Of a stretch of 64,000 nt of DNA, positions 1 through 64,000 are shown in pieces. Below the pieces are notes generated by a model, which saw only the letters and a program-made list of their open reading frames with translations, searched no databases and was not told where the DNA came from. A program made the position numbers and the translations under genes. The DNA is from Pedobacter aquae. GTDB lineage: Bacteria; Bacteroidota; Bacteroidia; Sphingobacteriales; Sphingobacteriaceae. The stretch lies in NCBI RefSeq assembly GCF_008195825.1, contig NZ_CP043329.1, positions 558,001 to 622,000 of the forward strand. Direction: 5' to 3'. The number at the start of each line of letters is the position of its first letter. Positions within the stretch are counted from its first letter, which is position 1.

Positions 1-43
1 TGACTATGCTTTGGAACAGTTCTTGGATAATATGAACAAATAA
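1..43 (+). CDS. C-terminal end of an upstream gene, possibly ftsK
   Basis: Only the last 13 codons and the TAA stop are inside the window (frame from base 2, ending LEQFLDNMNK). The stop lies 6 bases before the next start, so the gene is probably cotranscribed with the LolA-like gene. In Bacteroidota an FtsK-type DNA translocase often precedes a lolA-like gene and ends in a short winged-helix domain, which fits, but the fragment is too short to identify the protein. The assignment rests on gene order alone. Confidence 0.35.
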   Translation, partial: DYALEQFLDNMNK

Positions 44-49
44 AATTTT

Positions 50-703
50 ATGTTGAAATTAAAGATAAGCTTATTAAGTGCTGTTTTATTATTGGTTTTT
101 CTGGATACTTTTGCCCAGCCAGATGCAAAAGCAAAAGCTATTTTGGCCGATGTAAGTAAGAAATTTAGAAGTTATAATGTGGTGAAAGCAGATTTTACTT
201 ATTCTTATTTAAATAGGCAAAGTAATACCCGGGATAACCAGAAGGGAACCTTATATATACAATCTAAAACCAATAAATTTAAAGCTATTTTACCATCGCA
301 AGAGCTTATTTCTGATGGTAAAGTACAATGGACATACCTGAAAGAGGATAAAGAAGTACAGCTTAGTGAGATTGATAACAGTCCTGATGCTTTAAATCCA
401 GCGCAAATTTTCACCATTTATGAAAAGGGCTTTAAATATGTATATACCGGCGACGTAAAGGCAGGTACTAAAACCTTGCACAATATAGAGCTTGCTCCAC
501 TTAGCAATAGGTCTTTTTCTAAAATAAAGTTGCAGATAGATAAGCAAAGCAAACAGTTATATTCTTTCTCTGTTTTTGATAAGAATGGTAATATTTACGC
601 TTATACCATCCAGTCTTTTGTTCCTAATGTGAAAGTATCACCCAGCTTATTTACATTTGAAGCAGCAAAATATCCAGGCGTTGAAGTAGTTGATTTAAGA
701 TAA
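50..703 (+). CDS. LolA-like outer membrane lipoprotein carrier protein
   Basis: The 217-residue protein starts with a signal peptide (hydrophobic LLSAVLLLVFLDTFAQ) and continues as a single beta-rich domain of the LolA/LolB fold: a DFTYSY strand near residue 50, a KGTLYIQ strand, then SDGKVQWTY, which is the typical 'dG...w.Y' part of the family, and a late SFSVFDKNGNIYAYTIQSF hairpin. Length is right for periplasmic LolA-type carriers, which ferry lipoproteins between membranes. It follows the putative ftsK end by 6 bases and precedes the next small gene by 3 bases, so this looks like one transcription unit. Bacteroidota members of the family are divergent, and the cargo cannot be told from sequence. 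Confidence 0.8.
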   Translation: MLKLKISLLSAVLLLVFLDTFAQPDAKAKAILADVSKKFRSYNVVKADFTYSYLNRQSNTRDNQKGTLYIQSKTNKFKAILPSQELISDGKVQWTYLKEDKEVQLSEIDNSPDALNPAQIFTIYEKGFKYVYTGDVKAGTKTLHNIELAPLSNRSFSKIKLQIDKQSKQLYSFSVFDKNGNIYAYTIQSFVPNVKVSPSLFTFEAAKYPGVEVVDLR

Positions 704-706
704 ATT

Positions 707-982
707 ATGTCTTTAAGCATCACCCAGCATACATTAGAAAAATTAGAGAATCTTTTAAAAGATTTTGGCTATAAGGTAAGGTACGAGAAGGGTAATTTTA
801 AAACTGGCTTTTGTATTATAGAAACCAGTAAAATGGTAGTTATAAATAAGTTCTCTAATTTAGAAAGTAAGATAAATGCTTTGGCAGAATTAATTAAAGG
901 CTTAGAGCTAGAAGATAGCCATTTAAGCGATAAGCAGAAACAATTTTATTATTCTTTAAAACAAACCAAATTACAGTTTTGA
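707..982 (+). CDS. conserved small protein of unknown function
   Basis: A 91-residue soluble protein without signal peptide or membrane segment. It is rich in Lys and Leu with predicted alternating helix and strand (TLEKLENLLKDFGYKVRYEKG, then CIIETSKMVVINKF). I do not recognise a named family. It lies 3 bases after the LolA-like gene and its TGA overlaps the TTG start of the following hydrolase by 4 bases (TTGA), so it is translationally coupled with it. The tight position suggests a real gene and a job connected to the hydrolase. Confidence 0.7.
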   Translation: MSLSITQHTLEKLENLLKDFGYKVRYEKGNFKTGFCIIETSKMVVINKFSNLESKINALAELIKGLELEDSHLSDKQKQFYYSLKQTKLQF

Positions 983-1740
983 AAGTAACGTTTTTAGGCA
1001 CAGGTACGTCACAAGGAGTTCCTGTAATTGCTTGCGATTGCGAAGTTTGTACTTCTTTAAGTGCTTATGATAAACGTTTGCGTAGTAGTATTTTGGTAAG
1101 TTCTGATGGAACTACTTTGGTGATAGACTCGGGTCCGGATTTTAGGTATCAAATGTTGCGTCATCAAATTCAACACTTAGATGCGGTAGTTTTTACACAC
1201 GAGCATAAAGACCATATTGCTGGTATGGATGATATTAGAGCTTTTAATTACAAGCAGCAATCTGCCATGGAGGTTTATGCAACAGAACAAGTTCAGCATG
1301 CACTTAAACGCGAGTTTTATTATGTTTTTTCTGATTTTAAATATCCGGGAGTTCCACTGGTGAACTTAAATACCATTCATGATGAGGCTTTTATGGTAGG
1401 AGATATAGAACTTTTACCCATAGAGGTGATGCATTACAAGCTCCCTGTAAAAGGTTTCAGAATTAAGGATTTTACTTACCTAACAGATGCGAAAACAGTG
1501 TCAGAAGAGGAGATAACCAAAATTAAGGGAAGCAAAATCTTGGTGATAAATGCCTTGCAGAAAGAAAGGCATATATCGCATTTTACTTTGGATGAAGCTA
1601 TTGCTTTTGCCGAGTTGATTGGTGCTGAGGAAACTTATTTTACACACATCAGTCATAAATTAGGTTTGCATGATGAGGTAAGTTTAGGATTACCAAAAGG
1701 CATTAAACTGGCTTACGATGGCTTAAGCATAAATATTTAA
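979..1740 (+). CDS. metallo-beta-lactamase-fold hydrolase (PhnP/cyclic phosphodiesterase-like)
   Basis: The 253-residue protein is a compact metallo-beta-lactamase-fold enzyme. The metal-binding motif HxHxDH is present as HEHKDH at residues 74-79, preceded by the first-strand motif FLGTGTSQGVP (residues 5-15) that is typical of the PhnP/RNase Z-like branch, and late histidines occur in HISHF and THISHKLGLH. Two cysteine pairs near residues 19-24 (CDCEVC) match the structural zinc site of PhnP-type phosphodiesterases. It probably hydrolyses a cyclic or ester phosphate in the cytoplasm; the substrate is unknown. The start is a TTG codon overlapping the previous stop by 4 bases, chosen because the first-strand motif begins directly after it. 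Confidence 0.85.
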   Translation: MKVTFLGTGTSQGVPVIACDCEVCTSLSAYDKRLRSSILVSSDGTTLVIDSGPDFRYQMLRHQIQHLDAVVFTHEHKDHIAGMDDIRAFNYKQQSAMEVYATEQVQHALKREFYYVFSDFKYPGVPLVNLNTIHDEAFMVGDIELLPIEVMHYKLPVKGFRIKDFTYLTDAKTVSEEEITKIKGSKILVINALQKERHISHFTLDEAIAFAELIGAEETYFTHISHKLGLHDEVSLGLPKGIKLAYDGLSINI

Positions 1741-1767
1741 AGCTTATCTGATTTTTAAATAAAAAAT

Positions 1768-1775
1768 TATATTTG
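1768..1775 (+). promoter_or_regulatory. -7 promoter box for tRNA-Leu
   Basis: TATATTTG is a perfect match to the Bacteroidota -7 consensus TAnnTTTG and ends 9 bases before the mature tRNA 5' end. No clear -33 TTG box is evident. The spacing suits transcription starting at or just before the tRNA. Confidence 0.6.
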
Positions 1776-1783
1776 CAATGTAT

Positions 1784-1866
1784 ACCCAGGTGGCGAAATT
1801 GGTAGACGCACCATCTTGAGGGGGTGGCGCCTTATGGGCGTGGCAGTTCGAATCTGCTCCTGGGTA
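1784..1866 (+). tRNA. tRNA-Leu, anticodon GAG
   Basis: The 83-base gene folds as a class II tRNA. The acceptor arms ACCCAGG and CCTGGGT pair over 7 bp with discriminator A. The D arm is GCG/CGC with a GGTAGA loop. The anticodon stem CCATC/GGTGG encloses TTGAGGG, giving anticodon GAG (Leu). A long variable arm closes with CGCC/GGCG, and the T arm is GGCAG-TTCGAAT-CTGCT. CCA is not encoded (CAA follows). The long variable arm and anticodon agree on leucine. Confidence 0.97.
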
Positions 1867-1936
1867 CAAATTAGCAGTTCAGCTCAATTATTATCGAGCT
1901 AGTAGCTATCTAATCCATAACTATCATTTCTCTTTT

Positions 1937-2241
1937 TTGATAAATACATCAAATACGACTACTGTATATGTTTTACATTCTAAAATCTTAAATCATCGTT
2001 ATTGTATAGGTAGTTGTAAGGATTTATCTCTCCGATTAGAGCAGTATTTAAATAAAATTTTTGAAAATAGTTTAGCTCTAAAGTTAAGGATTGGACGCTT
2101 TTTTATCATATTAAAAATCTTGAATATAAGCAGGCTTGATTGATAGAACAGCATATCAAACAAATGAAAAGTTTAGTTTATATAAGAAATTTGAAAAAAT
2201 ATCCTGATCTTAATCTAAAATTAATAGACAAATACAGATAG
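1937..2241 (+). pseudogene. decayed GIY-YIG nuclease-domain gene
   Basis: The first frame (from a TTG at 1937 to 2143) reads YVLHSKILNHRYCIGSCKDL, a degraded GIY-YIG start in which the usual Y-V-G-S core is Y-C-I-G-S, followed by the L-x-x-R-L helix motif. The continuation is in another frame from about 2089: DWTLFYHIKNLEYKQA, an in-frame TGA, then LIEQHIKQMKSLVYIRNL and the family-typical end KYPDLNLKLIDKYR with TAG at 2239-2241. Both a one-base shift and a nonsense codon are needed, so unlike most broken genes in this window this one is likely truly dead. Small GIY-YIG proteins of this kind are repeatedly found beside tRNA and rRNA genes in Bacteroidota. Confidence 0.85.
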
Positions 2242-2303
2242 TAATAGGCGCTTTATAAGTTTGGTAGTTCAGCCCGATGACTACCGGGCCCATAATTATC
2301 GAA

Positions 2304-2332
2304 CCGATAGCTATCGGATCTGCTTCTGGCTA
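2304..2332. repeat. 14-bp palindrome plus partial copy of the tRNA-Leu 3' end
   Basis: Positions 2304-2317 are the perfect palindrome CCGATAGCTATCGG. Overlapping it, 2315-2332 matches the last 18 bases of tRNA-Leu (1849-1866) at 15 of 18 positions. The two copies bracket the dead GIY-YIG gene in the same orientation. Another short hairpin with GCCCG/CGGGC-like arms lies at about 2270-2290. Confidence 0.5.
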
Positions 2333-2472
2333 TTTTAAACATAATCAAACAAAAACCGCTTATGCTATACAAAGGAATGCGTTTGTCTTCTTAAAATAGC
2401 TTGTAAACTTAACATCAGCTAAAACACAATAGGATATTTATTAGCTGAGGCTTATCTCAACAAGCAGCATCA

Positions 2473-2814
2473 CTAAGATTTAGCTTTGTTGAGGATATTT
2501 TGAATACCCCATTTTTCCATTTCCGCAAGTATAGGGGCCATACTTTTGCCAAGGTCAGATAAAGAATATTCAACTCTGGGCGGAATTTCATTAAATTGCT
2601 TGCGTACAATTAAATTGTCTTGTTCTAGTTCTTTCAGCTGGTCTGTTAATACTTTTCTTGATATGGCAGGGATTCTCGCTGCAATTTCACCAAATCTTCT
2701 GGTTCCTGCCAACAAACAGTATAATATTACAGGCTTCCATTTACCACCAATTAATCCCAGCATTGCTGTTACCGGACACTTAATTTTATTCACTTTTTGG
2801 ATATTAGTTACCAT
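2473..2814 (-). CDS. HxlR-family winged-helix regulator (QorR/YodB type)
   Basis: The 113-residue protein is a full-length HxlR domain: Cys13 in KCPVTAMLGLIGGKWKPVIL, the recognition helix region RRFGEIAARIPAISRKVLTDQL, and the wing PRVEYSLSDLGKSM. The N-terminal cysteine corresponds to the thiol used for quinone or electrophile sensing in YodB, HypR and QorR, so a redox-sensing role is plausible. It is divergently placed from the NmrA-like oxidoreductase with 107 bases between, an arrangement known for the qorB-ytfH pair, so it probably controls that gene and itself. Confidence 0.9.
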   Translation of the reverse strand: MVTNIQKVNKIKCPVTAMLGLIGGKWKPVILYCLLAGTRRFGEIAARIPAISRKVLTDQLKELEQDNLIVRKQFNEIPPRVEYSLSDLGKSMAPILAEMEKWGIQNILNKAKS

Positions 2815-2921
2815 TTGGTTACCACTAATTTAAGGTTATTTAAATACTTTAGTTACTTTTTAAAACTAATTAATGTTACTTTGTGTAACAAATATAAAAA
2901 TTAATCTTAAAAATTTAAAAA
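2815..2921. promoter_or_regulatory. divergent promoter/operator region of the HxlR-oxidoreductase pair
   Basis: The 107-base gap holds the inverted repeat GTTACTTTGTGTAAC (2875-2889), a candidate operator for the HxlR dimer. The same stretch contains TTACTTTG (2876-2883), one mismatch from the TAnnTTTG -7 box, on the oxidoreductase side. Related GTTAC/TTACT half-sites occur at about 2809-2820 and 2852-2860. Confidence 0.5.
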
Positions 2922-3800
2922 ATGATTTTAGTAACAGGTGCAACAGGGCAATTTGGAAAAGCAGCCATCAATGCTCTCTTAGAAAAAGGAATAAAAGCTC
3001 ACCAAATCTTAGCATTGGTAAGAAACGAGCAATCTGCTGAAGATTTAAAAAATATGGGCGTTGGCATTGTAATGGGGGATTATGATCAATACACATCTCT
3101 TGTAAGTGCTTTTAAAGGTGTAGATAAGCTACTTTTCGTATCAGGAAGTGATATCATAAAACGTCATAAACAACATCAGAACGTTATTCATGCTGCTCAA
3201 GAGGCGGGTGTAAAACATTTAATTTATACCAGTTTCCAACGTAAAAATGAGACCGAAACATCACCTCTTTGGATAGTAGCGCAGTCACATATTCAAACAG
3301 AGCAATGGATAAAAGAAAGTAATATTTCTTATACCATTTTAAGAAATAACCTTTATATGGACTTTCTGCCTGGCTTTATTGGTGAAAAAGTTTTGCAAAC
3401 AGGAGTCATCTATGTGCCTGCTGAAAATGGTAAGGTAAGTGCTGTATTGCGTTCAGAAATGGCTGAAGCTGCGGCAACTATTTTAGCAACAACTGGTCAT
3501 GAAGGTAAAGAATACAACTTTACAAATACCGAAGCTGTTTCTTACCAAGAGATTGCTCAACTGATTACTGAAGTTTCAGGAAAAGTGATTAATTATATTT
3601 CCCCATCAGTAGAAGAGTATATGAAAACATTAAGTGATTATGGTGTACCAGCAGATGTTATTGGAATATTCTCGAGTTTTGCATTAGCCCAAGCTAAGGG
3701 AGAATTAGATAGAGTAAGTACTGATTTAGAAGTTTTATTAGGCAGAAAACCTTCCTCAGTAAAAGATTTTTTAAGTAGTTTATATAATCCTATAGTATAG
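2922..3800 (+). CDS. NAD(P)-binding NmrA/QorB-like oxidoreductase
   Basis: The 292-residue protein is an atypical short-chain dehydrogenase: the Rossmann glycine motif is VTGATGQFG at residues 4-12, followed by the second strand ALVRN and MGDYDQ, and VSGSD/YTSFQRK in place of a classical YxxxK. This layout matches the NmrA and quinone oxidoreductase 2 (QorB) group, which reduces quinones or senses NADP. The divergent HxlR gene supports a role in quinone or electrophile stress. No membrane segment is present. Confidence 0.85.
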   Translation: MILVTGATGQFGKAAINALLEKGIKAHQILALVRNEQSAEDLKNMGVGIVMGDYDQYTSLVSAFKGVDKLLFVSGSDIIKRHKQHQNVIHAAQEAGVKHLIYTSFQRKNETETSPLWIVAQSHIQTEQWIKESNISYTILRNNLYMDFLPGFIGEKVLQTGVIYVPAENGKVSAVLRSEMAEAAATILATTGHEGKEYNFTNTEAVSYQEIAQLITEVSGKVINYISPSVEEYMKTLSDYGVPADVIGIFSSFALAQAKGELDRVSTDLEVLLGRKPSSVKDFLSSLYNPIV

Positions 3801-3917
3801 TTTCATAAATTATACATACTATTTTTAAAAATCTATAATGCTTGATAAGGTGTTAGTGGCATTTCAAAAAATTTTCACCTTAATTGTTTTAACAGTACAC
3901 ACAAGCAATTCTTAAAA

Positions 3918-3949
3918 ATGCCCCCAATAGTTTTAGCTAATGGGGGCAT
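3918..3949. terminator. hairpin downstream of the oxidoreductase gene, possible terminator
   Basis: ATGCCCCCA pairs perfectly with TGGGGGCAT, extended by TAG/CTA after one A-A mismatch, around a short T-rich loop. There is no T-run after it, so it may act as a 3' end stabiliser or as a bidirectional structure rather than a classical terminator. Confidence 0.45.
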
Positions 3950-4019
3950 GTTGCCAAATGAGATCTTACTTTTTTAGTGCACTTAAATGGTTTTGAAAAA
4001 AGCAGCTACTAGCGTAGTC

Positions 4020-4142
4020 ATGAGGCTGTTTCAAATCATCACTTTGTGTCAGGCTGAGCGGAGTCGAAGCCTTTTCTGAACATATTAGAGAACATTTCGA
4101 CTCCGCTCAATGTGACAAATATGATTTCTGAGACAGCCTCAT
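4020..4142. repeat. long imperfect inverted repeat, dispersed family copy 1
   Basis: The ends ATGAGGCTGTTTCA and TGAGACAGCCTCAT pair, as do the inner arms GTCAGGCTGAGCGGAGTCGA and TCGACTCCGCTCAATGTGAC, giving a cruciform-like element of about 123 bases. A second copy with the same architecture and the same GTCAGGCTGAGCGGAGTCGA core lies at 27954-28078. This looks like a non-coding palindromic repeat family (REP or small MITE). Confidence 0.75.
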
Positions 4143-4288
4143 TTTTTATGTTTTAAAACCTTATTAGGATCACCATCAGCAAATAGGATTAAAATAGCAG
4201 TCATCATCTCTCTCAATTCAAAAAAAATACGCCTTTTTGCTGTTTTATATCCTAATTATTTGTCTTTTTATAGATGAGGAGTAATATA

Positions 4289-4313
4289 AGCACCCGTTAC
4301 AAACGAGCGCAAG
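4289..4313 (+). repeat. 25-bp inverted repeat, left copy flanking the HNH locus
   Basis: This segment (AGCACCCGTTACAAACGAGC and onward) equals the reverse complement of 6281-6305 at 24 of 25 positions. The two inverted copies enclose the tandem repeats, the HNH gene and the small gene at 5901-6092. Confidence 0.65.
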
Positions 4314-4359
4314 AAGAATACCAAGTTAGGCCCTCGTTGTTAACGAGCTCAAGAGGAAT

Positions 4360-4401
4360 TTGTCATAGCGAACACAGTGAAGCGATCTCTTCATACAAGG
4401 T
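4360..4401. repeat. REP-like repeat copy (GTCATAGCGAACACAGTGAAG family)
   Basis: The segment TTGTCATAGCGAACACAGTG followed by AAGCGATCTC belongs to the same family as copies at 8689-8727, 28607-28777 and 30051-30124. The companion half AGGAACGAAGAAGCAATCTC occurs at about 8457-8476 in the opposite sense. Confidence 0.7.
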
Positions 4402-4402
4402 T

Positions 4403-4513
4403 AGCCCTATGTGTTGGATACTTTGATATCACAAATTGTGATATCAAAAATTTCCATTCCTCATTTATTACCTTAATTCAATAACTACACGTAATTATGA
4501 GTTTTCAGTTTTC
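4403..4513. repeat. 111-bp dispersed repeat, copy 1, with 27-base palindrome
   Basis: It is the same as 9833-9943 apart from about five differences. Inside, 4422-4448 is a perfect palindrome around one central base, with arms TTTGATATCACAA and TTGTGATATCAAA. In the second copy the arms read TTTGATATCGCAA and TTGCGATATCAAA; the arm changes are compensatory, which suggests selection for pairing. Confidence 0.75.
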
Positions 4514-4875
4514 AATTTTTTCCTTTCCCCTGTTTTTACTTTTGAATTTTCCCTTTTGAATTTTAAATCAGTTCCCTGTTTTTTACTTTTTAATTTTTAC
4601 TTTTTAATTTTTACTTTTTAATTTTTCCTTTTGAATTTTTCCTTTTGAATTTTAAATCAGTTCCCTGTTTTTTACTTTTGAATTTTTCCTTTTGAATTTT
4701 AAATCAGTTCCCTGTTTTTTACTTTTTAATTTTCCCTTTTGAATTTTAAATCAGTTCCCTGTTTTTTACTTTTTAATTTTTCCTTTTGAATTTTAAATCA
4801 GTTCCCTGTTTTTTACTTTTTAATTTTTACTTTTTAATTTTTCCTTTTTAATTTTCCCTTTTTAATTTTCCTATC
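4505..4875. repeat. low-complexity tandem repeat, 47-bp period
   Basis: The marker CAGTTCCCTG recurs at 4569, 4658, 4705, 4752 and 4799, so the last four are exactly 47 bases apart. Between markers the DNA alternates TTTTTACTTTTTAATTTTT and CCTTTTGAATTTT blocks with a 14-15 base sub-period. The top strand is strongly pyrimidine-rich. Shorter copies with the same marker occur at about 8648 and 9979. It ends right before the HNH gene. Confidence 0.85.
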
Positions 4876-4919
4876 CTTGCATTATTCCCTCAAATTCTGC
4901 AATATTGTATGATACCCTT

Positions 4920-5882
4920 ATGCAGGAGACACTAAACAAATACCTTTATGCACTTAGTAAGCTCAAGCGAGGTTCTACACCCTATGGTTTAGCACCACAT
5001 AAACCTATTTTACTCATCAGTATCATAGAGTTGATAGATAAAGGGATACTCACCGAGAATAAGGTATATATCAATGCAGACCTCGTAGGTACTTTCAAAG
5101 AAAACTGGCAATTATTAGTAAATACCCTTAACCAAGCTGATTTTACCCAGCCTTTCTACTACCTCCAGAGTGATAAAGCAGCAGGGAAGCCTTTTTGGTT
5201 CTTATTGCCACATCCGGGTTGCCAAATCAACGCCCATATCAAAAGTGTAAATACACTGGCAGCAAGCGTAGCTTATGGTTCTTTCAACGAAGAACTATAT
5301 CTATTACTGAGCAATCCTGTCTCACGCCAACTTATTAAAGAAAAGCTATTAACAACTTATTTTCCGTTAACCCAACAAAAACTACAAAGCCAGGCAAAAG
5401 AAGCAGGTTATCTTCATCAATTAGAAGATTATGTTTTAAACGAACCACAAGCTCGTTATAAAACCATCAAGATAGAAACAGAAGAAGATGTTTTTGTACG
5501 CAACGGACTATTTAAAAAGCTCATACCAAAGGCCTATAACTCAACCTGTAGTTTTACAGGTATGAAGCTAACTTCCATATACGGACATCATTTTATAGAT
5601 GCCTGCCATATCATCCCCTTTAGCCTCACACATGACGACCAAATTAGTAACGGCATTGCGCTATGCCCCAATATGCATAGGGCTTTCGATCGTGGGCTGT
5701 TAAGCGTTGATGAAAACTATAAACTACTCGTTTCTCCCGCTATTATCGAAGATGCAGAACATGTTTACAGTATCACCAAACTAGAAGGTAAACAAATACA
5801 CCTACCTTCAGGCGAAAGGTATTATCCCGCACAGGATAATTTAAAATGGCATAGGGAGAATATATTTAAAGGGAAATCATGA
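4920..5882 (+). CDS. HNH endonuclease
   Basis: The protein (320 residues from the ATG at 4920) has a C-terminal HNH domain: CSFTGMKL, then DACHIIPFSLTHDDQISNGI with the catalytic His, NGIALCPNMH carrying the Asn and metal-binding His, and FDRGLLSVD, as in the HNH_2 group of putative restriction endonucleases. The N-terminal 190 residues form a separate domain beginning LNKYLYALSKLKRGSTPYGL, APHKPILLISII, common in this enzyme group and probably for DNA recognition. No methylase is near. An upstream TTG at 4905 is possible, but the ATG is preferred because nothing before it looks conserved. The gene sits alone between repeats and inside a 25-bp inverted repeat pair, which suggests a mobile or cargo gene. 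Confidence 0.88.
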   Translation: MQETLNKYLYALSKLKRGSTPYGLAPHKPILLISIIELIDKGILTENKVYINADLVGTFKENWQLLVNTLNQADFTQPFYYLQSDKAAGKPFWFLLPHPGCQINAHIKSVNTLAASVAYGSFNEELYLLLSNPVSRQLIKEKLLTTYFPLTQQKLQSQAKEAGYLHQLEDYVLNEPQARYKTIKIETEEDVFVRNGLFKKLIPKAYNSTCSFTGMKLTSIYGHHFIDACHIIPFSLTHDDQISNGIALCPNMHRAFDRGLLSVDENYKLLVSPAIIEDAEHVYSITKLEGKQIHLPSGERYYPAQDNLKWHRENIFKGKS

Positions 5883-5900
5883 AAACGAGAAACTTTGTGG

Positions 5901-6092
5901 TTAACCTCTCGACTTGTATCCCGGGATATACAAAGGCGGTACGCTTTCCAAATCTTCAGACATACCAGTAAACCTACCAGAAGAGGCTTCTTTTTTTACC
6001 CAAGAAGAATTTTTTGAACTAACAGCCTGATTGCTCTGGGTAACAGCCCCAGTAGACATACAATCAGTTGGTTTCTGCGAAAATCTTTTCAT
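5901..6092 (-). CDS. small conserved-type protein, function unknown
   Basis: A 63-residue protein beginning MKRFSQKPTDCMSTGAVTQ and continuing SSKNSSWVKKEASSGRF. Serine- and lysine-rich small proteins with a similar SSWVKKEASSGRF core are, as I recall, found in other Bacteroidota; their function is unknown. The last 25 residues do not fit that pattern, so the C-terminus may have been replaced or frameshifted. It is convergent with the HNH gene (18 bases between stops). Confidence 0.45.
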   Translation of the reverse strand: MKRFSQKPTDCMSTGAVTQSNQAVSSKNSSWVKKEASSGRFTGMSEDLESVPPLYIPGYKSRG

Positions 6093-6280
6093 AGCTCCTT
6101 ACAATTTTGATAGGTTCTTTTTCTCTTTCAACAGGTACAACAAAGATAGCGCTATTTCTTTTATTGTTACACCATAGCAGCAATACCTATCACTGCCGTC
6201 TTTTAAGGTCACAATTTGTGACCTCAAAGATTCATGCTCAAGCTGTGTTATAATGCACACGTAAAATCTTAGGAAACCTC

Positions 6281-6305
6281 CTTGCGCCCGTTTGTAACGG
6301 GTGCT
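6281..6305 (-). repeat. 25-bp inverted repeat, right copy flanking the HNH locus
   Basis: Reverse complement of 4289-4313 with one mismatch. By itself it can form a hairpin, with GCCCGTT paired to AACGGGT around TGT. Confidence 0.65.
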
Positions 6306-6514
6306 TAAATAGCTTCATGATTTATCGGTCATTATCATAGCCACAGGTTCAAACCCGTGGCTATAGAAGATAATAAACATCCTTTAATTAATTATTCTGT
6401 TACGAAAGCAAAGCCTCTTTCCCAACTTGATTTTACATTTTGGAATATCGTATGATTAGAATATCTTTTCTACTTCCCGAAAGGAACATCTATTCAACCC
6501 CCATAGCCTAAACC

Positions 6515-6598
6515 GAAGCACATGAGCAATTACATCAAAGGTATTATCCTGCACAAGAAAATTTAAAATGGCATAGGGAAAATGCATTAAAGGTTTGA
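6515..6598 (+). pseudogene. C-terminal fragment of a second HNH endonuclease
   Basis: In one frame the DNA reads RYYPAQENLKWHREN followed by ALKV and TGA. The intact HNH protein ends RYYPAQDNLKWHREN then IFKGKS. Only about 27 codons survive. The nucleotide match is also close, so this is a relic of a duplicated or related gene cut off on its 5' side. Confidence 0.8.
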
Positions 6599-6716
6599 TG
6601 AGTTCTTTTGAAGCGTTCAACGTAGAGGTTACTTTCTATAACATTGTTTATATTATTTCCTCTTGTGCCAATAGTATTTTACTTAAGCGTAGATATAGAA
6701 TTACTTAGCTAACTTT

Positions 6717-7847
6717 TTATGAAGTTGAAGTATGATTGTGGTGTTTTTTAGGTTGAAGAAATACTGCAAGGGCGATTGAGATACTCAATGATACAATCAC
6801 ACTCCAAAATGGAACAAGTGTTGGGTAATGCAATATCCATAACAATGCTGTAATTATAAAAGATAGCTCTATGGTCCAACTAAATTTAAACTTGTTTTTT
6901 GGGAAGATTAATAATCTTAGGTTTATTAAAGCGAAATAAGACCACCAAGCAAAACCTGCTTTTTTCCATACACCCACAATCCCATATTTACTAAGGTCAA
7001 ACCATAAGGAGACAACTATAAAGGTTAAGCATAAAAAAAACAAAATATTAAAAACCACGGTAAAGAATTTTTGAAAATTTTTACTTTCCGTATTCCTATA
7101 CACATATACAAGGTTCATGTTTAGAACGGTGTGGTATGGTATACAAAAAACAGCTCCCGGAATATTTCTCGCTTTAACTGCCGTAGTATTGCCATCAGCA
7201 TCTTTTATTTGTTTTAAAGCTTGAGCATTTGTTAAGAATATATTTTCTAGATTGTTATCTTCTTTGTTGACAGTGTACTGAGATAAAATTCCAGAGTATA
7301 ATTTTGTTTCACCACCAATTTCACATAAAACATCAGCTTTAGTAAAAGCTAGTTTTTTATTTTCCGGATTATTATATAAAATCTTTCCCCCATGAATATA
7401 GTAATACCAATAATTCTTAAATCTAAACAACGGAGACCAGATATCTAATCTTAAAGTTTTAACTAGCCAATGAAGCGTTAAACCAAAGAAGCAAGAAAAA
7501 AAATAGATTAAACCAACAATAACTAATAAATCTTTATAAGTCTTAGATATAATGTCCTTTTTTGGTATTTGATTATTTGCAATTGGTCCTGATAGCTGAT
7601 GGATGGTTTCGTAACTCAATGAATCAAGAACTTTTAAACCAGTAATACCCCTAAATAAGTATATAAGTAAAAAGGTGAGACCAATACTTATACTACTAAA
7701 GAATACATTCCATAGTAATTTATCAAACTCAGTCGACTGATTAAATTGCTTTGTAAATTCGCCCGTATAATAGCATTTACGAAAAATAAAACCTGGAAAT
7801 ATCGCCATCATAACAGCAATGACCGTGTTAAGAGCGATTTGGTCCAT
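6717..7847 (-). CDS. polytopic membrane protein with a central soluble domain (DUF6338-like)
   Basis: The 376-residue protein starts with a hydrophobic N-terminus containing AIFPGF, has a second segment (SSISIGLTFLLIYLF) and a third (LLVIVGLIYFFSCFF), then a soluble part of about 110 residues with a small beta domain (VLCEIGGETKLYSGILSQY and DNNLENIFLTNA), and three or four more membrane segments at the C-terminus. The PGF motif and the 'G...y.G.l' strand resemble DUF6338-type membrane proteins, but I cannot confirm this. It lies 4 bases after a small gene (7852-8073) and forms a two-gene unit with it. No function can be given. Confidence 0.8.
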   Translation of the reverse strand: MDQIALNTVIAVMMAIFPGFIFRKCYYTGEFTKQFNQSTEFDKLLWNVFFSSISIGLTFLLIYLFRGITGLKVLDSLSYETIHQLSGPIANNQIPKKDIISKTYKDLLVIVGLIYFFSCFFGLTLHWLVKTLRLDIWSPLFRFKNYWYYYIHGGKILYNNPENKKLAFTKADVLCEIGGETKLYSGILSQYTVNKEDNNLENIFLTNAQALKQIKDADGNTTAVKARNIPGAVFCIPYHTVLNMNLVYVYRNTESKNFQKFFTVVFNILFFLCLTFIVVSLWFDLSKYGIVGVWKKAGFAWWSYFALINLRLLIFPKNKFKFSWTIELSFIITALLWILHYPTLVPFWSVIVSLSISIALAVFLQPKKHHNHTSTS

Positions 7848-7851
7848 CTAT

Positions 7852-8073
7852 TTATGCCTCAACCAAGAATTTTACTTCCTTACCTTCTACATTCACGGTA
7901 ACTTCACCAGACTTAGGGTTGTCTATAATTTTTTTGTAAAGTTCGTGTTTTGCTTTTTCGTTATTTAAGATTTCTTTAGTTTCATCACTAACTAAAGGTT
8001 CTTCAGTATTAAATTGAGTGAACATATTAGAAGCAACCCTAAATAAGTTATTTATAATATTGTCTTTGCTCAT
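7852..8073 (-). CDS. small acidic protein paired with a membrane protein
   Basis: A 73-residue soluble protein with a helical N-terminus (DNIINNLFRVASNMF) and a C-terminal hairpin (SGEVTVNVEGKEVKFLVEA). No family is recognised. It is the first gene of a two-gene unit, 4 bases before the membrane protein, so it may be its partner or regulator. Confidence 0.65.
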   Translation of the reverse strand: MSKDNIINNLFRVASNMFTQFNTEEPLVSDETKEILNNEKAKHELYKKIIDNPKSGEVTVNVEGKEVKFLVEA

Positions 8074-8851
8074 ACTATTTCAATATAATTCAGTAAAGGT
8101 AGATTTTTTTATAAATCAATTAAGCATAACATTCATCTTAAAAAAGATGTTTGTCAGATTAATACTTAATTAAACACTAATTTATACTAAATGTTTGATA
8201 TATGCAAGTAGCTAAGGTTTTAGGCTATTGATGATACTATTAAAATGATAGTACTACTATTTCTGTAATGGTAACAAAAGCTTTTATGCAGGCAACATGC
8301 CAATTCCTTAAGTTTACATACAAATGTTAATACAGCTCATAGAATTTTTTGTTTGATATCACAATTTGTGATATCATGCTTTCTATAAAGCAATCTCTCC
8401 ATGCAGGTTATACCTGCTTTGTTCTTCGCAAACACATTTTTTTGTTCATTGTAATGAGGAACGAAGAAGCAATCTCATCACGCAAGGCTACACCTTCATA
8501 CAGGTTATAAAAGAGAAGCCACGTACCTCGCTAGACAAACTAAACCGATTAAACAAAAAAAGTCTATAACTTATAAGTAACCACCCAGCTCAGTGCTCTC
8601 TGTGCCCTCAGTGGTTAAAACATAACGAACGTTCTGGGTGTAGAGTTCCCTGTTTTTTACTTTTTAATTTTTCCTTTTGAATTTTCAAGGTCATCGCGAA
8701 CGTAGTGAAGCGATCTCTTCATGTAAATATTCCCAGTTTTTTCTTTCCTCCTTTTTAACCAGAAAAACAAAGCCTCAATAAGATGGCAATCGTTATACAA
8801 GAGGTCACTTAAGCAGATAAATCTTTTAAACGCTTTCACTCCAGAAATAGC
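8074..8851. other. non-coding repeat-bearing stretch
   Basis: It contains a 23-base palindrome at 8354-8376 (arms TGATATCACAA and TTGTGATATCA), REP-like halves at about 8443-8500 and 8689-8727, and a single copy of the CAGTTCCCTG-type low-complexity unit at about 8647-8686. A 60-codon open frame across 8657-8839 runs through the repeats and is not credible as a gene. Confidence 0.65.
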
Positions 8852-9718
8852 CTATTTAGAAAAGTCTACTTTGCTAACATAAGCCTTCTTAATTTCAATC
8901 AAGACCACGCCGTTTGCGCCCTTAATCCCGTATATGGCAGTTGCTTTTGCATCTTTTAAAACGTCTATTTTATTTATCCAGTTTGGGGATAGTTCACTTA
9001 ACCTAGAAGCACTAATGGTACAACTTTTTTTGTCGGCATAGATAATGTATAACGGCTCTTGGCTCTTGCTTATAGTAGATATCCCTCCTAACATAATTCT
9101 TCGTTCAGCATTCATCATCACTACCATCTTATTGGTAATCATGGTCTCCACCTTTTCATAACCTATCAAATCAAAGATAAATATGGTGGCTTTATCTTCA
9201 TCAGCTATGCTCAGTTTAAAATTACCCTCAGTATCAGTTATGGCCAGTACATTTTCATAGCCACTTTTTCTAATCTTTACACCAGATAATGGATTCCCGC
9301 TTAAACTGTCAACTGCTCTCCCTGCTATAGCCGTCTCTGAAAAAGTTGCTTTTCGAGACACAGCGCTCAATACCAACGTCGAATCAGCGCATGAATCATT
9401 AGGTGTTGCTACATACTCCGGGTGAGCTGCATAAACCGGACTTACAACAAGTGCGCTCAAAGTCAGGGGCAGTAGAAGCCTCCATTTTATTTTTGAAGAA
9501 GGTATAAACAGCTCACGGTTTAACTGACTTGCTGATACCCGCCCACATACGTTCTCCCTTTTATTTTTGAAGAATTGGAGGAGCTCAGCATCAGTACTTG
9601 TTGTTAGGTCTAAAATATTCTTTTGGCAAACGTCGCAATAATGTAACCCATCTGCTCTCTCTATGTCACTCCATTGTTGGGTGCAGGGGCTGGTCAATTT
9701 TAATTGCAACTTTTCCAT
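8852..9718 (-). CDS. carboxypeptidase-regulatory/TonB-plug-like membrane protein
   Basis: The 288-residue protein has three parts. Residues 1-60 carry a cysteine-rich cytoplasmic motif (SPCTQQW, HYCDVCQKNILDLT, NVCGRV) seen at the start of a Bacteroidota membrane protein group. One membrane segment follows (LLLPLTLSALVVSPVYA, about residues 81-97). The periplasmic part has a CarboxypepD_reg-like beta domain (IAGRAVDSLSGNPLSGVKIR) and a short TonB plug-like end (INKIDVLKDAKATAIYGIKG and ANGVVLIE). It lacks a beta-barrel, so it is not a transporter by itself. Such proteins may dock with TonB receptors; the role is unknown. It is a single-gene unit. Confidence 0.8.
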   Translation of the reverse strand: MEKLQLKLTSPCTQQWSDIERADGLHYCDVCQKNILDLTTSTDAELLQFFKNKRENVCGRVSASQLNRELFIPSSKIKWRLLLPLTLSALVVSPVYAAHPEYVATPNDSCADSTLVLSAVSRKATFSETAIAGRAVDSLSGNPLSGVKIRKSGYENVLAITDTEGNFKLSIADEDKATIFIFDLIGYEKVETMITNKMVVMMNAERRIMLGGISTISKSQEPLYIIYADKKSCTISASRLSELSPNWINKIDVLKDAKATAIYGIKGANGVVLIEIKKAYVSKVDFSK

Positions 9719-9832
9719 ATTAGAGATTTTTATTTAGCGAGATTAAGATACAAAATTCTATTTTATAATGGAATCCTTCATTAAGGGCTACACATTAATC
9801 CTCCTAAAATAGCGCAAGGTTTTACAGCCCTA

Positions 9833-9943
9833 AGCCCTATGTGTTGGATACTTTGATATCGCAATTTGCGATATCAAAAATTTCCATTCCACATTTATTA
9901 CCTTAATTCAATAACTACACGTAATGATGAGTTTTCAGTTTTC
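9833..9943. repeat. 111-bp dispersed repeat, copy 2, with 27-base palindrome
   Basis: Second copy of the 4403-4513 repeat. Its palindrome spans 9852-9878. The two copies bracket the HNH, membrane-pair and TonB-plug genes in direct orientation. Confidence 0.75.
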
Positions 9944-10254
9944 CCTTTTGAATTTTTAATTTTCCCTTTTGAATTTTTAACCAGTTCCCTGTTTTTTCCT
10001 TTTCTCCTTCCTCCTTTTTCTTCCCTCCTTTCTCCTTCCTCCCTTTTAACCAGAAAAGCACAGCTTATACTACTATCATCCGCCAGTCCGGTGCTCTGCT
10101 TTACTCCTCGTCCATTTTCCGCAAAAGCTCCAAATGTCCTGTGGGGTATCGCTGCCGCCCCGGTTTAGTTGGGTGGGGTACTACAAGGAGAAGCTTTATT
10201 CTTCGTAGCGATAAACTCTTCTGCAAGACTGATTTCCTGTTTACTGATGAACTG

Positions 10255-10286
10255 TGAGCATTTCGAGGATATCCTCGAAATGCTCA
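10255..10286. repeat. 32-base perfect palindrome
   Basis: The 16-base arm TGAGCATTTCGAGGAT is followed directly by its exact reverse complement. With no spacer it would suit a dimeric DNA-binding protein or a recombination junction rather than a terminator. Confidence 0.7.
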
Positions 10287-10290
10287 TTGA

Positions 10291-10407
10291 AATGAATCGT
10301 TTAATTTTGATGAAAAGAAAGGTAATTTCAGTTTAGATGGAGACCTTAATAAATTGGTGCCAGCTAATAAGAAAGATAAAAATTTAGCTGTTAGAATTAT
10401 ATATTAG
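10291..10407 (+). pseudogene. short 3' relic of an unknown gene
   Basis: A coding-like tail without a start reads NFDEKKGNFSLDGDLNKL, VPANKKDKNLAVRIIY, then TAG at 10405-10407. An in-frame TGA lies just before it, next to the 32-base palindrome. I do not recognise the family. The abrupt left edge at the palindrome suggests a deletion or insertion joint. Confidence 0.4.
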
Positions 10408-10466
10408 TAGGGCCTTTTAAACAATAGAAAATAGGCTTTAATCTGCGGGATTAATCAAATATTTTA

Positions 10467-11693
10467 ATGAATAGACTTGTACTTATAGGTAACGGCTTTG
10501 ATCTAGCTCATGATTTAAAAACAAGTTATAAAGATTTTATCATTTGGTATCTAGTAAAATGTTTTGGTAATGCTGGATATCTTCCAGAAAGATACCAAGA
10601 TAAGTTACTTAGAATTGATTTTAAAGACTTTAATTCCTTTATAAGTGCTATTAACGCTCATAAACCAGGATTTTACCATTCTGGTTATACAAAGGAGGAT
10701 TTGATTTATTTTATTACAAATCATTTTGAACAAAAAACTATAAAAGAGCTATTAAATATTCATGCTTTAATATCATATAGTGATTATACTTTTGAAACGC
10801 ATTATCCAAATAATAAACCTTTTAATGTACTTGTTTTATCTCATCTTTTAAGGTGTTTAATTGTCAATTGCCAAGATTGCAATTGGGTTGATATTGAAAA
10901 TGAATATTTCGACCAGCTTAAAACTTGTAAGGCTAAGGATGGTTCTTTTGATAAAGAAAAGATAAGGCAGCTAAATGCCGAGTTTGATTACCTAAAACAA
11001 AGATTAAAGGAGTATCTAATAGAGCAAGAAGAACAGGCAAAAATTAAAGTAATTCCTGAACTTTTAAGTGCAATAGGTTCTCAATTTGATATTTCAGATT
11101 TTGAGCCGCTAATGGGGTATGATGAAGCAAGAGAAAGCTTAGGCTACGATAAAACAATTGTGCCCCAAATAGAGCACAATTTGTATTTTCTAAATTTCAA
11201 TTATACCAATACTGTAGAAAATTATATTAACGAGCTTAACAAAAAGCTTAGATTCTTCTCCAAGGTTGACATAAATTATATCCATGGCGAATTAAAAAAC
11301 GCTGATAATCCTATTATTTTCGGTTTTGGAGATGAGCATGATACAGTGTATAAAGAATTTGAGGAGCATCGTAATAATGAGCTTTTTGAAAATATTAAAT
11401 CTTATCAATATTTACGTACACCTAATTATCGTAATTTACTGACCTTTTTAAATAGTAAAAATTATCAAGTATTTGTAATGGGCCATTCTTGCGGCTTATC
11501 AGATCGTACCATGCTTAAAACAATTTTCGAACATGAAAACTGTAAATCTATAAGATTATTTCACTACAATAGTGATTTTCATGACAAAGCCATCAATGTG
11601 AGTAAACATTTTAGTAATAAAGGGCATATGCGTAAACTCATAGTTGATTATAAAGCTGTAGATGCTTTCCCGCAAAGTAATAAGGAGGCATAG
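10467..11693 (+). CDS. abiH: AbiH-family phage abortive infection protein
   Basis: The 408-residue protein opens with LVLIGNGFDLAHDLKTSYKD at about residues 4-23, the signature of the AbiH family (bacteriophage abortive infection). Other family hallmarks are LNFNYTNT near residue 240, YIHG and IIFGFGDEHD in the middle, and FVMGHSCGLSDRTMLKTIF near residue 345. The family gives phage resistance through abortive infection in Lactococcus and has a Rossmann-like fold, sometimes compared with SIR2; the biochemical activity is not settled. There is no partner gene in the same direction. It is convergent with the sugar/nucleotide operon ending at 11922, and its low GC fits an acquired island. Confidence 0.9.
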   Translation: MNRLVLIGNGFDLAHDLKTSYKDFIIWYLVKCFGNAGYLPERYQDKLLRIDFKDFNSFISAINAHKPGFYHSGYTKEDLIYFITNHFEQKTIKELLNIHALISYSDYTFETHYPNNKPFNVLVLSHLLRCLIVNCQDCNWVDIENEYFDQLKTCKAKDGSFDKEKIRQLNAEFDYLKQRLKEYLIEQEEQAKIKVIPELLSAIGSQFDISDFEPLMGYDEARESLGYDKTIVPQIEHNLYFLNFNYTNTVENYINELNKKLRFFSKVDINYIHGELKNADNPIIFGFGDEHDTVYKEFEEHRNNELFENIKSYQYLRTPNYRNLLTFLNSKNYQVFVMGHSCGLSDRTMLKTIFEHENCKSIRLFHYNSDFHDKAINVSKHFSNKGHMRKLIVDYKAVDAFPQSNKEA

Positions 11694-11921
11694 AGGGAAT
11701 AAATACCTAATAGTTAAGCTAAATGGGGCTTATAATCCTTTATAAATGTTAACCAATAAAATCGTTCTGAATTTGCTATTATTGAATATGCTTATTTGAA
11801 TAGGGGTTAATTAATTAAAAGAATAGAAACATCAGAAAGAGATTTATTTTTCAGCGTTATTTAGTCAGTTATAAGAACGCAAATTAATTTAATAAGTTAT
11901 TTTTCTATACGGATTCTGGTA
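11694..11921. other. intergenic region between convergent genes
   Basis: A very AT-rich gap between the abiH stop and the stop of the kinase gene. No strong terminator hairpin and no gene are visible. Confidence 0.5.
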
Positions 11922-12986
11922 TTATCTATGAGCCGTCGCAAAAAGTGATGAAATCTTTCTGACACCCAAGTCATTATGTGAGAATGTTTTTACCCTATTA
12001 CCTAGATTTATAATATGTTTCGATGAGGAAACAATATGTGAAATCATTAAAATTAATTCTTGCCGAGGCACTTCATACATTAAACCCCTCGCACCCTCAA
12101 ATGTGCAGTTCATAGCGCTTAATGCTTGCCCAAAATGTAATGCAAATTCAATTTTATCTGTACTTAGCTCTGATAAATTGGAACCTTTATTCTTAAAAAG
12201 ATTCATTATAATTCCAGAGGTTAACCAATCGCCAGCTCCTGCTGAATCTATTACATTTTCTATTGAATATCCTGCAAGTTTTGTCCATGATTTTTCACCT
12301 TTTTTTCTATACTTCAATCCAAGTGAACCTAAAGTTTGGATTTCTAACGGCACAGAGGCGACGGGATATAACAAATCATATTCTGGAATTCTGTCTTGAG
12401 CAAACTTTAACACATCGGCTAATTCCAATGACTGTTGAAATCCTTTTTGATCTTTTACACTTGAAGGTTCAAAGAAAATAGTTGTTCCAGTTGCTTTATA
12501 TGCTTTAGCGAGATCTATTGAAGCTCTATTTATACGATCAAAGTAAAAGACATTTGAATGTGGTACTGTTTCGATAATCGTAGGAACAGATTTGGCTAAA
12601 CATGGCTTATAAGACGGCAAGTATTTTCCATCTTCTGGATTACGAAATTCAAAACGATGTTTTGGATCGCCTTTTTTATCCTTTAAAATGCGATGAATAA
12701 TGACAGGTGTACTTCCTGTTTCTGTAATTTGTAATAGGTCGTCCTTGACATTCCATTTTTGCAAGTCTTGAAAAAGTAAGTCTCCGGCTACATTATTCGA
12801 TAACCTAGCAATCGGATATGAATTCCAACCAAGATAAGATAAAATCGTCATTACATTACCACAAGATCCACCGGCTAGGAATTGAGCTTGATTATTCCCT
12901 TCAAAGCCAATTATAACATCCAGAGCAACTAATCCATTACCTACACAAGTAGGTACTATTGTACTATTTAAAGCTTCATTCTTCAT
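11922..12986 (-). CDS. PfkB-family sugar or nucleoside kinase
   Basis: The protein of about 354 residues is ribokinase-like: FLAGGSCGNVMTILSYLGW near the N-terminus is the PfkB substrate-side motif, DRINRASIDLAKAY lies in the middle, and DSAGAGDWLTSGII near residue 250 is the second PfkB signature with the catalytic Asp of GAGD. It should transfer phosphate from ATP to a sugar, nucleoside or similar alcohol; the substrate cannot be deduced. It is the last gene of the operon. The start overlaps the previous stop; ATG at 12986 (11 bases overlap) or 12995 is possible. In the operon it likely acts on the product or precursor of the PRTase and SIS-HAD enzymes. Confidence 0.88.
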   Translation of the reverse strand: MKNEALNSTIVPTCVGNGLVALDVIIGFEGNNQAQFLAGGSCGNVMTILSYLGWNSYPIARLSNNVAGDLLFQDLQKWNVKDDLLQITETGSTPVIIHRILKDKKGDPKHRFEFRNPEDGKYLPSYKPCLAKSVPTIIETVPHSNVFYFDRINRASIDLAKAYKATGTTIFFEPSSVKDQKGFQQSLELADVLKFAQDRIPEYDLLYPVASVPLEIQTLGSLGLKYRKKGEKSWTKLAGYSIENVIDSAGAGDWLTSGIIMNLFKNKGSNLSELSTDKIEFALHFGQALSAMNCTFEGARGLMYEVPRQELILMISHIVSSSKHIINLGNRVKTFSHNDLGVRKISSLFATAHR

Positions 12987-14132
12987 ATGGATCACCAGTC
13001 AGCCAAATTACAAAAAGTTCAGAGGATTTATTGAGGTCTTGAAAACTTTCTTCATTTTCTAAAACATATCCTTGAGAATCTATATTAACTACGCCAACGA
13101 GACTATGTGTACTATTATTGTTTATTTCGTAGGCTGCCAATAAAGTGCCTATGGAGAGCAACTTACTTGAAAATGTTGATAAAGCTGCTCGACAACTATT
13201 TAGAACTTTTAAGGAATTTGTATAATTAGTTATCGCACTATGAATTATTCGATATGCTTCAAATGGATTCTGTTCAGGGACATACATAATATTCTGTGGT
13301 TCAATTCCTAATTTGTCCAAAAGCAAATCATGATAATTGATTAACAAAGAGTCTGGTCTTCTCGGATCTTTTGCAGGGAAAGGAAATAGTGGACATACTT
13401 CATCAGGCTTTAAATCATCATTTGCTTTTTCAATATGCTTTTTCTTATCTTCGCCAAGAATTGGCAGCCAAATTAAAGGTTCCTCTCGCTCATTTTTGGG
13501 TTTAATGCCTCCCATAAACCCCATTAAAAATTTAGACTCCTGATCAAGGCCTTGCTCTTTTATACAAGCATCCAATGCAGCATTTTCTGCTACTGTAACC
13601 ATTAAATTAATTTTTTTTGTTTATCTGGTTGTGCATCAATTAGTGTTAATAATTTACCTGTCAAAGAGAAATATATTCCACGAGGTAAAGCGCTAATATC
13701 TACAATAATCTCACTATACTCTTCAATATCTCTAAAATCTTTAATTATGTTTGCAGCTTCTCTATCGCCAATACGACGTTTTCTATTACCTTCTTCTTTC
13801 CATAAACTAATGTTAGCTTCTTCAATTTTCTCTTGATTAATTAACGATGTTAATTCACCATAATTCTTATCTACATAACTTTTATATTGATGTGAAGTTG
13901 AGCCGCTACCTTCATCAAAACAAATAAGTTTACATGTAAGGTCTATTTCACACTCTAAATCTATTATTTGTTTAATTACAAAATTCATCCGTACATCAAA
14001 ACCCTTCCCCATAATTAATAGAACCTTTCTTTTAGTGCCATCTGAGAAATGATTTTTTAATAATTGAATTGCCTTATCTGTAGCTGAGAGCAGATAGGGG
14101 CTCCATCGAAGTTGTCCCATTATTTTAACCAT
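12976..14132 (-). pseudogene. uncharacterised operon protein, frameshifted at an A8 run
   Basis: Two frames join into one protein of about 385 residues. The first part (14132-13602) ends in LIDAQPDKQKKLI. With one more A in the run at 13611-13618, it would read on as KKINLMVTVAENAALDACIK into the second part (13602-12976). The N-terminal half looks Rossmann-like (KVLLIMGKGFDVRMNF, then IIVDISALPRGIYFSL). The C-terminal half has conserved-looking stretches (IWLPILGED, CPLFPFPAKDPRRPDSLL, EQNPFEAYRII, SSKLLSIGTLLAAYE). I do not recognise the family. It overlaps both neighbours (13 and about 11-20 bases). Whether the shift is real or a sequencing error is open. Confidence 0.75.
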
Positions 14133-16009
14133 TTTAATAAATCATCAGACTTCAATGATCTCCAACCTCCATATCCGAGAGGAAGATTAAATTTCACACA
14201 CAGCCATCGATTTAGGTAATATACCGTTGTACTTTCACTACCTTTTTTTCCTTGACTAATCGTCCTGCGTTCTAATAAATTATAAGATATACAAGTCGCC
14301 AAGACATCAACTAAAGGTCTAGCAACCTCCTCTTCTAGCCAATATCTTTCTTCAATTAATTTCATTTTATTTGGTGCCTTTATTGCAAATCCAGTAACAC
14401 CTGGCGCATAAGGAATTGTTGGTCGATTTGTTTCCTTAAAGGCATATTCTTGGAATTTTTGCAATAATTTAATAACCAACTTAGAATGAGGAATTAATCT
14501 TGGCAATTCATCCCAACGATTTTCGACAGATCTTCTTAAAATTTTTTCTTGAACTTCAGTGGGGAGAATAATGTTTTTAGAAGCAATTTTATTCGACAAC
14601 ATCGACTCAAATAAATCACCACTAAATTGCAAAAACTGGTCTATATTAGATGATGAAATCTTAACTAATCTTTCAAAACTGAAATAATATGGAATTTTAT
14701 TCTCTATAGCAAGGAAATATTCAGTCGCATTCTGAATTTCACTTGTAATTAATGCATCCAATTGTTGGACAGTCATTGGAACATCCATTGTTAATTGCCC
14801 AACATTCATATTTTTATTTGCTAAAATTTCAGCACTCCTAGCAATACGAGCTTTCTCAAAAGAAGTACCGTCATGGGATTTTAGATAAAGAATCCAATCA
14901 TCAAACTTCGAGGTGTATTCAGAAAAATACTCTAAGTTTTTTAAGCTCTTCTCAAACCCATTAATAAAATTTTGATTGAAGGTTACTTCATTGATATTCA
15001 CCTCTAAGTTCTCTTCAAAGCTAGTGACATCTTCTGTTGAAACATTTGCCCTCCTTTCTGCAATATTCTGTGCAATAGCTCGAAACTTACTTTCTTTATT
15101 CTGCCAAATCTCCTCTAAATTAATCTCATTATAATCTCGATCCATAAACGAGCCAAGGCTATCTTCATTACTTAAAGCCTCTAACCTTTCGCTAATCCAA
15201 ATTGACTGATTACCTCTTTTTTCAAGTATAAATTTAAGCAATAACGTTCTTTGAGTAGCTGAAAGCTTATGAGTATCATCAAACATAAAGAGTATTCTAT
15301 TACATATGTTATTACCAGAAAAGGTAATATTTGTAACATTAAGAGCATAAAATGCAAATAATTCGTCGTGTCCTTCAGGTTGAATTTGTTCAATCGGCAA
15401 AAAACTGTCCATTGCATCAAACACCTTTTTCTCAATGTTTTCAGCCCAGATATATAATTCCTTTCCAGTACATGGAAAACTTATGTTCTTAAAATAATTA
15501 TGTTCATTAGTATATGAAATTGAAATTTTATCAAGATCGGATGGAAAATCGCTTTGTTTGAGTTGGATAATTCCTCTAATTGTAGCAGTGATAACTCTTG
15601 CATTTATTAATGCAAAGAACAATCTTTTCTTCTGAGCATCAGAAATAGCTAAATCTTCTAAATTTTCATAGTTTCGAGTACAGTGCAAACTTACACCCAA
15701 TAGATTAATCTTATCGTTATCTACTACATGTAATTTTTTCAAAAATTCACGAAGTTCTTTTAAAGCCGTTTGGGATTTACTATTGAATAGCGTAACCAGA
15801 GTTGTTGGTTCGAAAATACGAAGCAGCGATGTTTTTCCTGCTCCTGGAGAACTTCTAATGAAAAGAATATCATTCCAAAGTGATTGTTGCTTATCTTTTT
15901 CAACAAGTGATTCAAGAACATTAGGACTATAAATCCTAAGAAAACTTGCATCGGAGTCAATTTTTTCGGAATTTCTTAACTTGAATGGATTTCTAAGCCT
16001 GATTGTCAT
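14120..16009 (-). CDS. P-loop ATPase, ORC-CDC6/AAA-like, of a predicted conflict operon
   Basis: The 629-residue protein has a Walker A motif SPGAGKTS at residues 54-61 and a Walker B LFMFDDTHKLS with the acidic pair at 244-245. A likely arginine-bearing segment follows (SIWISERLEAL). The C-terminal part ends in a basic, winged-helix-like region (ERRTISQGKKGSESTTVYYL, then NRWLCVKF). I recall AAA families of ORC/CDC6 type being catalogued from predicted prokaryotic conflict loci together with PRTase domains; this I could not check. It overlaps the PRTase stop by 4 bases and the next gene by 13. In the operon it is the likely NTP-dependent switch or sensor. Confidence 0.8.
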   Translation of the reverse strand: MTIRLRNPFKLRNSEKIDSDASFLRIYSPNVLESLVEKDKQQSLWNDILFIRSSPGAGKTSLLRIFEPTTLVTLFNSKSQTALKELREFLKKLHVVDNDKINLLGVSLHCTRNYENLEDLAISDAQKKRLFFALINARVITATIRGIIQLKQSDFPSDLDKISISYTNEHNYFKNISFPCTGKELYIWAENIEKKVFDAMDSFLPIEQIQPEGHDELFAFYALNVTNITFSGNNICNRILFMFDDTHKLSATQRTLLLKFILEKRGNQSIWISERLEALSNEDSLGSFMDRDYNEINLEEIWQNKESKFRAIAQNIAERRANVSTEDVTSFEENLEVNINEVTFNQNFINGFEKSLKNLEYFSEYTSKFDDWILYLKSHDGTSFEKARIARSAEILANKNMNVGQLTMDVPMTVQQLDALITSEIQNATEYFLAIENKIPYYFSFERLVKISSSNIDQFLQFSGDLFESMLSNKIASKNIILPTEVQEKILRRSVENRWDELPRLIPHSKLVIKLLQKFQEYAFKETNRPTIPYAPGVTGFAIKAPNKMKLIEERYWLEEEVARPLVDVLATCISYNLLERRTISQGKKGSESTTVYYLNRWLCVKFNLPLGYGGWRSLKSDDLLKWLK

Positions 16010-17111
16010 TCTTTATGTCTAGTAACTCTTGGAAATAAACCTGTAAACTTTTTATCTGCTGGTAGCCAAAGAATTGGTAAGCTATTATTCGGCGTATTGT
16101 GATTTAGTACTAAAGGTAGTGCACATTCATTGAAACCTAGATATGGCTTACCTGTCTGACCAACTTCATAATGCCCATCGATAATTGATTCGTCAAAATA
16201 ATTATCGTATTTAGTCAACTCAATAAATTTTCTGTCATCTAATACCTGTCGAGACACACTCTTATCAATTACTTGTACTGCTGAAACTGAGTGCTCAAAT
16301 TCTCTTTTATTTTTAACTTTCCATTTAGTTATTTCAGAATCTAAATAGTCAATTGCAGACTTTGTTGCCACATAAATATTGTATGAACGCTTAATAGTTT
16401 TATATCAATCAAGTCACCTAATACTACATCATCTTCTTTTTCCTTAACTTTATAAAGTAAATTAAGAAATTTTAAGATTTTACCTTTTTCTTCATCAACT
16501 CTGAAATAGCTTAATCCGCTAGCTGTAAAGTCGTCAATTAAATAAATAGAGCTGAATTTGGAATTTTGACCAATTGCCTCTGATAATTTTTCAAGCATAT
16601 CATTTTGCTTTTCTTTCGAAATATAATATGATGAAAATATTTGTTCATTATCTATGTTGCTAGACCTTCTTAATTGATCGATCTTTGCACCATCACTTAA
16701 ACCCAAAAAAAGCGATTTACGTTTTACATGGGAGTAAGTTTGATCTTTATGAATTTTTGTAATTAAATGATGACTCACGCTCATTAATTCTGCTGCTTTA
16801 ACAGTTAACAAGGGATCAATCTTTTCATAGAAACAAATATTTATCAAATGTCTAATTTGTTCTGAGCTGATAAATATTAGATGCTCCTTAATGAATTTAT
16901 ATGCAATATTTCTTTCGGAAGCATTTTCAAATTGATTTAACCAGTTTACTAAACTTTCTGTAAACCTCATTCCAGTTGAATATTGTTGGTATTCATCATA
17001 TTTTAAGTTAGCCAAGGCTTGAATGAGTGGTCGTTCTATATCGATCTCTGCTTGATTCCAATTCATTAACTTGACTAGAATTTTCTCTGCTAGTATATTA
17101 TTCATAGTCAA
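16006..17111 (-). pseudogene. phosphoribosyltransferase-like protein (PRTase-CE type), frameshifted
   Basis: The N-terminal frame (17111-16341) carries SSIYLIDDFTASGLSYF near residues 187-203; LIDDFTASG (191-199) is the PRPP-binding loop of type I phosphoribosyltransferases. The frame then derails after LLSVHTIF at the T-run around 16374-16376. One extra base gives LLSVHTIFYVATKSAIDYLD and leads straight into the second frame (16371-16006), which ends FNECALPLVLNHNTPNNSLP, ILWLPADKKFTGLFPR. The combined length of about 368 residues and the late ALPLVLNHNTPNNSLP block suit a single enzyme. The reaction would exchange pyrophosphate of PRPP, or cleave a ribosyl-phosphate bond; the acceptor is unknown. 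Confidence 0.82.
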
Positions 17112-19004
17112 AAATTAATCCCATATTACCAGCTTTTAAAGACTTTAAGTAAATCAGACAAGAATCTGCATTATTAACTGATTTCGGAGATATGTTCCAA
17201 CAAGTATTCATATCCGTAGACACTTCATCTACACTTAAGGAAAAAGGATAGGTAAGAAGTTCAAAATCATTTCCTGGATAACGGCCTTTATCACCAATAC
17301 ATAAACAATAATTGGAAATACCTTTTTTAATTAACTCATTTTCACAATAAGCGATTACATTAAGTTTTGATACTTTTGGCCTAACAACAATATCTATTGA
17401 ACGACTGGATTCTAATATAATGAAACCTGTATCTTTAGAATCCATCACTAAATTATATAAAGCTGGTTTGATAAAACGCCAATCTTGTCCGTCAATAATT
17501 TCAACAGTTAGTTGGTCAGGTCTTAAAGAGAGACTTAAAAATTCATTTATATCAGAATCTTTGAGTTCCTTATAAATGTTTTCTAAAACGACTGCATTTT
17601 TACGTTCAACATTTGGGAATTTATCTGATGATAAAAAGCCAATGTCTGAACCATTGTAATAACCAATAATTATATTTTCATGAAGATTTTTATCAATGAT
17701 TAATTTCTTCAAATCGTTTTTAACAGATTGGCCTCGACCTGTAACAATTGCTATCAAATAGCCTAATTTTATAATTCTTTCGATTTCATTGATAATATCA
17801 GTATCTGGACCATCAAGCCTTCTTCTATCAGAACATAATGTCCGATCATAATCAAGAACTACACAGCCAAATTCTACTGACTTAATTTTTTTTAAGAAAT
17901 TTGTGTATGCAAGTTCCCATCTTCTTAAGGTCTTGTAATTCAAACTGCTAAGTAATATTGGATGAATTTTCCGTGTAATAGCAGTTGCCTTTTTATTATC
18001 AAACAGTTTATTTTTTTTAATAGACTAGCATAACTCAAGTTGTATAGTTTACTTCCATAATTAGGAACCCCAGGTCTTCCTGGGTCTATAGATTGTTTTT
18101 CTCCAATATTATCTACAAGATGAAAAGATTGAATTAGTAAATCTATAGTTGAAAATGCACCACTATTTTTAGAATTAAGTTTGAGAACAGGAATATCTTT
18201 TGGTAATAATTGTAGCGTTTTTTCTGCCAATTGCTCATCATCAGGATTTATCAGTGAGATTATGACTGAATTATCTTTCCTTTTATCAAACCAATGATGT
18301 CTGCCATGTCCGAAATTACGATAATCTGAAAGTAGAACACTTCCTAAGGCTGCCTCAGAAAATTTAGACTCAATATCAATCGCAACAGGTTTAGACCATC
18401 CACTATAAAGAACAATATAAGTGGTTTCTTTTATTATAGATTTTGAAAATCTATTTATATCTTCTAGGTAGACCTTTTTACTTGCTAATTTTAAATTCTT
18501 AGTTTCATTACCATAGGCTCTACAGAGAAGTATAAAAAATGCAACTAATGAATTAGATGCTAAGAAACCGTCTTTCCCAGCAGATAGAGAGAAAGCGAAA
18601 TTTTCAGCTATACTAGTTTTTGCTGAAAATGTTTTTAACGGTGAATTTTCCTTAGTGCTAATACTAATTACTTTGTTTGGCTCCTGTGCAATTATTGAAT
18701 TAAATGCTAATAAAATATCCTTGTTCTTGCCACTTGCACTAATAATAAGAACATTAATTTTTCTGAAAATATTTATAGAAGATTGAACTTCTAAGGGAGT
18801 AATTGCTTTAGCAATATTTCCTGTTTGTTGATGAAGGGCCTCAGCAAAATAACATGCACTTAATGAACCTCCCGACCCAACAGCAATTAGGGGAAATGTC
18901 AATAGCGCCTGATATTCGGATGTGAAATTTGATAAATCAATTTCATTAATCTCTTGTATTGTATGTGGAATAATTTCTAATTCTTTTTTGAAAGGTTTTC
19001 CCAT
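17098..19004 (-). pseudogene. SIS sugar isomerase-HAD phosphatase fusion, frameshifted
   Basis: The first part (19004-17940) is a SIS protein: AVGSGGSLSACYFAEALH at residues 41-58, LIISASGKNKDILLAF, and DGFLASNSLVAF, as in sugar-phosphate isomerases. Adding one A to the run at 18011-18018 replaces its odd tail with LFDNKKATAITRKIHPI, LLSSLNYKTLRRWELAYTNF and continues without a stop into the HAD part, whose motifs are VVLDYDRTLCSD (nucleophile DxDxT), TGRG and GDKGRYPGNDFELL. Without the correction the HAD part would need a TTG start at 17943 overlapping the SIS stop by 4 bases. The fused reading gives about 635 residues. Predicted activity: isomerisation and dephosphorylation of a sugar phosphate. 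First gene of the operon. Confidence 0.8.
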
Positions 19005-19078
19005 TTTAGTTGATGTTTTTCAATATTAATTTTTTTAGCATGATCAATATGATATGTAATAATTGTAATATAAGACTT

Positions 19079-19209
19079 TTAATTTCTTCTCCCAATTATG
19101 GCTTCGAATCTCTCCGGTTTAATGGAAATTATCACTTTTTTTGCATCTTCTTCATTTTTTAGGTAAAATTCTATGATTTTTTAAGTCTAAGCTTAAATAA
19201 ATTATTCAT
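19079..19209 (-). pseudogene. small protein gene, frameshifted, upstream of the SIS-HAD operon
   Basis: From ATG at 19209 the frame reads MNNLFKLRLKKS and stops. One extra A in the A6 run (19177-19182 on the top strand) gives MNNLFKLRLKKIIEFYLKNE, then EDAKKVIISIKPERFEAIIG and a TAA at 19079-19081, 43 residues in all. The length of 131 bases is one short of 44 codons, consistent with a single lost base. The function is unknown. It lies between the cyclase-like gene and the SIS-HAD gene. Confidence 0.4.
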
Positions 19210-19253
19210 AGTAATGATATTGCTGTCATTATACAATTTGCTTTACAGAGAAT

Positions 19254-20072
19254 CTAGTTATCAGAAGGGGCAATTAAATTATTCAAATCATCTAATTCTC
19301 TATAAACCATATCTTTTATTTTTGAAGGTTTTCCTATGTTGAATTTTCTTAACATCCACATGTATTTCATGCGAATTCCTATATCTGTTCTTTTAACCCC
19401 ATTCCTTATTAATTGCCTTAATTTTTGATAATATTTAATTTCATCACCATCATTTAAATAATTAGCCACGTCTGAAAAATAATTTATATAATATGTGTTA
19501 TCAAAGTCAATTTCAAAAGTTTTATGAAAATCATAATCTTTTACAGTATAGACGCTATCGCTTAACTCATTTTCTTTTGCCATCATTTCCATAATATCAG
19601 GGTCAATTGTTATACGAGGATACAAAGCTGATTTACTCTCTAGATCATATGCTTCATTCATTGCGGGACCTAAGATAACATCGGGTTGGTGAATTAATTT
19701 TCCAAAAACAATTCCTCCACGAAGTAATATCCCATATTCAATGAGTTTAATCTGTATGATTTTTAAAGTTTCAAATACTTTGAGCAAACCAATACTGTAA
19801 TCTTTTCTTAAAGAAAGGACTATTGAATCAGAAAAAAAAGTAGTGATTAAGGAATAGGGAGCTTCTCCACTTTTATCTATTTTATCAAATTCCTTTTTTA
19901 TTAACTTTAAAGCATTAACTATGTTAACCAATTTTTCCTTATTAACTTCACCACTTTTATCAATTGTATCATTAATGAAATCTCTAAAAGCTAGAATATC
20001 GATAAAGGCAATGATTCTTTCCTCATAAAAGATTTCTTCATTGGAAGAATCTAAGATGTTTTTATAATTCAT
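19254..20072 (-). CDS. nucleotide-cyclase-fold protein of unknown activity
   Basis: The 272-residue protein has the layout of a class III nucleotidyl cyclase domain: IIAFIDILAFRDFI (first strand with Asp), LITTFFSDSIVLSL (second metal Asp in SDS), and LRGGIVFGKL...ILGPAMNEAYDLES, matching the 'vriGih.G...GpavN.A.rLe' block. The Asn of the Asn/Arg pair is present but the usual Arg position has Asp, so purine cyclase activity is doubtful; a pyrimidine cyclase, ligand sensor or inactive fold are options. It is the last gene of a small operon and precedes the SIS-HAD operon on the same strand, so it may take part in the same defence island. Confidence 0.72.
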   Translation of the reverse strand: MNYKNILDSSNEEIFYEERIIAFIDILAFRDFINDTIDKSGEVNKEKLVNIVNALKLIKKEFDKIDKSGEAPYSLITTFFSDSIVLSLRKDYSIGLLKVFETLKIIQIKLIEYGILLRGGIVFGKLIHQPDVILGPAMNEAYDLESKSALYPRITIDPDIMEMMAKENELSDSVYTVKDYDFHKTFEIDFDNTYYINYFSDVANYLNDGDEIKYYQKLRQLIRNGVKRTDIGIRMKYMWMLRKFNIGKPSKIKDMVYRELDDLNNLIAPSDN

Positions 20073-20082
20073 TTGTAGGACT

Positions 20083-20457
20083 TTAAAGTTGATGGGTTTT
20101 TAATGTTTTCTCAATAACCCCACTACTCACCAACAAAGCAAACATAGGGGAACGCTTTCTATAAACTTTACTTTCTCTAAAAATAGGTTTAGAGGTTGAG
20201 GTATTAAAAGTTTCCATTTTCATTAGTCCGATAATAATTCTAATAAAATCTTCTAATGTTATTATTTCTGGTTTACCATCATTTCTTGTTTTTACAGAAA
20301 AAGAAATTTCGCTTTCCGTAATATAATTAATATTGTATGGGACTTTATCTTTTATGCTTTTTATAATTACGTCATTAGATAAACCATTTTGGATAAATTC
20401 CCAGATTTTTTCTGGTGACGCATCTTTGCATTTAACAGTAAAATGATATCTGTCCAT
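20083..20457 (-). CDS. uncharacterised small protein upstream of the cyclase-fold gene
   Basis: From the ATG at 20457 the protein has 124 residues, beginning MDRYHFTVKCKDASPEKIWE and ending VSSGVIEKTLKTHQL. A TTG at 20475 is possible but would overlap the preceding frame. Charged alpha/beta pattern, no signal peptide. The family is not recognised. It is 10 bases upstream of the cyclase-fold gene, so the two are very probably cotranscribed. Confidence 0.65.
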   Translation of the reverse strand: MDRYHFTVKCKDASPEKIWEFIQNGLSNDVIIKSIKDKVPYNINYITESEISFSVKTRNDGKPEIITLEDFIRIIIGLMKMETFNTSTSKPIFRESKVYRKRSPMFALLVSSGVIEKTLKTHQL

Positions 20458-20465
20458 ATTTTCAG

Positions 20466-20726
20466 TTATTTCCAACGAGTTAGTAATTCAGAATTTGAGT
20501 TGTTGTATTCAAGTATTAATCTATCATAAAGTGAATTGTCAATCTTATAGCCCTGATTTATTCAAAATTTTAATGTCTTATTGTCCAATGTTTCTACAGT
20601 GAAATAATCTTTTTTACTATTGATTTTACTGATATTTTCATAAATTAATAACTCAGTTTCTTTTCTTAGCCCATACATTTCTTGCAGTACCTTATTTAAA
20701 TTATCTTTAAGTAAGATGTCTATCAT
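20466..20726 (-). CDS. small protein with an in-frame TGA
   Basis: From ATG at 20726 the frame encodes 54 residues (MIDILLKDNLNKVLQEMYGL and so on, to TVETLDNKTLKF), then TGA at 20562-20564. The same frame continues as INQGYKIDNSLYDRLILEYN, NSNSELLTRWK up to TAA at 20466-20468, just 8 bases before the next ATG. The continuation is coding-like, so the TGA may be a TGG-to-TGA change. Either a 54-residue protein is made or the gene is broken. Confidence 0.45.
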
Positions 20727-20739
20727 AATTTTTTAGAAT

Positions 20740-20856
20740 CTAGTAATTTATCTTATGAACAGCCGTAGCTGCGATGGATGTCCCGATTGCCCAAATTGTT
20801 TCTGTTACTCCGTTTCCAAAATCTGATATAATTGTTCTATTTTTATTATGCTCCAT
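20740..20856 (-). CDS. 38-residue hydrophobic peptide, first gene of the small operon
   Basis: ATG at 20856 opens a frame of 38 residues, EHNKNRTIISDFGNGVTETI then WAIGTSIAATAVHKINY, ending 13 bases before the next start. An AAGGAAA sequence lies about 7 bases upstream of the ATG. The second half is hydrophobic and may insert in a membrane. The spacing to the next gene and the Shine-Dalgarno-like site are the only support. Confidence 0.4.
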   Translation of the reverse strand: MEHNKNRTIISDFGNGVTETIWAIGTSIAATAVHKINY

Positions 20857-21044
20857 GTGATTTTCCTTTCTAAGTTTTATAAATTTTGTAATTATTAATG
20901 TTTATACTAGAACAATCGAAACCAAACCACCGCAACTCGAACCGTCAGCGCCTAATAAAGGCAGCTTCTTTTTGTACTATTTTTTTATTTCTTTTCTATA
21001 CCCCTCCACAAACCCTTTTTAACCTCTAATTAACTCGGAGTTAT
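20857..21044. other. promoter-side region with a short hairpin
   Basis: AT-rich apart from a segment at about 20920-20970 where GCCTAATAAAGGC forms a small hairpin followed by T-rich DNA (CTTCTTTTT), a possible rho-independent terminator for rightward transcription. No gene is seen. Confidence 0.35.
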
Positions 21045-21287
21045 TTATTTAGTATTATTTTTAAATGGAAGTATCTGACTATTACTCCAATCACTTTGAT
21101 GGAGTAATTCTCTTATATCAACCCTTAAAAATTCAGCAATTTTATTTAAAGTATTTAGTGTAGGCTGTTGTTTATTGTTAACCCATCTAGATACAGTTTC
21201 TTTTTCTACGCCAAGAAACTTTATTAAATCGCTATTTCCAGCGCCCTTTTCTTTTAATACCTCCGCTATGCGATTAATTTTAGTCAC
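21045..21287 (-). CDS. XRE/Cro-type helix-turn-helix regulator
   Basis: The 80-residue protein is a single HTH_3 domain: RIAEVLKEKGAGNSDLIKFL, then GVEKETVSRWVNNKQQPTLN with the recognition helix, TLNKIAEFLRVDIRELL. It lacks a sensory domain. The gene reads leftward; 22 bases upstream is a 19-base palindrome followed by a rightward -7 box, so it probably represses a divergent rightward transcript that covers a structured RNA. Confidence 0.88.
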   Translation of the reverse strand: MTKINRIAEVLKEKGAGNSDLIKFLGVEKETVSRWVNNKQQPTLNTLNKIAEFLRVDIRELLHQSDWSNSQILPFKNNTK

Positions 21288-21309
21288 TTTAAAAAAAAAT
21301 TATTTTATA

Positions 21310-21341
21310 GTTGATTTTTAAAATCAACAATTGTATATTTG
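21310..21341 (+). promoter_or_regulatory. operator palindrome and -7 box, divergent to the XRE gene
   Basis: 21310-21328 is a palindrome around one base (GTTGATTTT/AAAATCAAC). TATATTTG at 21334-21341 is a perfect -7 box for rightward transcription. The palindrome lies where the -33 contact would be, fitting repression by the neighbouring XRE protein. Confidence 0.6.
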
Positions 21342-21371
21342 TTTAGTAATTAGTTTAATAGCGATAACTTT

Positions 21372-21660
21372 AGTAGGGATTAAATCCTACTTAACGATGT
21401 CACTCAAACAAGAAAACCGCTAAATTTTCCTCTTGAGTTGACCGTGAGTTCGTTTTCTATTGGATTTATATATCTTTACGATATTATCCAGTAGGGCGAA
21501 CTTCATGTCAGTCTTGAGGAACCCTGATTTCGATTAGGGAGGTTCTTAGCGGTACCACTTGTAAGCATTGAAGTTCGCCCTATTGGTTTCTCACCAATTC
21601 GGTTTTCTTCCTTTGCTTTTTGGGTACACATCGTTTTCATAGATATCATAAAATGAAAAC
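21372..21660 (+). ncRNA. candidate structured RNA downstream of the XRE-linked promoter
   Basis: Four consecutive hairpins follow the promoter at 21334. H1 (21372-21391) pairs AGTAGG with CCTACT. H2 (21399-21442) pairs GTCACTCAA with TTGAGTTGAC. H3 (21488-21586) has 18-base outer arms CCAGTAGGGCGAACTTCA and TGAAGTTCGCCCTATTGG with one mismatch, and an inner stem AGGAACC/GGTTCTT topped by CTGAT-TTCG-ATTAG, a UUCG tetraloop. H4 (21633-21660) pairs GTTTTCAT with ATGAAAAC and would bury the ATG of the next small frame. I cannot match it to tmRNA, RNase P, 6S or a retron; no reverse transcriptase is near. Confidence 0.5.
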
Positions 21661-21796
21661 ATCTACATTTAACCCTTTTGTAAAACAGCATTTAAACGTT
21701 TCCCATAGGCGTTATGGCAAAGCTACAACCCTCGCAGTCGTAGTCAATCATCCTTTTCAAAATCCCATTATTCGCGTCATCAAATCGCCAACTTAG
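21653..21796 (+). CDS. possible 47-residue peptide after the structured RNA
   Basis: ATG at 21653 opens MKTSTFNPFVKQHLNVSHRR, YGKATTLAVVVNHPFQNPII, RVIKSPT with TAG at 21794-21796. Basic and without membrane segment. The start codon is inside the 3' arm of hairpin H4. The family is not recognised; support is only the position and an untroubled frame. Confidence 0.3.
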   Translation: MKTSTFNPFVKQHLNVSHRRYGKATTLAVVVNHPFQNPIIRVIKSPT

Positions 21797-22090
21797 GATA
21801 ACATCAGCCAACAGCAAGCGCATGTAACGGTCTTTAAAAATAACCGTAAGCGCTAGCTATGTATCAAACTATCCTAAATTTTAATCACTAAAAGCAGAAG
21901 AATATGCGGTTTTTATACCCAATGGGGCAGCTATGTCCAAAATTTACCCTTCTACTACTTCAAATATATCATAATTCTGTATTAATAAAACAGGCTTTAG
22001 GGAAATATTTTTTAACTAATACTTATGAAAGGGTAAATGTCCTCCAATCACTAAGATTTAGCGCTCACAACATTTCATTTATAACATACA
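21797..22090. other. AT-rich leader before the tlpA-like gene
   Basis: No convincing gene. A 95-codon frame (21904-22191) overlaps the pseudoknot and the start of the next gene and has no coding character. A short hairpin (ACGGT/ACCGT) is seen at about 21830-21850. Confidence 0.5.
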
Positions 22091-22151
22091 GCAGGCTTTA
22101 TACAGCCGCCCCAGCCTGCAAGCTAGTTAATGTGTTAATTAACGGGGCGGC
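22091..22151 (+). promoter_or_regulatory. candidate H-type RNA pseudoknot in the tlpA leader
   Basis: Stem 1 pairs GCAGGCT (22091-22097) with AGCCTGC (22113-22119). Its loop contains GCCGCCCC (22105-22112), which pairs perfectly with GGGGCGGC (22144-22151). The two stems interlock with no base between the 5' arm of stem 2 and the 3' arm of stem 1, the geometry of a coaxially stacked H-type pseudoknot. If not simultaneous, the stems are alternatives. The end is 32 bases before the ATG at 22184, so control of translation or transcription is possible. Confidence 0.5.
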
Positions 22152-22183
22152 TTCTTTAGGTATCAAAAGAAAGGGTGTGGTCT

Positions 22184-23404
22184 ATGCCTAGAATTCGTTC
22201 AATTTTTATGGTTTTGATATGCATACTAGTTGTGGTGTCATACAGCAAAAAAGTCAAAGCCCAGCAGGCTTTGCAAATAGGAGACAGCATCCCTCAAACC
22301 TTATGGGATTTAAAGCTGCAAACCTTTAACCACCCTGAGGGCAAAAACACCATCACTTTAAATGAGTATAAAGGCAAACTCATCATCTTAGATTTTTGGG
22401 CTACTTGGTGTGGCAGCTGCATTGCAGCCATGCCCAAATTAGATAGTTTACAGCAGCAGTTTAGCAAAGACATCATGATCTTGCCTTTAAGCAAAGAGAC
22501 TAAGCAAAAGCTAAGCACTTTTATAACTAATAATGAAAAGCTACAAAAGCTGTCTTTAACTTATGTTGCCGAGGAGCAAGCCTTGCATCAGGCTTTTCCA
22601 CATCAGATAGTCCCTCATGTGGTATGGATAGGTAAAGATGCTAAGGTTTTACACATCAGCAGTAGTGCTGGTGTAAACAAACAGCAATTAAGCAATGCTT
22701 TGGCAGGCAAAGCTTTTAAAGAAAGCATCAAAGCAGATTTACTAAACTTTAACCGCTATGAAAGTTTACCTGCACATGCTCCGCTTTTAACAGCAAGCAA
22801 GCTTACCGCTTATTTAAAAGGTGCACCATCTTATTTGGGATGGCCTAAAAACCAAGATACCCTACGCTATTTCGCTACCAATGCCAGTAGGCTATCGCTA
22901 TATGCACTTTATAGCCCCATGCTTTTAGAGATGCCTAGAAATCAACTCATCTTTGAGGGAGGCCTGCTTGCTCAAGATTTCCTAGCTCTAGGAACGGCAA
23001 AAGAAGCAAGCCTTTATTGTTTTGAGCTGCTGTTAAACCCTAGCTTAAAGGATAAAGCATCCGCTATCATCAAACAGCAATTAGACGGCAGCTTTGGGCT
23101 ACAAACCCAGTATGAAAAGAGGAGCATGCCTTGCTATATCATCAAAAGTAAAGGAGCGCCATTACCATATCCTCAGCAGCCTAAAAATAGCTTAGCAGGC
23201 TGGCTACGATTGTATAATAAAGAATCAGCACATATCCCCATCCTCAATGAAAGTGGGCAACAGCCTAACATCCCTAAGCTGGCAGTAAATGCAACAGTGG
23301 TAGAAATTAATGAAGCACTGGCAACAGTGGGCCTTTACCTGCAAGAAGCAGAAAGAACATTAGAAGTATTTGTATTTAAACCTGATCAAACCCCTACACG
23401 ATGA
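22184..23404 (+). CDS. TlpA-family thiol-disulfide oxidoreductase
   Basis: The protein (406 residues from the ATG at 22184) begins with a signal peptide (SIFMVLICILVVVSYSKKVKA) and a thioredoxin-like domain with LIILDFWATWCGSCIAAMPK; the CxxC cysteines are residues 76 and 79. The remaining 250 residues have no recognised domain. A GTG at 22175 is a less likely start. The gene's end overlaps the start of the SusC-like gene by 4 bases (ATGA), so TlpA, SusC and SusD form one operon, an arrangement common in Sphingobacteriaceae. It probably handles disulfides of exported proteins or peptides taken up by the receptor. Confidence 0.88.
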   Translation: MPRIRSIFMVLICILVVVSYSKKVKAQQALQIGDSIPQTLWDLKLQTFNHPEGKNTITLNEYKGKLIILDFWATWCGSCIAAMPKLDSLQQQFSKDIMILPLSKETKQKLSTFITNNEKLQKLSLTYVAEEQALHQAFPHQIVPHVVWIGKDAKVLHISSSAGVNKQQLSNALAGKAFKESIKADLLNFNRYESLPAHAPLLTASKLTAYLKGAPSYLGWPKNQDTLRYFATNASRLSLYALYSPMLLEMPRNQLIFEGGLLAQDFLALGTAKEASLYCFELLLNPSLKDKASAIIKQQLDGSFGLQTQYEKRSMPCYIIKSKGAPLPYPQQPKNSLAGWLRLYNKESAHIPILNESGQQPNIPKLAVNATVVEINEALATVGLYLQEAERTLEVFVFKPDQTPTR

Positions 23405-26400
23405 AGAAAAAATTAACGCTTATCATCCTATTATTACTACCTGCCACCCTCATGGCTTGGCAAGCCAGCATCAGCGGCAAGGTAAGCAGTATCAACCATA
23501 ACGAGCCTCTGGCAGGCGTCATCATCAAAGTTAAAGGAAGTCCGCAAGTCACTACCACAGATAGCTTAGGTAAATTCAGCATCAGGGTAAATCAAGAGAA
23601 CGAGGTATTAGAGCTAAGCTACCTAGGTTTCAAACCGCTTAGCGTCAATGCTAAAATAGGGCAGGTTTTAAGCCTACAACTCAGCCCAGATATCAATGCC
23701 TTACAAGAAGTAGTAGTATCAACAGGCTTGCAACGCTTACCTAAAGAACGCTCAACAGGTTCTTTTGTACAAATCAATCAAGAGCTTTTGATAGGCAGGT
23801 AAGTCCAGATGTCATCAGCAGGCTAGAACATATTACCCCAGGCTTACTGATAGATAAAAGAGGCGTAAGTACAGAAACCATCAGCATAAGAGGTAGAAGT
23901 ACTGTTTTAGTAATAGCAGCCCCTTAATTGTACTGGATAATTTCCCTTATGAAGGAGATATCAATAACATCAACCCCAATGATATTGCCAGTGTAACCGT
24001 TCTTAAAGATGCTGCAGCCGCCTCTATCTGGGGGGTAAGAGCAGGAAATGGCGTTATTGTCATCACCACCAAAAAAGGCAATAGCAATAGCCCTTTACAG
24101 GTGAGTATAAACAGCAACTATACCTTAGGGCAGCGGCCAGATATGAGGGATTTACCTTTAGTTCCGGCAGCACCTTACCTAGCTTTAGAAAGAGATCTTT
24201 TTAGCAGAGGTTTTTTTGATGCCGCTTTGCAAGACGGACAAGTGCCTTTAAGCATAGGAGTACAATTACTACAGCAAGAAAGAAACGGCAGTGCAGCAGA
24301 GCAGGAGGCAGCAAGGCAAGCTTTACAAGCTTTGGAAGCTAAGGATTACCGGGACGATTTAAACCGCTATGTTTACCGGCAAAGTGCTTTACAACAATAT
24401 GCCCTAAATATTAGAGGAGGAAGCCGCTATGTACGTTATTATGTTTCTGGTGCTTATGACGATCAGCAGAGTAATCTGGATGCTGGCAATCAACGTTATA
24501 CTTTTAGGAGCGAGCAAAACTTTGAGCTACATCCTCAAGTCAATCTAAATACGAGTATCCTTTACAGTCAGGTACGTAACCAAGAAGGGCAATTACCTTA
24601 TGGCAGTTATGCTGGTTTAGCAACGTATAGCAGTTTTGCAGATGCCCAAGGCCTGGCACTTGCCGTTCCGAGGGATTTTAGCGAGCCTTTTAAAGCGGAT
24701 GCATTAGACAGAGGATTGCTCAACTGGCAATACCGCCCTTTAGAGGAGTTGGGTTTTAACAGAGCCATCAGCAAGAACCAAGACCTACTCTTACAAACAG
24801 CCATCAACTACAAGTTTTGGAAAGTTTGGCGACTAGAAACCAGCTACCAATACCAAAGTAATGCCGGACAAAGGCTGCATACGCTGGAAGAAGAATCTTA
24901 TCAGGTACGAGACGCCATCAATCGTTATAGCAGCATCAACAATGGGCAGGTAAACAGACCCATACCACTAGGAGCTTTTTACGACCAGCAAAACAGCCGC
25001 TTGTTTAGCCATGCCCTGCGCTCCCAGCTTCATCACCAAAGTACATGGGCCAAGCATGAAATTACAGGCTTATTAGGTGCCGAGCTTAGAGCCTTAAGAA
25101 ACACCTCACAAAGTAGCCGCACTTACGGCTATGATGCCGATATCTTAACCAGCATACCAGTAGATTATCAAACCGTTTTCCCACTTTATGGAAGAAACAG
25201 TGGTTCTGGTAGAATACCAGACCGCAGCAATTTTACAGAACGCTTAAACCGCTATGTCTCCTTTTATGGGAATGCTGCTTACAGCTATGCTAAAAGATAT
25301 ACCCTTTCTTTAAGTGCCCGCCAGGATGGCTCTAACCTCTTTGGCGTGAGTAGCAACCAAAGGCTGGTACCTCTATGGTCGGCTGGTTTAGCATGGAATC
25401 TTTCCTCAGAACCTTTCTATAAATTAGACTTCCTGCCTTACCTTAAAATACGCAGTACTTATGGTTTTAGTGGCAATTTAAACCCCAATGTATCTGCCTT
25501 ACCTACCGTGATGTTTTACAATAACGGTAACCTCAATAATAGGCCTTATGGCATCATCAGAAATCCTGCAAATGAAAACTTAAGGTGGGAGAAAACAGCC
25601 ATGCTCAATTTAGGGATAGACTTTGCCTTAAAAGGCAATGCCCTAAGAGGGACTTTGGAGTTTTATCGGAAAAGAAGTACAGATTTACTCGGTTTCATGC
25701 CCTTAGACCAAACCACAGGAGCACTTTCGCCCTTACAAAGTTTTAGCTACCAAGGGAATTCAGCTACGATGAGTGGAAGAGGTGTAGATATAGAACTGGA
25801 GAGCATCAATAGCAGCGGAAAACTCGGCTGGACAAGTAATCTAGTGTTCAGTTATGCAGCTACCAAGTTAGAAGAGTATTTAGCAGCAACTACAGATATC
25901 AATGCTTATCTAAATGGAGGTTTAACCATTTCGCCCATCATCGGAAAACCCCTATATGCCATACATGCTTATCGCTGGGGAGGTCTTGATCCGCTTAGGG
26001 GTAATCCTCAGGGATTTGTAGCAGGCGAATTAAGTACAGATTATACACAACTGGTAGCCCGTAGTACCGCAGAAGATTTGGTCTATAAAGGTTCTGCCGT
26101 ACCCCTATATTTTGGAGCTTTAAGAAATAACTTTAGCTATGCAGGATGGTCGCTATCTTTAAACCTCAGTTACCGTTTAGGCTATTTCTTTAAGCGCAAC
26201 TCTGTCAATTATACAGCCTTGTTTCAAGGTACCGCAAACCATGCAGACTACCTGCAACGCTGGCAGCAGCCGGGAGATGAAAGCCGAACAAAAGTGCCTT
26301 CCCTTATTTATCCGGCTAATGCCAATAGAGATAGTTTTTACTCCCGTTCCGAAGTATTGATAGCCCCGGCAGACCATATCCGTTTGCAAGATATCAATAT

Positions 26401-26569
26401 CACTTACAGCTTTCAGAAATTGGCTGAGAAGCAAAAGCGGCTGAGCATTTATGCTTTTGTGAATAACATTGGGATGCTTTGGAAGGCAACATCAGCTCAG
26501 GTAGATCCCGATTATGGGGAAATCACCATTCCGCGTACCTATGCGATAGGTTTTAGATATGGATTATAA
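23401..26569 (+). pseudogene. SusC/RagA-type TonB-dependent outer membrane receptor, two frameshifts
   Basis: The first frame (23401-23802) has a signal peptide, a CarboxypepD_reg-like domain (ISGKVSSINHNEPLAGVIIK) and the TonB-box region (LQEVVVSTGLQRLPKERSTG). Restoring one A near 23790 gives [39 protein letters not shown]; restoring one T in the run 23905-23908 gives [20 protein letters not shown] and joins the long frame with the plug end ([20 protein letters not shown]) and barrel. The whole would be about 1056 residues, normal for SusC. Two one-base losses in 120 bases with otherwise intact coding suggest sequence error. It works with the SusD-like protein after it. Confidence 0.85.
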
Positions 26570-26579
26570 AATAAGAATC

Positions 26580-27941
26580 ATGAAAAGAAATAATTTTAAA
26601 GGGTTAAATGTCTTATGCTTACTTGCTTTGTTAGGGAGTTTAGTAGCATGTACAGATTATCTGGATGTAAAGCCAGATAAAGCTTTGGTAGTACCTAACA
26701 CCGCCAGAGATTTACAAGGTTTATTAGATTATACCAGTAGGATGAACTCCTCTTATCCCGGTATACAGGAAGCTGCCACAGATAATGTGTTTTTACAGCC
26801 AGCAACCTGGCAAAACTTAGCCGATATCACTGCTAAAAATATATATGTTTGGAATGATGATGTGTTTAATAATAACGAACTAAACGAGTGGTCTTTACCT
26901 TATGTAACCGTTTTTTATGCCAATACCGTTTTAGATCAACTAGCTAAAATTGTAGCGCCAGAGCAAGAAAAGAGGAGGATGCGGGCAGAGGCTTTATTTT
27001 ACAGATCCTTTGCCTTTTATCAGTTGGCACAGCTTTTTGCCGCCCCTTATGAAGAAACAACAGCTAGCCAAACTTTGGGTATCCCGTTGCGTACCACGGC
27101 AGATATCAGCGCTAATTTTTCAAGGGCAAGCTTGAGGGAAACCTATGACCGCATCCTCGTGGATTTAAAAACAGCATCTGCTGCTTTACCCGTTCAAACC
27201 GAAGTTAAAACTACCCCTTCAAAACCTGCTACATTAGGTTTGTTGGCCAGAGTTTACCTGGCTATGGAGCGTTATCAGGAAGCTGAACTTTATGCAGACT
27301 CCTGTTTAAATTACCAAAGTACCTTGTTAGATTTTAAGCAAACAAACCTAAATGCTACCTATCCTTTTGCTCGTTACAATCCGGAAGTGATCTTTCATAG
27401 CACCACATTTGGTCGTACCGTATTATCAGTCACTTTTAGCAGGGTATCACCAGAACTATATGCACAATATCAAAATGGAGATTTGCGAAGAACAGGTTTC
27501 TTTATGAACAGGGCAGGTTTATTTTCTTTTAAAGGAAGTTATGATGGTACAGCAAGCTTGTTCAATGGCATAGCAGTAAATGAAATGCTACTCATCAGTG
27601 CAGAAAGTGCAGTGAGGAGAGGAGATACTGTAAAAGCTTTGGAAAGGCTTCATCAATTATTAAGAAATAGGTTTACAGTAGCTGCTTATCAAAAACTGGA
27701 GAGCAATCAAGTGCAACAGGTTTTAGATTGGGTATTACAAGAAAGAAGAAAAGAACTTTTGTTTAGAGGCTTAAGATGGACAGATTTAAGAAGGCTGAAT
27801 AAAGATCCACGTTATGCAAAAGATATCATTCGTGATATCAACGGAGAGCAGTATGTTTTAAAAGCCAATAGCAATCAATATGTTTTACCCATACCGATAG
27901 CCGTAGTAAATGGCGGAATAATTGTACAAAACCCGAGATAA
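26580..27941 (+). CDS. RagB/SusD family nutrient-binding lipoprotein
   Basis: The protein of about 453 residues starts at the ATG at 26580 with a lipoprotein signal (LLALLGSLVACTDYLDVKPD, Cys in the lipobox). It has the helical TPR-like SusD layout: RRMRAEALFYRSFAFYQLAQ, ATLGLLARVYLAMERYQEAE, and the C-terminal block RRKELLFRGLRWTDLRRLNK. It forms the surface lid on the SusC-like channel encoded just upstream. The first ATG at 26559 lies inside the SusC end and is disfavoured because the signal sequence starts at 26580. Confidence 0.9.
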   Translation: MKRNNFKGLNVLCLLALLGSLVACTDYLDVKPDKALVVPNTARDLQGLLDYTSRMNSSYPGIQEAATDNVFLQPATWQNLADITAKNIYVWNDDVFNNNELNEWSLPYVTVFYANTVLDQLAKIVAPEQEKRRMRAEALFYRSFAFYQLAQLFAAPYEETTASQTLGIPLRTTADISANFSRASLRETYDRILVDLKTASAALPVQTEVKTTPSKPATLGLLARVYLAMERYQEAELYADSCLNYQSTLLDFKQTNLNATYPFARYNPEVIFHSTTFGRTVLSVTFSRVSPELYAQYQNGDLRRTGFFMNRAGLFSFKGSYDGTASLFNGIAVNEMLLISAESAVRRGDTVKALERLHQLLRNRFTVAAYQKLESNQVQQVLDWVLQERRKELLFRGLRWTDLRRLNKDPRYAKDIIRDINGEQYVLKANSNQYVLPIPIAVVNGGIIVQNPR

Positions 27942-27953
27942 AAAGATATCATA

Positions 27954-28078
27954 AGAGACTGTCTCTCAAATCACGATTTTGTGTCAGGCTGAGCGGAGTC
28001 GAAGCCTTTTTTGAGCATATCAGAGCATATTTCTGCGCTGCTCAATATAACACATACGCTTTTTGGAGACAGCCTCTA
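27954..28078. repeat. long imperfect inverted repeat, dispersed family copy 2
   Basis: AGAGACTGTCTC at the left pairs with GAGACAGCCTCT at the right, and the inner GTCAGGCTGAGCGGAGTCGA core is the same as in 4020-4142. The second inner arm is more degenerate here (CTGCGCTGCTCAATATAACA). It sits between the convergent SusD-like and DUF6520 genes, where its hairpin may end transcription from both sides. Confidence 0.72.
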
Positions 28079-28085
28079 GAAAAGA

Positions 28086-28403
28086 TTACTCAATAGCTCT
28101 TTGTCTGATTTCAATCACACTACCACCACTCAAATTAGGTTGGTCTGGATTTGTACCAGGTAAGGCTAAAACAGCACATCTTTCATCACTACCTTCCGGG
28201 CAGCCAGGAGCGTTGGCACCATCAGAAGGCGTAATCATGTAATTGGCAGGATTGTTAACATCCCCGTCGCCAAGAACATTGGTAAACTCAAACCATTTTT
28301 GGCTGAGATTTTCAGACTTATCTTCTGCTTTAAAAGCAGAGAATAAAACAGCACCTGAGATTGCTGCTACAGCAATCATAGGAATGATGAATTTTTTCTT
28401 CAT
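28086..28403 (-). CDS. DUF6520-type small secreted protein
   Basis: From the ATG at 28403 the protein has 105 residues: MKKKFIIPMIAVAAISGAVL gives a signal-like N-terminus, followed by a short soluble part with two cysteines (NAPGCPEGSDERCAVLALPG). Small proteins with this N-terminal pattern (DUF6520) occur in Bacteroidota beside SusCD and TlpA genes; their function is not known. An upstream ATG at 28436 would add a non-conserved extension. Confidence 0.7.
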   Translation of the reverse strand: MKKKFIIPMIAVAAISGAVLFSAFKAEDKSENLSQKWFEFTNVLGDGDVNNPANYMITPSDGANAPGCPEGSDERCAVLALPGTNPDQPNLSGGSVIEIRQRAIE

Positions 28404-28606
28404 CGTAGATTTGGCTTTGCTACACCTCGAAGCCATAGAGTTTTACATGATGATGCCTACTCTTTTTAAGGGTTTTCGGCATTTCCCTATTCATAAGGCC
28501 TTATGAACAGGTAAAGAAAAGCGTGTAGAGGAACATAAAATGTTCCTTTACTTTTTTTTTGATTTTTTTTGCATTGCCATGAGGAATGAAGAAGTAATCT
28601 TTTTAT

Positions 28607-28777
28607 TTGTCATCGCGAATGCAATGAAGCTATCTCAACATACAGGTTCCCCTTTGTCATAGCGAACACAGTGAAGCTATCTCAACATACAGGTTCCCCT
28701 TTGTCATAGCGAACACAGTGAAGCTATCTCTTTATACAGGTTAAAAGGGAGACTTCTTCGTTCCTCGCAGTGACAAA
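28607..28777. repeat. REP-like repeat array, three units of 47 bp plus inverted half
   Basis: TTGTCATNGCGAAYRCARTG-type units begin at 28607, 28654 and 28701, exactly 47 bases apart, each followed by AAGCTATCTC and a TACAGGTT block. The last unit is completed by the opposite half GACTTCTTCGTTCCTCGCAG. A 74-base part (28704-28777) is identical to 30051-30124 on the other side of the IS110 element. Confidence 0.85.
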
Positions 28778-28859
28778 CCAGTAGTGTTTTGTCATCGTAA
28801 GTTTGTAGAGAAATGTTTGGATAAGCGTAAACAGAATATAATTTTGTTCAGTTTAAAAA

Positions 28860-29023
28860 GATCCAGCAGAGAGAAGGAATAAGACTTTAGTTTGTCATTA
28901 GTCATCAAAGACACTTCGCTATGTTAGTCCCCTTCTCTCATTCTTATATCAACTTGGACAGTTCATTAGGCGTTGGGAGCCTGTTTTAACGATTGATAAG
29001 TCAGGATAAGAACTGCTGAGATC
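28860..29023 (+). ncRNA. candidate IS110 bridge RNA
   Basis: The left non-coding end of the element can fold into a closed domain: GATCCAGCAG (28860-28869) pairs with CTGCTG-A-GATC (29013-29023, one bulged A). Inside, GAGAGAAGG (28869-28877) pairs perfectly with CCTTCTCTC (28931-28939). In IS110 elements of this type the left end encodes a bridge RNA of about 150-200 bases whose two loops specify target and donor. The size and position fit. The loops matching target and donor were not worked out. Confidence 0.5.
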
Positions 29024-29040
29024 CACAATTCAATACAAAT

Positions 29041-29988
29041 ATGGTAACAGGTATCGATTGTTCAAAGGATTATTTTGACATTGCAGTATTAAAAGAGGGT
29101 AAATTGACCTTCAAAAGTAGGTTTGCTAACAACATTAAGGGATTTATGGATATGCTGCCGCATGTTCAGGACACCCATGTTGTGATGGAAGCCACAGGTC
29201 CTTATTATTTCCAACTGGCAAGGTTTGTACACGATTCAGGACTCAGAGTTTCGGTAGTTAACCCCTTGATTATACGCAGGTATGCACAGATGCGAATGTC
29301 TAGGGCAAAGACAGACAGTAAAGATGCGATGGTTATAGCAGAGTTTGCCCAGATGACTAGTCCTAAGCTGTGGACACCTCCAACAGAAGAAATCCAGAAG
29401 ATCCGTAATCTGGAAACCTATCTTGAAGGTTTGAAACAACGTAGACAGATGTTATGCAACCAGTTACATGCATTTGAGTCTGCAGGTACAATAGAGCAGC
29501 TACTCTACAATGAAATAAAGGAAGAGGTTGAGAGCTACGATAAAAGAATTAAGGATAAAGAGTGTGAGATAGAAAAATTAATAAAGCAAAACTATGCAGA
29601 AATGGCTGTTAATATAAGAAGTATACCAGGAATAGGGCCTAGAAGTGTGTCTATGCTGATTATTGCCACAGATGGCTTCGGGATGTTTGAAAACTATAAG
29701 CAGGTCATATCCTATTTCGGACTGGCCCCAAGGATATATGAATCAGGAACAAGCGTAAAAGGCAAAGGGCATATCTGCAAAATGGGAATGGGCCAGATAA
29801 GAAAAGTGCTTTATATGGCTGCTACCTCAGCAATACGTTGTAATAAGGCTTGTAAAGAGTTATATGAAAGATTAAGAGGAAAAGGGAAACCTTATAGAGT
29901 AGCGCTGATAGCAGCAGTAAATAAACTTATTAAACAAGTATTTGCCATAGCAAAATCAGGTGAACCTTATAAAGCACAATTTGGCTAA
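29041..29988 (+). CDS. IS110-family DEDD transposase (recombinase)
   Basis: The 315-residue protein has the RuvC-like DEDD domain at the N-terminus (VTGIDCSKDYFDIAV with the first Asp, VVMEATGPYYF with Glu, RAKTDSKDAMVIAEF with two Asp) and the C-terminal Transposase_20 domain (RSIPGIGPRSVSMLI, then YFGLAPRIYESGTSVKGKGH, containing the likely nucleophilic serine, and RKVLYMAATSAIR). Both domains are whole, so the enzyme may be active. It cuts and joins DNA guided by the element's bridge RNA. Confidence 0.95.
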   Translation: MVTGIDCSKDYFDIAVLKEGKLTFKSRFANNIKGFMDMLPHVQDTHVVMEATGPYYFQLARFVHDSGLRVSVVNPLIIRRYAQMRMSRAKTDSKDAMVIAEFAQMTSPKLWTPPTEEIQKIRNLETYLEGLKQRRQMLCNQLHAFESAGTIEQLLYNEIKEEVESYDKRIKDKECEIEKLIKQNYAEMAVNIRSIPGIGPRSVSMLIIATDGFGMFENYKQVISYFGLAPRIYESGTSVKGKGHICKMGMGQIRKVLYMAATSAIRCNKACKELYERLRGKGKPYRVALIAAVNKLIKQVFAIAKSGEPYKAQFG

Positions 29989-30050
29989 TAGCAATTAAAA
30001 CAGAATTTTATTTTAATAAATTTTAACTTTTATTTGGATTTAAACACAGT

Positions 30051-30124
30051 TCATAGCGAACACAGTGAAGCTATCTCTTTATACAGGTTAAAAGGGAGAC
30101 TTCTTCGTTCCTCGCAGTGACAAA
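30051..30124. repeat. REP-like repeat copy, right flank of IS110
   Basis: These 74 bases equal 28704-28777 exactly. Here the unit begins directly at TCATAGCGAAC because the preceding bases were displaced by the IS110 element. Confidence 0.85.
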
Positions 30125-30146
30125 ACTTCTCATCCCAGTACCACCA

Positions 30147-30362
30147 TCAATCCTCCACCAAAACATAACGTTTTAAAGATTTAGAATAACGGATAGGATA
30201 ATTTTTATGAAAACGAAGGTCGTTAACCATTCTGGTGATGGTATGTTCTTCGCAATTAAATTTCTGGGCAAGTTGTTTTCTGGATAAAGGGTATTTATGT
30301 ATGATGAGATAGAGGAGATAAGTTCTTCTGGCCTCATAATTTTTAAAGTCTACCATATCCAA
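30147..30362 (-). CDS. small helix-turn-helix protein
   Basis: A 71-residue protein with an HTH_11/DeoR-like motif (YPLSRKQLAQKFNCEEHTIT, RMVNDLRF) and a small wing (YPIRYSKSLKRYVL). It resembles the N-terminal DNA-binding part of WYL-type regulators without the sensor domain. It lies downstream of a terminator and so probably has its own promoter. Its targets are unknown. Confidence 0.75.
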   Translation of the reverse strand: MDMVDFKNYEARRTYLLYLIIHKYPLSRKQLAQKFNCEEHTITRMVNDLRFHKNYPIRYSKSLKRYVLVED

Positions 30363-30380
30363 AATGCTTTAAGAGAAAAC

Positions 30381-30428
30381 AACAGCCGGAACCTTCTGAT
30401 TTAAGATTGTTCCTGGCTTCCGGCTGTT
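30381..30428 (-). terminator. rho-independent terminator of the 30441-30836 gene
   Basis: AACAGCCGGAA and TTCCGGCTGTT form an 11-bp perfect stem directly after the stop of the leftward gene; on that strand GTTTTCTC follows. Confidence 0.75.
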
Positions 30429-30440
30429 AACTATTTTAGA

Positions 30441-30836
30441 TTAATACAGGTATTGAATACTTAAACTTAAAGTTTCTGTACTGCTTAACCCTAAAGAAGG
30501 ACTATAGGTTTGAGTACTTACTTTTTCATTACGGTATAGTTTACCTCTTCCCGGTTCGCTTAATCTTTGATCAATGGGTTCTTCTTTAAAAAGAGATACA
30601 GGTAAACGATTTTTAAAGAAGAAAGCAAACTCTTCAGAAAATTCTTCTATAAAAGTTTCATTTATAGCAAATAAATCTTCTAATTGTTGTTCACTAAAAA
30701 TAAAATGCTTGATAAGCCATTGTCTAAAATCTGTTTCAATCAATAAAGCTTCTTGTCTAAGCTCTTCGTCGCTAAGCAGGTAGTAGGCCTGCAATAATTG
30801 CTGTAACCCAGCATTGTTAAAACTTAATTTTTGCAT
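30441..30836 (-). CDS. uncharacterised cytoplasmic protein
   Basis: From the ATG at 30836 the protein has 131 residues, largely helical and acidic (NNAGLQQLLQAYYLLSDEEL, then EEFSEEFAFFFKNRLPVSLF), with a serine- and threonine-rich tail (TQTYSPSLGLSSTETLSLSI). A start at 30923 would add a hydrophobic stretch that I judge to be leader. No family is recognised. A good terminator follows. Confidence 0.6.
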   Translation of the reverse strand: MQKLSFNNAGLQQLLQAYYLLSDEELRQEALLIETDFRQWLIKHFIFSEQQLEDLFAINETFIEEFSEEFAFFFKNRLPVSLFKEEPIDQRLSEPGRGKLYRNEKVSTQTYSPSLGLSSTETLSLSIQYLY

Positions 30837-30972
30837 AAATAAATAAAATTTAATGTTTAAATAAAATTGCTTGCAAGCAGCAACGAAATAGCGGTTTATG
30901 AAGAAGTAAAGCAAGAACAGCAATCCCTTAAAGGAGTGAATGGTTTAAAAAATGGAGTGAATGGTAAAATCA

Positions 30973-31019
30973 GTTGCCAGTTATGGGTTGCCAGTTGCCA
31001 GTTGTCGGTTGCCAGTTGG
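30973..31019. repeat. short tandem GTTGCCAGTT repeats
   Basis: The motif GTTGCCAGTT recurs four to five times with small changes. It is intergenic, between the uncharacterised gene and the LytTR gene. Confidence 0.6.
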
Positions 31020-31168
31020 TAGTGCCTTCAGCCTTTAGCCTTCCGCTTCTTCCATCTTCATTGTAATAATATCAGCTATCAAGCTTATAAATTACTTTTT
31101 TCGTAACGATTTTTATTTAATGTCGTTAAATTGGTATTTGTAGCCTGTTTAGCATACCATCTACCACT

Positions 31169-31993
31169 ATGAAAAAAAATCAACATCCAAAACGTATAAG
31201 CTATTTTCATTGGTTTTATCGCTTATCGGCGGCACTATTTATCAGTTTTTACCTCAATACCCCAACGCAATACCAGACATTTATCACACTGGTTAAGCAG
31301 CGCAACTATCAGGAAGCGTTTATTTTTACTTTGCTGATGTCTTTTATGGTGATATGGGGAGTACATTACAGTAATCTTTATTTAGATAAACGTTTGTCTT
31401 GGGAAGAAAAACCTTTAAAACGGAGTCTTTATCAGTTTTTAATAGGTATAGTTTTCATGGTGTTGCTTTGTTATCTAGCTGCCAGAATATATTTTTTTAT
31501 GGTGAATGGGGATATTTTATTGAGTGATTATATGGTATTAGAATTTCCTTTAATACAAGCGGCTATTGTTGTTTTAAATATGCTTTATTTTGGGTATTAT
31601 ATGCTCATCAAGATTTTTAAAAAAGACGCTGATCTTTGTTTAAAAGGAAGCTTAGGAAAGCATGCTTATTATTTTCCGGTAAAAGAAGTATTATATCTGC
31701 AAAGAGAGGGAAAAATTGGTTATGCAGTGCTTAAAAACGGTAAAAAATACATTATAGACTATAAAATGTGTGAATTAGAACTCCTGTTAAATGAAGACGA
31801 GTTTTTTAGAATCAACCGTTCTATCATGGTAGCGCTAGATGCCGTTTCAGGTTATAAATCTATTAAGAATAGTCAATGCGAACTCTTATTGAAGGAGCCT
31901 GTTTCATCAGAAGTTAATCTTATTGTCACAAGAAACAGAACAGATCTTTTCAAAAAAATGATTGAAAAGAGAGAAGTGAAGGCAGAACTTTAG
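31169..31993 (+). CDS. membrane-anchored LytTR transcription regulator
   Basis: The 274-residue protein has four membrane segments in the first 150 residues (LSAALFISFYL, FIFTLLMSFMVIWGVHY, FLIGIVFMVLLCYLAARIYF, AAIVVLNMLYFGYYMLI) and a C-terminal LytTR DNA-binding domain (YYFPVKEVLYLQREGKIGYA, CELELLLNEDEFFRINRSIM). It has no receiver domain, so it probably reacts to a membrane or peptide signal directly. It reads toward the HTH/DUF6266/lysis-like genes and may control them, which is inference. Confidence 0.85.
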   Translation: MKKNQHPKRISYFHWFYRLSAALFISFYLNTPTQYQTFITLVKQRNYQEAFIFTLLMSFMVIWGVHYSNLYLDKRLSWEEKPLKRSLYQFLIGIVFMVLLCYLAARIYFFMVNGDILLSDYMVLEFPLIQAAIVVLNMLYFGYYMLIKIFKKDADLCLKGSLGKHAYYFPVKEVLYLQREGKIGYAVLKNGKKYIIDYKMCELELLLNEDEFFRINRSIMVALDAVSGYKSIKNSQCELLLKEPVSSEVNLIVTRNRTDLFKKMIEKREVKAEL

Positions 31994-32166
31994 ATATTTT
32001 AAGATGTATAAACCTTAAAATCAGCTGATTATTTTTTTTATTCCTAGCTTTTATTATTTTTGAAAAAGATTGTTCTTGGTACTCCCTTCTTCATATGAAG
32101 TTGTTATGGTTTTCCTAAGCTTTTAGGAAGCTAAAACAGCTAATAATTACCTGTTGAAATGTTCAC

Positions 32167-32439
32167 ATGCAAGAAACAAATACACAATTACTCAAAGAAA
32201 TCATTAACCTGCTCTACTATATTTTACAAAAAATGCCACATCCAACGGCACTCATTCCTAAGCCTGTTGCAGCAAAAAACAACTGGCTCGACAGTCAGGA
32301 TGTGATGCAACAACTTCACATCAGTCCACGAACCTTACAACGCTGGCGCAATGAAGGGAAGTTATCTTTCAGCAAAGTGCGAGGTAAGATTTGGTATCTG
32401 GAGAGTGATATTCATCAGTTATTAATGGAGGGGCGATAA
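32167..32439 (+). CDS. excisionase/MerR-type helix-turn-helix protein
   Basis: A 90-residue protein whose C-terminal half is an HTH_17 domain (WLDSQDVMQQLHISPRTLQR, WRNEGKLSFSKVRGKIWYLE). The family includes excisionases and small regulators of mobile elements. The stop codon lies in the loop of a terminator hairpin, so it is a monocistronic unit. Confidence 0.85.
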   Translation: MQETNTQLLKEIINLLYYILQKMPHPTALIPKPVAAKNNWLDSQDVMQQLHISPRTLQRWRNEGKLSFSKVRGKIWYLESDIHQLLMEGR

Positions 32440-32451
32440 GCCCCTTTTTTT
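32430..32451 (+). terminator. rho-independent terminator overlapping the stop codon
   Basis: GGGGC and GCCCC pair around GATAA, followed by seven T. The TAA stop of the HTH gene is inside the loop. Confidence 0.85.
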
Positions 32452-32497
32452 ATGGTTAAAAAGTTTTGTTTGGAGCTTGTCCGCAGCATGTTCGCTA

Positions 32498-32531
32498 CTT
32501 GTTCGCAAAAATAACCTGTTTTGCGAACAAG
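32498..32531. repeat. 13-bp inverted repeat upstream of the DUF6266 gene
   Basis: CTTGTTCGCAAAA and TTTTGCGAACAAG are exact reverse complements separated by 8 bases. The TTCGC half also recurs upstream at 32491. It could be an operator or a leader hairpin for the DUF6266 gene. Confidence 0.6.
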
Positions 32532-32674
32532 GTATTAACCAAAAGCGAAGCAGGAGCGAAGAAAGCCTACAGGAACAAATTAGCTAAAGAAAGCCAACGA
32601 GCGCCAAGTACAGACAAAGGCTGTCAAACAATGCCATAGGCTTCAGAAAGCTGTTTTTTCAAAAAAATCGCCCC

Positions 32675-32682
32675 TACATTTG
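32675..32682 (+). promoter_or_regulatory. -7 promoter box of the DUF6266 gene
   Basis: TACATTTG matches TAnnTTTG perfectly, 65 bases before the ATG at 32747. A -33 box is not clear. Confidence 0.5.
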
Positions 32683-32746
32683 TATCAACAAGTCAAAGCT
32701 TGCCGGCAATGCATTCTTGATTTTTTCACATTTAAATTTTAAAAAA

Positions 32747-33388
32747 ATGGCAACAATCAAAAAAGGAATCCTGGGTGGGTTCTCAGGAAAAGTAGGAACA
32801 GTCATAGGTGGCAACTGGAAAGGCATAGACTATATACGCAGTTTACCTAAAAAATCATCAAAGCCGGCAACAGCTTTGCAAAACGATCAACGCTTGAAGT
32901 TTGCTTTAGTTGTTGGTTTTCTAAGACCCATAAGTCAGTTGATAGCGAAAGGCTTTCAATCTGTTGCAGATGCCCGTACACCGCTTAATGCCGCAGTATC
33001 TTATCATGTAAAAGAAGCTGTTATGGGTACTAGCCCTAATTTTACGATAGATACTTCAAAAGTATTATTTAGTCAGGGAGATTTAACCGGAGCCTGGGCA
33101 CCCTTAGTAGAGAGTACAGTTCCGGCGAGTATTAATTTCAATTGGCAGGATAATACCGGAACTGGTTTATCTGCGGCTACAGATCAAGCGGTATTATTGG
33201 TTTACAATGCTCAAAAACAACAATATGTGTTTTTGGAGAATGCGGCTAGTCGCTCAGCCACAGAAGTAGATATGATTTTACCCTCAGATTTCTCGGGAGA
33301 TGAGGTAGACTGTTGGATAAGTTTCAGCACTTCGGATGGTAAGCGTATGGCTACCAGCATTTATGTAGGCAAAGTAACAGTTGCTTAG
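32747..33388 (+). CDS. DUF6266 family protein
   Basis: The 213-residue protein starts at ATG 32747 with MATIKKGILGGFSGKVGTVI, GGNWKGIDYIRSLPKKSSKP, the typical opening of DUF6266, followed by a helical block with PLNAAVSYHVKEAVMG and a C-terminal beta-rich domain (LLVYNAQKQQYVFLENAA). No signal peptide. The function is unknown. It has its own promoter and a terminator right after it, ahead of the lysis-like genes. Confidence 0.8.
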   Translation: MATIKKGILGGFSGKVGTVIGGNWKGIDYIRSLPKKSSKPATALQNDQRLKFALVVGFLRPISQLIAKGFQSVADARTPLNAAVSYHVKEAVMGTSPNFTIDTSKVLFSQGDLTGAWAPLVESTVPASINFNWQDNTGTGLSAATDQAVLLVYNAQKQQYVFLENAASRSATEVDMILPSDFSGDEVDCWISFSTSDGKRMATSIYVGKVTVA

Positions 33389-33397
33389 CTAAGTTAT

Positions 33398-33430
33398 AGG
33401 GTGTCTCTGTAAGAGGAGGCACCCTTATTT
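33398..33430 (+). terminator. terminator after the DUF6266 gene
   Basis: AGGGTG pairs with CACCCT, supported by TCTC/GAGG inside, followed by TATTT. Confidence 0.6.
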
Positions 33431-33452
33431 AATCATTCAAAAAATATTCATC

Positions 33453-33836
33453 ATGAATTTATTACTTGTTTATCATAGTAGGAGAGGCATCATACGGCCT
33501 TCTCTTAATGTTCAGCCTGTGATATGGCTATGCTTAGGACTGCTTATTTTTTATAGCGCTATTCCCTTCTGGATTTATCGGGTTGATGATACAGCAGCAC
33601 TTCCAGATGCAGGAATCTGGGTAATGATATTAATTGCGCTATTAACCTTTCTGCTATTCTTAGCCCTTATTTGGTACCTCTTTAACAAGAGCTGGAACAG
33701 CTTAGGTTTACCTAGCATTGGCAATTTGGTTTTACAATTTAAACAACTCACCTTATGGCAACAATTCGTATTATATCTATCTTCTTTTACTTTGCTCTTA
33801 CTTACAGCTATAGCTTGTTTACTGGCAATGCTGTAG
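33453..33836 (+). CDS. three-segment membrane protein, holin candidate
   Basis: The 127-residue protein has three hydrophobic segments (VIWLCLGLLIFYSAIPFWIY, WVMILIALLTFLLFLALIWY and FVLYLSSFTLLLLTAIACLL) and a short basic N-terminal part (YHSRRGIIR), the size and topology of a class I holin. No sequence family is recognised, so the call rests on topology and on the next two genes, a CHAP hydrolase and a spanin-like lipoprotein. Its last 82 bases overlap the CHAP gene in another frame, where the third membrane segment lies over the signal peptide of the hydrolase. Confidence 0.6.
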   Translation: MNLLLVYHSRRGIIRPSLNVQPVIWLCLGLLIFYSAIPFWIYRVDDTAALPDAGIWVMILIALLTFLLFLALIWYLFNKSWNSLGLPSIGNLVLQFKQLTLWQQFVLYLSSFTLLLLTAIACLLAML

Positions 33837-34354
33837 GGCATCAATCTACTTCTTGGTCCTTAAATCAAGCATCAGCAAAAAGGTTAAAATTACTTGAGGT
33901 TTATCGAAAAGAAATAGGCACCAAAGAAAAAAGCAACCGTAACGACGGTAGTCAAGTAGAAAGCTATCTCAAATATACGGGTCATAACAAAGGCGCTCCC
34001 TGGTGTGCCGCCTTTGTGAGCTGGTGCTTAGGCCAAGCAGCTATCAACAATCCACGTACCGCATGGAGTCCGGCTTTATTACCAGCAAAGCGTATCATTT
34101 GGAAAAATACTTGGCAGAAAGAAAAAACACAGCCACAGGCAGGAGATGTCTTTGGCATCTGGTATGCCTCTAAAAAACGTATTGCCCATTGCGGTTTCAT
34201 AGATGCATGGGGCGAAAGCATCGTGATCACCGTTGAAGGGAATACCAATGAAGCAGGAAGCAGAGAAGGTGATGGGGTTTACCGTAAGCGCAGGCTTAAA
34301 CGTACTTTATATGCCGTGGCAGATTGGATTACAGAAAGGAGGGAGAGTATATGA
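33755..34354 (+). CDS. CHAP-type peptidoglycan hydrolase, endolysin candidate
   Basis: The 199-residue protein has a signal-like N-terminus (ISIFFYFALTYSYSLFTGNA) and a CHAP/NlpC-like amidase or endopeptidase domain: APWCAAFVSWCLGQA with the catalytic Cys84, GDVFGIWYASKKRIAHCGFI with the catalytic His, and VEGNTNEAGS. The first ATG is the only one available, which forces the 82-base overlap with the upstream membrane protein. It would be exported by Sec and cut peptide cross-links in the periplasm. It overlaps the next ATG by 4 bases (ATGA). Confidence 0.85.
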   Translation: MATIRIISIFFYFALTYSYSLFTGNAVGHQSTSWSLNQASAKRLKLLEVYRKEIGTKEKSNRNDGSQVESYLKYTGHNKGAPWCAAFVSWCLGQAAINNPRTAWSPALLPAKRIIWKNTWQKEKTQPQAGDVFGIWYASKKRIAHCGFIDAWGESIVITVEGNTNEAGSREGDGVYRKRRLKRTLYAVADWITERRESI

Positions 34355-34833
34355 GAAAACTTATAATATTATTGGCGATGCTAGTACTAACAGCCTGTTC
34401 AAGTCAAAAATCCCGATATCAGCAACTCCTCACAGAACTAGAAAAGACCAAACAGGCTAGCATGATAAAAGATAGCCTGCAAAGTAAAAGCAGTACGATA
34501 AGCTCTACACAGCAGCAAGTAAAAGAAGGTATCGTCTTAGAAATGGATGAACTGTTTTACTGGCATCCAGATAGCGGCTTGCAGCAGCGGCCGGGCTTTA
34601 TCAAAGTAAAAATTTATAAAAGTAGGAGTAAAGACAGTTTAATACAAGCTATCCATCAACAGCAAAGCAGTACCATTAAAGCCCATCAGCAAGAACAAGA
34701 AATGCTAAAGAAAACAACTCATAAAGCATTAGAAAAGGAAGTGGAAAGGAAAGGGAGTTTTGCTTGGGTAATATTAGCTGTGATTTTCTTAGGCTTGTTG
34801 GTTGTTGGGCTTTGGTGGAAGTTAAGAAGTTAG
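34351..34833 (+). CDS. lipoprotein with C-terminal membrane segment, u-spanin candidate
   Basis: From the ATG at 34351 the protein has 160 residues: lipoprotein signal MRKLIILLAMLVLTACSSQK with Cys16 in the lipobox, a long helical, Gln- and Lys-rich middle (LIQAIHQQQSSTIKAHQQEQ) and a C-terminal membrane segment FAWVILAVIFLGLLVVGLWW followed by KLRS. A lipid anchor at one end and a membrane segment at the other is the topology of unimolecular spanins, which span the periplasm and fuse both membranes in phage lysis. AAAGGAGGG lies 8 bases before the ATG, a strong Shine-Dalgarno that is rare in this phylum. A TTG at 34324 is a poor alternative. Confidence 0.65.
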   Translation: MRKLIILLAMLVLTACSSQKSRYQQLLTELEKTKQASMIKDSLQSKSSTISSTQQQVKEGIVLEMDELFYWHPDSGLQQRPGFIKVKIYKSRSKDSLIQAIHQQQSSTIKAHQQEQEMLKKTTHKALEKEVERKGSFAWVILAVIFLGLLVVGLWWKLRS

Positions 34834-34852
34834 AAAGGTTTGCTGTGAATTT

Positions 34853-35290
34853 CCTCCCTCTTCAACTCTCCCTCCAGAGAGAGACACTGGGTGGAATATC
34901 TAGCAAGTGTGTTAATGGGAATTATATTTTCTAAAAAGTAATTCTAACCCATTTGTAAGGTGTCCTCCTCTTGGAGGAGGTGTAGGAGGAGGCTTTTACC
35001 GTCTTTTAAGCATCTTTCTACTCAAAAACGCCCTCCCTCTTTCATTCTCCCTCCAAAGGGAGACACTAGGCGGCATAGCTATCAAGTGTGTTAATGGGAA
35101 TTATATTTTCTAAAAAGTAATCCTAACCCATTTGTAAGGTGTCCTCCTCTTGGAGGAGGTGCAGGAGGAGGCTTTTACCGTCTTTTAAGCATCTTTCTAC
35201 TTTTTACTCCTTACTTTCTACTCAAAAACGCCCTCCCTCTTTCATTCTCCCTCCAAAAGGGAGATACTGGGTGGAATACCTTTTAAGCGT
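34853..35290. repeat. tandem repeats of about 180-200 bp
   Basis: A unit starting CCTCCCTCTT begins at 34853, 35032 and 35232. The first two copies are long and nearly the same (through GTGTTAATGGGAATTATATT, GGTGTCCTCCTCTTGGAGGA); the third is partial. The second is lengthened by 21 bases near its end. Each full unit contains the hairpin CCTCCTC-TT-GGAGGAGG. No gene is seen from 34834 to 35527. Confidence 0.85.
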
Positions 35291-35527
35291 ATGAAATGGA
35301 AAGTCTTTTTTCTTTTAAAGATATTAATACTAACCCATTTGCTGAGTGTACACACGATAGGGTTTAGGTGGGGTTGGCTATATAATTTAAACTATAAACT
35401 ATTGTTTGTTAACATTGTAATATAGCAAAGGAAATTAAGTATAATTTTATTAAGCTTAGAGTTAAGTGACAAGAGCAATCTTCATAAGTATAAGCTTTAA
35501 AATTGGTTTCTCTTACTTAATAAAATC

Positions 35528-37531
35528 TTAAATTGGGGCATAAAAATATCCAAAATCTGTATAAAAAGTTTTTCCTTTTGAAATACTCAAAATATAATTC
35601 ATTTTATTTAAATTGAGATTTGGGACTTGATTTAAGTAAAAAACTACTCCCGTTTTCATCCTAGAGATATCATCAGGAATATCTCCAACAGCATTGCCTG
35701 ATAGATAGATAATAGAAATATTTTTTAAATCAAAAAATGATTTCGGAAGAACAGTTAGATTACAATTATTAAGAGATAATTTTTCTAAAGCATCTAAATT
35801 ACCAAAAGATTCCGGTAATGATTCAAGTTTACTACGTTGGGCATTTAATTCTTTAAGATTTTTTAAATTTCCAAAAGATTCTGGAAGTCTTTTGAGATAG
35901 GATGCGGCGGCATAAAAATTGGTTAAAGAACTTAAATTTCCAAAGCTTTCAGGAAGTTCTTCTAAGTTACCTCCTAATGATAAACTTTTTAGCTTATTTA
36001 AGTTTCCAAAGCTTTTAGGAAGATAATTAAGCTTTCCGTATAATTCTAAATTTTCTAGACTAGACAGATTCCCGAAATTTTGGGGTAGCTCTTTTAAACT
36101 CACTTGATTTAAATATAAAGTTTTTAAAGCTTTAAGATCTGAGAAAGATTCAGGAAGCTCATGAAGCATAGAAGAATTAAGTTCAAGACGCTCCAGTCTA
36201 ATCAATTTATTAATATCAGCAGGTAAGGTGATTTTTGTATCGGTATTTGATAAGAATCGTAAATTTAGAATCTTTAAATTTTCACAATTGCTAAGATTTG
36301 AAGGGATATAAGGATCTCTAACTAATGATGATATTTTTTCTATCTTTTTTAATTCTCCAATATTGTCTGGAAGGGCCTTCATAGAAAGCTCTAAAATTTT
36401 TAAATTATCTAAGTCACCAAGAGTTCCATTAAAGTCAATCAATCCAAAGCTAGAAGCTATAAAAGATTCTAATGACTTTAATTTTCCGAAGCTTTTAGGT
36501 AAAGTCACCATTCTATCTGGAGCAGAAAAATTAAGCGGAGCTACAATTAGCTTTTTAAGTTTTGTAAGGTTACCAAAATTCTCAGGGAATATTAGGTCTT
36601 TACCTACTCTGTCTAAATTAAGTTCTTCCAAATTGATAAAAGCATCACCAAATAAATTAGGAATTTGTCCTAAAGAAGATCCTCCTAAATTTAGATTTCT
36701 AAGCCATTTTAGGCTTTTTAAAGCTGGATACCTTTCGCTAGCATTCATTATCCAAGCTATTCCTGATGCCTGCAAGTTTAACTCTATTACATTATTATTA
36801 TTGTCTCTTCTAACTTCTCTACTATTAGGGGATAATTGTAGCTCGTATAGAGCCTCTTCCTGTTGATAATCTCCGGTTGTAAATACCTTATGAAATTTAA
36901 ACTCTTTTCCAGCATATTTGTAAGTATAAGTTGCTGTATAGTTAGTATTAGCGTATCCATGTATATTTATTACAGGTTTTTTTTCAAAAGGTTCTGCATA
37001 ACCATCCATGTAACGAGATTCTAGTCGGGCATATGCCGGGGTTATAGACCAAGTACCTTTATATTTTGGATTTACTTGAAGAGTTATAATAGTTTTAAAA
37101 TTACTTGGTGTGGCATCAGTTATTTTTATATCTAGAGAAGGAATAATAACCGTTATTTCAATACTACTTTCCTTCTTATTTAAATCCCAATGGGTCCATC
37201 TTAACTTATATTCTTCTCCAGGAATTCCCTTAAATCTAGAGAATGGATTGTTTTTATCTTCAAAGAACACAAAATTATCCAACACTGAACCACTTATGAT
37301 TTTCCATTCGCCGCTTTCCCCTTTTTGCAATGCCCTGGCATTTAGGTTGATAACAAAATCTTCATCGGTGACGTTAGGTTCAGATAAGGTTGGCTCAAAG
37401 CTATCCTTTAGCACTTGTACTTCTTCTATTTTTTTACAAGAAGAAAAAAAAGCAATGCAAGCAGTAATAATTATAAAAGCGTAAGATTTCTTTAAAAGAA
37501 TCTTATTGTTCTGTTTTAAATGAGAAAACAT
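35528..37531 (-). CDS. leucine-rich-repeat lipoprotein
   Basis: The protein of about 667 residues has a lipoprotein signal (SYAFIIITACIAFFSSCKKI), an N-terminal beta-rich part of about 250 residues (PKD-like) and at least a dozen leucine-rich repeats of about 23 residues with the core LPESFGNLKNLKELN. The repeats resemble plant-type/ROCO LRR and form a solenoid for protein binding. It is the last of four overlapping lipoprotein genes. The ATG at 37531 is preferred because the signal begins shortly after; one at 37564 exists. It probably sits on the outer membrane surface; the ligand is unknown. Confidence 0.85.
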   Translation of the reverse strand: MFSHLKQNNKILLKKSYAFIIITACIAFFSSCKKIEEVQVLKDSFEPTLSEPNVTDEDFVINLNARALQKGESGEWKIISGSVLDNFVFFEDKNNPFSRFKGIPGEEYKLRWTHWDLNKKESSIEITVIIPSLDIKITDATPSNFKTIITLQVNPKYKGTWSITPAYARLESRYMDGYAEPFEKKPVINIHGYANTNYTATYTYKYAGKEFKFHKVFTTGDYQQEEALYELQLSPNSREVRRDNNNNVIELNLQASGIAWIMNASERYPALKSLKWLRNLNLGGSSLGQIPNLFGDAFINLEELNLDRVGKDLIFPENFGNLTKLKKLIVAPLNFSAPDRMVTLPKSFGKLKSLESFIASSFGLIDFNGTLGDLDNLKILELSMKALPDNIGELKKIEKISSLVRDPYIPSNLSNCENLKILNLRFLSNTDTKITLPADINKLIRLERLELNSSMLHELPESFSDLKALKTLYLNQVSLKELPQNFGNLSSLENLELYGKLNYLPKSFGNLNKLKSLSLGGNLEELPESFGNLSSLTNFYAAASYLKRLPESFGNLKNLKELNAQRSKLESLPESFGNLDALEKLSLNNCNLTVLPKSFFDLKNISIIYLSGNAVGDIPDDISRMKTGVVFYLNQVPNLNLNKMNYILSISKGKTFYTDFGYFYAPI

Positions 37532-37913
37532 CTGAGTAAATTTCCTTAGTTGATTTATTATCAATTACTACTATTTGATAGTAATATGTTTTATCTGGTT
37601 GTAATAAATTAATATATGCTGAAAACCTGTTAGAATTAAGTACATAAACCGGATATTCTTTGATGTTTATGTTATTGTAAAAAGAATTTTTATCTGTACT
37701 CATTCTTATGAAAGTGTTACTATAGGGATAACTTTCTAATGTAAAAGATATTTGATAAATCCCATTGTCATGATTTACTACCGTATTTAGATTTTCAAAT
37801 GGATCTATCAAAATTTCAATGATCTCTTTCTTACATGATGTAGAAAAGATTACATAGAGGAAAAATATAAAAAGTGAGGTAACTTTACCTTTTTTTAATG
37901 ATTGATATTTCAT
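37503..37913 (-). CDS. small fibronectin-III-like lipoprotein
   Basis: The 136-residue protein has a lipoprotein signal (LFIFFLYVIFSTSCKKEIIE) and one beta-sandwich domain ending with YINLLQPDKTYYYQIVVIDN, a usual FN3 end motif. It overlaps both neighbours by about 29 bases, so it belongs to the four-gene lipoprotein operon. Confidence 0.75.
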   Translation of the reverse strand: MKYQSLKKGKVTSLFIFFLYVIFSTSCKKEIIEILIDPFENLNTVVNHDNGIYQISFTLESYPYSNTFIRMSTDKNSFYNNINIKEYPVYVLNSNRFSAYINLLQPDKTYYYQIVVIDNKSTKEIYSDVFSFKTEQ

Positions 37914-39447
37914 ACATTTTTAAATCTGCATTTAGATAAAATTTTTTGTTGTAAAAGAATATACCTTCCAAATAGGTATAGTTTAGATTTATTTTTTGAT
38001 ATATCTTATAAAGGTTTCTCTCAGAAATATTAAATATGAAGAAGTTATTAGGTGAAATAGCTAATAGTATATTACCCTCGTAATTAATGAGATTTTTAAC
38101 TCTAAAAATTTGCGGATTATATATTGTTCCACCTCTATAGATTTCATTAAGGGTAAATGCGCTGGGATCTACAGTGTAGATACATAATGTAGAATTTAAT
38201 GCAAACCCTTGATCGTAAATTGGAGCTAAACCAATTAAATAAAGTTGATTATTGATAGAAATAAAATGATAATCGGTTAATTTTTGTTTAAAAATGGTTA
38301 TTTCTTCAAATTTTTTATTTACATTATTGTATTTGTACAGATAATAAGTAGGAGGTATGTTTTCATTATAAGCGCTACTATTAGCCAAACCAAAGGTCAT
38401 ATATAAATTATCATCATGGATGAAAAATTGAGAATTAATAATATACTTCGATCCAGCCCTAAAAGATTTCTCTGTAAGAGTGTCAGAAAACCATGAATTA
38501 TCAATAGGAGAATAAGCATATACTTGAATGTAGCTAACAATGTTTGTGAAGTTATCAGTTGCAACATTTAGATGTATTGGCGGAAAAAAAAGATGATTTT
38601 TATATTCTGTACCTGGGTTTCTTCCAATGTAATTGCCGTTTTGATACATAGAAGTACCAATATTTAATAAACGACTTTCATCTTCTTTCCATTTAAGGAT
38701 ATTAGGAGAGTCAAAATAATAGAGCTCGTTTTTAAATACAGAGGCTCTATCTGCATACATATTAGTAGAATTGAAATTTATCCAATACCTATCTCTATTG
38801 TATGATAAATTTATTGATTTTTTAAAAATTTCAACTCCTTTATAAAATACTGAGATAAGGCTAACTTCATCTACAGGTTTTTTTATCCCTTCTAAACGTA
38901 TAATATAGTTATTGTTTGAGGAAATAACAGGATAATCAAATTCAAGTATATAATTAGATAATTTTATTTCGAGTTGAGAAAGATTTAAATTATTTAATTG
39001 TTTACCTTCGAGTTCTAATGAAAAATGTCCAATTGAGTCATAATAAACAGTGTCATTTTTTAATGATAAAGCATATTTAATTTCTTCTGAAGATAGCGTT
39101 CTGACAATTAAATTTTTATCCTCTTTATACTCTACTCCTTTTTGTTTGTAAAAAACATTTACAATATATTCCGTATCTGGTTCTAAATCCTGAAGAGAAA
39201 GTTCTAAAATATCTGTTTTACGCAGAGCCTTTACTTTTTTTTCGCTATTGGGTGAATTTTTTTTATAGAAATATACGCCAGTTTCTTCATAACCAAGTTT
39301 AGAAAGCTTGTAATTTAAATCTATTTGATGAGATTTAACTGATGTGACAAACATATCAATGGCTGATATGGGTTGTTGGATATCTTTTTTACAACTAAAA
39401 AATAAACATATTAGAAAGAACAAAATAAATTTTTTATAAACTACCAT
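37885..39447 (-). CDS. lipoprotein with FN3-like and beta-propeller-like domains
   Basis: From the ATG at 39447 the protein has 520 residues: signal KKFILFFLICLFFSCKKDIQ with a lipobox Cys, an FN3-like domain (LQDLEPDTEYIVNVFYKQ), a further beta domain and a C-terminal part with repeated Kelch-like blades (NELYYFDSPNILKW, HDDNLYMTFGLAN, INNQLYLIGLAPI, NEIYRGGTIYNPQI). An upstream start at 39531 lies in the previous gene's coding end and is rejected. It overlaps the preceding gene by 14 bases and the next by 29. Confidence 0.78.
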   Translation of the reverse strand: MVVYKKFILFFLICLFFSCKKDIQQPISAIDMFVTSVKSHQIDLNYKLSKLGYEETGVYFYKKNSPNSEKKVKALRKTDILELSLQDLEPDTEYIVNVFYKQKGVEYKEDKNLIVRTLSSEEIKYALSLKNDTVYYDSIGHFSLELEGKQLNNLNLSQLEIKLSNYILEFDYPVISSNNNYIIRLEGIKKPVDEVSLISVFYKGVEIFKKSINLSYNRDRYWINFNSTNMYADRASVFKNELYYFDSPNILKWKEDESRLLNIGTSMYQNGNYIGRNPGTEYKNHLFFPPIHLNVATDNFTNIVSYIQVYAYSPIDNSWFSDTLTEKSFRAGSKYIINSQFFIHDDNLYMTFGLANSSAYNENIPPTYYLYKYNNVNKKFEEITIFKQKLTDYHFISINNQLYLIGLAPIYDQGFALNSTLCIYTVDPSAFTLNEIYRGGTIYNPQIFRVKNLINYEGNILLAISPNNFFIFNISERNLYKIYQKINLNYTYLEGIFFYNKKFYLNADLKMYEISIIKKR

Positions 39448-40863
39448 CTGTTTTAGTTCTAATAAATACAAAATTAAAATTCTCATAGGAGTAAGTCTGA
39501 CCATAACTAATAAATAAATTAAAAGAACCATTATTGTTTTGAGTTAAGGCAGATATACCATGGTAGTTTAGTTCAGTATAAAAACGCTTGGTTTTTAGAT
39601 TCATATCCTTGTCGAAAGTTAAGATACCTCCATGATTTACGAATCCGCTTCCGTTTCTAGAACCATAGACAATAATTTCACCCAGATTATTTATAAAAGA
39701 TTTAGAAAAAGATACAGCTCCAGTTATTTTTTTTTGATTGATTAAAATACCACTTGTATTAAATTTATAATAATATATCTCATTGTAATAAGTATCAGGA
39801 TTACTTGCTATAAATGCTACATGATCATTTTCGTCAACTATTAAAGACCCATTAGAAAAAAAACCATCAACAGTTATATTTCTGATAAATGTACCTTGAT
39901 AATTGTACTGAAAAATCTTGTTTTGCAGATTACCATATTGAAATATTGCATAAATATTTTTTTAGAATCTATTTGTATAGTAACTATTGAACCATTTTCT
40001 GAGTTTTCTTGCTTCCAGTTAGCATTTAGAGTTTCAGGATTTATCGATAGTAATAGGCCTCTATTTGTGCCTAATAAAATTTCTTGATTTGATATATGAT
40101 AAACAGTATTTATTTTGTGATTAGTTAAATCTGGTAAATTTATTTTTGTTATTAATTCTCCTGTAAAGGTATTTAATCTAAAAATATAGCTCCCGGCAAA
40201 TACCATAGCCTCTGTTTCATTATGGTTTAATAAAATGTTATTTCTTGTATTATCTGTAATTCCATGATCTATAGCCGATATAATTCTGTACCATAAAAAG
40301 TTGCCATCTTTGTCAATACGGAAAACTAATAATTTAAAGCCATCATTTTGATAATCGTTTGTATGAATCAGATGTCTAACAAAAATGTGTCCGCCGTCAT
40401 TAGATTTAATAAATCCTATAGGACCACCTATTCTAGAATAGCTATGTATGTTATATTCTTGGTATAATTTACCGTCATTTGTTTGAACCTTTTCTGGTAA
40501 AGTTTTGGCTAATATTTCTTTTTCTATTTTAAGATTATCTGTAACCAAAGCAATAACTTTAATTTTATACTCTTCTTCCGCTCTTAACTTAATTAAACTG
40601 TATTTGTTGCTTTTAACACCTTCAGCAACTTTTTTTTCATTCACATAAATGCTGTATGTGATAGGTTTAAAATGCGAGCTAAGAGAATTAGTCCAACTTA
40701 TTTCTATGAAATTTGTACTAACTGATGATACCTCTAACTCAAAATCTGATAACTCTTCTTTTTCTTCAACAAAAAAATCTTCAGTTATTAAATTCGTTTT
40801 TTTACAAGCTAATAAAGAAAGAGTTAATATAAAGCATATTAATCTCTGATTAATGTTTAACAT
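39434..40863 (-). pseudogene. lipoprotein with FN3 and propeller-like domains, frameshifted at an A7 run
   Basis: The first frame (40863-39874) begins with a lipoprotein signal (LICFILTLSLLACKKTNLIT), an FN3 domain (VSTNFIEISWTNSLSSHFKP) and propeller-like repeats. It derails at the run 39957-39963. With one more base, DSKKNIYAIFQYGNLQNKIF and a further 170 residues follow in the other frame, ending FNFVFIRTKTDGSL with TAA at 39434-39436. The restored protein has about 475 residues. First gene of the lipoprotein operon. The clean continuation favours a one-base error over decay. Confidence 0.8.
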
Positions 40864-41249
40864 AGGTTAATAGGAAATTTGTTTACAAGATAGAATTTTA
40901 TCAAATAATTTTAAAATTTTAAAATTGAAACTTTAAGAAAAATTGCTCTACCTTATTTCTTGAATGAGGATAGTCCTAAAAGATTTATAAAACCTCTGTT
41001 TGGAGCTCAATTAGAGTATTAATCCACTCTTCATGGATTAATATCATCAATTTTTACAAAAATAGACACAAATTTTATAGCCTTAAAGCTTTAAGTAAGC
41101 GTCCTTTGGTTTAAGCAAATCAGGTAAAATCCCATATAGCTGATTGCGGTAACCAATTATTTTATAACTTAAGAAAGGAGGGCTTCATAAAACAATACAT
41201 TTTACTTCTCTTATTTAAACAATAAACTAATCATAAAATTAATAAACCA
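40864..41249. other. intergenic region between divergent operons
   Basis: AT-rich gap between the lipoprotein operon (leftward) and the SusC gene (rightward). It must hold both promoters, but no perfect -7 box was found. No gene is visible. Confidence 0.45.
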
Positions 41250-44200
41250 ATGATGAGATTAATAAAAATACTAACAGTTTTTAATGATACGTATAGGCTA
41301 AAATGGCCTCTTAAACTTGCACTTGTTGCAGGCCTCGTTTCTTTTGGATATCATCCAAGTTTTGCAACGAGTAGAATATCAAATAAAGTAACCATACAAA
41401 ATACAAATGTAAAGGGTAAAATAGTTGATAAAGCTGGTTTACCATTACCTGGGGTAAGTGTTAAAATTAAAAATACCAATGTAGGGGCGGTTTCAGATGT
41501 AAACGGAAACTATAGCATCAACATTCCTGATAACAATGCCGTTCTTGTTTTTTCTTATTTGGGCTTTTTAAGTCAGGAAATTGCTGTTAATGGCAGAGTA
41601 AATATCAATATCACTTTAGAGGAAGATGTAAAAGCTTTACAAGAGGTGGTGGTTATTGGTTACCAAACCATTAGAAAAAGAGATGTAACAGGTGCTTCAA
41701 CATCTATTGATACAGACAATACAGAGAAATTAGTAGCTCGCTCTGTTCCTGAAGCATTACAAGGTTTATCGCCAGGTGTAGCCGTAAGAAATGGTGGTGC
41801 GCCAGGGCAAGAAGCAGTGGTTAACATCAGAGGTTTAGCAACTTTTGGTAATGCTAATCCGCTTTATGTGATAGATGGGATGTTTGCAGACCCCAATACT
41901 ACCGTTAACCCTAATGATATTGCTGATATACAAATTTTAAAAGATGCATCGGCAGCAGCTATTTACGGTTCAAGAGCAGGTAACGGCGTTATCATCATCA
42001 CAACAAAAAAAGGTAAAGAGGGTACGCCAAAAATTTCTGTAAGCTCAAGATATAGCATCTCACAAATTCCTAAGAAGTATGACATGATGAATGGTGCCGA
42101 GTATGCAGCTACCAATGCCAGAGCTTATACCAATTCTGGTATTCCATTACAACCGGGTGTAGCTAATTATAATGGTAGTATAGATACAGATTGGGCAAAT
42201 GAACTTTTACAAACAGGTGCTGTTCAAGATTTTAATGCAAGTATTTCTGGTGGTTCGGCAACATCTTCTTATTTAATATCTGCCGGATATTTTAAAGACG
42301 AAGGAACTTTAATAGCTCGTGATTTTGATAGAAAATCACTTCGTATCAATACAGAATCAACCAAAGGGAAATTCAAATTTGGGGAGAACTTTGCCTTATC
42401 AACTTCTAATTTAAACGCACCTTTTCAGGGTGGTTTTGCAGAGGGCAACCCTTGGTATGATATGTGGTCTAGTGTGCCTTTAATACCTGTTAGAAGCAAT
42501 AGTTTGATAAGTGCCAACAACCCAGGCGGATGGGGTTATGGAGATAATGGTAACATCAATACCTTTTCACGTAACCAAGTGGCAATAGCCAACATAACTT
42601 CGGTAAACAGCAATTTTGTTAAATTATTAGGTAATGCTTTTTTAGAGTATAAAATTTTAGATGGCCTAAGCTATAAATTTAATGCAGGTTTAGAAACCAG
42701 TTTCGATAAATCAAAAGCGGTAAGAAGAGATGGCTCTTGGTATCAAAATCAGTCGCCAGATTTTAGCAGATTAACAGATAACAGATCTCAATTTTTAAGC
42801 TATTTGTTTGAGCACACGCTTAATTTTAACTACAACATTAAGAAACATCGTTTTAACGGAGTAGTGGGTTATACCGAGCAAACCACACAAATAGATAATA
42901 CTTTAGGTAGCGGTTTAAGATTATCTCAATTTGGAGGTAATTATTTTACTACTTTAAATTCTACCAGCGGTATACCTGGCGATAGAACATCATCAGGTGG
43001 TTTAACTAAGTTTTTGCTTAATTCTGTTTTAGGGAGGTTAAATTACAATTACGACGACCGTTACCTAGCCACATTTACGTTTAGGGCCGATAAAGATTCT
43101 AGATTTTCTGAAAAATTTAGAACAGGTTATTTCCCTTCTGTGGCTTTAGCATGGAGATTATCTCAGGAAGATTTCTTTAAAGTAGATTGGATTTCTGATT
43201 TAAAATTAAGAGGTTCTTATGGGGTGTTAGGGGTTAATACTTTAGGTGCTTACCAATTCACAGGCTTCTTAAATCAGGCTCCAAGCGTGGTTTTTGGGCC
43301 AAATCAGCAAGTTTTTCCTGGTGCTACACAAGCCAGATTGGTTTTTGAAGATTTAAGATGGGAAGAGAAAGAAACCACCAACTTGGGTATAGATGCAGCA
43401 TTGTTTGATAACCGTTTTAGGGTAGCTATTGATGCATTCCGTTCGGTATCAAGAGATGTGTTGGTAGGGCAGCCATTGCCGCAATATTTAGGAAACTTAC
43501 AAGGAGACCCTATTGTAAATATTGGTTCTATAGAGAATAAAGGTTTAGAGTTTGAGTTAGGCTATCGTCCAAAATTAATTGGAGCATTTAAATGGGATGT
43601 TGCGGCAAACCTTAGTTTCATCAGAAATAAAGTTTTAGAACTGGGAAATCTGGGGATAGATTTAGCTACGGGTTTACCTAGAGCTTATATTCCATCAGGG
43701 GTTACACGTACTCAGGTAGGTCGTTCAATAGGAGAATATTATGTATTGAAAACCGATGGTATCTTCCAAAATCAAGCAGAGATTGACGCTCATAGAGCGC
43801 AAAGGGCTTATGCTAAACCGGGCGATATTCGCTATGTTAATGCTGTAGATGGCGGGACAAATGATGATATCAATGAGTTTGACAGGGTATTTGCAGGTTC
43901 GCCTTTCCCTAAATTCACTACAGGTTTACAATTTAACTCGGCTTACAAAAATTTCAGCTTAAGCATGCAGTTTTATGGCGCTTTTGGTCATAAACTATAT
44001 AACGATGTTTTAAGAGATTTAGATAGCTATGGTAATTCTAATTACAGAAGAGATATTAATCCATGGACACCTTCCAATACCAATACCAGTTTCCCAAGAT
44101 TAGGCTATCAATTTGCACCTAATGATAGAGGTATAAATGAAAATGCCAGAGCAGATTCTGACAGATGGATTGAAGATGGCTCTTTCCTGAGGTTACGTAA

Positions 44201-44420
44201 TATAGAGCTAGGTTATAATATCCCTACTAAATTTCTTGAAAAAGCAAAAATTGGAAATGCCAGAGTTTATTTAAGTGGGCAAAACCTCTTTACCATTACC
44301 AATTACCAAGGTTTAGACCCTGATGTTGTTGGTGCCGATGTAAACCTGCAACCTGGTGTAGATAACGGAAATTATCCATCATCAAGAATTTTATCATTTG
44401 GTTTAAGTGTGGGCTTTTAA
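41250..44420 (+). CDS. SusC/RagA family TonB-linked outer membrane receptor
   Basis: The 1056-residue protein has an N-terminal signal (LALVAGLVSFGYHPSFA), a CarboxypepD_reg-like domain (VKGKIVDKAGLPLPGVSVKI), a TonB-box region (LQEVVVIGYQTIRKRDVTGA), a plug (QGLSPGVAVRNGGAPGQEAV, ILKDASAAAIYGSRAGNGVI) and a 22-strand barrel ending with SSRILSFGLSVGF. It imports oligosaccharides with the SusD protein 24 bases downstream. Next are GH43 and GH5-like enzymes, so the substrate probably is an arabinose- or xylose-containing glycan. The tandem ATGs at 41250 and 41253 are both possible starts. Confidence 0.95.
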   Translation: MMRLIKILTVFNDTYRLKWPLKLALVAGLVSFGYHPSFATSRISNKVTIQNTNVKGKIVDKAGLPLPGVSVKIKNTNVGAVSDVNGNYSINIPDNNAVLVFSYLGFLSQEIAVNGRVNINITLEEDVKALQEVVVIGYQTIRKRDVTGASTSIDTDNTEKLVARSVPEALQGLSPGVAVRNGGAPGQEAVVNIRGLATFGNANPLYVIDGMFADPNTTVNPNDIADIQILKDASAAAIYGSRAGNGVIIITTKKGKEGTPKISVSSRYSISQIPKKYDMMNGAEYAATNARAYTNSGIPLQPGVANYNGSIDTDWANELLQTGAVQDFNASISGGSATSSYLISAGYFKDEGTLIARDFDRKSLRINTESTKGKFKFGENFALSTSNLNAPFQGGFAEGNPWYDMWSSVPLIPVRSNSLISANNPGGWGYGDNGNINTFSRNQVAIANITSVNSNFVKLLGNAFLEYKILDGLSYKFNAGLETSFDKSKAVRRDGSWYQNQSPDFSRLTDNRSQFLSYLFEHTLNFNYNIKKHRFNGVVGYTEQTTQIDNTLGSGLRLSQFGGNYFTTLNSTSGIPGDRTSSGGLTKFLLNSVLGRLNYNYDDRYLATFTFRADKDSRFSEKFRTGYFPSVALAWRLSQEDFFKVDWISDLKLRGSYGVLGVNTLGAYQFTGFLNQAPSVVFGPNQQVFPGATQARLVFEDLRWEEKETTNLGIDAALFDNRFRVAIDAFRSVSRDVLVGQPLPQYLGNLQGDPIVNIGSIENKGLEFELGYRPKLIGAFKWDVAANLSFIRNKVLELGNLGIDLATGLPRAYIPSGVTRTQVGRSIGEYYVLKTDGIFQNQAEIDAHRAQRAYAKPGDIRYVNAVDGGTNDDINEFDRVFAGSPFPKFTTGLQFNSAYKNFSLSMQFYGAFGHKLYNDVLRDLDSYGNSNYRRDINPWTPSNTNTSFPRLGYQFAPNDRGINENARADSDRWIEDGSFLRLRNIELGYNIPTKFLEKAKIGNARVYLSGQNLFTITNYQGLDPDVVGADVNLQPGVDNGNYPSSRILSFGLSVGF

Positions 44421-44444
44421 TCTCGAACCTTTAAAAAGAAAATC

Positions 44445-45979
44445 ATGAAAAAATATATCACGATATTAACATTAGCTCTTATAGTCCTCTCGGGATGTAA
44501 AAGAGATTTTAATGAAGTTAACCCTAATGCACCAACCATTGCCAGTTTCTGGCGAAATGCCGATGATGCTGTTAAAGGTGTAAATGCTGCTTATGGTACT
44601 TTTTATAGAACACCCGGACTTTACTCTCGTTGGATTTATTATCACGGGATATTAAAATCTGATGAAGGTTTTGGTTCTGGAGGAGATGGGGCCTAAACAA
44701 CCTGATGCGTTTTAACCAAACCAATTATAATGACGGTTTAACTTCTTTAACGTGGGAAACTTTATTTGTTGGTGTTTTTAGAGCTAACCAGGTTATTGCC
44801 AATGTTCCAAACATAGAAATGGATGAAACCTTAAAGAAAAGAGTAATAGCAGAAGCTAAATTTTTAAGAGCGCTTTTCTATTTCAACTTAACTTTATACT
44901 TTGGCAACCCACCTTTATTATTAACGCCATCGCAACCTACAGATGTACCGCCTAATGCAACTACGGCAGAGGCTTATGCACAAGTTGCTAAGGATTTAAA
45001 CGAGGCTATTCCAGATTTACCACTTTCTTATAGCGGAGATGATTTAGGAAGAGCAACCAGAGGTGCAGCTTATGCTTTATTGGGCAAAACGCATTTACAA
45101 CAAAAACAGTATCAATTAGCTTTTAACGCTTTTGATTGGCTAATTACAGGACCTGGTGCTGCTATTTATCGTTTAACCACCAATTACAGAGACAACTTTA
45201 TCATCAGCAGAGAAAACAATGAAGAGTCTATTTTCGAGATTCAGTTTAATGAAAATCAGGCAGAAAATACAGATGATGACGTAGATGAAAGTCGTGTTAA
45301 TAATACCGGGACTTCTATTTCTCAGTTTTTTGCCCCTCCGGGAGTTGGCTTTTCTGATGGTGGAGCCCGTAGATGGTTGATAGATGAATTTTTACAAGAG
45401 CAAACTACCACTGGGCAAAGAGACCCACGTTTAGCAGCTTCACTCATCTATAACTTTACCAATCCGGCTGGCCCACAAGCAACCATGGTTTATGGTAGAA
45501 GCTTTGCAGACCGTTATGGTAATGGTCCCGATGCTAATGGCGTTTGGTTTAGAAAATTATTGAACGACCATTGGAAAGATCAAGAAGGTTTTAGATCGCC
45601 AAACAATTACAGGTTAATACGTTTTGCCGATGTTTTATTGATGCAAGCAGAATGTTTAAATGGTTTAAATAGAACGTCTGATGCTTATCCTTTGGTAGAT
45701 AGGGTTAGACAAAGAGCAGGTTTAGCGCCTTTATCTGTTGCCAAGCCAGGTTTAAACCAAACACAATTCTTAACCCAACTTAAACACGAGCGTATTGTGG
45801 AACTAGCAGGAGAAGGCTGGCGTTGGGCAGATTTATTAAGATGGGGAGACTTAGGGCCTGCATTAGCAAGCAGAGATGCTGATTTTACAAACTTTGAAGT
45901 TGGGAAACACGAGCTATACCCTATACCACAAAGGGATATAGACTTAAATCCAAATTTGAAACAAAACCCAAGATACTAG
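44445..45979 (+). pseudogene. RagB/SusD family lipoprotein, frameshifted at a G4 run
   Basis: The first frame (44445-44696) has the lipoprotein signal ILTLALIVLSGCKRDFNEVN and stops in GSGGDGA. One more base in the G run at 44688-44691 would carry the frame on as GLNNLMRFNQTNYNDGLTSL into the long second frame (to 45979), which has the SusD blocks RVIAEAKFLRALFYFNLTLY and ERIVELAGEGWRWADLLRWG. The restored protein has about 510 residues. It is the surface glycan-binding partner of the upstream SusC. A sequence error is the most likely cause. Confidence 0.88.
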
Positions 45980-46057
45980 TATAAAATAATAGGCTTAATA
46001 GGTTTAGGCATCCTCCAAAAGAGCCAAACTTATTAAGCCGTTTTAAAACAAGAAATA

Positions 46058-47119
46058 ATGAATGTAAGAGTGATTTTTAGAATTTATATAGTTTATTCAT
46101 TAGTTTTTTGGTTAGGATGTAAAAGTAGTGATAAACCTGTTGTAGAGCCTTTTGTGCCACCACAGGAAACTACTTTTACAAATCCTTTAATTACCGGTGC
46201 AGACCCATCAGTTTACCAAAAAGATGGTACTTATTATTACATGCATACGGTAGGAAATGCTATCAGATTATGGAAAACAGATGCGATGTCTAAAATTTCA
46301 TCAGCGCAAGCGGTAACCGTTTTTACACCAACTACCGGGCAGCCTAACTCAAGAAATATTTGGGCACCAGAACTATTCTTTTTAGATAACAAATGGTATA
46401 TCTATTACACAGCGGGTAATGGCGAGGACAGAACACAGCGTACATGGGTGCTTGAAAATAGCAATGCAGACCCAACTACCGGAACCTGGATAAATAAAGG
46501 AAGAATTTTTAATGCCGATACAGATTTTTGGGCTATTGATGGTACCGTTTTAGAACATAATGGCCAAAGGTATTTTCTTTGGTGTGGTAGGCCAGATCCC
46601 AATAATGCAGATTTAACACAAAACATTTACATCGCAAAGATGACCAATCCCTGGACCTTGGAGGGCTCATCTACCCGTTTAACTACGCCACAATTTGCTT
46701 GGGAGAGAAATGGTTTTGGTGTTAATGAAGCTCCTCAGGTTTTAACCATCAATAACAAAGTGTTTATGGTTTATTCTGCAAGTTTTTGCGGAACAGATGA
46801 TTACGCATTAGGGATGATGAGTTTAAATGATGGCGGTAATCCTCTCAATTTAAACGATTGGGTTAAGCGCAATCAGCCTGTTTTTACTAAAAAGCCACAA
46901 AGTGGAGCTTACGGGCCAGGGCATAATTCTTTTTTTAAATCGCCAGATGGCAACGAAAGCTGGATGATTTACCATGCAAATAGTAATCCTAACCAAGGTT
47001 GCGCAGAACAAAGAAACGTGAGGATGCAAAAGATTACGATAGGTACAGATGGCTTCCCAAATTTTGGAGAACCTGTAGCTATAGGGTTACAAATTACAAA
47101 ACCTTCAGGAGAGAAATAA
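46058..47119 (+). CDS. glycoside hydrolase family 43 lipoprotein
   Basis: The 353-residue enzyme has a lipoprotein signal (IVYSLVFWLGCKSSDKP) and a five-bladed propeller with the GH43 catalytic acids: Asp49 in TGADPSVY (base), Asp160 in FWAIDGTV (pKa modulator) and Glu in GVNEAPQV near residue 223 (acid). GH43 enzymes are mainly alpha-L-arabinofuranosidases, beta-xylosidases and arabinanases. Being lipid-anchored it may work at the outer membrane. One base separates it from the second GH43 gene, so they are cotranscribed and are probably paralogues. Confidence 0.9.
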   Translation: MNVRVIFRIYIVYSLVFWLGCKSSDKPVVEPFVPPQETTFTNPLITGADPSVYQKDGTYYYMHTVGNAIRLWKTDAMSKISSAQAVTVFTPTTGQPNSRNIWAPELFFLDNKWYIYYTAGNGEDRTQRTWVLENSNADPTTGTWINKGRIFNADTDFWAIDGTVLEHNGQRYFLWCGRPDPNNADLTQNIYIAKMTNPWTLEGSSTRLTTPQFAWERNGFGVNEAPQVLTINNKVFMVYSASFCGTDDYALGMMSLNDGGNPLNLNDWVKRNQPVFTKKPQSGAYGPGHNSFFKSPDGNESWMIYHANSNPNQGCAEQRNVRMQKITIGTDGFPNFGEPVAIGLQITKPSGEK

Positions 47120-47120
47120 T

Positions 47121-48212
47121 ATGAAAATACAATCTAAATATATACACGGTTACGTATGGGTGTTGATGCTATTCTTTTGGTACCAGCCCCTAAAAGCTCA
47201 AACATTTACTAATCCATTGCTAGAGGCCGGTGCAGACCCTTGGAGTATTTATAAGGATGGTTATTACTACTATACCCATACTTTACAAGACAGCATTGTA
47301 ATTTGGAAAACCAAGAATTTATCTGAATTAAAAACCGCAGAAAGAAAAACCATTTTTGTTCCTCCGGCAGGAACCAACTATTCTAAAGAAATATGGGCAC
47401 CAGAAATTCACTTTATTGAAGGTAAATGGTATGTCTATTTCGCTGCTGATGATGGTAATAATCAAAACCATAGAATGTATGTTCTGGAAAATAATGCTGC
47501 CAATCCTTTTGATGGAAATTGGGTATTTAAAGGAAAAGTACATGACAAAACAGATAAATGGGCTATAGATGGCTCTGTATTTTACCACAAAAATAAATTG
47601 TATATGGTGTGGTCTGGTTGGGAGGGAGATACCAATGGAAAGCAAGAAATTTTTATTGCCAAAATGAAAAACCCTTATACCATAAAAGGGAAACGCTATA
47701 AAATATCAACACCACAATTAACATGGGAGCTACATGGAGATTTAAACGACCCTAACAACCCGCCACATGTAGCCGTAAATGAAGGTCCGCAAATCCTGAA
47801 AAATGGAGATAAAACCTTTATCATTTACTCGGCAAGCGGTTGTTGGACAGATTTTTATGCCTTAGGGATGCTTAGCTTAACAGGTAAAAACATCCGTAAA
47901 GCTAGTTCTTGGGAGAAAAATCAACAACCTGTTTTTAAGCAATCGCCAGAAAATGGCGTGTATGCACCGGGGCATAATTCTTTCTTTAAATCTCCTGACG
48001 GTACAGAAGACTGGATATTGTACCATGCAAATTCGGCTCCGGGGCAAGGTTGCGGTGGGCACAGATCGCCACGGGCACAAAAGTTCACTTGGAATGCAGA
48101 TGGTACACCCAACTTTAGCATTCCTGTTAAGGCAGGCATAGCACAAAAAATCCCTCTGAAAATAAATAGGAAACAAAATTTTAGCAGATATGAAAAGGAA
48201 AAACATCATTAA
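47121..48212 (+). CDS. second glycoside hydrolase family 43 enzyme
   Basis: The 363-residue protein has a cleavable signal (VLMLFFWYQPLKAQ) without lipobox, and the GH43 acids in GADPWSIY, KWAIDGSV and AVNEGPQI. It is clearly a paralogue of the previous enzyme (shared APGHNSFFKSPDG and YHANSAPGQGC blocks) but would be periplasmic. The end overlaps the next gene by 23 bases. Confidence 0.9.
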   Translation: MKIQSKYIHGYVWVLMLFFWYQPLKAQTFTNPLLEAGADPWSIYKDGYYYYTHTLQDSIVIWKTKNLSELKTAERKTIFVPPAGTNYSKEIWAPEIHFIEGKWYVYFAADDGNNQNHRMYVLENNAANPFDGNWVFKGKVHDKTDKWAIDGSVFYHKNKLYMVWSGWEGDTNGKQEIFIAKMKNPYTIKGKRYKISTPQLTWELHGDLNDPNNPPHVAVNEGPQILKNGDKTFIIYSASGCWTDFYALGMLSLTGKNIRKASSWEKNQQPVFKQSPENGVYAPGHNSFFKSPDGTEDWILYHANSAPGQGCGGHRSPRAQKFTWNADGTPNFSIPVKAGIAQKIPLKINRKQNFSRYEKEKHH

Positions 48213-49239
48213 ACTGATACTCTTATTCTTGTGTTTAAGCGGCACCATCAAAGCACAAGACACTACCGTAAGTGTTATTGGCAAAGTTTGGCCAATAGAA
48301 AAAGCAAAAGCTTGGTATAGTAAACATAAATGGATAAACGGTGCAGATTTTTTACCAAGTACCGCTATCAATCAATTAGAAATGTGGCAGGCCGAAACTT
48401 TTGACCCTGCTACCATAGATAAAGAATTGGCTTGGGCAAAAAACATTGGCTTTAACACCATGCGAGTATATTTACATAGCATAGCTTGGGAAAAAGATCC
48501 ATTGGGTTTTAAAAATAGGGTAGGTCAATACCTCTCCATAGCTCAAAAGCATGGTATCAAAACCATATTTGTGTTTTTTGATGATTGCTGGAACAAACAA
48601 GGCTTTGCAGGCAAACAGCCAGAACCTAAAGTAGGTATCCATAATTCTGGTTGGGTACAAGACCCCGGAGACCCTGCCTCTAAAAATGCCAGTAATTTTC
48701 CGGCATTAGAGAAATATGTTAAAGATGTGATGACGCATTTTAAAACCGATGAAAGGATATTATTATGGGATTTGTATAATGAACCGGGCAACTCTGGTAA
48801 ACTAAATACATCATTCCCATTATTAAAAAGCGTTATAACTTGGGCTAGGGCAGTAGAACCACAGCAACCTATAAGTATTGGTCTTTGGGCATGGAATTTT
48901 CATGCATTAAATGCCATGCAAGCTTTAAACTCTGATATCATCACCTATCACAATTACGAAGAGCCAGATTTGCATAAAAGAGTAATAGATATGTTAAAAG
49001 CTTTTGGCAGACCCATGATATGTACCGAATATATGGCAAGAACAAGAAATAGCAGATTTGCGAACATTATGCCGATGCTTAAAAGAGAAAATATAGGCGC
49101 CATAAACTGGGGTTTGGTGGCCGGTAAATCTAATACCATTTATGCTTGGGATACACCTTTAGAAAACGGAGCGCAACCTATAGAATGGTTTCATGATATC
49201 TTCAAAAAGATGGTACACCTTACCGTAACGATGAAGTAG
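48190..49239 (+). CDS. GH5-like TIM-barrel glycosidase (xylanase/cellulase type)
   Basis: The 349-residue protein has a signal peptide (LILLFLCLSGTIKAQ) and a clan GH-A TIM barrel: the acid/base Glu198 in WDLYNEPGN and the nucleophile Glu280 in ICTEYMAR, with TMRVYLHSIAWEKD at the substrate side. Bacteroidota proteins like this are usually named 1,4-beta-xylanase or cellulase, but the family is poorly tested. With two GH43 enzymes it points to arabinoxylan or another pentose-decorated glycan. Confidence 0.82.
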   Translation: MKRKNIIKLILLFLCLSGTIKAQDTTVSVIGKVWPIEKAKAWYSKHKWINGADFLPSTAINQLEMWQAETFDPATIDKELAWAKNIGFNTMRVYLHSIAWEKDPLGFKNRVGQYLSIAQKHGIKTIFVFFDDCWNKQGFAGKQPEPKVGIHNSGWVQDPGDPASKNASNFPALEKYVKDVMTHFKTDERILLWDLYNEPGNSGKLNTSFPLLKSVITWARAVEPQQPISIGLWAWNFHALNAMQALNSDIITYHNYEEPDLHKRVIDMLKAFGRPMICTEYMARTRNSRFANIMPMLKRENIGAINWGLVAGKSNTIYAWDTPLENGAQPIEWFHDIFKKMVHLTVTMK

Positions 49240-49312
49240 AGTTGATTAAAAAGTTAAACGAAATCAAGTAAATGCATTAACTTAGAAGATACACTATTTA
49301 AAGCCAATTTTA

Positions 49313-52300
49313 ATGCCTCAATATTTCTTAAAATCATGTTTTGTATGGATACTCTTGTTTTTTATAGGGTTTCAAAATGCTTTTGCACAAAAAATGTTTT
49401 TCAGAAATTATACCGTTTCAGACGGTTTATGCGCCAATACCATTTGGGATATAGCGCAAGACGAGCAGGGCTTTATGTGGTTTGGTACTAAATATGGCCT
49501 AAATAGGTTTGATGGTTACGAGTTTAAATCTTTTCAGTTTAACAAAAATGTAGCGGGCACTATTGGGAACAACTTCATCAGGAAGATTTTTAAATACGAT
49601 AAGTTTACCTTTTGGATAGGTACCGATGAAGGCATCTACATTTTTGATTTAAAAACAGAAAAATTTAAACTTTTTGAACCCTTAGGGAAGATATTTATCA
49701 ATGACATTTTTAGGTCTAAAAAAGGCCAAATTTGGATAGCGACCAAAGAAAAAGGCGTTTATAGCTATCAGCCTAGTTCAGAAAAACTGATTCAGTTTAG
49801 TCATCGCCCAAAGGTAAATAACAGTATTTCATCTAATGAAGTATCAAAAATTATTGAAGATAAGGCAGGGCATATCTGGATAGGTACTTATGGTAAGGGT
49901 TTAGATGTACTTAATCCCAAAACCAGAGTTATGAAGCATTATAAAGCTTCTTCTGCACCCGGAAGCCTATCTAATGATGTTATTTTAGATTTATATCTTG
50001 ACCATGAAGGGCATATTTGGGTGGGCACCATGTCTGGTGGACTTAACCTATGGGACGAGAAAGCCCAGAAATTTAAGGTTTATCAAAAATCTGGCAAGCA
50101 AAGTATCAGTGATAATATTGTAAGAAGTATCTATCAGCCAAAACCAGGGCTTCTTTATTTAGCAACAGAAAAAGGGCTCAATATCTTTGATATCAAAAGC
50201 AATAAATTTGTTAATTATCAAAATAAAAATAACGACCCCTACAGTTTAAGCGATGATGCAGTTTACCGAGTTTTTAAAGACAAAGAAGGTGGTATTTGGA
50301 TTGGTACTTATTTTGGTGGTTTAAACTATTATCATGAAAAAGCCCTCGGTTTAGAGTATTATTACCCTTCTGGGGTAAGCAATTCGCTTTCTGGTAATGC
50401 CGTAAGTGCTTTTTTAGAAACCAAAAATGGAAATTTTTGGATAGGTACAGAAGATGGCGGCTTAAACTTGTTCAATAAGACTGATAAGACTTTTCAGAAA
50501 TATCCTTTTAGTAAAAGTCAGGATTCTCTTTCTTACCATAATATTCATGCCCTTTATGAAGATAAAGCTGGCCATATCTGGATAGGGATGTATACCGGTG
50601 GTTTGGATATTCTTAATCCCAAAACCGGAAAAATAAAGCGCTATAAAAGTAAACCATCAAACCCAAAAACCTTAAGTGATAATAGCGTTTATGCCATTGA
50701 TGAAGACCGCGAAGGAAGAATTTGGGTATCCACCATATCGGGCTTAAACCTGTACCATCCAGAGAGCGATTCTTTTATCCGTATAAAAGAAAAATATTTA
50801 GCTAAAAGCTGTATCTATCAGGTGTATCAAGATAAAGATTTGGTTTTATGGATAGCTACTTATGATAATGGCTTAATCAAAATTGATAAAAAAGGTAAGC
50901 TTAAACAATACGCCTATGCCCCCAAAGAGGGCGCTATAAGTTCTAATAAAGTTATTTCTATTTTAGATGATGATAAAGGCAATTTATGGCTAGGTACTGA
51001 TGGTGGTGGCTTAAACGTTTTTAATAAAAAAACAGAGGAATTTACCGTTTACGACGAACGTTTTGGTATTACCACAGATGTAGTTTATGGAGTGCTTAAA
51101 GATGAAAAATCTAACCTTTGGATATCTTCCAATAGTGGCATTTTTGAGATCAATACCCTTAACAATACCACTCGTAATTTTGGACGATGGGATAACCTGC
51201 AAAGCCAGCAATACAACTACAAATCTTATTATAAAAGTAAAGATGGTAAGCTGTATTTTGGAGGTATAAATGGGTTTAATGCCTTTTATCCGCAGAAAAT
51301 TAAAACTGCCACACAGCCTGCTAAGGTAGCATTTACCAATTTCCAATTGTTTAATAAGGATATTGATTTATCAGACGAGGATAGCCCTATCAAGCAAACC
51401 ATAAATTTTGCTCAAAATATAGTCCTTAAGCATAATCAGTCTGTTATCAGTATAGAGTATGCAGCTCTAAGCTATGTTTCGCCAAACAAAATCAGGTATT
51501 CTTTCATTATGGATGGTTTTGATAAAGATTGGAATAATGTTGGCTCGCAAAGAAAAGCTACTTATACCAATTTACCCGCCGGAGATTATGTTTTTAAAGT
51601 TAGAGAATCTGATACCGCAACTGGAAATATCACCAATATCTCTACCGTACAATTAACCATTTTACCACCCTTTTATAAAACCATTTGGGCTTATATGGTT
51701 TACGCCATTTTAGCCATCTTATCCTTTATACTCTTTAAAAAATACGCTACAGAAAAAGCTAGAAAAGAAAATGAAATTAAGCTAGAGCGATTAAAAAATA
51801 AAAGCGAGCAAGATTTTTACAAGCAAAAGATTGAGTTCTTTACAGCAATGGCACATGAAATTAGAACGCCTCTTTCTTTAATTATTGCGCCATTAGAAAG
51901 GTTATTAGGCAAAAAACAAAAAGACCCAGAAAGCGAAGAGCAACTTCAAATTATGGAAGAAAACTCTGATAGACTGTTAACCTTGGTTAACCAGCTGTTA
52001 GATTTTAGAAGAATAGAAAGCGATATTTTTGAGATACACAAAGAACAAATAGAGCTTGTTTCTTTCATCAATAATTTAAAAGAGCGTTTTTCTTCTATTT
52101 CTTATCAAAAAGGCGTGGATTTTTCTTTAGAAACTGCTCACCAACATTTAGAAATGATGGCAGACCCAGAAGCCTTGATGAAAATCATGAGCAACCTCTT
52201 AATTAATGCTTTTAAGTTTACCAGAAAAAAAGTCAGCATAAGCATTAACGCGGTAGAAATGATAGATAACCAAGCTATGGTTTCTATTTCTATTGAGGAT

Positions 52301-53356
52301 GACGGTATTGGTATACCTAAAGATCAAATCAACTCGATTTTCACCAAGTTCTTTAAGGTAAGCACAGCAGAACATCAATACAGTAATTTAGGCGGTACGG
52401 GTATAGGTTTGGCATTAGCTAAATCATTGATAGAAAAGCATCAAGGAAAATTATTGGTAGATAGCCAGGAGGGTTTAAAAACTGTTTTTACCATTTTAAT
52501 TCCTTTTCAGGAGAAAGAAGAAATACAAAACGCTTTAGATAGGGTTGAAGAACTAGAATCAGAACAACATGATGGTAAACCAGTTGTTTTGGTAGTAGAA
52601 GATGATCAATCTTTACTTAATTTCTTGTCTCAAAGTTTGGTTTCAGAAGGTTATCATCCTATTAAAGCTAGTAACGGGCAAGAAGGTCTAAAACTATTAG
52701 AACAACATCATGTAGATTTAATTATTTCTGATGTGATGATGCCTGTAATGGACGGCATAAGCTTTTGTAAAGAGGTTAAAAACGATATCAATTACAGTCA
52801 TTTACCTATTATTTTACTTACAGCAAAAACCAATTCAGATGCAGAAATAGAAGGTTTAGAAAGTGGTGCCGATGCATATATTGCTAAACCTTTTAAATGG
52901 AAGCAATTATCTTTAATAGCCCGTAATTTAATAGAGCTTCAGGCAAATTTAAAACAGCGTTTTGCGCAACACCCTTTTGAGAGTACAGAAATTTTAGCAT
53001 CGGGTACTAAAGATAAAAAGTTCTTAAATAAGCTTATAGAAGCTATAGAGGTGCGTATATCAGACCCATTACTTTCTGTAGAAGAGCTAGGTAAAGAACT
53101 GGGTTTAAGTAGGTCAAGCTTGTATAAAAAAGTAAAAGGTATGACAGGCCATGTACCTAATGAGTTCATCAGAATTATAAGACTTAAGAATGCTGCTAAA
53201 CTATTAACTACCCAAGATTATAATATCTCTGAGGTTGGTTATATGGTTGGCTTTAGCTCGCATTCTTACTTTTCTAAATGCTTTTATCAGCAATTTAAAT
53301 TAACCCCAACAGAATTTGCCGACCAGCATCGAACAACAATTCAAACTAATACTTAA
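49313..53356 (+). CDS. hybrid two-component sensor/AraC regulator (HTCS)
   Basis: The 1347-residue protein has, in order: a signal peptide; about 14 Reg_prop repeats forming two seven-bladed propellers (about residues 25-700, repeated GHIWIGTYGKGLDVLNP type); a Y_Y_Y domain (about 715-785); a membrane segment (WAYMVYAILAILSFILF); HisKA with His848 in FTAMAHEIRTPLSLI; HATPase with NLLINAFKFT and DDGIGIP; a receiver with Asp1140 in LIISDVMMPVMDG; and an AraC HTH (about 1256-1340). All parts look whole. It binds an oligosaccharide in the periplasm and activates the SusCD/GH operon. Confidence 0.95.
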   Translation: MPQYFLKSCFVWILLFFIGFQNAFAQKMFFRNYTVSDGLCANTIWDIAQDEQGFMWFGTKYGLNRFDGYEFKSFQFNKNVAGTIGNNFIRKIFKYDKFTFWIGTDEGIYIFDLKTEKFKLFEPLGKIFINDIFRSKKGQIWIATKEKGVYSYQPSSEKLIQFSHRPKVNNSISSNEVSKIIEDKAGHIWIGTYGKGLDVLNPKTRVMKHYKASSAPGSLSNDVILDLYLDHEGHIWVGTMSGGLNLWDEKAQKFKVYQKSGKQSISDNIVRSIYQPKPGLLYLATEKGLNIFDIKSNKFVNYQNKNNDPYSLSDDAVYRVFKDKEGGIWIGTYFGGLNYYHEKALGLEYYYPSGVSNSLSGNAVSAFLETKNGNFWIGTEDGGLNLFNKTDKTFQKYPFSKSQDSLSYHNIHALYEDKAGHIWIGMYTGGLDILNPKTGKIKRYKSKPSNPKTLSDNSVYAIDEDREGRIWVSTISGLNLYHPESDSFIRIKEKYLAKSCIYQVYQDKDLVLWIATYDNGLIKIDKKGKLKQYAYAPKEGAISSNKVISILDDDKGNLWLGTDGGGLNVFNKKTEEFTVYDERFGITTDVVYGVLKDEKSNLWISSNSGIFEINTLNNTTRNFGRWDNLQSQQYNYKSYYKSKDGKLYFGGINGFNAFYPQKIKTATQPAKVAFTNFQLFNKDIDLSDEDSPIKQTINFAQNIVLKHNQSVISIEYAALSYVSPNKIRYSFIMDGFDKDWNNVGSQRKATYTNLPAGDYVFKVRESDTATGNITNISTVQLTILPPFYKTIWAYMVYAILAILSFILFKKYATEKARKENEIKLERLKNKSEQDFYKQKIEFFTAMAHEIRTPLSLIIAPLERLLGKKQKDPESEEQLQIMEENSDRLLTLVNQLLDFRRIESDIFEIHKEQIELVSFINNLKERFSSISYQKGVDFSLETAHQHLEMMADPEALMKIMSNLLINAFKFTRKKVSISINAVEMIDNQAMVSISIEDDGIGIPKDQINSIFTKFFKVSTAEHQYSNLGGTGIGLALAKSLIEKHQGKLLVDSQEGLKTVFTILIPFQEKEEIQNALDRVEELESEQHDGKPVVLVVEDDQSLLNFLSQSLVSEGYHPIKASNGQEGLKLLEQHHVDLIISDVMMPVMDGISFCKEVKNDINYSHLPIILLTAKTNSDAEIEGLESGADAYIAKPFKWKQLSLIARNLIELQANLKQRFAQHPFESTEILASGTKDKKFLNKLIEAIEVRISDPLLSVEELGKELGLSRSSLYKKVKGMTGHVPNEFIRIIRLKNAAKLLTTQDYNISEVGYMVGFSSHSYFSKCFYQQFKLTPTEFADQHRTTIQTNT

Positions 53357-54510
53357 TGAAAATGAATATTTTAAAAATAAGCTTTATGGTTATGTTAGCT
53401 TCGCTGATATATGCTTGCCAACAACCCAAAACAACACAAAATAGTACACAAGAACAGCTGCCTCACTACGCAGCAGCTTTTGATACCTTGATAGATGGAA
53501 AAGAAGTTAAATGCTATCAGTTAATCAATAAGAATAAGATGAAAGCCGTATTTACTAATTATGGCGGTAGGTTGGTGAGTTTATTAATCCCCACACAAGA
53601 CACTTCTTTTGTAGATGTTGTGGTAGGCTTTAAAAGTATTGATGATTATATAACATCTACAGAACCTTATTTTGGGGCTACCATTGGGCGTTACGGCAAC
53701 CGTATTGCAAAAGGTAAATTCTCTATAGATGGGGTCAATTATCAGTTGGCTATAAATAATCCTCCCAATAGTTTACATGGCGGTAAAAAAGGTTTTCAAT
53801 ATGTAGCTTGGGATGCTAAACAAATAGATAATCAAACTTTAGAACTTAGCTATCTATCTCCAGATATGGAAGAAGGATACCCTGGTAATCTAGCTGTTAA
53901 AGTAATATATAAGCTTAATGATGATAATGAGTTAATGATGCAATATGAAGCATCAACAGATAAGAAAACTGTTGTTAATTTAACCAATCATGCTTTCTTT
54001 AATTTGAATGGCGAGGGAAGCGGAGATATCTTAAACCATCAATTACAAATAAACGCTAAAGCTTTTACGCCTGTAGACAGCACTTTAATACCTACCGGAG
54101 AAATAGCACTTGTGAAAAATACTCCTTTTGATTTTACGGAGCTAACAGCTATTGGAGCCAGCATTAATCTGCCTGATGAGCAGCTGAAAAATGGTAAAGG
54201 TTATGACCATAACTATGTCTTACAAAGCAAACCATCAGAAAAAATGATTTTGGCGGCTAAAGTTATTGGCAATAAAACTTCTATTACCATGGAAGTTTTT
54301 ACAACCGAGCCAGGTTTACAATTTTATAGTGGCAATTTTATGATGGGTAAAAACATATTTAAAAGCGGCGCTAGAGACGATTTTAGGACAGCATTTTGTC
54401 TAGAAACACAACACTTTCCAGATGCTCCAAATCAGCCAGCTTTTCCTTCTACTTTATTAAAACCTGGGGAGCTTTATAAAACACAGTCTAAATATCGTTT
54501 TAGCTGGTAA
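53356..54510 (+). CDS. galM: aldose 1-epimerase (galactose mutarotase)
   Basis: The 384-residue protein has a lipoprotein signal (FMVMLASLIYACQQPKTTQ) and the mutarotase fold with GRYGNRIAKGKFSIDG, NSLHGGKKGF, the catalytic His in VVNLTNHAFFNLNGEG and the catalytic Glu in AFCLETQHFPDAPNQP. It interconverts anomers of sugars such as galactose, glucose, xylose or arabinose. The ATG overlaps the TAA of the sensor gene (TAATG), so it is cotranscribed with it. A lipid-anchored form fits work on sugars set free in the periplasm. Confidence 0.93.
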   Translation: MKMNILKISFMVMLASLIYACQQPKTTQNSTQEQLPHYAAAFDTLIDGKEVKCYQLINKNKMKAVFTNYGGRLVSLLIPTQDTSFVDVVVGFKSIDDYITSTEPYFGATIGRYGNRIAKGKFSIDGVNYQLAINNPPNSLHGGKKGFQYVAWDAKQIDNQTLELSYLSPDMEEGYPGNLAVKVIYKLNDDNELMMQYEASTDKKTVVNLTNHAFFNLNGEGSGDILNHQLQINAKAFTPVDSTLIPTGEIALVKNTPFDFTELTAIGASINLPDEQLKNGKGYDHNYVLQSKPSEKMILAAKVIGNKTSITMEVFTTEPGLQFYSGNFMMGKNIFKSGARDDFRTAFCLETQHFPDAPNQPAFPSTLLKPGELYKTQSKYRFSW

Positions 54511-54615
54511 GTGATGATTTTTTAAATGCTATTTGCTTTTTGCATGGTAATTGTATATTCCTAAATGTCTAAAATGAAGACATCTAATTAATCACTATCT
54601 ATAAAAACAAACATC

Positions 54616-54915
54616 ATGGAAAATCAAAATCAAAACGAGTTTAATGAACAAACTCAAGGTCAACCGGGAGAAAGAAACAACGATCAAGAAAACGAAAACA
54701 ATCCAAGAGTTTTTGAAGAAGCAGGGGAAGAAGATGAAGATATTGGCCCTGTAAACGAAGACGAGTCTGTGTTGCCAGAAGAGTACGATGAAGATGCAGA
54801 GGAAGAAATTATGGAAGAAGATGGCGAAGACTTTGGCGAGGACGATGAGTTAGAAGACGATGAGTTGTTGGATGACGAAGAGGAAGAGGAAAACGATAGT
54901 CAGTCTAGTATCTAA
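54616..54915 (+). CDS. highly acidic small protein
   Basis: The 99-residue protein is made almost wholly of Glu, Asp, Asn and Gln (EEYDEDAEEEIMEEDGEDFG type runs) and must be disordered. Similar acidic proteins occur in Sphingobacteriaceae. The function is unknown. A strong terminator follows within 20 bases, which supports a real transcript. Confidence 0.7.
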   Translation: MENQNQNEFNEQTQGQPGERNNDQENENNPRVFEEAGEEDEDIGPVNEDESVLPEEYDEDAEEEIMEEDGEDFGEDDELEDDELLDDEEEEENDSQSSI

Positions 54916-54934
54916 AGGTTTAAAAATCTGATTT

Positions 54935-54963
54935 AAAAGGCTTGTAGCAATACAGGCCTTTTT
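54935..54963 (+). terminator. strong rho-independent terminator with GCAA tetraloop
   Basis: AAAAGGCTTGTA pairs over 12 bp with TACAGGCCTTTT around GCAA, with T's continuing after the stem. Confidence 0.9.
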
Positions 54964-55071
54964 GCGTTTAAAGAGGTGCTTAAAAAATCCACAATCAAGA
55001 AATTTATTCACATTAACTCGCTTAATCAATTATTATCATAAGATTTGTACCCTTATCAGTATAAATCTTAA

Positions 55072-56907
55072 ATGAAACTTGTAATAGCCGAAAAACCATC
55101 TGTAGCCCGCGAACTCGCTAAAGTTTTTGGAGCCACCAATAAAAAAGGTGGTTATATAGAAGGAAAAGGCTATAGTTTTACTTGGGCTTTTGGGCATTTA
55201 TTGCAATTGGCACCTCCACAAGATTATGGCTTTTACGGTTGGAAGCAACAAAACTTACCTATGCTTCCGCATAAATTTAAGCTGGCCGTAAGGAAAATTA
55301 AAACCAAAGATGGGCTAGTAGAAGACCCTGCGGTAAGAAAGCAATTAGATGTGATAAAAGCCTTGTTTGATGAGTGTACAGAGATTATAGTGGCTACCGA
55401 TGCTGGGCGAGAAGGAGAGCTTATTTTTAGATACATTTACTACTACCTGAAATGTAAAAAGCCATTCCGCCGTTTATGGATTTCTTCTCAAACGGATGCT
55501 GCTATTAAAGATGGTTTTAGAAATCTTAAACCTGGTTCTGATTATGATACGCTATTTAATTCTGCCCATTGCCGCTCAGAGTCTGATTGGTTGGTAGGTA
55601 TGAATGCTACCCAAGCATTAAGTATCTCGGCAGGAAACAAAGCCGTACTTTCTTTAGGAAGGGTGCAAACGCCAACCCTAGCCATGATTTGCCAACGTTA
55701 CCTCGAAATTCAACAATTTGTACCTCAAATATATTTTCAGGTAGCTATACAATTAAATAAAGATGGTCATCTTTTTAGAGCCATTTCTGCGGTTAATTAC
55801 AAAAGTAAAGAAGAGGCAGAAATCGTTTTAGGTCAGGTTTTAGATGTTGCAGCTGGGCATCCCACAGGCGGGCATATTGTAAAAGTAGAAGCGAAAGCTA
55901 AAAAAGAACCACCACCTTTACTGCATGATTTAAGTAGCTTACAGCAGGAAGCTAATAAGAAAAAAGGTTACACGGCAGACCAAACGCTAGGTATCTTACA
56001 GCAATTGTATGAAAGTAAATTGGTTACCTATCCGCGTACCGGAAGTAGATACATAGGAGATGATATTTATGCAGGTATACCAGCTTTAATTGCCAAATAC
56101 CAGCAGCATCCACAATTTGGTAAACAGGCCGAGTATTTAGCCACCATAAAGCTGAATAAGCGAAGTGTAAATGCTAAAAAGGTAACAGACCACCACGCTA
56201 TTTTACCAACAGGCGAAAATGCAGGCTATTTATCAGAAGATAAGCAAGCTGTTTATGATATGGTAGTTGGGCGTATGTTAGAAGCTTTTCATCAAGAATG
56301 TATCAAAGAAACTACTAAAATTAGCGTAAGCTCGGGGGCTGATTTTATTGCCAACGGTACGGTGATACAATCTGCTGGTTGGCGTTCTGTTTTTAATGAC
56401 CCTGATGATGAAAAGAAAGAAGGCGAAAATGCTTCTTTGCCTAAAGTGCTTAAAGACGAGTACTTACCTGTTACCAATAAAGCAGTTTTAGAAAAGCAAA
56501 CCAAGCCAAAACCTTTGTATAACGAAGCTACTTTACTAAAAGCACTGGAAACTTGTGGTAAAGATATAGAAGATGAAGAGTTGCGTTACGCCATGAAAGA
56601 AAGTGGTTTAGGCACACCTGCTACCCGGGCTTCTATCATAGAAACACTAATTAAACGAGATTATATTGCTAGAGAGAAAAAGAATTTAGTGCCTACTAAA
56701 AAAGGCTTAGCCGTTTATGAGGTGGTAAAAGATAAAAAAATAGCACATGCAGAACTTACAGGACAATGGGAAAAGCGTTTAGAAGAAATAAGGTCTGGTG
56801 CTTCCGTTCAAGATTTTAAGGCAGAAATAACCGCTTATACCAAAACCATTACGCAAGAGTTATTAGCAGCAGGGCAGGGCTTACATCAAGTTTTGCAAGA
56901 GGCTTAA
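55072..56907 (+). CDS. topB: DNA topoisomerase III (type IA)
   Basis: The 611-residue enzyme starts with the TOPRIM domain (LVIAEKPSVARELAKVFG with Glu7; VATDAGREGELIFRYIYYYL with the acidic metal site) and has the type IA core with the catalytic Tyr320 in KLVTYPRTGSRYIGDD, plus the LGRVQTPTLAMI and SGLGTPATRASIIETLIKRD blocks. It relaxes and decatenates single-stranded regions during replication and recombination. No C-terminal zinc fingers are seen. It has its own unit, ended by a terminator at 56988. Confidence 0.95.
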   Translation: MKLVIAEKPSVARELAKVFGATNKKGGYIEGKGYSFTWAFGHLLQLAPPQDYGFYGWKQQNLPMLPHKFKLAVRKIKTKDGLVEDPAVRKQLDVIKALFDECTEIIVATDAGREGELIFRYIYYYLKCKKPFRRLWISSQTDAAIKDGFRNLKPGSDYDTLFNSAHCRSESDWLVGMNATQALSISAGNKAVLSLGRVQTPTLAMICQRYLEIQQFVPQIYFQVAIQLNKDGHLFRAISAVNYKSKEEAEIVLGQVLDVAAGHPTGGHIVKVEAKAKKEPPPLLHDLSSLQQEANKKKGYTADQTLGILQQLYESKLVTYPRTGSRYIGDDIYAGIPALIAKYQQHPQFGKQAEYLATIKLNKRSVNAKKVTDHHAILPTGENAGYLSEDKQAVYDMVVGRMLEAFHQECIKETTKISVSSGADFIANGTVIQSAGWRSVFNDPDDEKKEGENASLPKVLKDEYLPVTNKAVLEKQTKPKPLYNEATLLKALETCGKDIEDEELRYAMKESGLGTPATRASIIETLIKRDYIAREKKNLVPTKKGLAVYEVVKDKKIAHAELTGQWEKRLEEIRSGASVQDFKAEITAYTKTITQELLAAGQGLHQVLQEA

Positions 56908-56987
56908 ATTTATATCCCTATTTTTAGGGGATCATTTTCATTTTATAGGCTTTAAATTAGATTATCGCATAGTAACCATTAATACCT

Positions 56988-57020
56988 GCCTCAGTTCTCT
57001 TTCAGAACTGGGGCTTTTTT
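56988..57020 (+). terminator. rho-independent terminator after topB
   Basis: CAGTTCT pairs with AGAACTG and GCC with GGC (one G-T in between), followed by six T. Confidence 0.88.
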
Positions 57021-57080
57021 ATGCATAAGATTATTACAGAAATAGCAATTTATCGTAAACATAAATCGTTAAATTAGTCT

Positions 57081-58442
57081 ATGTGGTATAATAATATTCT
57101 CGAAACCATAGGAAATACTCCTTTGGTAAAGCTTAACAAAATAACTAAAGATATTGATGCTACTGTTTTAGCAAAAATAGAAACAACCAATCCCGGTAAT
57201 TCTATTAAAGACCGTATGGCTTTAAAAATGATTGAAGATGCCGAGAAAAGTGGTAAGCTTAAACCAGGTGGAACTATTATAGAAGGAACATCAGGAAATA
57301 CAGGCATGGGCTTGGCCATTGCAGCAGTTATCAAAGGCTATAAATGTATTTTTACCACTACAGATAAGCAATCAAAAGAAAAGGTTGATGCTTTAAAGGC
57401 CTTTGGGGCCGAAGTTATTGTTTGCCCAACGGATGTTGAACCAGAAGACCCACGTTCTTATTATGCTGTTTCTAGCAGGTTAGAGCGTGAGACACCAAAT
57501 TCTTGGAAGCCCAATCAATACGATAATTTATCAAATTCTATAGCTCATTATGAGCAAACCGGACCAGAAATTTGGGAGCAAACAGAAGGGAAAATCACCC
57601 ATTTGGTAGTAGGTGTAGGTACAGGCGGTACAATTTCTGGTGCGGGTAAATATTTGAAAGAGAAAAATCCGGATATTAAATTATGGGGTATAGATACCTA
57701 TGGTTCTGTATTTAAAAAGTATAAAGAAACCGGCATATTTGATGAAAAGGAGGTTTATCCCTACATCACCGAGGGTATTGGAGAAGACTTTCTACCCAAA
57801 AACGTTGATTTTGATTTAATTGATTTATTTGAAAAAGTTACCGATAAAGACGCCGCTTTAATGACACGGGAAATTGCTCGTAAAGAGGGTATTTTCGCAG
57901 GTAATTCTGCCGGTGCTGCTATTGCTGGTTTACTACAATTAAAGCATCATCTTAAAAAAGATGATGTGGTGGTGGTTATTTTTCATGATCATGGCTCACG
58001 ATACATGGGGAAAATGTATAATGATGATTGGTTGCGTGAGCGAGGCTTTTTACAGGATGAAAAATTAACGGCAAAATCTATCCTTGCAAAAAGAGAAAAA
58101 CAAGAAATGGTCACTATTGATAGCGATAAAACAGTTCTGGAAGCTATAAATGCTATGAAAATTTTAAATATTTCTCAAATCCCGATGACACAGCAAGGTA
58201 TGGTTATAGGTAAAATTACCGAAGGTGATTTACTTAATGCTTTGTTAGAAAATCCGTCTATAAAGTCGGCTAAAGTAGAATCTATTGCAACTGCATCTTT
58301 CCCTTTTGTAGATTTAAAGACTTCAATAGATAAAATCTCTGGGATGATTAATAAAGAAAACTCAGCAGTTTTAGTTGAGGATGAAACAGGAACAATAGAA
58401 ATCATCACCCAATACGATATTATTAATGCTATTTCGGGTTAA
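57081..58442 (+). CDS. cystathionine beta-synthase with CBS domains
   Basis: The 453-residue protein is a fold type II PLP enzyme: Lys43 in NPGNSIKDRMAL binds PLP, GTSGNTGMG is the phosphate/substrate loop, and VGVGTGGTISGAGKYL holds the PLP phosphate. The last 110 residues have two CBS motifs (DKTVLEAINAMKILNISQIP, MVIGKITEGDLLNALL, VLVEDETGTIEIITQYDIIN). The domain order matches cystathionine beta-synthase; the Bacteroidota enzyme may also make cysteine from serine or O-acetylserine. It has its own unit. Confidence 0.9.
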   Translation: MWYNNILETIGNTPLVKLNKITKDIDATVLAKIETTNPGNSIKDRMALKMIEDAEKSGKLKPGGTIIEGTSGNTGMGLAIAAVIKGYKCIFTTTDKQSKEKVDALKAFGAEVIVCPTDVEPEDPRSYYAVSSRLERETPNSWKPNQYDNLSNSIAHYEQTGPEIWEQTEGKITHLVVGVGTGGTISGAGKYLKEKNPDIKLWGIDTYGSVFKKYKETGIFDEKEVYPYITEGIGEDFLPKNVDFDLIDLFEKVTDKDAALMTREIARKEGIFAGNSAGAAIAGLLQLKHHLKKDDVVVVIFHDHGSRYMGKMYNDDWLRERGFLQDEKLTAKSILAKREKQEMVTIDSDKTVLEAINAMKILNISQIPMTQQGMVIGKITEGDLLNALLENPSIKSAKVESIATASFPFVDLKTSIDKISGMINKENSAVLVEDETGTIEIITQYDIINAISG

Positions 58443-58609
58443 CTGAAGTAGAAAAGTGCCGAGTATAAAGTAGAAAGAGCCTAAAAAGTGCCTAGGGCTG
58501 GCCGCCTATGAGGACGGAGAGGTTTGTGCATGAATGCCTAATTTTGAAATATGAACTAGCCTCCGATTCTGTTGAGTCTGCCGCGAACTTATCATTTAAA
58601 TATCATCAT
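58443..58609. other. intergenic region between convergent genes
   Basis: Nothing gene-like is seen. A short segment at about 58490-58530 (CCTAGGGCTGGCCGCCTATG and on) is more GC-rich than its surroundings but shows no strong stem. Confidence 0.4.
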
Positions 58610-59947
58610 TTAATCAATCTCATAACGCTCAATTTTAGCATAAAGCGTTTTTCTATCAATATTTAAAAGCTTAGCTGCTTTAGATTTGTTATAGCGTACT
58701 TTTTCTAAAGTTTGCGTAATCAATAACTTCTCATTTTGCTCGTTAATAGCTTTTAAATCTGATGTAGGCTTTTGCTGAATAGTTTGTTGCCTGTTTACGG
58801 TAAATAACATTTCATCTGGTAAAGAGCTTACTTCTGCCGTTTCATTAGGGCTTAAAAGTACCATTCTCTTAATCACGTTTTTAAGCTCTCTTAAATTTCC
58901 TGGCCAAGAGTAACGCAATAATAAATCTTTAACCTCTGGTGATAGCTCTTTTACATTCCGCTGCAATTCCTGATTAGAAAGTTGGATAAAATGAGCAATA
59001 AAAAGCTCTAAATCTTTTCCTCTTTCTCTTAAAGGAGGCAATTGAATTTTAAACTCGTTTAAACGATGATAAAGATCTTCTCTAAAATCTCCACGAGCAA
59101 CGCTATCCGTTAAATCATCGTTGGTAGCGGTTAAAATTCTAACATCAACTTTAATTTGTTTGGTACTTCCTAAAGGCTGTATGGTTCTTTCTTGCAAAGC
59201 CCTAAGTAGTTTTACTTGTACTTCGTAACTTAAATTGCCAACTTCATCTAAAAATAAAGTACCACCATTAGCAACTTCAAACTGACCTTTTTTATCCTGC
59301 AAAGCACCTGTAAAAGCACCTTTAACATGCCCGAAAAGCTCGCTAGCGGCTAAATCTTTAGATAAAGCACCACAATCTATCGCTATAAAAGGTTTATGGT
59401 TTCTGTTGCTTTGGGTATGAATGGTTCTTGCAGCATATTCTTTTCCTGTTCCGCTTTCCCCTTGGATAATGACCGACATATCCGTTGGGGCAACTAAATC
59501 TATATAACGGTATAGTTTATGAGCCTCTGGGCTGTTGCCTTTAATAATGTTACTGGGGCTAGCGCTTTTTTTAGGTAAGCTTTCAACTTTCTTATTTAAA
59601 GCATTACTCATAATCATGAGTAATTCATCGGGGTTAACAGGTTTGGTGATATAATCAAAAGCGCCTAAACGCATCGCTTTAACAGCTGTTGGTACATCGT
59701 TAAAACTGGTCATGATGATAGCAGAAATACCAAGATTTTTACTGGCAACGTGGTTTAAAATATCTAAACCTGTACCATCCGGTAAACGGTAATCTAACAA
59801 TAATAGGTCAAAAGAATTTTCATCAAGTAGTTTAAGTCCGCTTTTAATAGTGTTTGCAGCCTCTACTGTGTGTTGGTGTTTTTTTAAAAAACCTTGTAAA
59901 AGTTGTGAAAATGTAATATCGTCTTCAACGATAAGTATTTTTGCCAT
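58610..59947 (-). CDS. NtrC-type sigma-54-dependent response regulator
   Basis: From the ATG at 59947 the protein has 445 residues: a receiver (KILIVEDDITFSQLLQGFLK, phosphoacceptor Asp in LLLLDYRLPDGTG), an AAA+ domain with Walker A GESGTGKE, the sigma-54 contact GAFTGA in HVKGAFTGALQDKKG, and a Fis-type HTH (NKSKAAKLLNIDRKTLYAKI). It should activate sigma-54 promoters on phosphorylation by an unlinked kinase. A start at 59992 would add 15 poorly fitting residues. Confidence 0.93.
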   Translation of the reverse strand: MAKILIVEDDITFSQLLQGFLKKHQHTVEAANTIKSGLKLLDENSFDLLLLDYRLPDGTGLDILNHVASKNLGISAIIMTSFNDVPTAVKAMRLGAFDYITKPVNPDELLMIMSNALNKKVESLPKKSASPSNIIKGNSPEAHKLYRYIDLVAPTDMSVIIQGESGTGKEYAARTIHTQSNRNHKPFIAIDCGALSKDLAASELFGHVKGAFTGALQDKKGQFEVANGGTLFLDEVGNLSYEVQVKLLRALQERTIQPLGSTKQIKVDVRILTATNDDLTDSVARGDFREDLYHRLNEFKIQLPPLRERGKDLELFIAHFIQLSNQELQRNVKELSPEVKDLLLRYSWPGNLRELKNVIKRMVLLSPNETAEVSSLPDEMLFTVNRQQTIQQKPTSDLKAINEQNEKLLITQTLEKVRYNKSKAAKLLNIDRKTLYAKIERYEID

Positions 59948-59978
59948 AAAAACCTGTGCTGTACAGGCTGTAAATCGC

Positions 59979-60005
59979 AAAAGCCGGACCAAAGTCCGGC
60001 TTTTT
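59979..60005 (-). terminator. terminator of the 60046-60498 gene
   Basis: AAGCCGGAC and GTCCGGCTT pair around four bases. T's lie on both sides, so it may work both ways; the leftward gene ends 41 bases before it. Confidence 0.85.
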
Positions 60006-60045
60006 GCTTCATATAAGTGTGTTAATTGTTAAAAATAGGTAGCTT

Positions 60046-60498
60046 TTATTGTACCACTTTACCGTCTGCACCAATTCTAATTGCTCTCACTTCTTCACCT
60101 TTTTTTACCTCTATCTGGTAATATTCTTTATCTTCTGATTTCACTAAAGTTGCAGAACTAGGAACCCACTCTTTAAAAATATCTGCTTTTAAAGTAGTTT
60201 TTACTGCCTCAGGAAGGTCTTCCATATTTACCGGATTAGACTGCTCTGTAGCTGGTGTTTGTTGGGTAGGTGTTTGTTTTGTGGTGTCTTGTGCAACTTC
60301 TGCATTACCTGTTAATGATTCTTGTGGGGCAGGTGTTGTTTTCTTAGTAGTGTCTTGTTTGGTAGTATCCTGCTTGGTGGTATCTTGTTTGGTAGTGTCT
60401 TGTGCAAATACTACTTTTTCAAAAGATAATGATTTTGCTTCTGCGGATGCTAATCCTGCGAATGCTGCTACTGCTGCGGTTAAAATGAACTTTCTCAT
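60046..60498 (-). CDS. secreted protein with QDTTK repeats and a small PepSY-like domain
   Basis: The 150-residue protein has a signal peptide (FILTAAVAAFAGLASAEA), then four tandem QDTTK units encoded by near-identical 15-base repeats, a Thr/Gln/Pro-rich linker, and a C-terminal domain (EDLPEAVKTTLKADIFKEWV, YYQIEVKKGEEVRAIRIGAD) that resembles the small PepSY-like/BLIP-like domains of Bacteroidota. Function unknown. The repeats could change in number by slippage. Confidence 0.75.
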   Translation of the reverse strand: MRKFILTAAVAAFAGLASAEAKSLSFEKVVFAQDTTKQDTTKQDTTKQDTTKKTTPAPQESLTGNAEVAQDTTKQTPTQQTPATEQSNPVNMEDLPEAVKTTLKADIFKEWVPSSATLVKSEDKEYYQIEVKKGEEVRAIRIGADGKVVQ

Positions 60499-60662
60499 AA
60501 CTTATATATTTAATTTTTAATGTTTAACGATACTATCCTAGGTTTGATAATAGTGCCAAACAAAAATTATTTATATAAGTTATTGGTAGTTAGTATTTTA
60601 GTTTTTTTATGAGGATGATTTGCTGTAGAGAAACTCCACACTTTGTTACTTTAAACAGCGAC

Positions 60663-61178
60663 TTATTGCGGTGGATGAGGTGGATGATGGGGTGGAGGTG
60701 GCCCTTGATGAGGGCGACCTTCTGGCTTATTACCCATTAAATGTTGTAAAATACCATCTATCATCTTGTCGAATTTTTGCTGCTGCTGAGGCTTGCATAA
60801 CCTTCTTACTTTGCTAAAATGTTCAAAAGTGGCTTCTTCAAATATTTTTTGGTTCCTAGCTATTTTATCAATCAGGATTTTACTTTCTTCTTGATTTACT
60901 ACACTGTCTTTCAAAAGAGAAAAAAGCTGTTGCCGCATCAAACGATTTTCCATTTTCAAAGCCTTATTCATCTTCATATGCGTTTCCTTTAATTCAAAAA
61001 AAGCTTTCTCCTGTACGGCGTCAAATTTAAGCTCTTGCACTATGCGGTCATTACTTTCAGTTGCTCTAGTATTTTTACGAGGATGAGATTGCTCTAGTAA
61101 ATACCAAAGCACAAAGCAGTTCATCAATAACAAAAATATGAAGCCTATTTTAAAGAAATTATCCTTACTTCTATTCAT
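60663..61178 (-). CDS. Spy/CpxP-like periplasmic heavy-metal sensor-type protein
   Basis: From the ATG at 61178 the protein has 171 residues: one N-terminal membrane segment (IGFIFLLLMNCFVLWYLL), a helical domain with ELKFDAVQEKAFFELKETHM and HFSKVRRLCKPQQQQKFDKM, as in the Spy/CpxP/ZraP group, and a Pro/His-rich tail (GPPPPHHPPHPPQ) that may bind metal. It overlaps the preceding gene by 8 bases and follows the ECF sigma factor gene, so it is probably part of its stress response. Confidence 0.8.
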   Translation of the reverse strand: MNRSKDNFFKIGFIFLLLMNCFVLWYLLEQSHPRKNTRATESNDRIVQELKFDAVQEKAFFELKETHMKMNKALKMENRLMRQQLFSLLKDSVVNQEESKILIDKIARNQKIFEEATFEHFSKVRRLCKPQQQQKFDKMIDGILQHLMGNKPEGRPHQGPPPPHHPPHPPQ

Positions 61179-61476
61179 AATTTTCAGATTTTTCAAGCAT
61201 GGTTTGCCCTATTTCATAATCATTAACAATAGTTTGGTAGGCGTTCTTTTCTTCTTGCTTTTGCTTATAAATTTTTATCACACCCATATTTAAAGCAAGA
61301 AATATGAGTATACAAGAAGCCAAAGCATATTTCCATACCAAAGATGGGGTAGGCTTCTGCTCCTCAAATGAATAATTAGCCAAGCGATACTGTAAAGCTA
61401 AAGGTGCATCTTGCTTTTCGGTAGTATCTAAAGCTTTCAAAATATCATTTACCTGTTCTGTTTCTGTTTTTTTCAT
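61171..61476 (-). CDS. small membrane protein, probable partner of the ECF sigma factor
   Basis: The 101-residue protein has a cytoplasmic N-terminal half of about 50 residues, one membrane segment (KYALASCILIFLALNMGVI) and a short periplasmic part (NAYQTIVNDYEIGQTMLE). The place directly after an ECF sigma gene (5 bases) and the topology suggest an anti-sigma role, without a recognised domain. Confidence 0.65.
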   Translation of the reverse strand: MKKTETEQVNDILKALDTTEKQDAPLALQYRLANYSFEEQKPTPSLVWKYALASCILIFLALNMGVIKIYKQKQEEKNAYQTIVNDYEIGQTMLEKSENYE

Positions 61477-61481
61477 GTTAT

Positions 61482-62060
61482 TTATGAGAGGGTATCTTTT
61501 ATGTGTTGCATCAATAACTGTTTTAATTGCTGTTTTGCCCTTACCATAATGGATTCTACAGCCGAAACCGATTTGTCTAAAATTTCAGCAATTTCTTGCT
61601 GGCTCAATCCTTCCAATTTATGAAGTACAATTACCGTTCTATAGTGCTCTGGTAATGCCATTAAAGCCTTATTTAAATATTGATGATGTTCTTTTCTTTC
61701 TAGTTTTATTCCCGGATGTTCAAAATCACTATACTTATTAATTTCTGTTTGATAGTTTGTATCAAAAATACTGATGATAAAAGCCATCCTTTTTTTTCTT
61801 TTTCTCCTTCTAAGTTCCTCCAAACATGTATTAACAGTTATTCGGTATATCCAAGTGGCAAGCTTGGCAGCACCTTTAAATTGATGAATGGTATGGTAAA
61901 CCTCAATAAATACTTCCTGTGTTAGATCCTGTGCATCGTTACCATCTTGTAAAAAACCTAAAGCCGTGTTATACACTTTATGCTGATAGTTTTTTACTAA
62001 GGTTTGGTAAGCTTGCCTTTCGCCGTTTTTTAATTGAAGTATAAGTTGCGCTTCGGTCAA
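61482..62060 (-). CDS. ECF-type RNA polymerase sigma factor
   Basis: The 192-residue protein has sigma region 2 (GFLQDGNDAQDLTQEVFIEV, KLATWIYRITVNTCLEELRR) and region 4 (MALPEHYRTVIVLHKLEGLS, QQEIAEILDKSVSAVESIMV). It probably directs a small envelope-stress or metal-stress regulon together with the two genes after it. The SCO gene lies 46 bases upstream on the same strand. Confidence 0.95.
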   Translation of the reverse strand: MTEAQLILQLKNGERQAYQTLVKNYQHKVYNTALGFLQDGNDAQDLTQEVFIEVYHTIHQFKGAAKLATWIYRITVNTCLEELRRRKRKKRMAFIISIFDTNYQTEINKYSDFEHPGIKLERKEHHQYLNKALMALPEHYRTVIVLHKLEGLSQQEIAEILDKSVSAVESIMVRAKQQLKQLLMQHIKDTLS

Positions 62061-62106
62061 TTTAAATGGTCCTTAAATGGGCTTCAAAATGCATAAATTT
62101 ATTTAA

Positions 62107-62766
62107 TCATTCTTCTCCTTTTTTAAGGGTCTTTATATCTTTTATTAATTGCGTAATTTCTAATGGAAGCGTACCATTATATATTCCTCTAATCCTTTGT
62201 GATGCATCTACCAAAACAAAATGTTCGGTATGTAAAAAGTCCGAGCTGTCTTTAGTAAAACCTAAATCTTCTTCTGCGAAATAAGCTTTCCTTGCTAAAT
62301 CATAAATCTCAGCTTTATCACCTGTTAGTAAATGCCAATTTTTACTCGTGATGTTATTTTGGGCTGCATATCTTTTTAATCTCGGAACGCTGTCTATCCA
62401 AGGGGTAACGCTATAAGAAAGTATAGCAAAATGTTCATCAGCTTTAAAAGCCTCGTACACTTTGTACATGTTTTTAGTCATCACCGGGCAAATACTACCG
62501 CAGCTTGTAAAAATAAAATTGGCTACATGTATCTTCCCTTTAATATTCTCTTCTGTTACTATTTGACGATGTTGGTTGGTAAAACTAAATGCCCCAATTT
62601 GATGCGTAATTTTATGCTCAACCTCATCCGGATTTTGTATAAAATGCGGTGTAAAATCTGGCGTATTATAATAGGGGAGCTGTTGCTGGCTTTGTTGCTG
62701 GCAAGCGATTATCCCTAAGAAGCTTATCGCAACTATAAAAATTCTAAAAAATACTATCCTTAACAT
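62107..62766 (-). CDS. SCO1/SenC family copper chaperone-like protein
   Basis: The 219-residue protein has a lipoprotein-type N-terminus (IVAISFLGIIACQQQSQQ) and a thioredoxin-fold SCO domain: copper-binding Cys89 and Cys93 in FTSCGSICPVM, and the His in DFLHTEHFVLVD. SCO proteins deliver copper to cytochrome c oxidase or protect against thiol stress. Its start overlaps the end of the MORN-repeat gene by 23 bases. Confidence 0.92.
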   Translation of the reverse strand: MLRIVFFRIFIVAISFLGIIACQQQSQQQLPYYNTPDFTPHFIQNPDEVEHKITHQIGAFSFTNQHRQIVTEENIKGKIHVANFIFTSCGSICPVMTKNMYKVYEAFKADEHFAILSYSVTPWIDSVPRLKRYAAQNNITSKNWHLLTGDKAEIYDLARKAYFAEEDLGFTKDSSDFLHTEHFVLVDASQRIRGIYNGTLPLEITQLIKDIKTLKKGEE

Positions 62767-63307
62767 TTACACAATTTTTAGTTCCTAATAAGCCAAATCT
62801 TCTTCCGTTGATAATTTGATAATTAGCCTTTATTTTTCCGTTATCGTACCACAGTTGTTGTAAACCTTCTTCGTAGCCTGCTTTATAATTCATAATTCTG
62901 ATGAGTCTGCCTTCAGGGTTCCACTCTCTTGATTCCCCTTCATACTCATCATTTTCGAATCTATAAATAGCTTTTTCAGTGCCGTTTTCCCACCATAAAT
63001 GATACTCTCCGATTTTTTTACCAGCTGCAAAAACTCTGCTTTCTTTTAAATTTCCACTCTCGTAAAATTGTTTCCAAACGCCATCTTCTTTGCCATTAAC
63101 AAAGCTTCTGATACTGGCTGTATCTTTACTTTCGGGATAAAAACCTATTACCACACCGCTAAAAATACTATCATTTAACATAGTGATGCCACCTTTGGTA
63201 AAAAGATTGATATCATCTTCATGATAAATTTTTAGCTGAGGGTTTTTACAAGCCATCAGCCAAAGAAAGCATAAAAAACTACTGCGTAACAGTGCCTGCC
63301 GTACCAT
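62744..63307 (-). CDS. MORN-repeat (YwqK-type) lipoprotein
   Basis: From the ATG at 63307 the protein has 187 residues: a lipoprotein signal (ALLRSSFLCFLWLMACKN) and at least four MORN-like repeats (NGKEDGVWKQFYESGNLKES, KKIGEYHLWWENGTEKAIYR, EGESREWNPEGRLIRI, EEGLQQLWYDNGKIKANYQI), the kind in 'YwqK family antitoxin' entries; no toxin is nearby. The upstream start at 63409 lies inside the YHYH gene and is rejected. It overlaps that gene by 29 bases. Confidence 0.82.
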   Translation of the reverse strand: MVRQALLRSSFLCFLWLMACKNPQLKIYHEDDINLFTKGGITMLNDSIFSGVVIGFYPESKDTASIRSFVNGKEDGVWKQFYESGNLKESRVFAAGKKIGEYHLWWENGTEKAIYRFENDEYEGESREWNPEGRLIRIMNYKAGYEEGLQQLWYDNGKIKANYQIINGRRFGLLGTKNCVNVKDSIF

Positions 63308-64000
63308 AATAGCCACTTCCGTTGATGTAAGGATCTGTACTGGTGATATGATAATGGTAAATTCCGTTTGGATAATCGGCAGTTGCATGCGTATGTCCGT
63401 GGAATTCATCTAAATCTGCATTAACAACCGTTCTGTTATTCTCTAATGGTCCATACACCGGGAAACCATCTAAAAGAAAGCCTAATAGCGTATTTTTGCC
63501 TTTTGCATTAGTTAAATAAGTAGGTTCTACATGGTAATGATAAGCGCCCTGCTGTTGCGGATGCCCGGCATATTGATCAAAACTATTAATCTCGCCAGTT
63601 AAAGGCTGATTATTTGGCCCGGCGTATTGATTATAAATAGGTACTCCGTTTAAAGACACCCCAATGGCACCTAATGCCGTAGCCCGGTGTGTGGTAGCTA
63701 CCTGTGGGTTTAAAGGGATTTTAAAAGTATAATTGAATGAAGCAATCTTGTTTGGATTCTTATTAAAAGCAGCGTTTGTACCATTGTAAGCTTCGTATTT
63801 ACTGCTCCAAGTTGTGTTTTGGTAGTAAGGGCTGTTGTGGTCTGGCAAGCCATTCACTTTTATCACTACAAAGTTGCCTTCCATATAAATGTCTTGTGCA
63901 CCATAAATTTTCTTATAAACATCTGGCAAAGTGGTGGTATTGGTGGTTGGCGTAGCCTCTTCGCTGCTGGTCGAGCTTTTTTTACATGCTAATGAAAGAA
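63279..64000 (-). CDS. YHYH-domain lipoprotein, truncated by the window edge
   Basis: At least 239 residues are visible. Near the window edge the frame reads LSLACKKSSTSSEEATPTTN, a lipobox, so only the first few signal-peptide residues lie outside. The domain has two YHYH motifs (GAYHYHVEPTYLTN and GIYHYHITSTDPYI) and LLDGFPVYGPLENN, the hallmarks of the YHYH family, often found with copper or cytochrome oxidase genes. It is the first visible gene of an operon with the MORN lipoprotein, SCO and ECF sigma genes. Confidence 0.9.
   Translation of the reverse strand, partial: LSLACKKSSTSSEEATPTTNTTTLPDVYKKIYGAQDIYMEGNFVVIKVNGLPDHNSPYYQNTTWSSKYEAYNGTNAAFNKNPNKIASFNYTFKIPLNPQVATTHRATALGAIGVSLNGVPIYNQYAGPNNQPLTGEINSFDQYAGHPQQQGAYHYHVEPTYLTNAKGKNTLLGFLLDGFPVYGPLENNRTVVNADLDEFHGHTHATADYPNGIYHYHITSTDPYINGSGYYGTAGTVTQ

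Follow-up and report, generated by a model that had tools for sequence, protein, structure and literature searches.

Upstream of a SusC/SusD operon in Pedobacter aquae lie a divergent regulator gene, a structured RNA, and a short peptide frame with a conserved end. We consider it fairly likely that this element is the 5' leader of the uptake operon, that it is under repressor control, and that it carries an RNA switch gating a leader peptide and readthrough of an attenuator. Comparison among relatives gives solid support, at the level of sequence, to the RNA structure, its pseudoknot, two alternative helices, the promoter, the peptide, and the position before SusCD. The element looks like an unrecorded gene-control device that sits beside anti-phage islands in many Bacteroidota and whose regulator is frequently exchanged. 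We analyzed it in a 64,000-nucleotide stretch of contig NZ_CP043329.1, called the window here, in whose coordinates positions are given. An earlier, sequence-only reading had described an XRE gene, a palindrome, and a densely folded RNA; to this we add that a SusC/SusD operon lies downstream, that the long hairpin is half of a switch, and that the regulator has been exchanged between relatives.

Layout of the Locus

The leftward gene proposed to encode an XRE regulator is an ORF at 21045 to 21287 (minus strand), divergent from the RNA. It starts with GTG and encodes an 80-residue XRE/Cro-type protein that lies above the Pfam cut-offs for both HTH_26 (41.5 bits; cut-off, 22) and HTH_3 (35.1 bits; cut-off, 23). 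The 19-base palindrome noticed earlier, GTTGATTTTTAAAATCAAC at 21310 to 21328, is perfect; it covers the -33 region of the rightward promoter and is probably, as a prediction, the operator of the XRE protein. The -7 box of that promoter, TATATTTG at 21334 to 21341 (plus strand), matches TAnnTTTG, and transcription is expected to start near 21346. TAnnTTTG has been described as the -7 box recognized by the main flavobacterial sigma factor, where it occupies positions -12 to -5 (PMC9723704).

The sequence from 21346 to 21660 folds at -98.8 kcal/mol, compared with -64.8 ± 4.8 kcal/mol in 100 shuffles (z = -7.1). Dense folding was therefore rightly claimed for this region, but the four successive hairpins into which it had been divided are not separate: they belong to one enclosed domain with a pseudoknot and two mutually exclusive long helices. 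In the window fold, a variable 5' hairpin, P0 (21372 to 21391), is followed by RNA domain 1 (21394 to 21634; model R1), which is closed by helix P1, formed by ACGATG at 21394 to 21399 and CATCGT at 21629 to 21634. Within the domain, stem-loop P2 (21403 to 21437; stem strands 21403 to 21407 and 21433 to 21437) feeds its loop into pseudoknot P3, where ACCGC (21416 to 21420) pairs with GCGGT (21549 to 21553). A second long-range pairing, P5, joins TTCCTC (21427 to 21432) to GAGGAA (21516 to 21521). Three strands make up the switch, namely, A (21447 to 21465), A' (21486 to 21505), and A'' (21569 to 21586); A' is common to both states and pairs with A in state 1 and with A'' in state 2. The 99-base element described earlier is found here, its 18-base arms (21488 to 21505 and 21569 to 21586) being 94% complementary. 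The inner stem, P4 (21522 to 21539), is likewise present in sequence and fold, but its supposed UUCG cap is a UUUCGA-type loop and not a strict cUUCGg tetraloop.

At the 3' end of the domain, an 8-bp hairpin, GTTTTCAT/ATGAAAAC (21633 to 21660), shares two bases with the 3' strand of P1 and holds the ATG of a 47-residue peptide (21653 to 21796, plus strand) that ends in IRVIKSPT-stop; a frame of this length with a buried start codon had been noted before. Another hairpin, TTAGGATA...TATCCTAA (21793 to 21877), follows the peptide and was recognized from the window alone. Directly before the downstream operon stands a terminator-like hairpin, GCCGCCCC...GGGGCGGC-TTCTTTA (22105 to 22158), whose fold is modest (z = -2.4; 3 of 200 shuffles were as good) and which is probably an attenuator. 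The feature seems to run past 21796, up to this hairpin.

The operon opens with a thioredoxin/TlpA-like protein (22184 to 23404; Pfam AhpC-TSA and Thioredoxin_8), whose start was picked by eye from the signal peptide. A SusC/RagA-type outer-membrane protein follows in a broken frame (23401 to 26569), and then a SusD protein (26559 to 27941; SusD-like_3, 122.4 bits against a cut-off of 27), all on the plus strand. The SusC region consists of two ORFs in different frames, 23401 to 23802, which matches CarbopepD_reg_2, and 24101 to 26569, which is without a Pfam match. Both pieces cluster by BLAST with ORFs of 1074 residues in two related genomes, G009 and G011, each of which has one long ORF, and the receptor is probably broken in the window strain.

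A Conserved RNA with Two Alternative Helices

Relatives were compared at 97 loci: the window, 16 loci from a DNA search, and 80 hand-picked covariance-model hits spread over the range of scores, which makes the set a selection from the hits. Covariation among these loci, without which the notion of a functional RNA would be hard to sustain, is present, and compensatory double-sided changes exceed those in controls, as would be expected of a conserved structured RNA of about 250 bases with a domain of about 240 nt. Over the whole model, 95.4% of pairs are standard, 44 of 47 pairs have double-sided changes, and 610 double-change cells are found, compared with 152 ± 13 after shuffling (0 of 500 shuffles reach the observed values); these figures come from an alignment fitted to the model. 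In a plain MAFFT alignment of the 97 loci, P1, P2, P3, A:A', and A':A'' all beat slid and shuffled controls in the percentage paired, and 0 of 200 shuffles reach their values. An early alignment in the right orientation had given 53 pairs with RNAalifold, 35 of them with compensatory changes.

Standard pairs reach 94.4% in P1 over the 97 loci and 92.1% in P2, which has 33 double-change cells. The P3 pseudoknot, which joins the loop of P2 to a far-off strand toward the 3' side, reaches 96.8% with 75 double-change cells, whereas its slid control attains at most 47.6%. The start-codon hairpin has 81.2% standard pairs, compared with at most 57.7% when slid, although its 19 double-change cells are fewer than those of the best slid control (27). 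For P5, support comes from the individual sequences, with a median score of 15.0 for a strand's own partner versus 10.0 for mismatched partners, but hardly from the alignment, where only 60.7% of its pairs are standard (up to 56.0% when slid). Two helices of the window were rejected as homologous features: P0 pairs at 54.4% in relatives, below its slid control of 66.9%, and P4, which is poorly aligned in relatives, pairs at 56.6%, compared with up to 60.5% when slid. G-U cells outnumber A-C cells by 490 to 128, which indicates that selection acts on the rightward RNA strand and not on folded DNA.

The long hairpin of the sequence-only reading, there called H3, is real and covarying, but it constitutes only half of a switch, in which A' pairs with either A or A''. 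Standard pairs make up 86.1% of A:A', with double changes in 13 of 15 pairs, and 91.4% of A':A'', with double changes in 18 of 18. At the 13 A' positions shared by the two helices, 333 cells are changed; both partners pair in 182, one in 101, and none in 50. Because A:A' and A':A'' cannot coexist, they imply that the RNA adopts two alternative states or, failing that, folds along an ordered path. State 1 may be no more than an intermediate in folding, as A':A'' is the stronger duplex in 74 of the 96 loci (of 97) for which energies were compared.

The earlier reading could match the RNA to no known class, and no Rfam 15 family matches the element. A scan of the whole window returned only RF02914 at 28454 to 28489, the loci of fourteen relatives yielded no family match, and a search of 21300 to 22200 at E values of up to 5 produced two hits far below gathering scores. 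The RF02914 match, a DUF805b RNA on the minus strand, lies about 550 bases before an IS110-family transposase (29041 to 29988); IS110 elements carry guide RNAs. Searches of an open-licence library yielded no description of this RNA; one study reports 64 structured 5' regions of Flavobacterium psychrophilum in a supplementary table (PMC9723704).

A retron had been discounted earlier, and no reverse transcriptase family was found among the 18 distinct window proteins scanned, a subset of the window ORFs; one weak match to PADLOC's PRTase_III-A covers 16344 to 17111. In the left flank of the copy in genome G186, a reverse-transcriptase-like protein was noticed by eye as the third gene beyond the regulator (L191:6467-7540). 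Nor does the arrangement resemble an antisense SusC sRNA, as an ORF of the SusC cluster lies downstream in the same sense at 89 of 97 loci and in the opposite sense at 0.

The Probable Leader Peptide and the SusCD Operon

The sequence-only reading offered a regulated RNA or a leader-controlled peptide; the two fit together, in that a conserved peptide comes after the RNA and has its start codon within a conserved hairpin. In relatives, the peptide keeps a constant position behind the RNA and has about 37 residues and an end of the form ...KN[VI]Ixx-P-x-stop, with the consensus K-N-[VI]-I-x-[SA]-P-[E/S]-stop in the 89 peptides (of 97) that were analyzed. At 95 of 97 loci there is a frame with P or Px at its end, compared with 1188 of 10903 background ORFs; this count is favored by the choice of ATG frames with such an end, and taking the first ATG after the model end gives 93 of 97. 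Between close peptide pairs, single differences are most frequent at the third codon position (426 of 867), a pattern that fits a coding frame with a variable body. Single-base codon differences are synonymous in 373 cases and not in 494, so only the end of the peptide is conserved, not its body. At L159, L111, and L141 the frame continues past the motif. Locus L017 (genome G081) has a second peptide end, KNVKRNPE-stop, just before the operon, roughly 100 to 150 bases ahead of the ORF at 2418, which suggests a duplication of the leader-peptide tail.

A second folded region follows the peptide and ends in a stem with a T-rich tail at 47 of 97 loci, compared with 26 of 485 mononucleotide shuffles; by the criterion used, the other 50 loci have no terminator-like stem. 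Only about 50 nt separate this stem from the start of the operon in the Parapedobacter/Olivibacter group (consensus of 10 loci). An ORF of the SusC cluster (at least 600 residues, same sense, within 8 kb) follows at 89 of 97 loci and SusD at 87. SusC/SusD is absent downstream from the other eight (L195, L196, L038, L218, L225, L235, L260, and L042), one of which, L042, has a contig that ends after 950 nt. At L195 and L196, the RNA and peptide stand before non-SusC genes of 271 and 365 residues. A second TAnnTTTG between the peptide stop and the next ORF is rare (6 of the 90 loci used, out of 97), and the operon is thus probably read from the promoter of the RNA, a search of this kind missing any promoters for another sigma factor before SusC. 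The order expected of an attenuator recurs in the promoter (94 of 97 loci), the short ORF (95 of 97), and SusC (89 of 97), whereas the terminator-like stem is found at only 47 of 97. The window genome has 31 SusD matches and one copy of the RNA, meaning that the leader marks one of about 31 such operons.

The Regulator, Its Probable Operator, and the Promoter

TAnnTTTG occurs within 160 nt upstream of the RNA at 94 of 97 loci, mostly at -42 to -61, compared with 117 of 1595 control windows. At 92 of 97 loci, a divergent ORF has its start no more than 220 nt away, versus 129 of 1622 random positions. The ORFs in this regulator slot fall into 14 BLAST clusters and are XRE-type where identified; among ten representatives, a Pfam HTH domain lies above the cut-off in three and below it in one, one has only a SnoaL-like domain, and five have nothing. 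By hhalign, cluster c7 can be aligned with the cluster of the window gene (84%), and the AlphaFold model for c7 (pLDDT 88.7) has an HTH domain like those of restriction-modification controllers and Stl. For clusters c14 and c12, hhalign gives only 18% and 10%, and the c14 model is poor.

A promoter palindrome is not a general feature of all loci and was dropped as such, 36 of 92 loci (out of 97) exceeding the 95th percentile of shuffles at the operator place. Several palindromes nevertheless recur within regulator clusters: CGCTATAGCG, of the CGCT(A/T)TAGCG type, in six of eight c12 loci; GCTCC..GGAGC in four of nine c13 loci; several related ones in c4; and a TGG..CCA type with low scores in three of five c16 loci.

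Distribution

When 150 relatives were searched at the DNA level, 32 genomes had matches at E ≤ 0.01, although many matches were short; the RNA core was present in 16 of these genomes, including the window's own, while G011 matched only in the right flank. G011 was considered as an empty site, a view dropped once the covariance model found a diverged RNA at the same place. Model R1 matched 100 of 301 sampled genomes of the window's family, Sphingobacteriaceae, with up to 6 copies per genome, and matches also occur in a few other families, including Flavobacteriales. In samples drawn from the class and from the phylum, the model matched 5 of 395 and 6 of 395 genomes, respectively; the two samples overlap, and family members are among them. 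Named genome records, scanned with a pattern, gave 109 stretches, with the RNA in at least 39 (39 of 80 among the matches listed). Carriers include Pedobacter, Sphingobacterium, Parapedobacter, and Olivibacter and, in the Flavobacteriales, Sinomicrobium, Salegentibacter, Flagellimonas (two records), Paenimyroides, and Flavobacterium. At six Flavobacteriales loci, the promoter and a divergent XRE-like ORF recur, as judged by eye, and SusC-like ORFs follow in four.

Module Exchange and the Defense-Like Flank

Comparison of 17 chosen pairs of loci revealed sharp borders in several; similarity breaks off where the regulator gene stops, close to the -7 box, and where domain 1 ends on its 3' side. 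The block common to the window and G009, for instance, extends over -348 to +1009 (regulator stop to first operon gene), with only scattered stretches shared beyond it. G202 and G302 have outer flanks that are 97% identical (91% just after the RNA), but a different regulator and RNA lie between these flanks (-597 to +241). Over +238 to +7067, G009 and G011 agree at 96%, while their upstream similarity is confined to 119 bases of the regulator gene (70%). In G329, two copies resemble each other only over +238 to +1399, and three of five Pedobacter pairs share only about -51/-58 to +607/+616 and have different regulators, the other two sharing more. Moreover, leader identity exceeds 0.85 in 32 pairs, yet in nine of these the RNA identity is only 0.52 to 0.62. 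Taken together, the swaps and the mismatch between RNA and leader identity indicate that regulator, RNA, and SusCD are separately exchangeable. At L226/L248, the left genes were retained while the regulator and RNA changed.

General coupling between regulator and RNA was not established. Over 92 of the 97 loci, their partial correlation is 0.135 given the leader, and that of leader and regulator is 0.158 given the RNA; this equal leader-regulator correlation singles out no RNA-regulator pair, and only the individual swap cases stand. Orthogonality of copies within one genome was not supported: regulator similarity exceeds 0.4 in 0 of 32 within-genome pairs and 23 of 634 between-genome pairs (permutation value, 0.31), and a same-cluster test ran counter to it, with 7 of 32 pairs inside genomes and 83 of 634 pairs across them.

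The genes on the left side of the regulator vary among loci and are rich in anti-phage functions. PADLOC families number 359 in 150 left-flank proteins versus 9 in 150 right-flank controls; these are counts of families, not proteins, and the right controls are shorter (mean, 209 versus 304 residues). For the left set, proteins over 900 residues and the main regulator clusters were set aside, and 150 of 188 proteins were used; on the right, 150 of 151 were used. In the window, a defense-like island with an HNH endonuclease and AbiH lies left of the XRE gene (4905 to 20475). PfkB, two CARF6 pieces, and a PRTase-like gene belong to a leftward operon in this island, and HAD, SIS, and ATPase-like neighbors were seen by eye or below the cut-off. 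A tRNA-Leu gene (1784 to 1867), close to the island's left border, was considered as the place where the entire block might have inserted; in G009 and G011, the tRNA-Leu region is on other contigs than the element.

A Proposed Mechanism and Its Rivals

In the mechanism that we infer, the divergent XRE-type protein would bind the palindrome over the core promoter and repress rightward transcription, and probably its own as well. Upon transcription, the nascent leader would fold into the pseudoknotted domain, with A' pairing early with A and later with A'', a choice on which any ligand might act. The state of the domain would be felt at closing stem P1, which abuts the start-codon hairpin of the leader peptide; since the two share only two bases, this coupling may be weak. 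Translation of the peptide, perhaps with a ribosome pause at its ...KN[VI]Ixx-P-E-stop end, would then decide whether transcription passes the terminator-like stem before the operon.

Several other readings need to be weighed against this one. An independent dual-function RNA would make SusCD a mere neighbor; its transcript of ~600 to 800 nt would stop at the terminator-like stem, encode the peptide, and work in trans as an sRNA or small-protein mRNA. The block shared by those three Pedobacter pairs, which extends from the promoter to just after the terminator-like stem, is what such a unit would look like, and the terminator-like ends and the eight copies without adjacent SusCD agree with it; however, SusC follows at 89 of 97 loci, a second TAnnTTTG is rare, and the Parapedobacter/Olivibacter operon starts close behind the stem, and we judge this reading unlikely. 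The leftward genes invite a different interpretation, a selfish or defense module in which the regulator accompanies an RNA-controlled, toxin-like peptide, as in type I toxin-antitoxin systems or phage-type immunity switches. The excess of PADLOC families on the left flank, the exchanged regulators, and the HNH, AbiH, CARF6, and PRTase-like genes of the window speak for it. Yet the peptide appears by eye polar and not membrane-like, left genes can stay while regulator and RNA change, and the RNA also precedes SusC in another order (four of the six Flavobacteriales loci), all of which leaves a defense module very unlikely. The sharp breakpoints could also mark a folded-DNA recombination site or insertion hotspot that recruits cassettes, with DNA hairpins giving the RNA-like pattern; this we hold to be highly improbable, given the excess of G-U over A-C, the conserved promoter, the coding character of the peptide, and a pseudoknot not expected of a cruciform.

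Returning to the leader of an uptake operon, a more speculative extension is that regulator and RNA form exchangeable specificity alleles, like phage immunity types, that tie expression of the SusCD receptor to the anti-phage island, such that disturbance of the repressor by a phage or mobile element triggers both sides. We think this quite unlikely. If true, the defense genes on the left would respond, while the RNA switch and leader peptide on the right would set the amount of receptor. The modular exchange of regulator and RNA beside anti-phage islands raises the question of whether surface receptors and phage defense are co-regulated. With the RNA present in 100 of 301 family genomes, these ideas are testable in cultivable Pedobacter and Sphingobacterium.

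Comparison with Known Systems

SusCD systems in Bacteroidota are usually described as controlled by ECF sigma factors, hybrid two-component systems, and antisense sRNAs. A pseudoknotted switch RNA in sense orientation, coupled to a conserved leader peptide, would be a level of control separate from these. Among antisense regulators, cis-encoded sRNAs of the DonS type control Bacteroides polysaccharide operons. The element would share with them RNA-based control of SusC-type operons in Bacteroidota, but its RNA is sense, lies in the leader, and is accompanied by a peptide and a regulator gene.

The regulator and its promoter recall XRE-type controllers and phage repressors such as C.Esp1396I and SaPI Stl, which likewise pair an HTH protein with a divergent promoter and a palindrome. 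An AlphaFold model of the L035 regulator, compared with the PDB, finds C.Esp1396I and Stl types (best E value, 0.0028, with none below 0.001; HTH-only TM score, 0.69 to 0.84 by target). Unlike in those systems, the promoter is followed by a structured leader with an uptake operon, and ORFs from 14 BLAST clusters occupy the regulator slot.

With the large leader RNAs and riboswitches of Rfam, the element has in common a pseudoknot, a closing stem, alternative pairing, and a start codon in a hairpin. It differs from them in lacking a family match and in having two alternative helices that share one strand of ~18 nt. Finally, leader-peptide attenuators of the tnaC/trpL type consist of a short ORF with a conserved end, a spacer, a terminator-like stem, and an operon, an order that the loci with a terminator-like stem (47 of 97) appear to share. 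Runs of one regulatory codon were not noticed in this peptide, and, unlike in tnaC or trpL, a 240-nt pseudoknotted switch RNA and a divergent, exchangeable regulator precede the short ORF, with the whole standing before SusCD.
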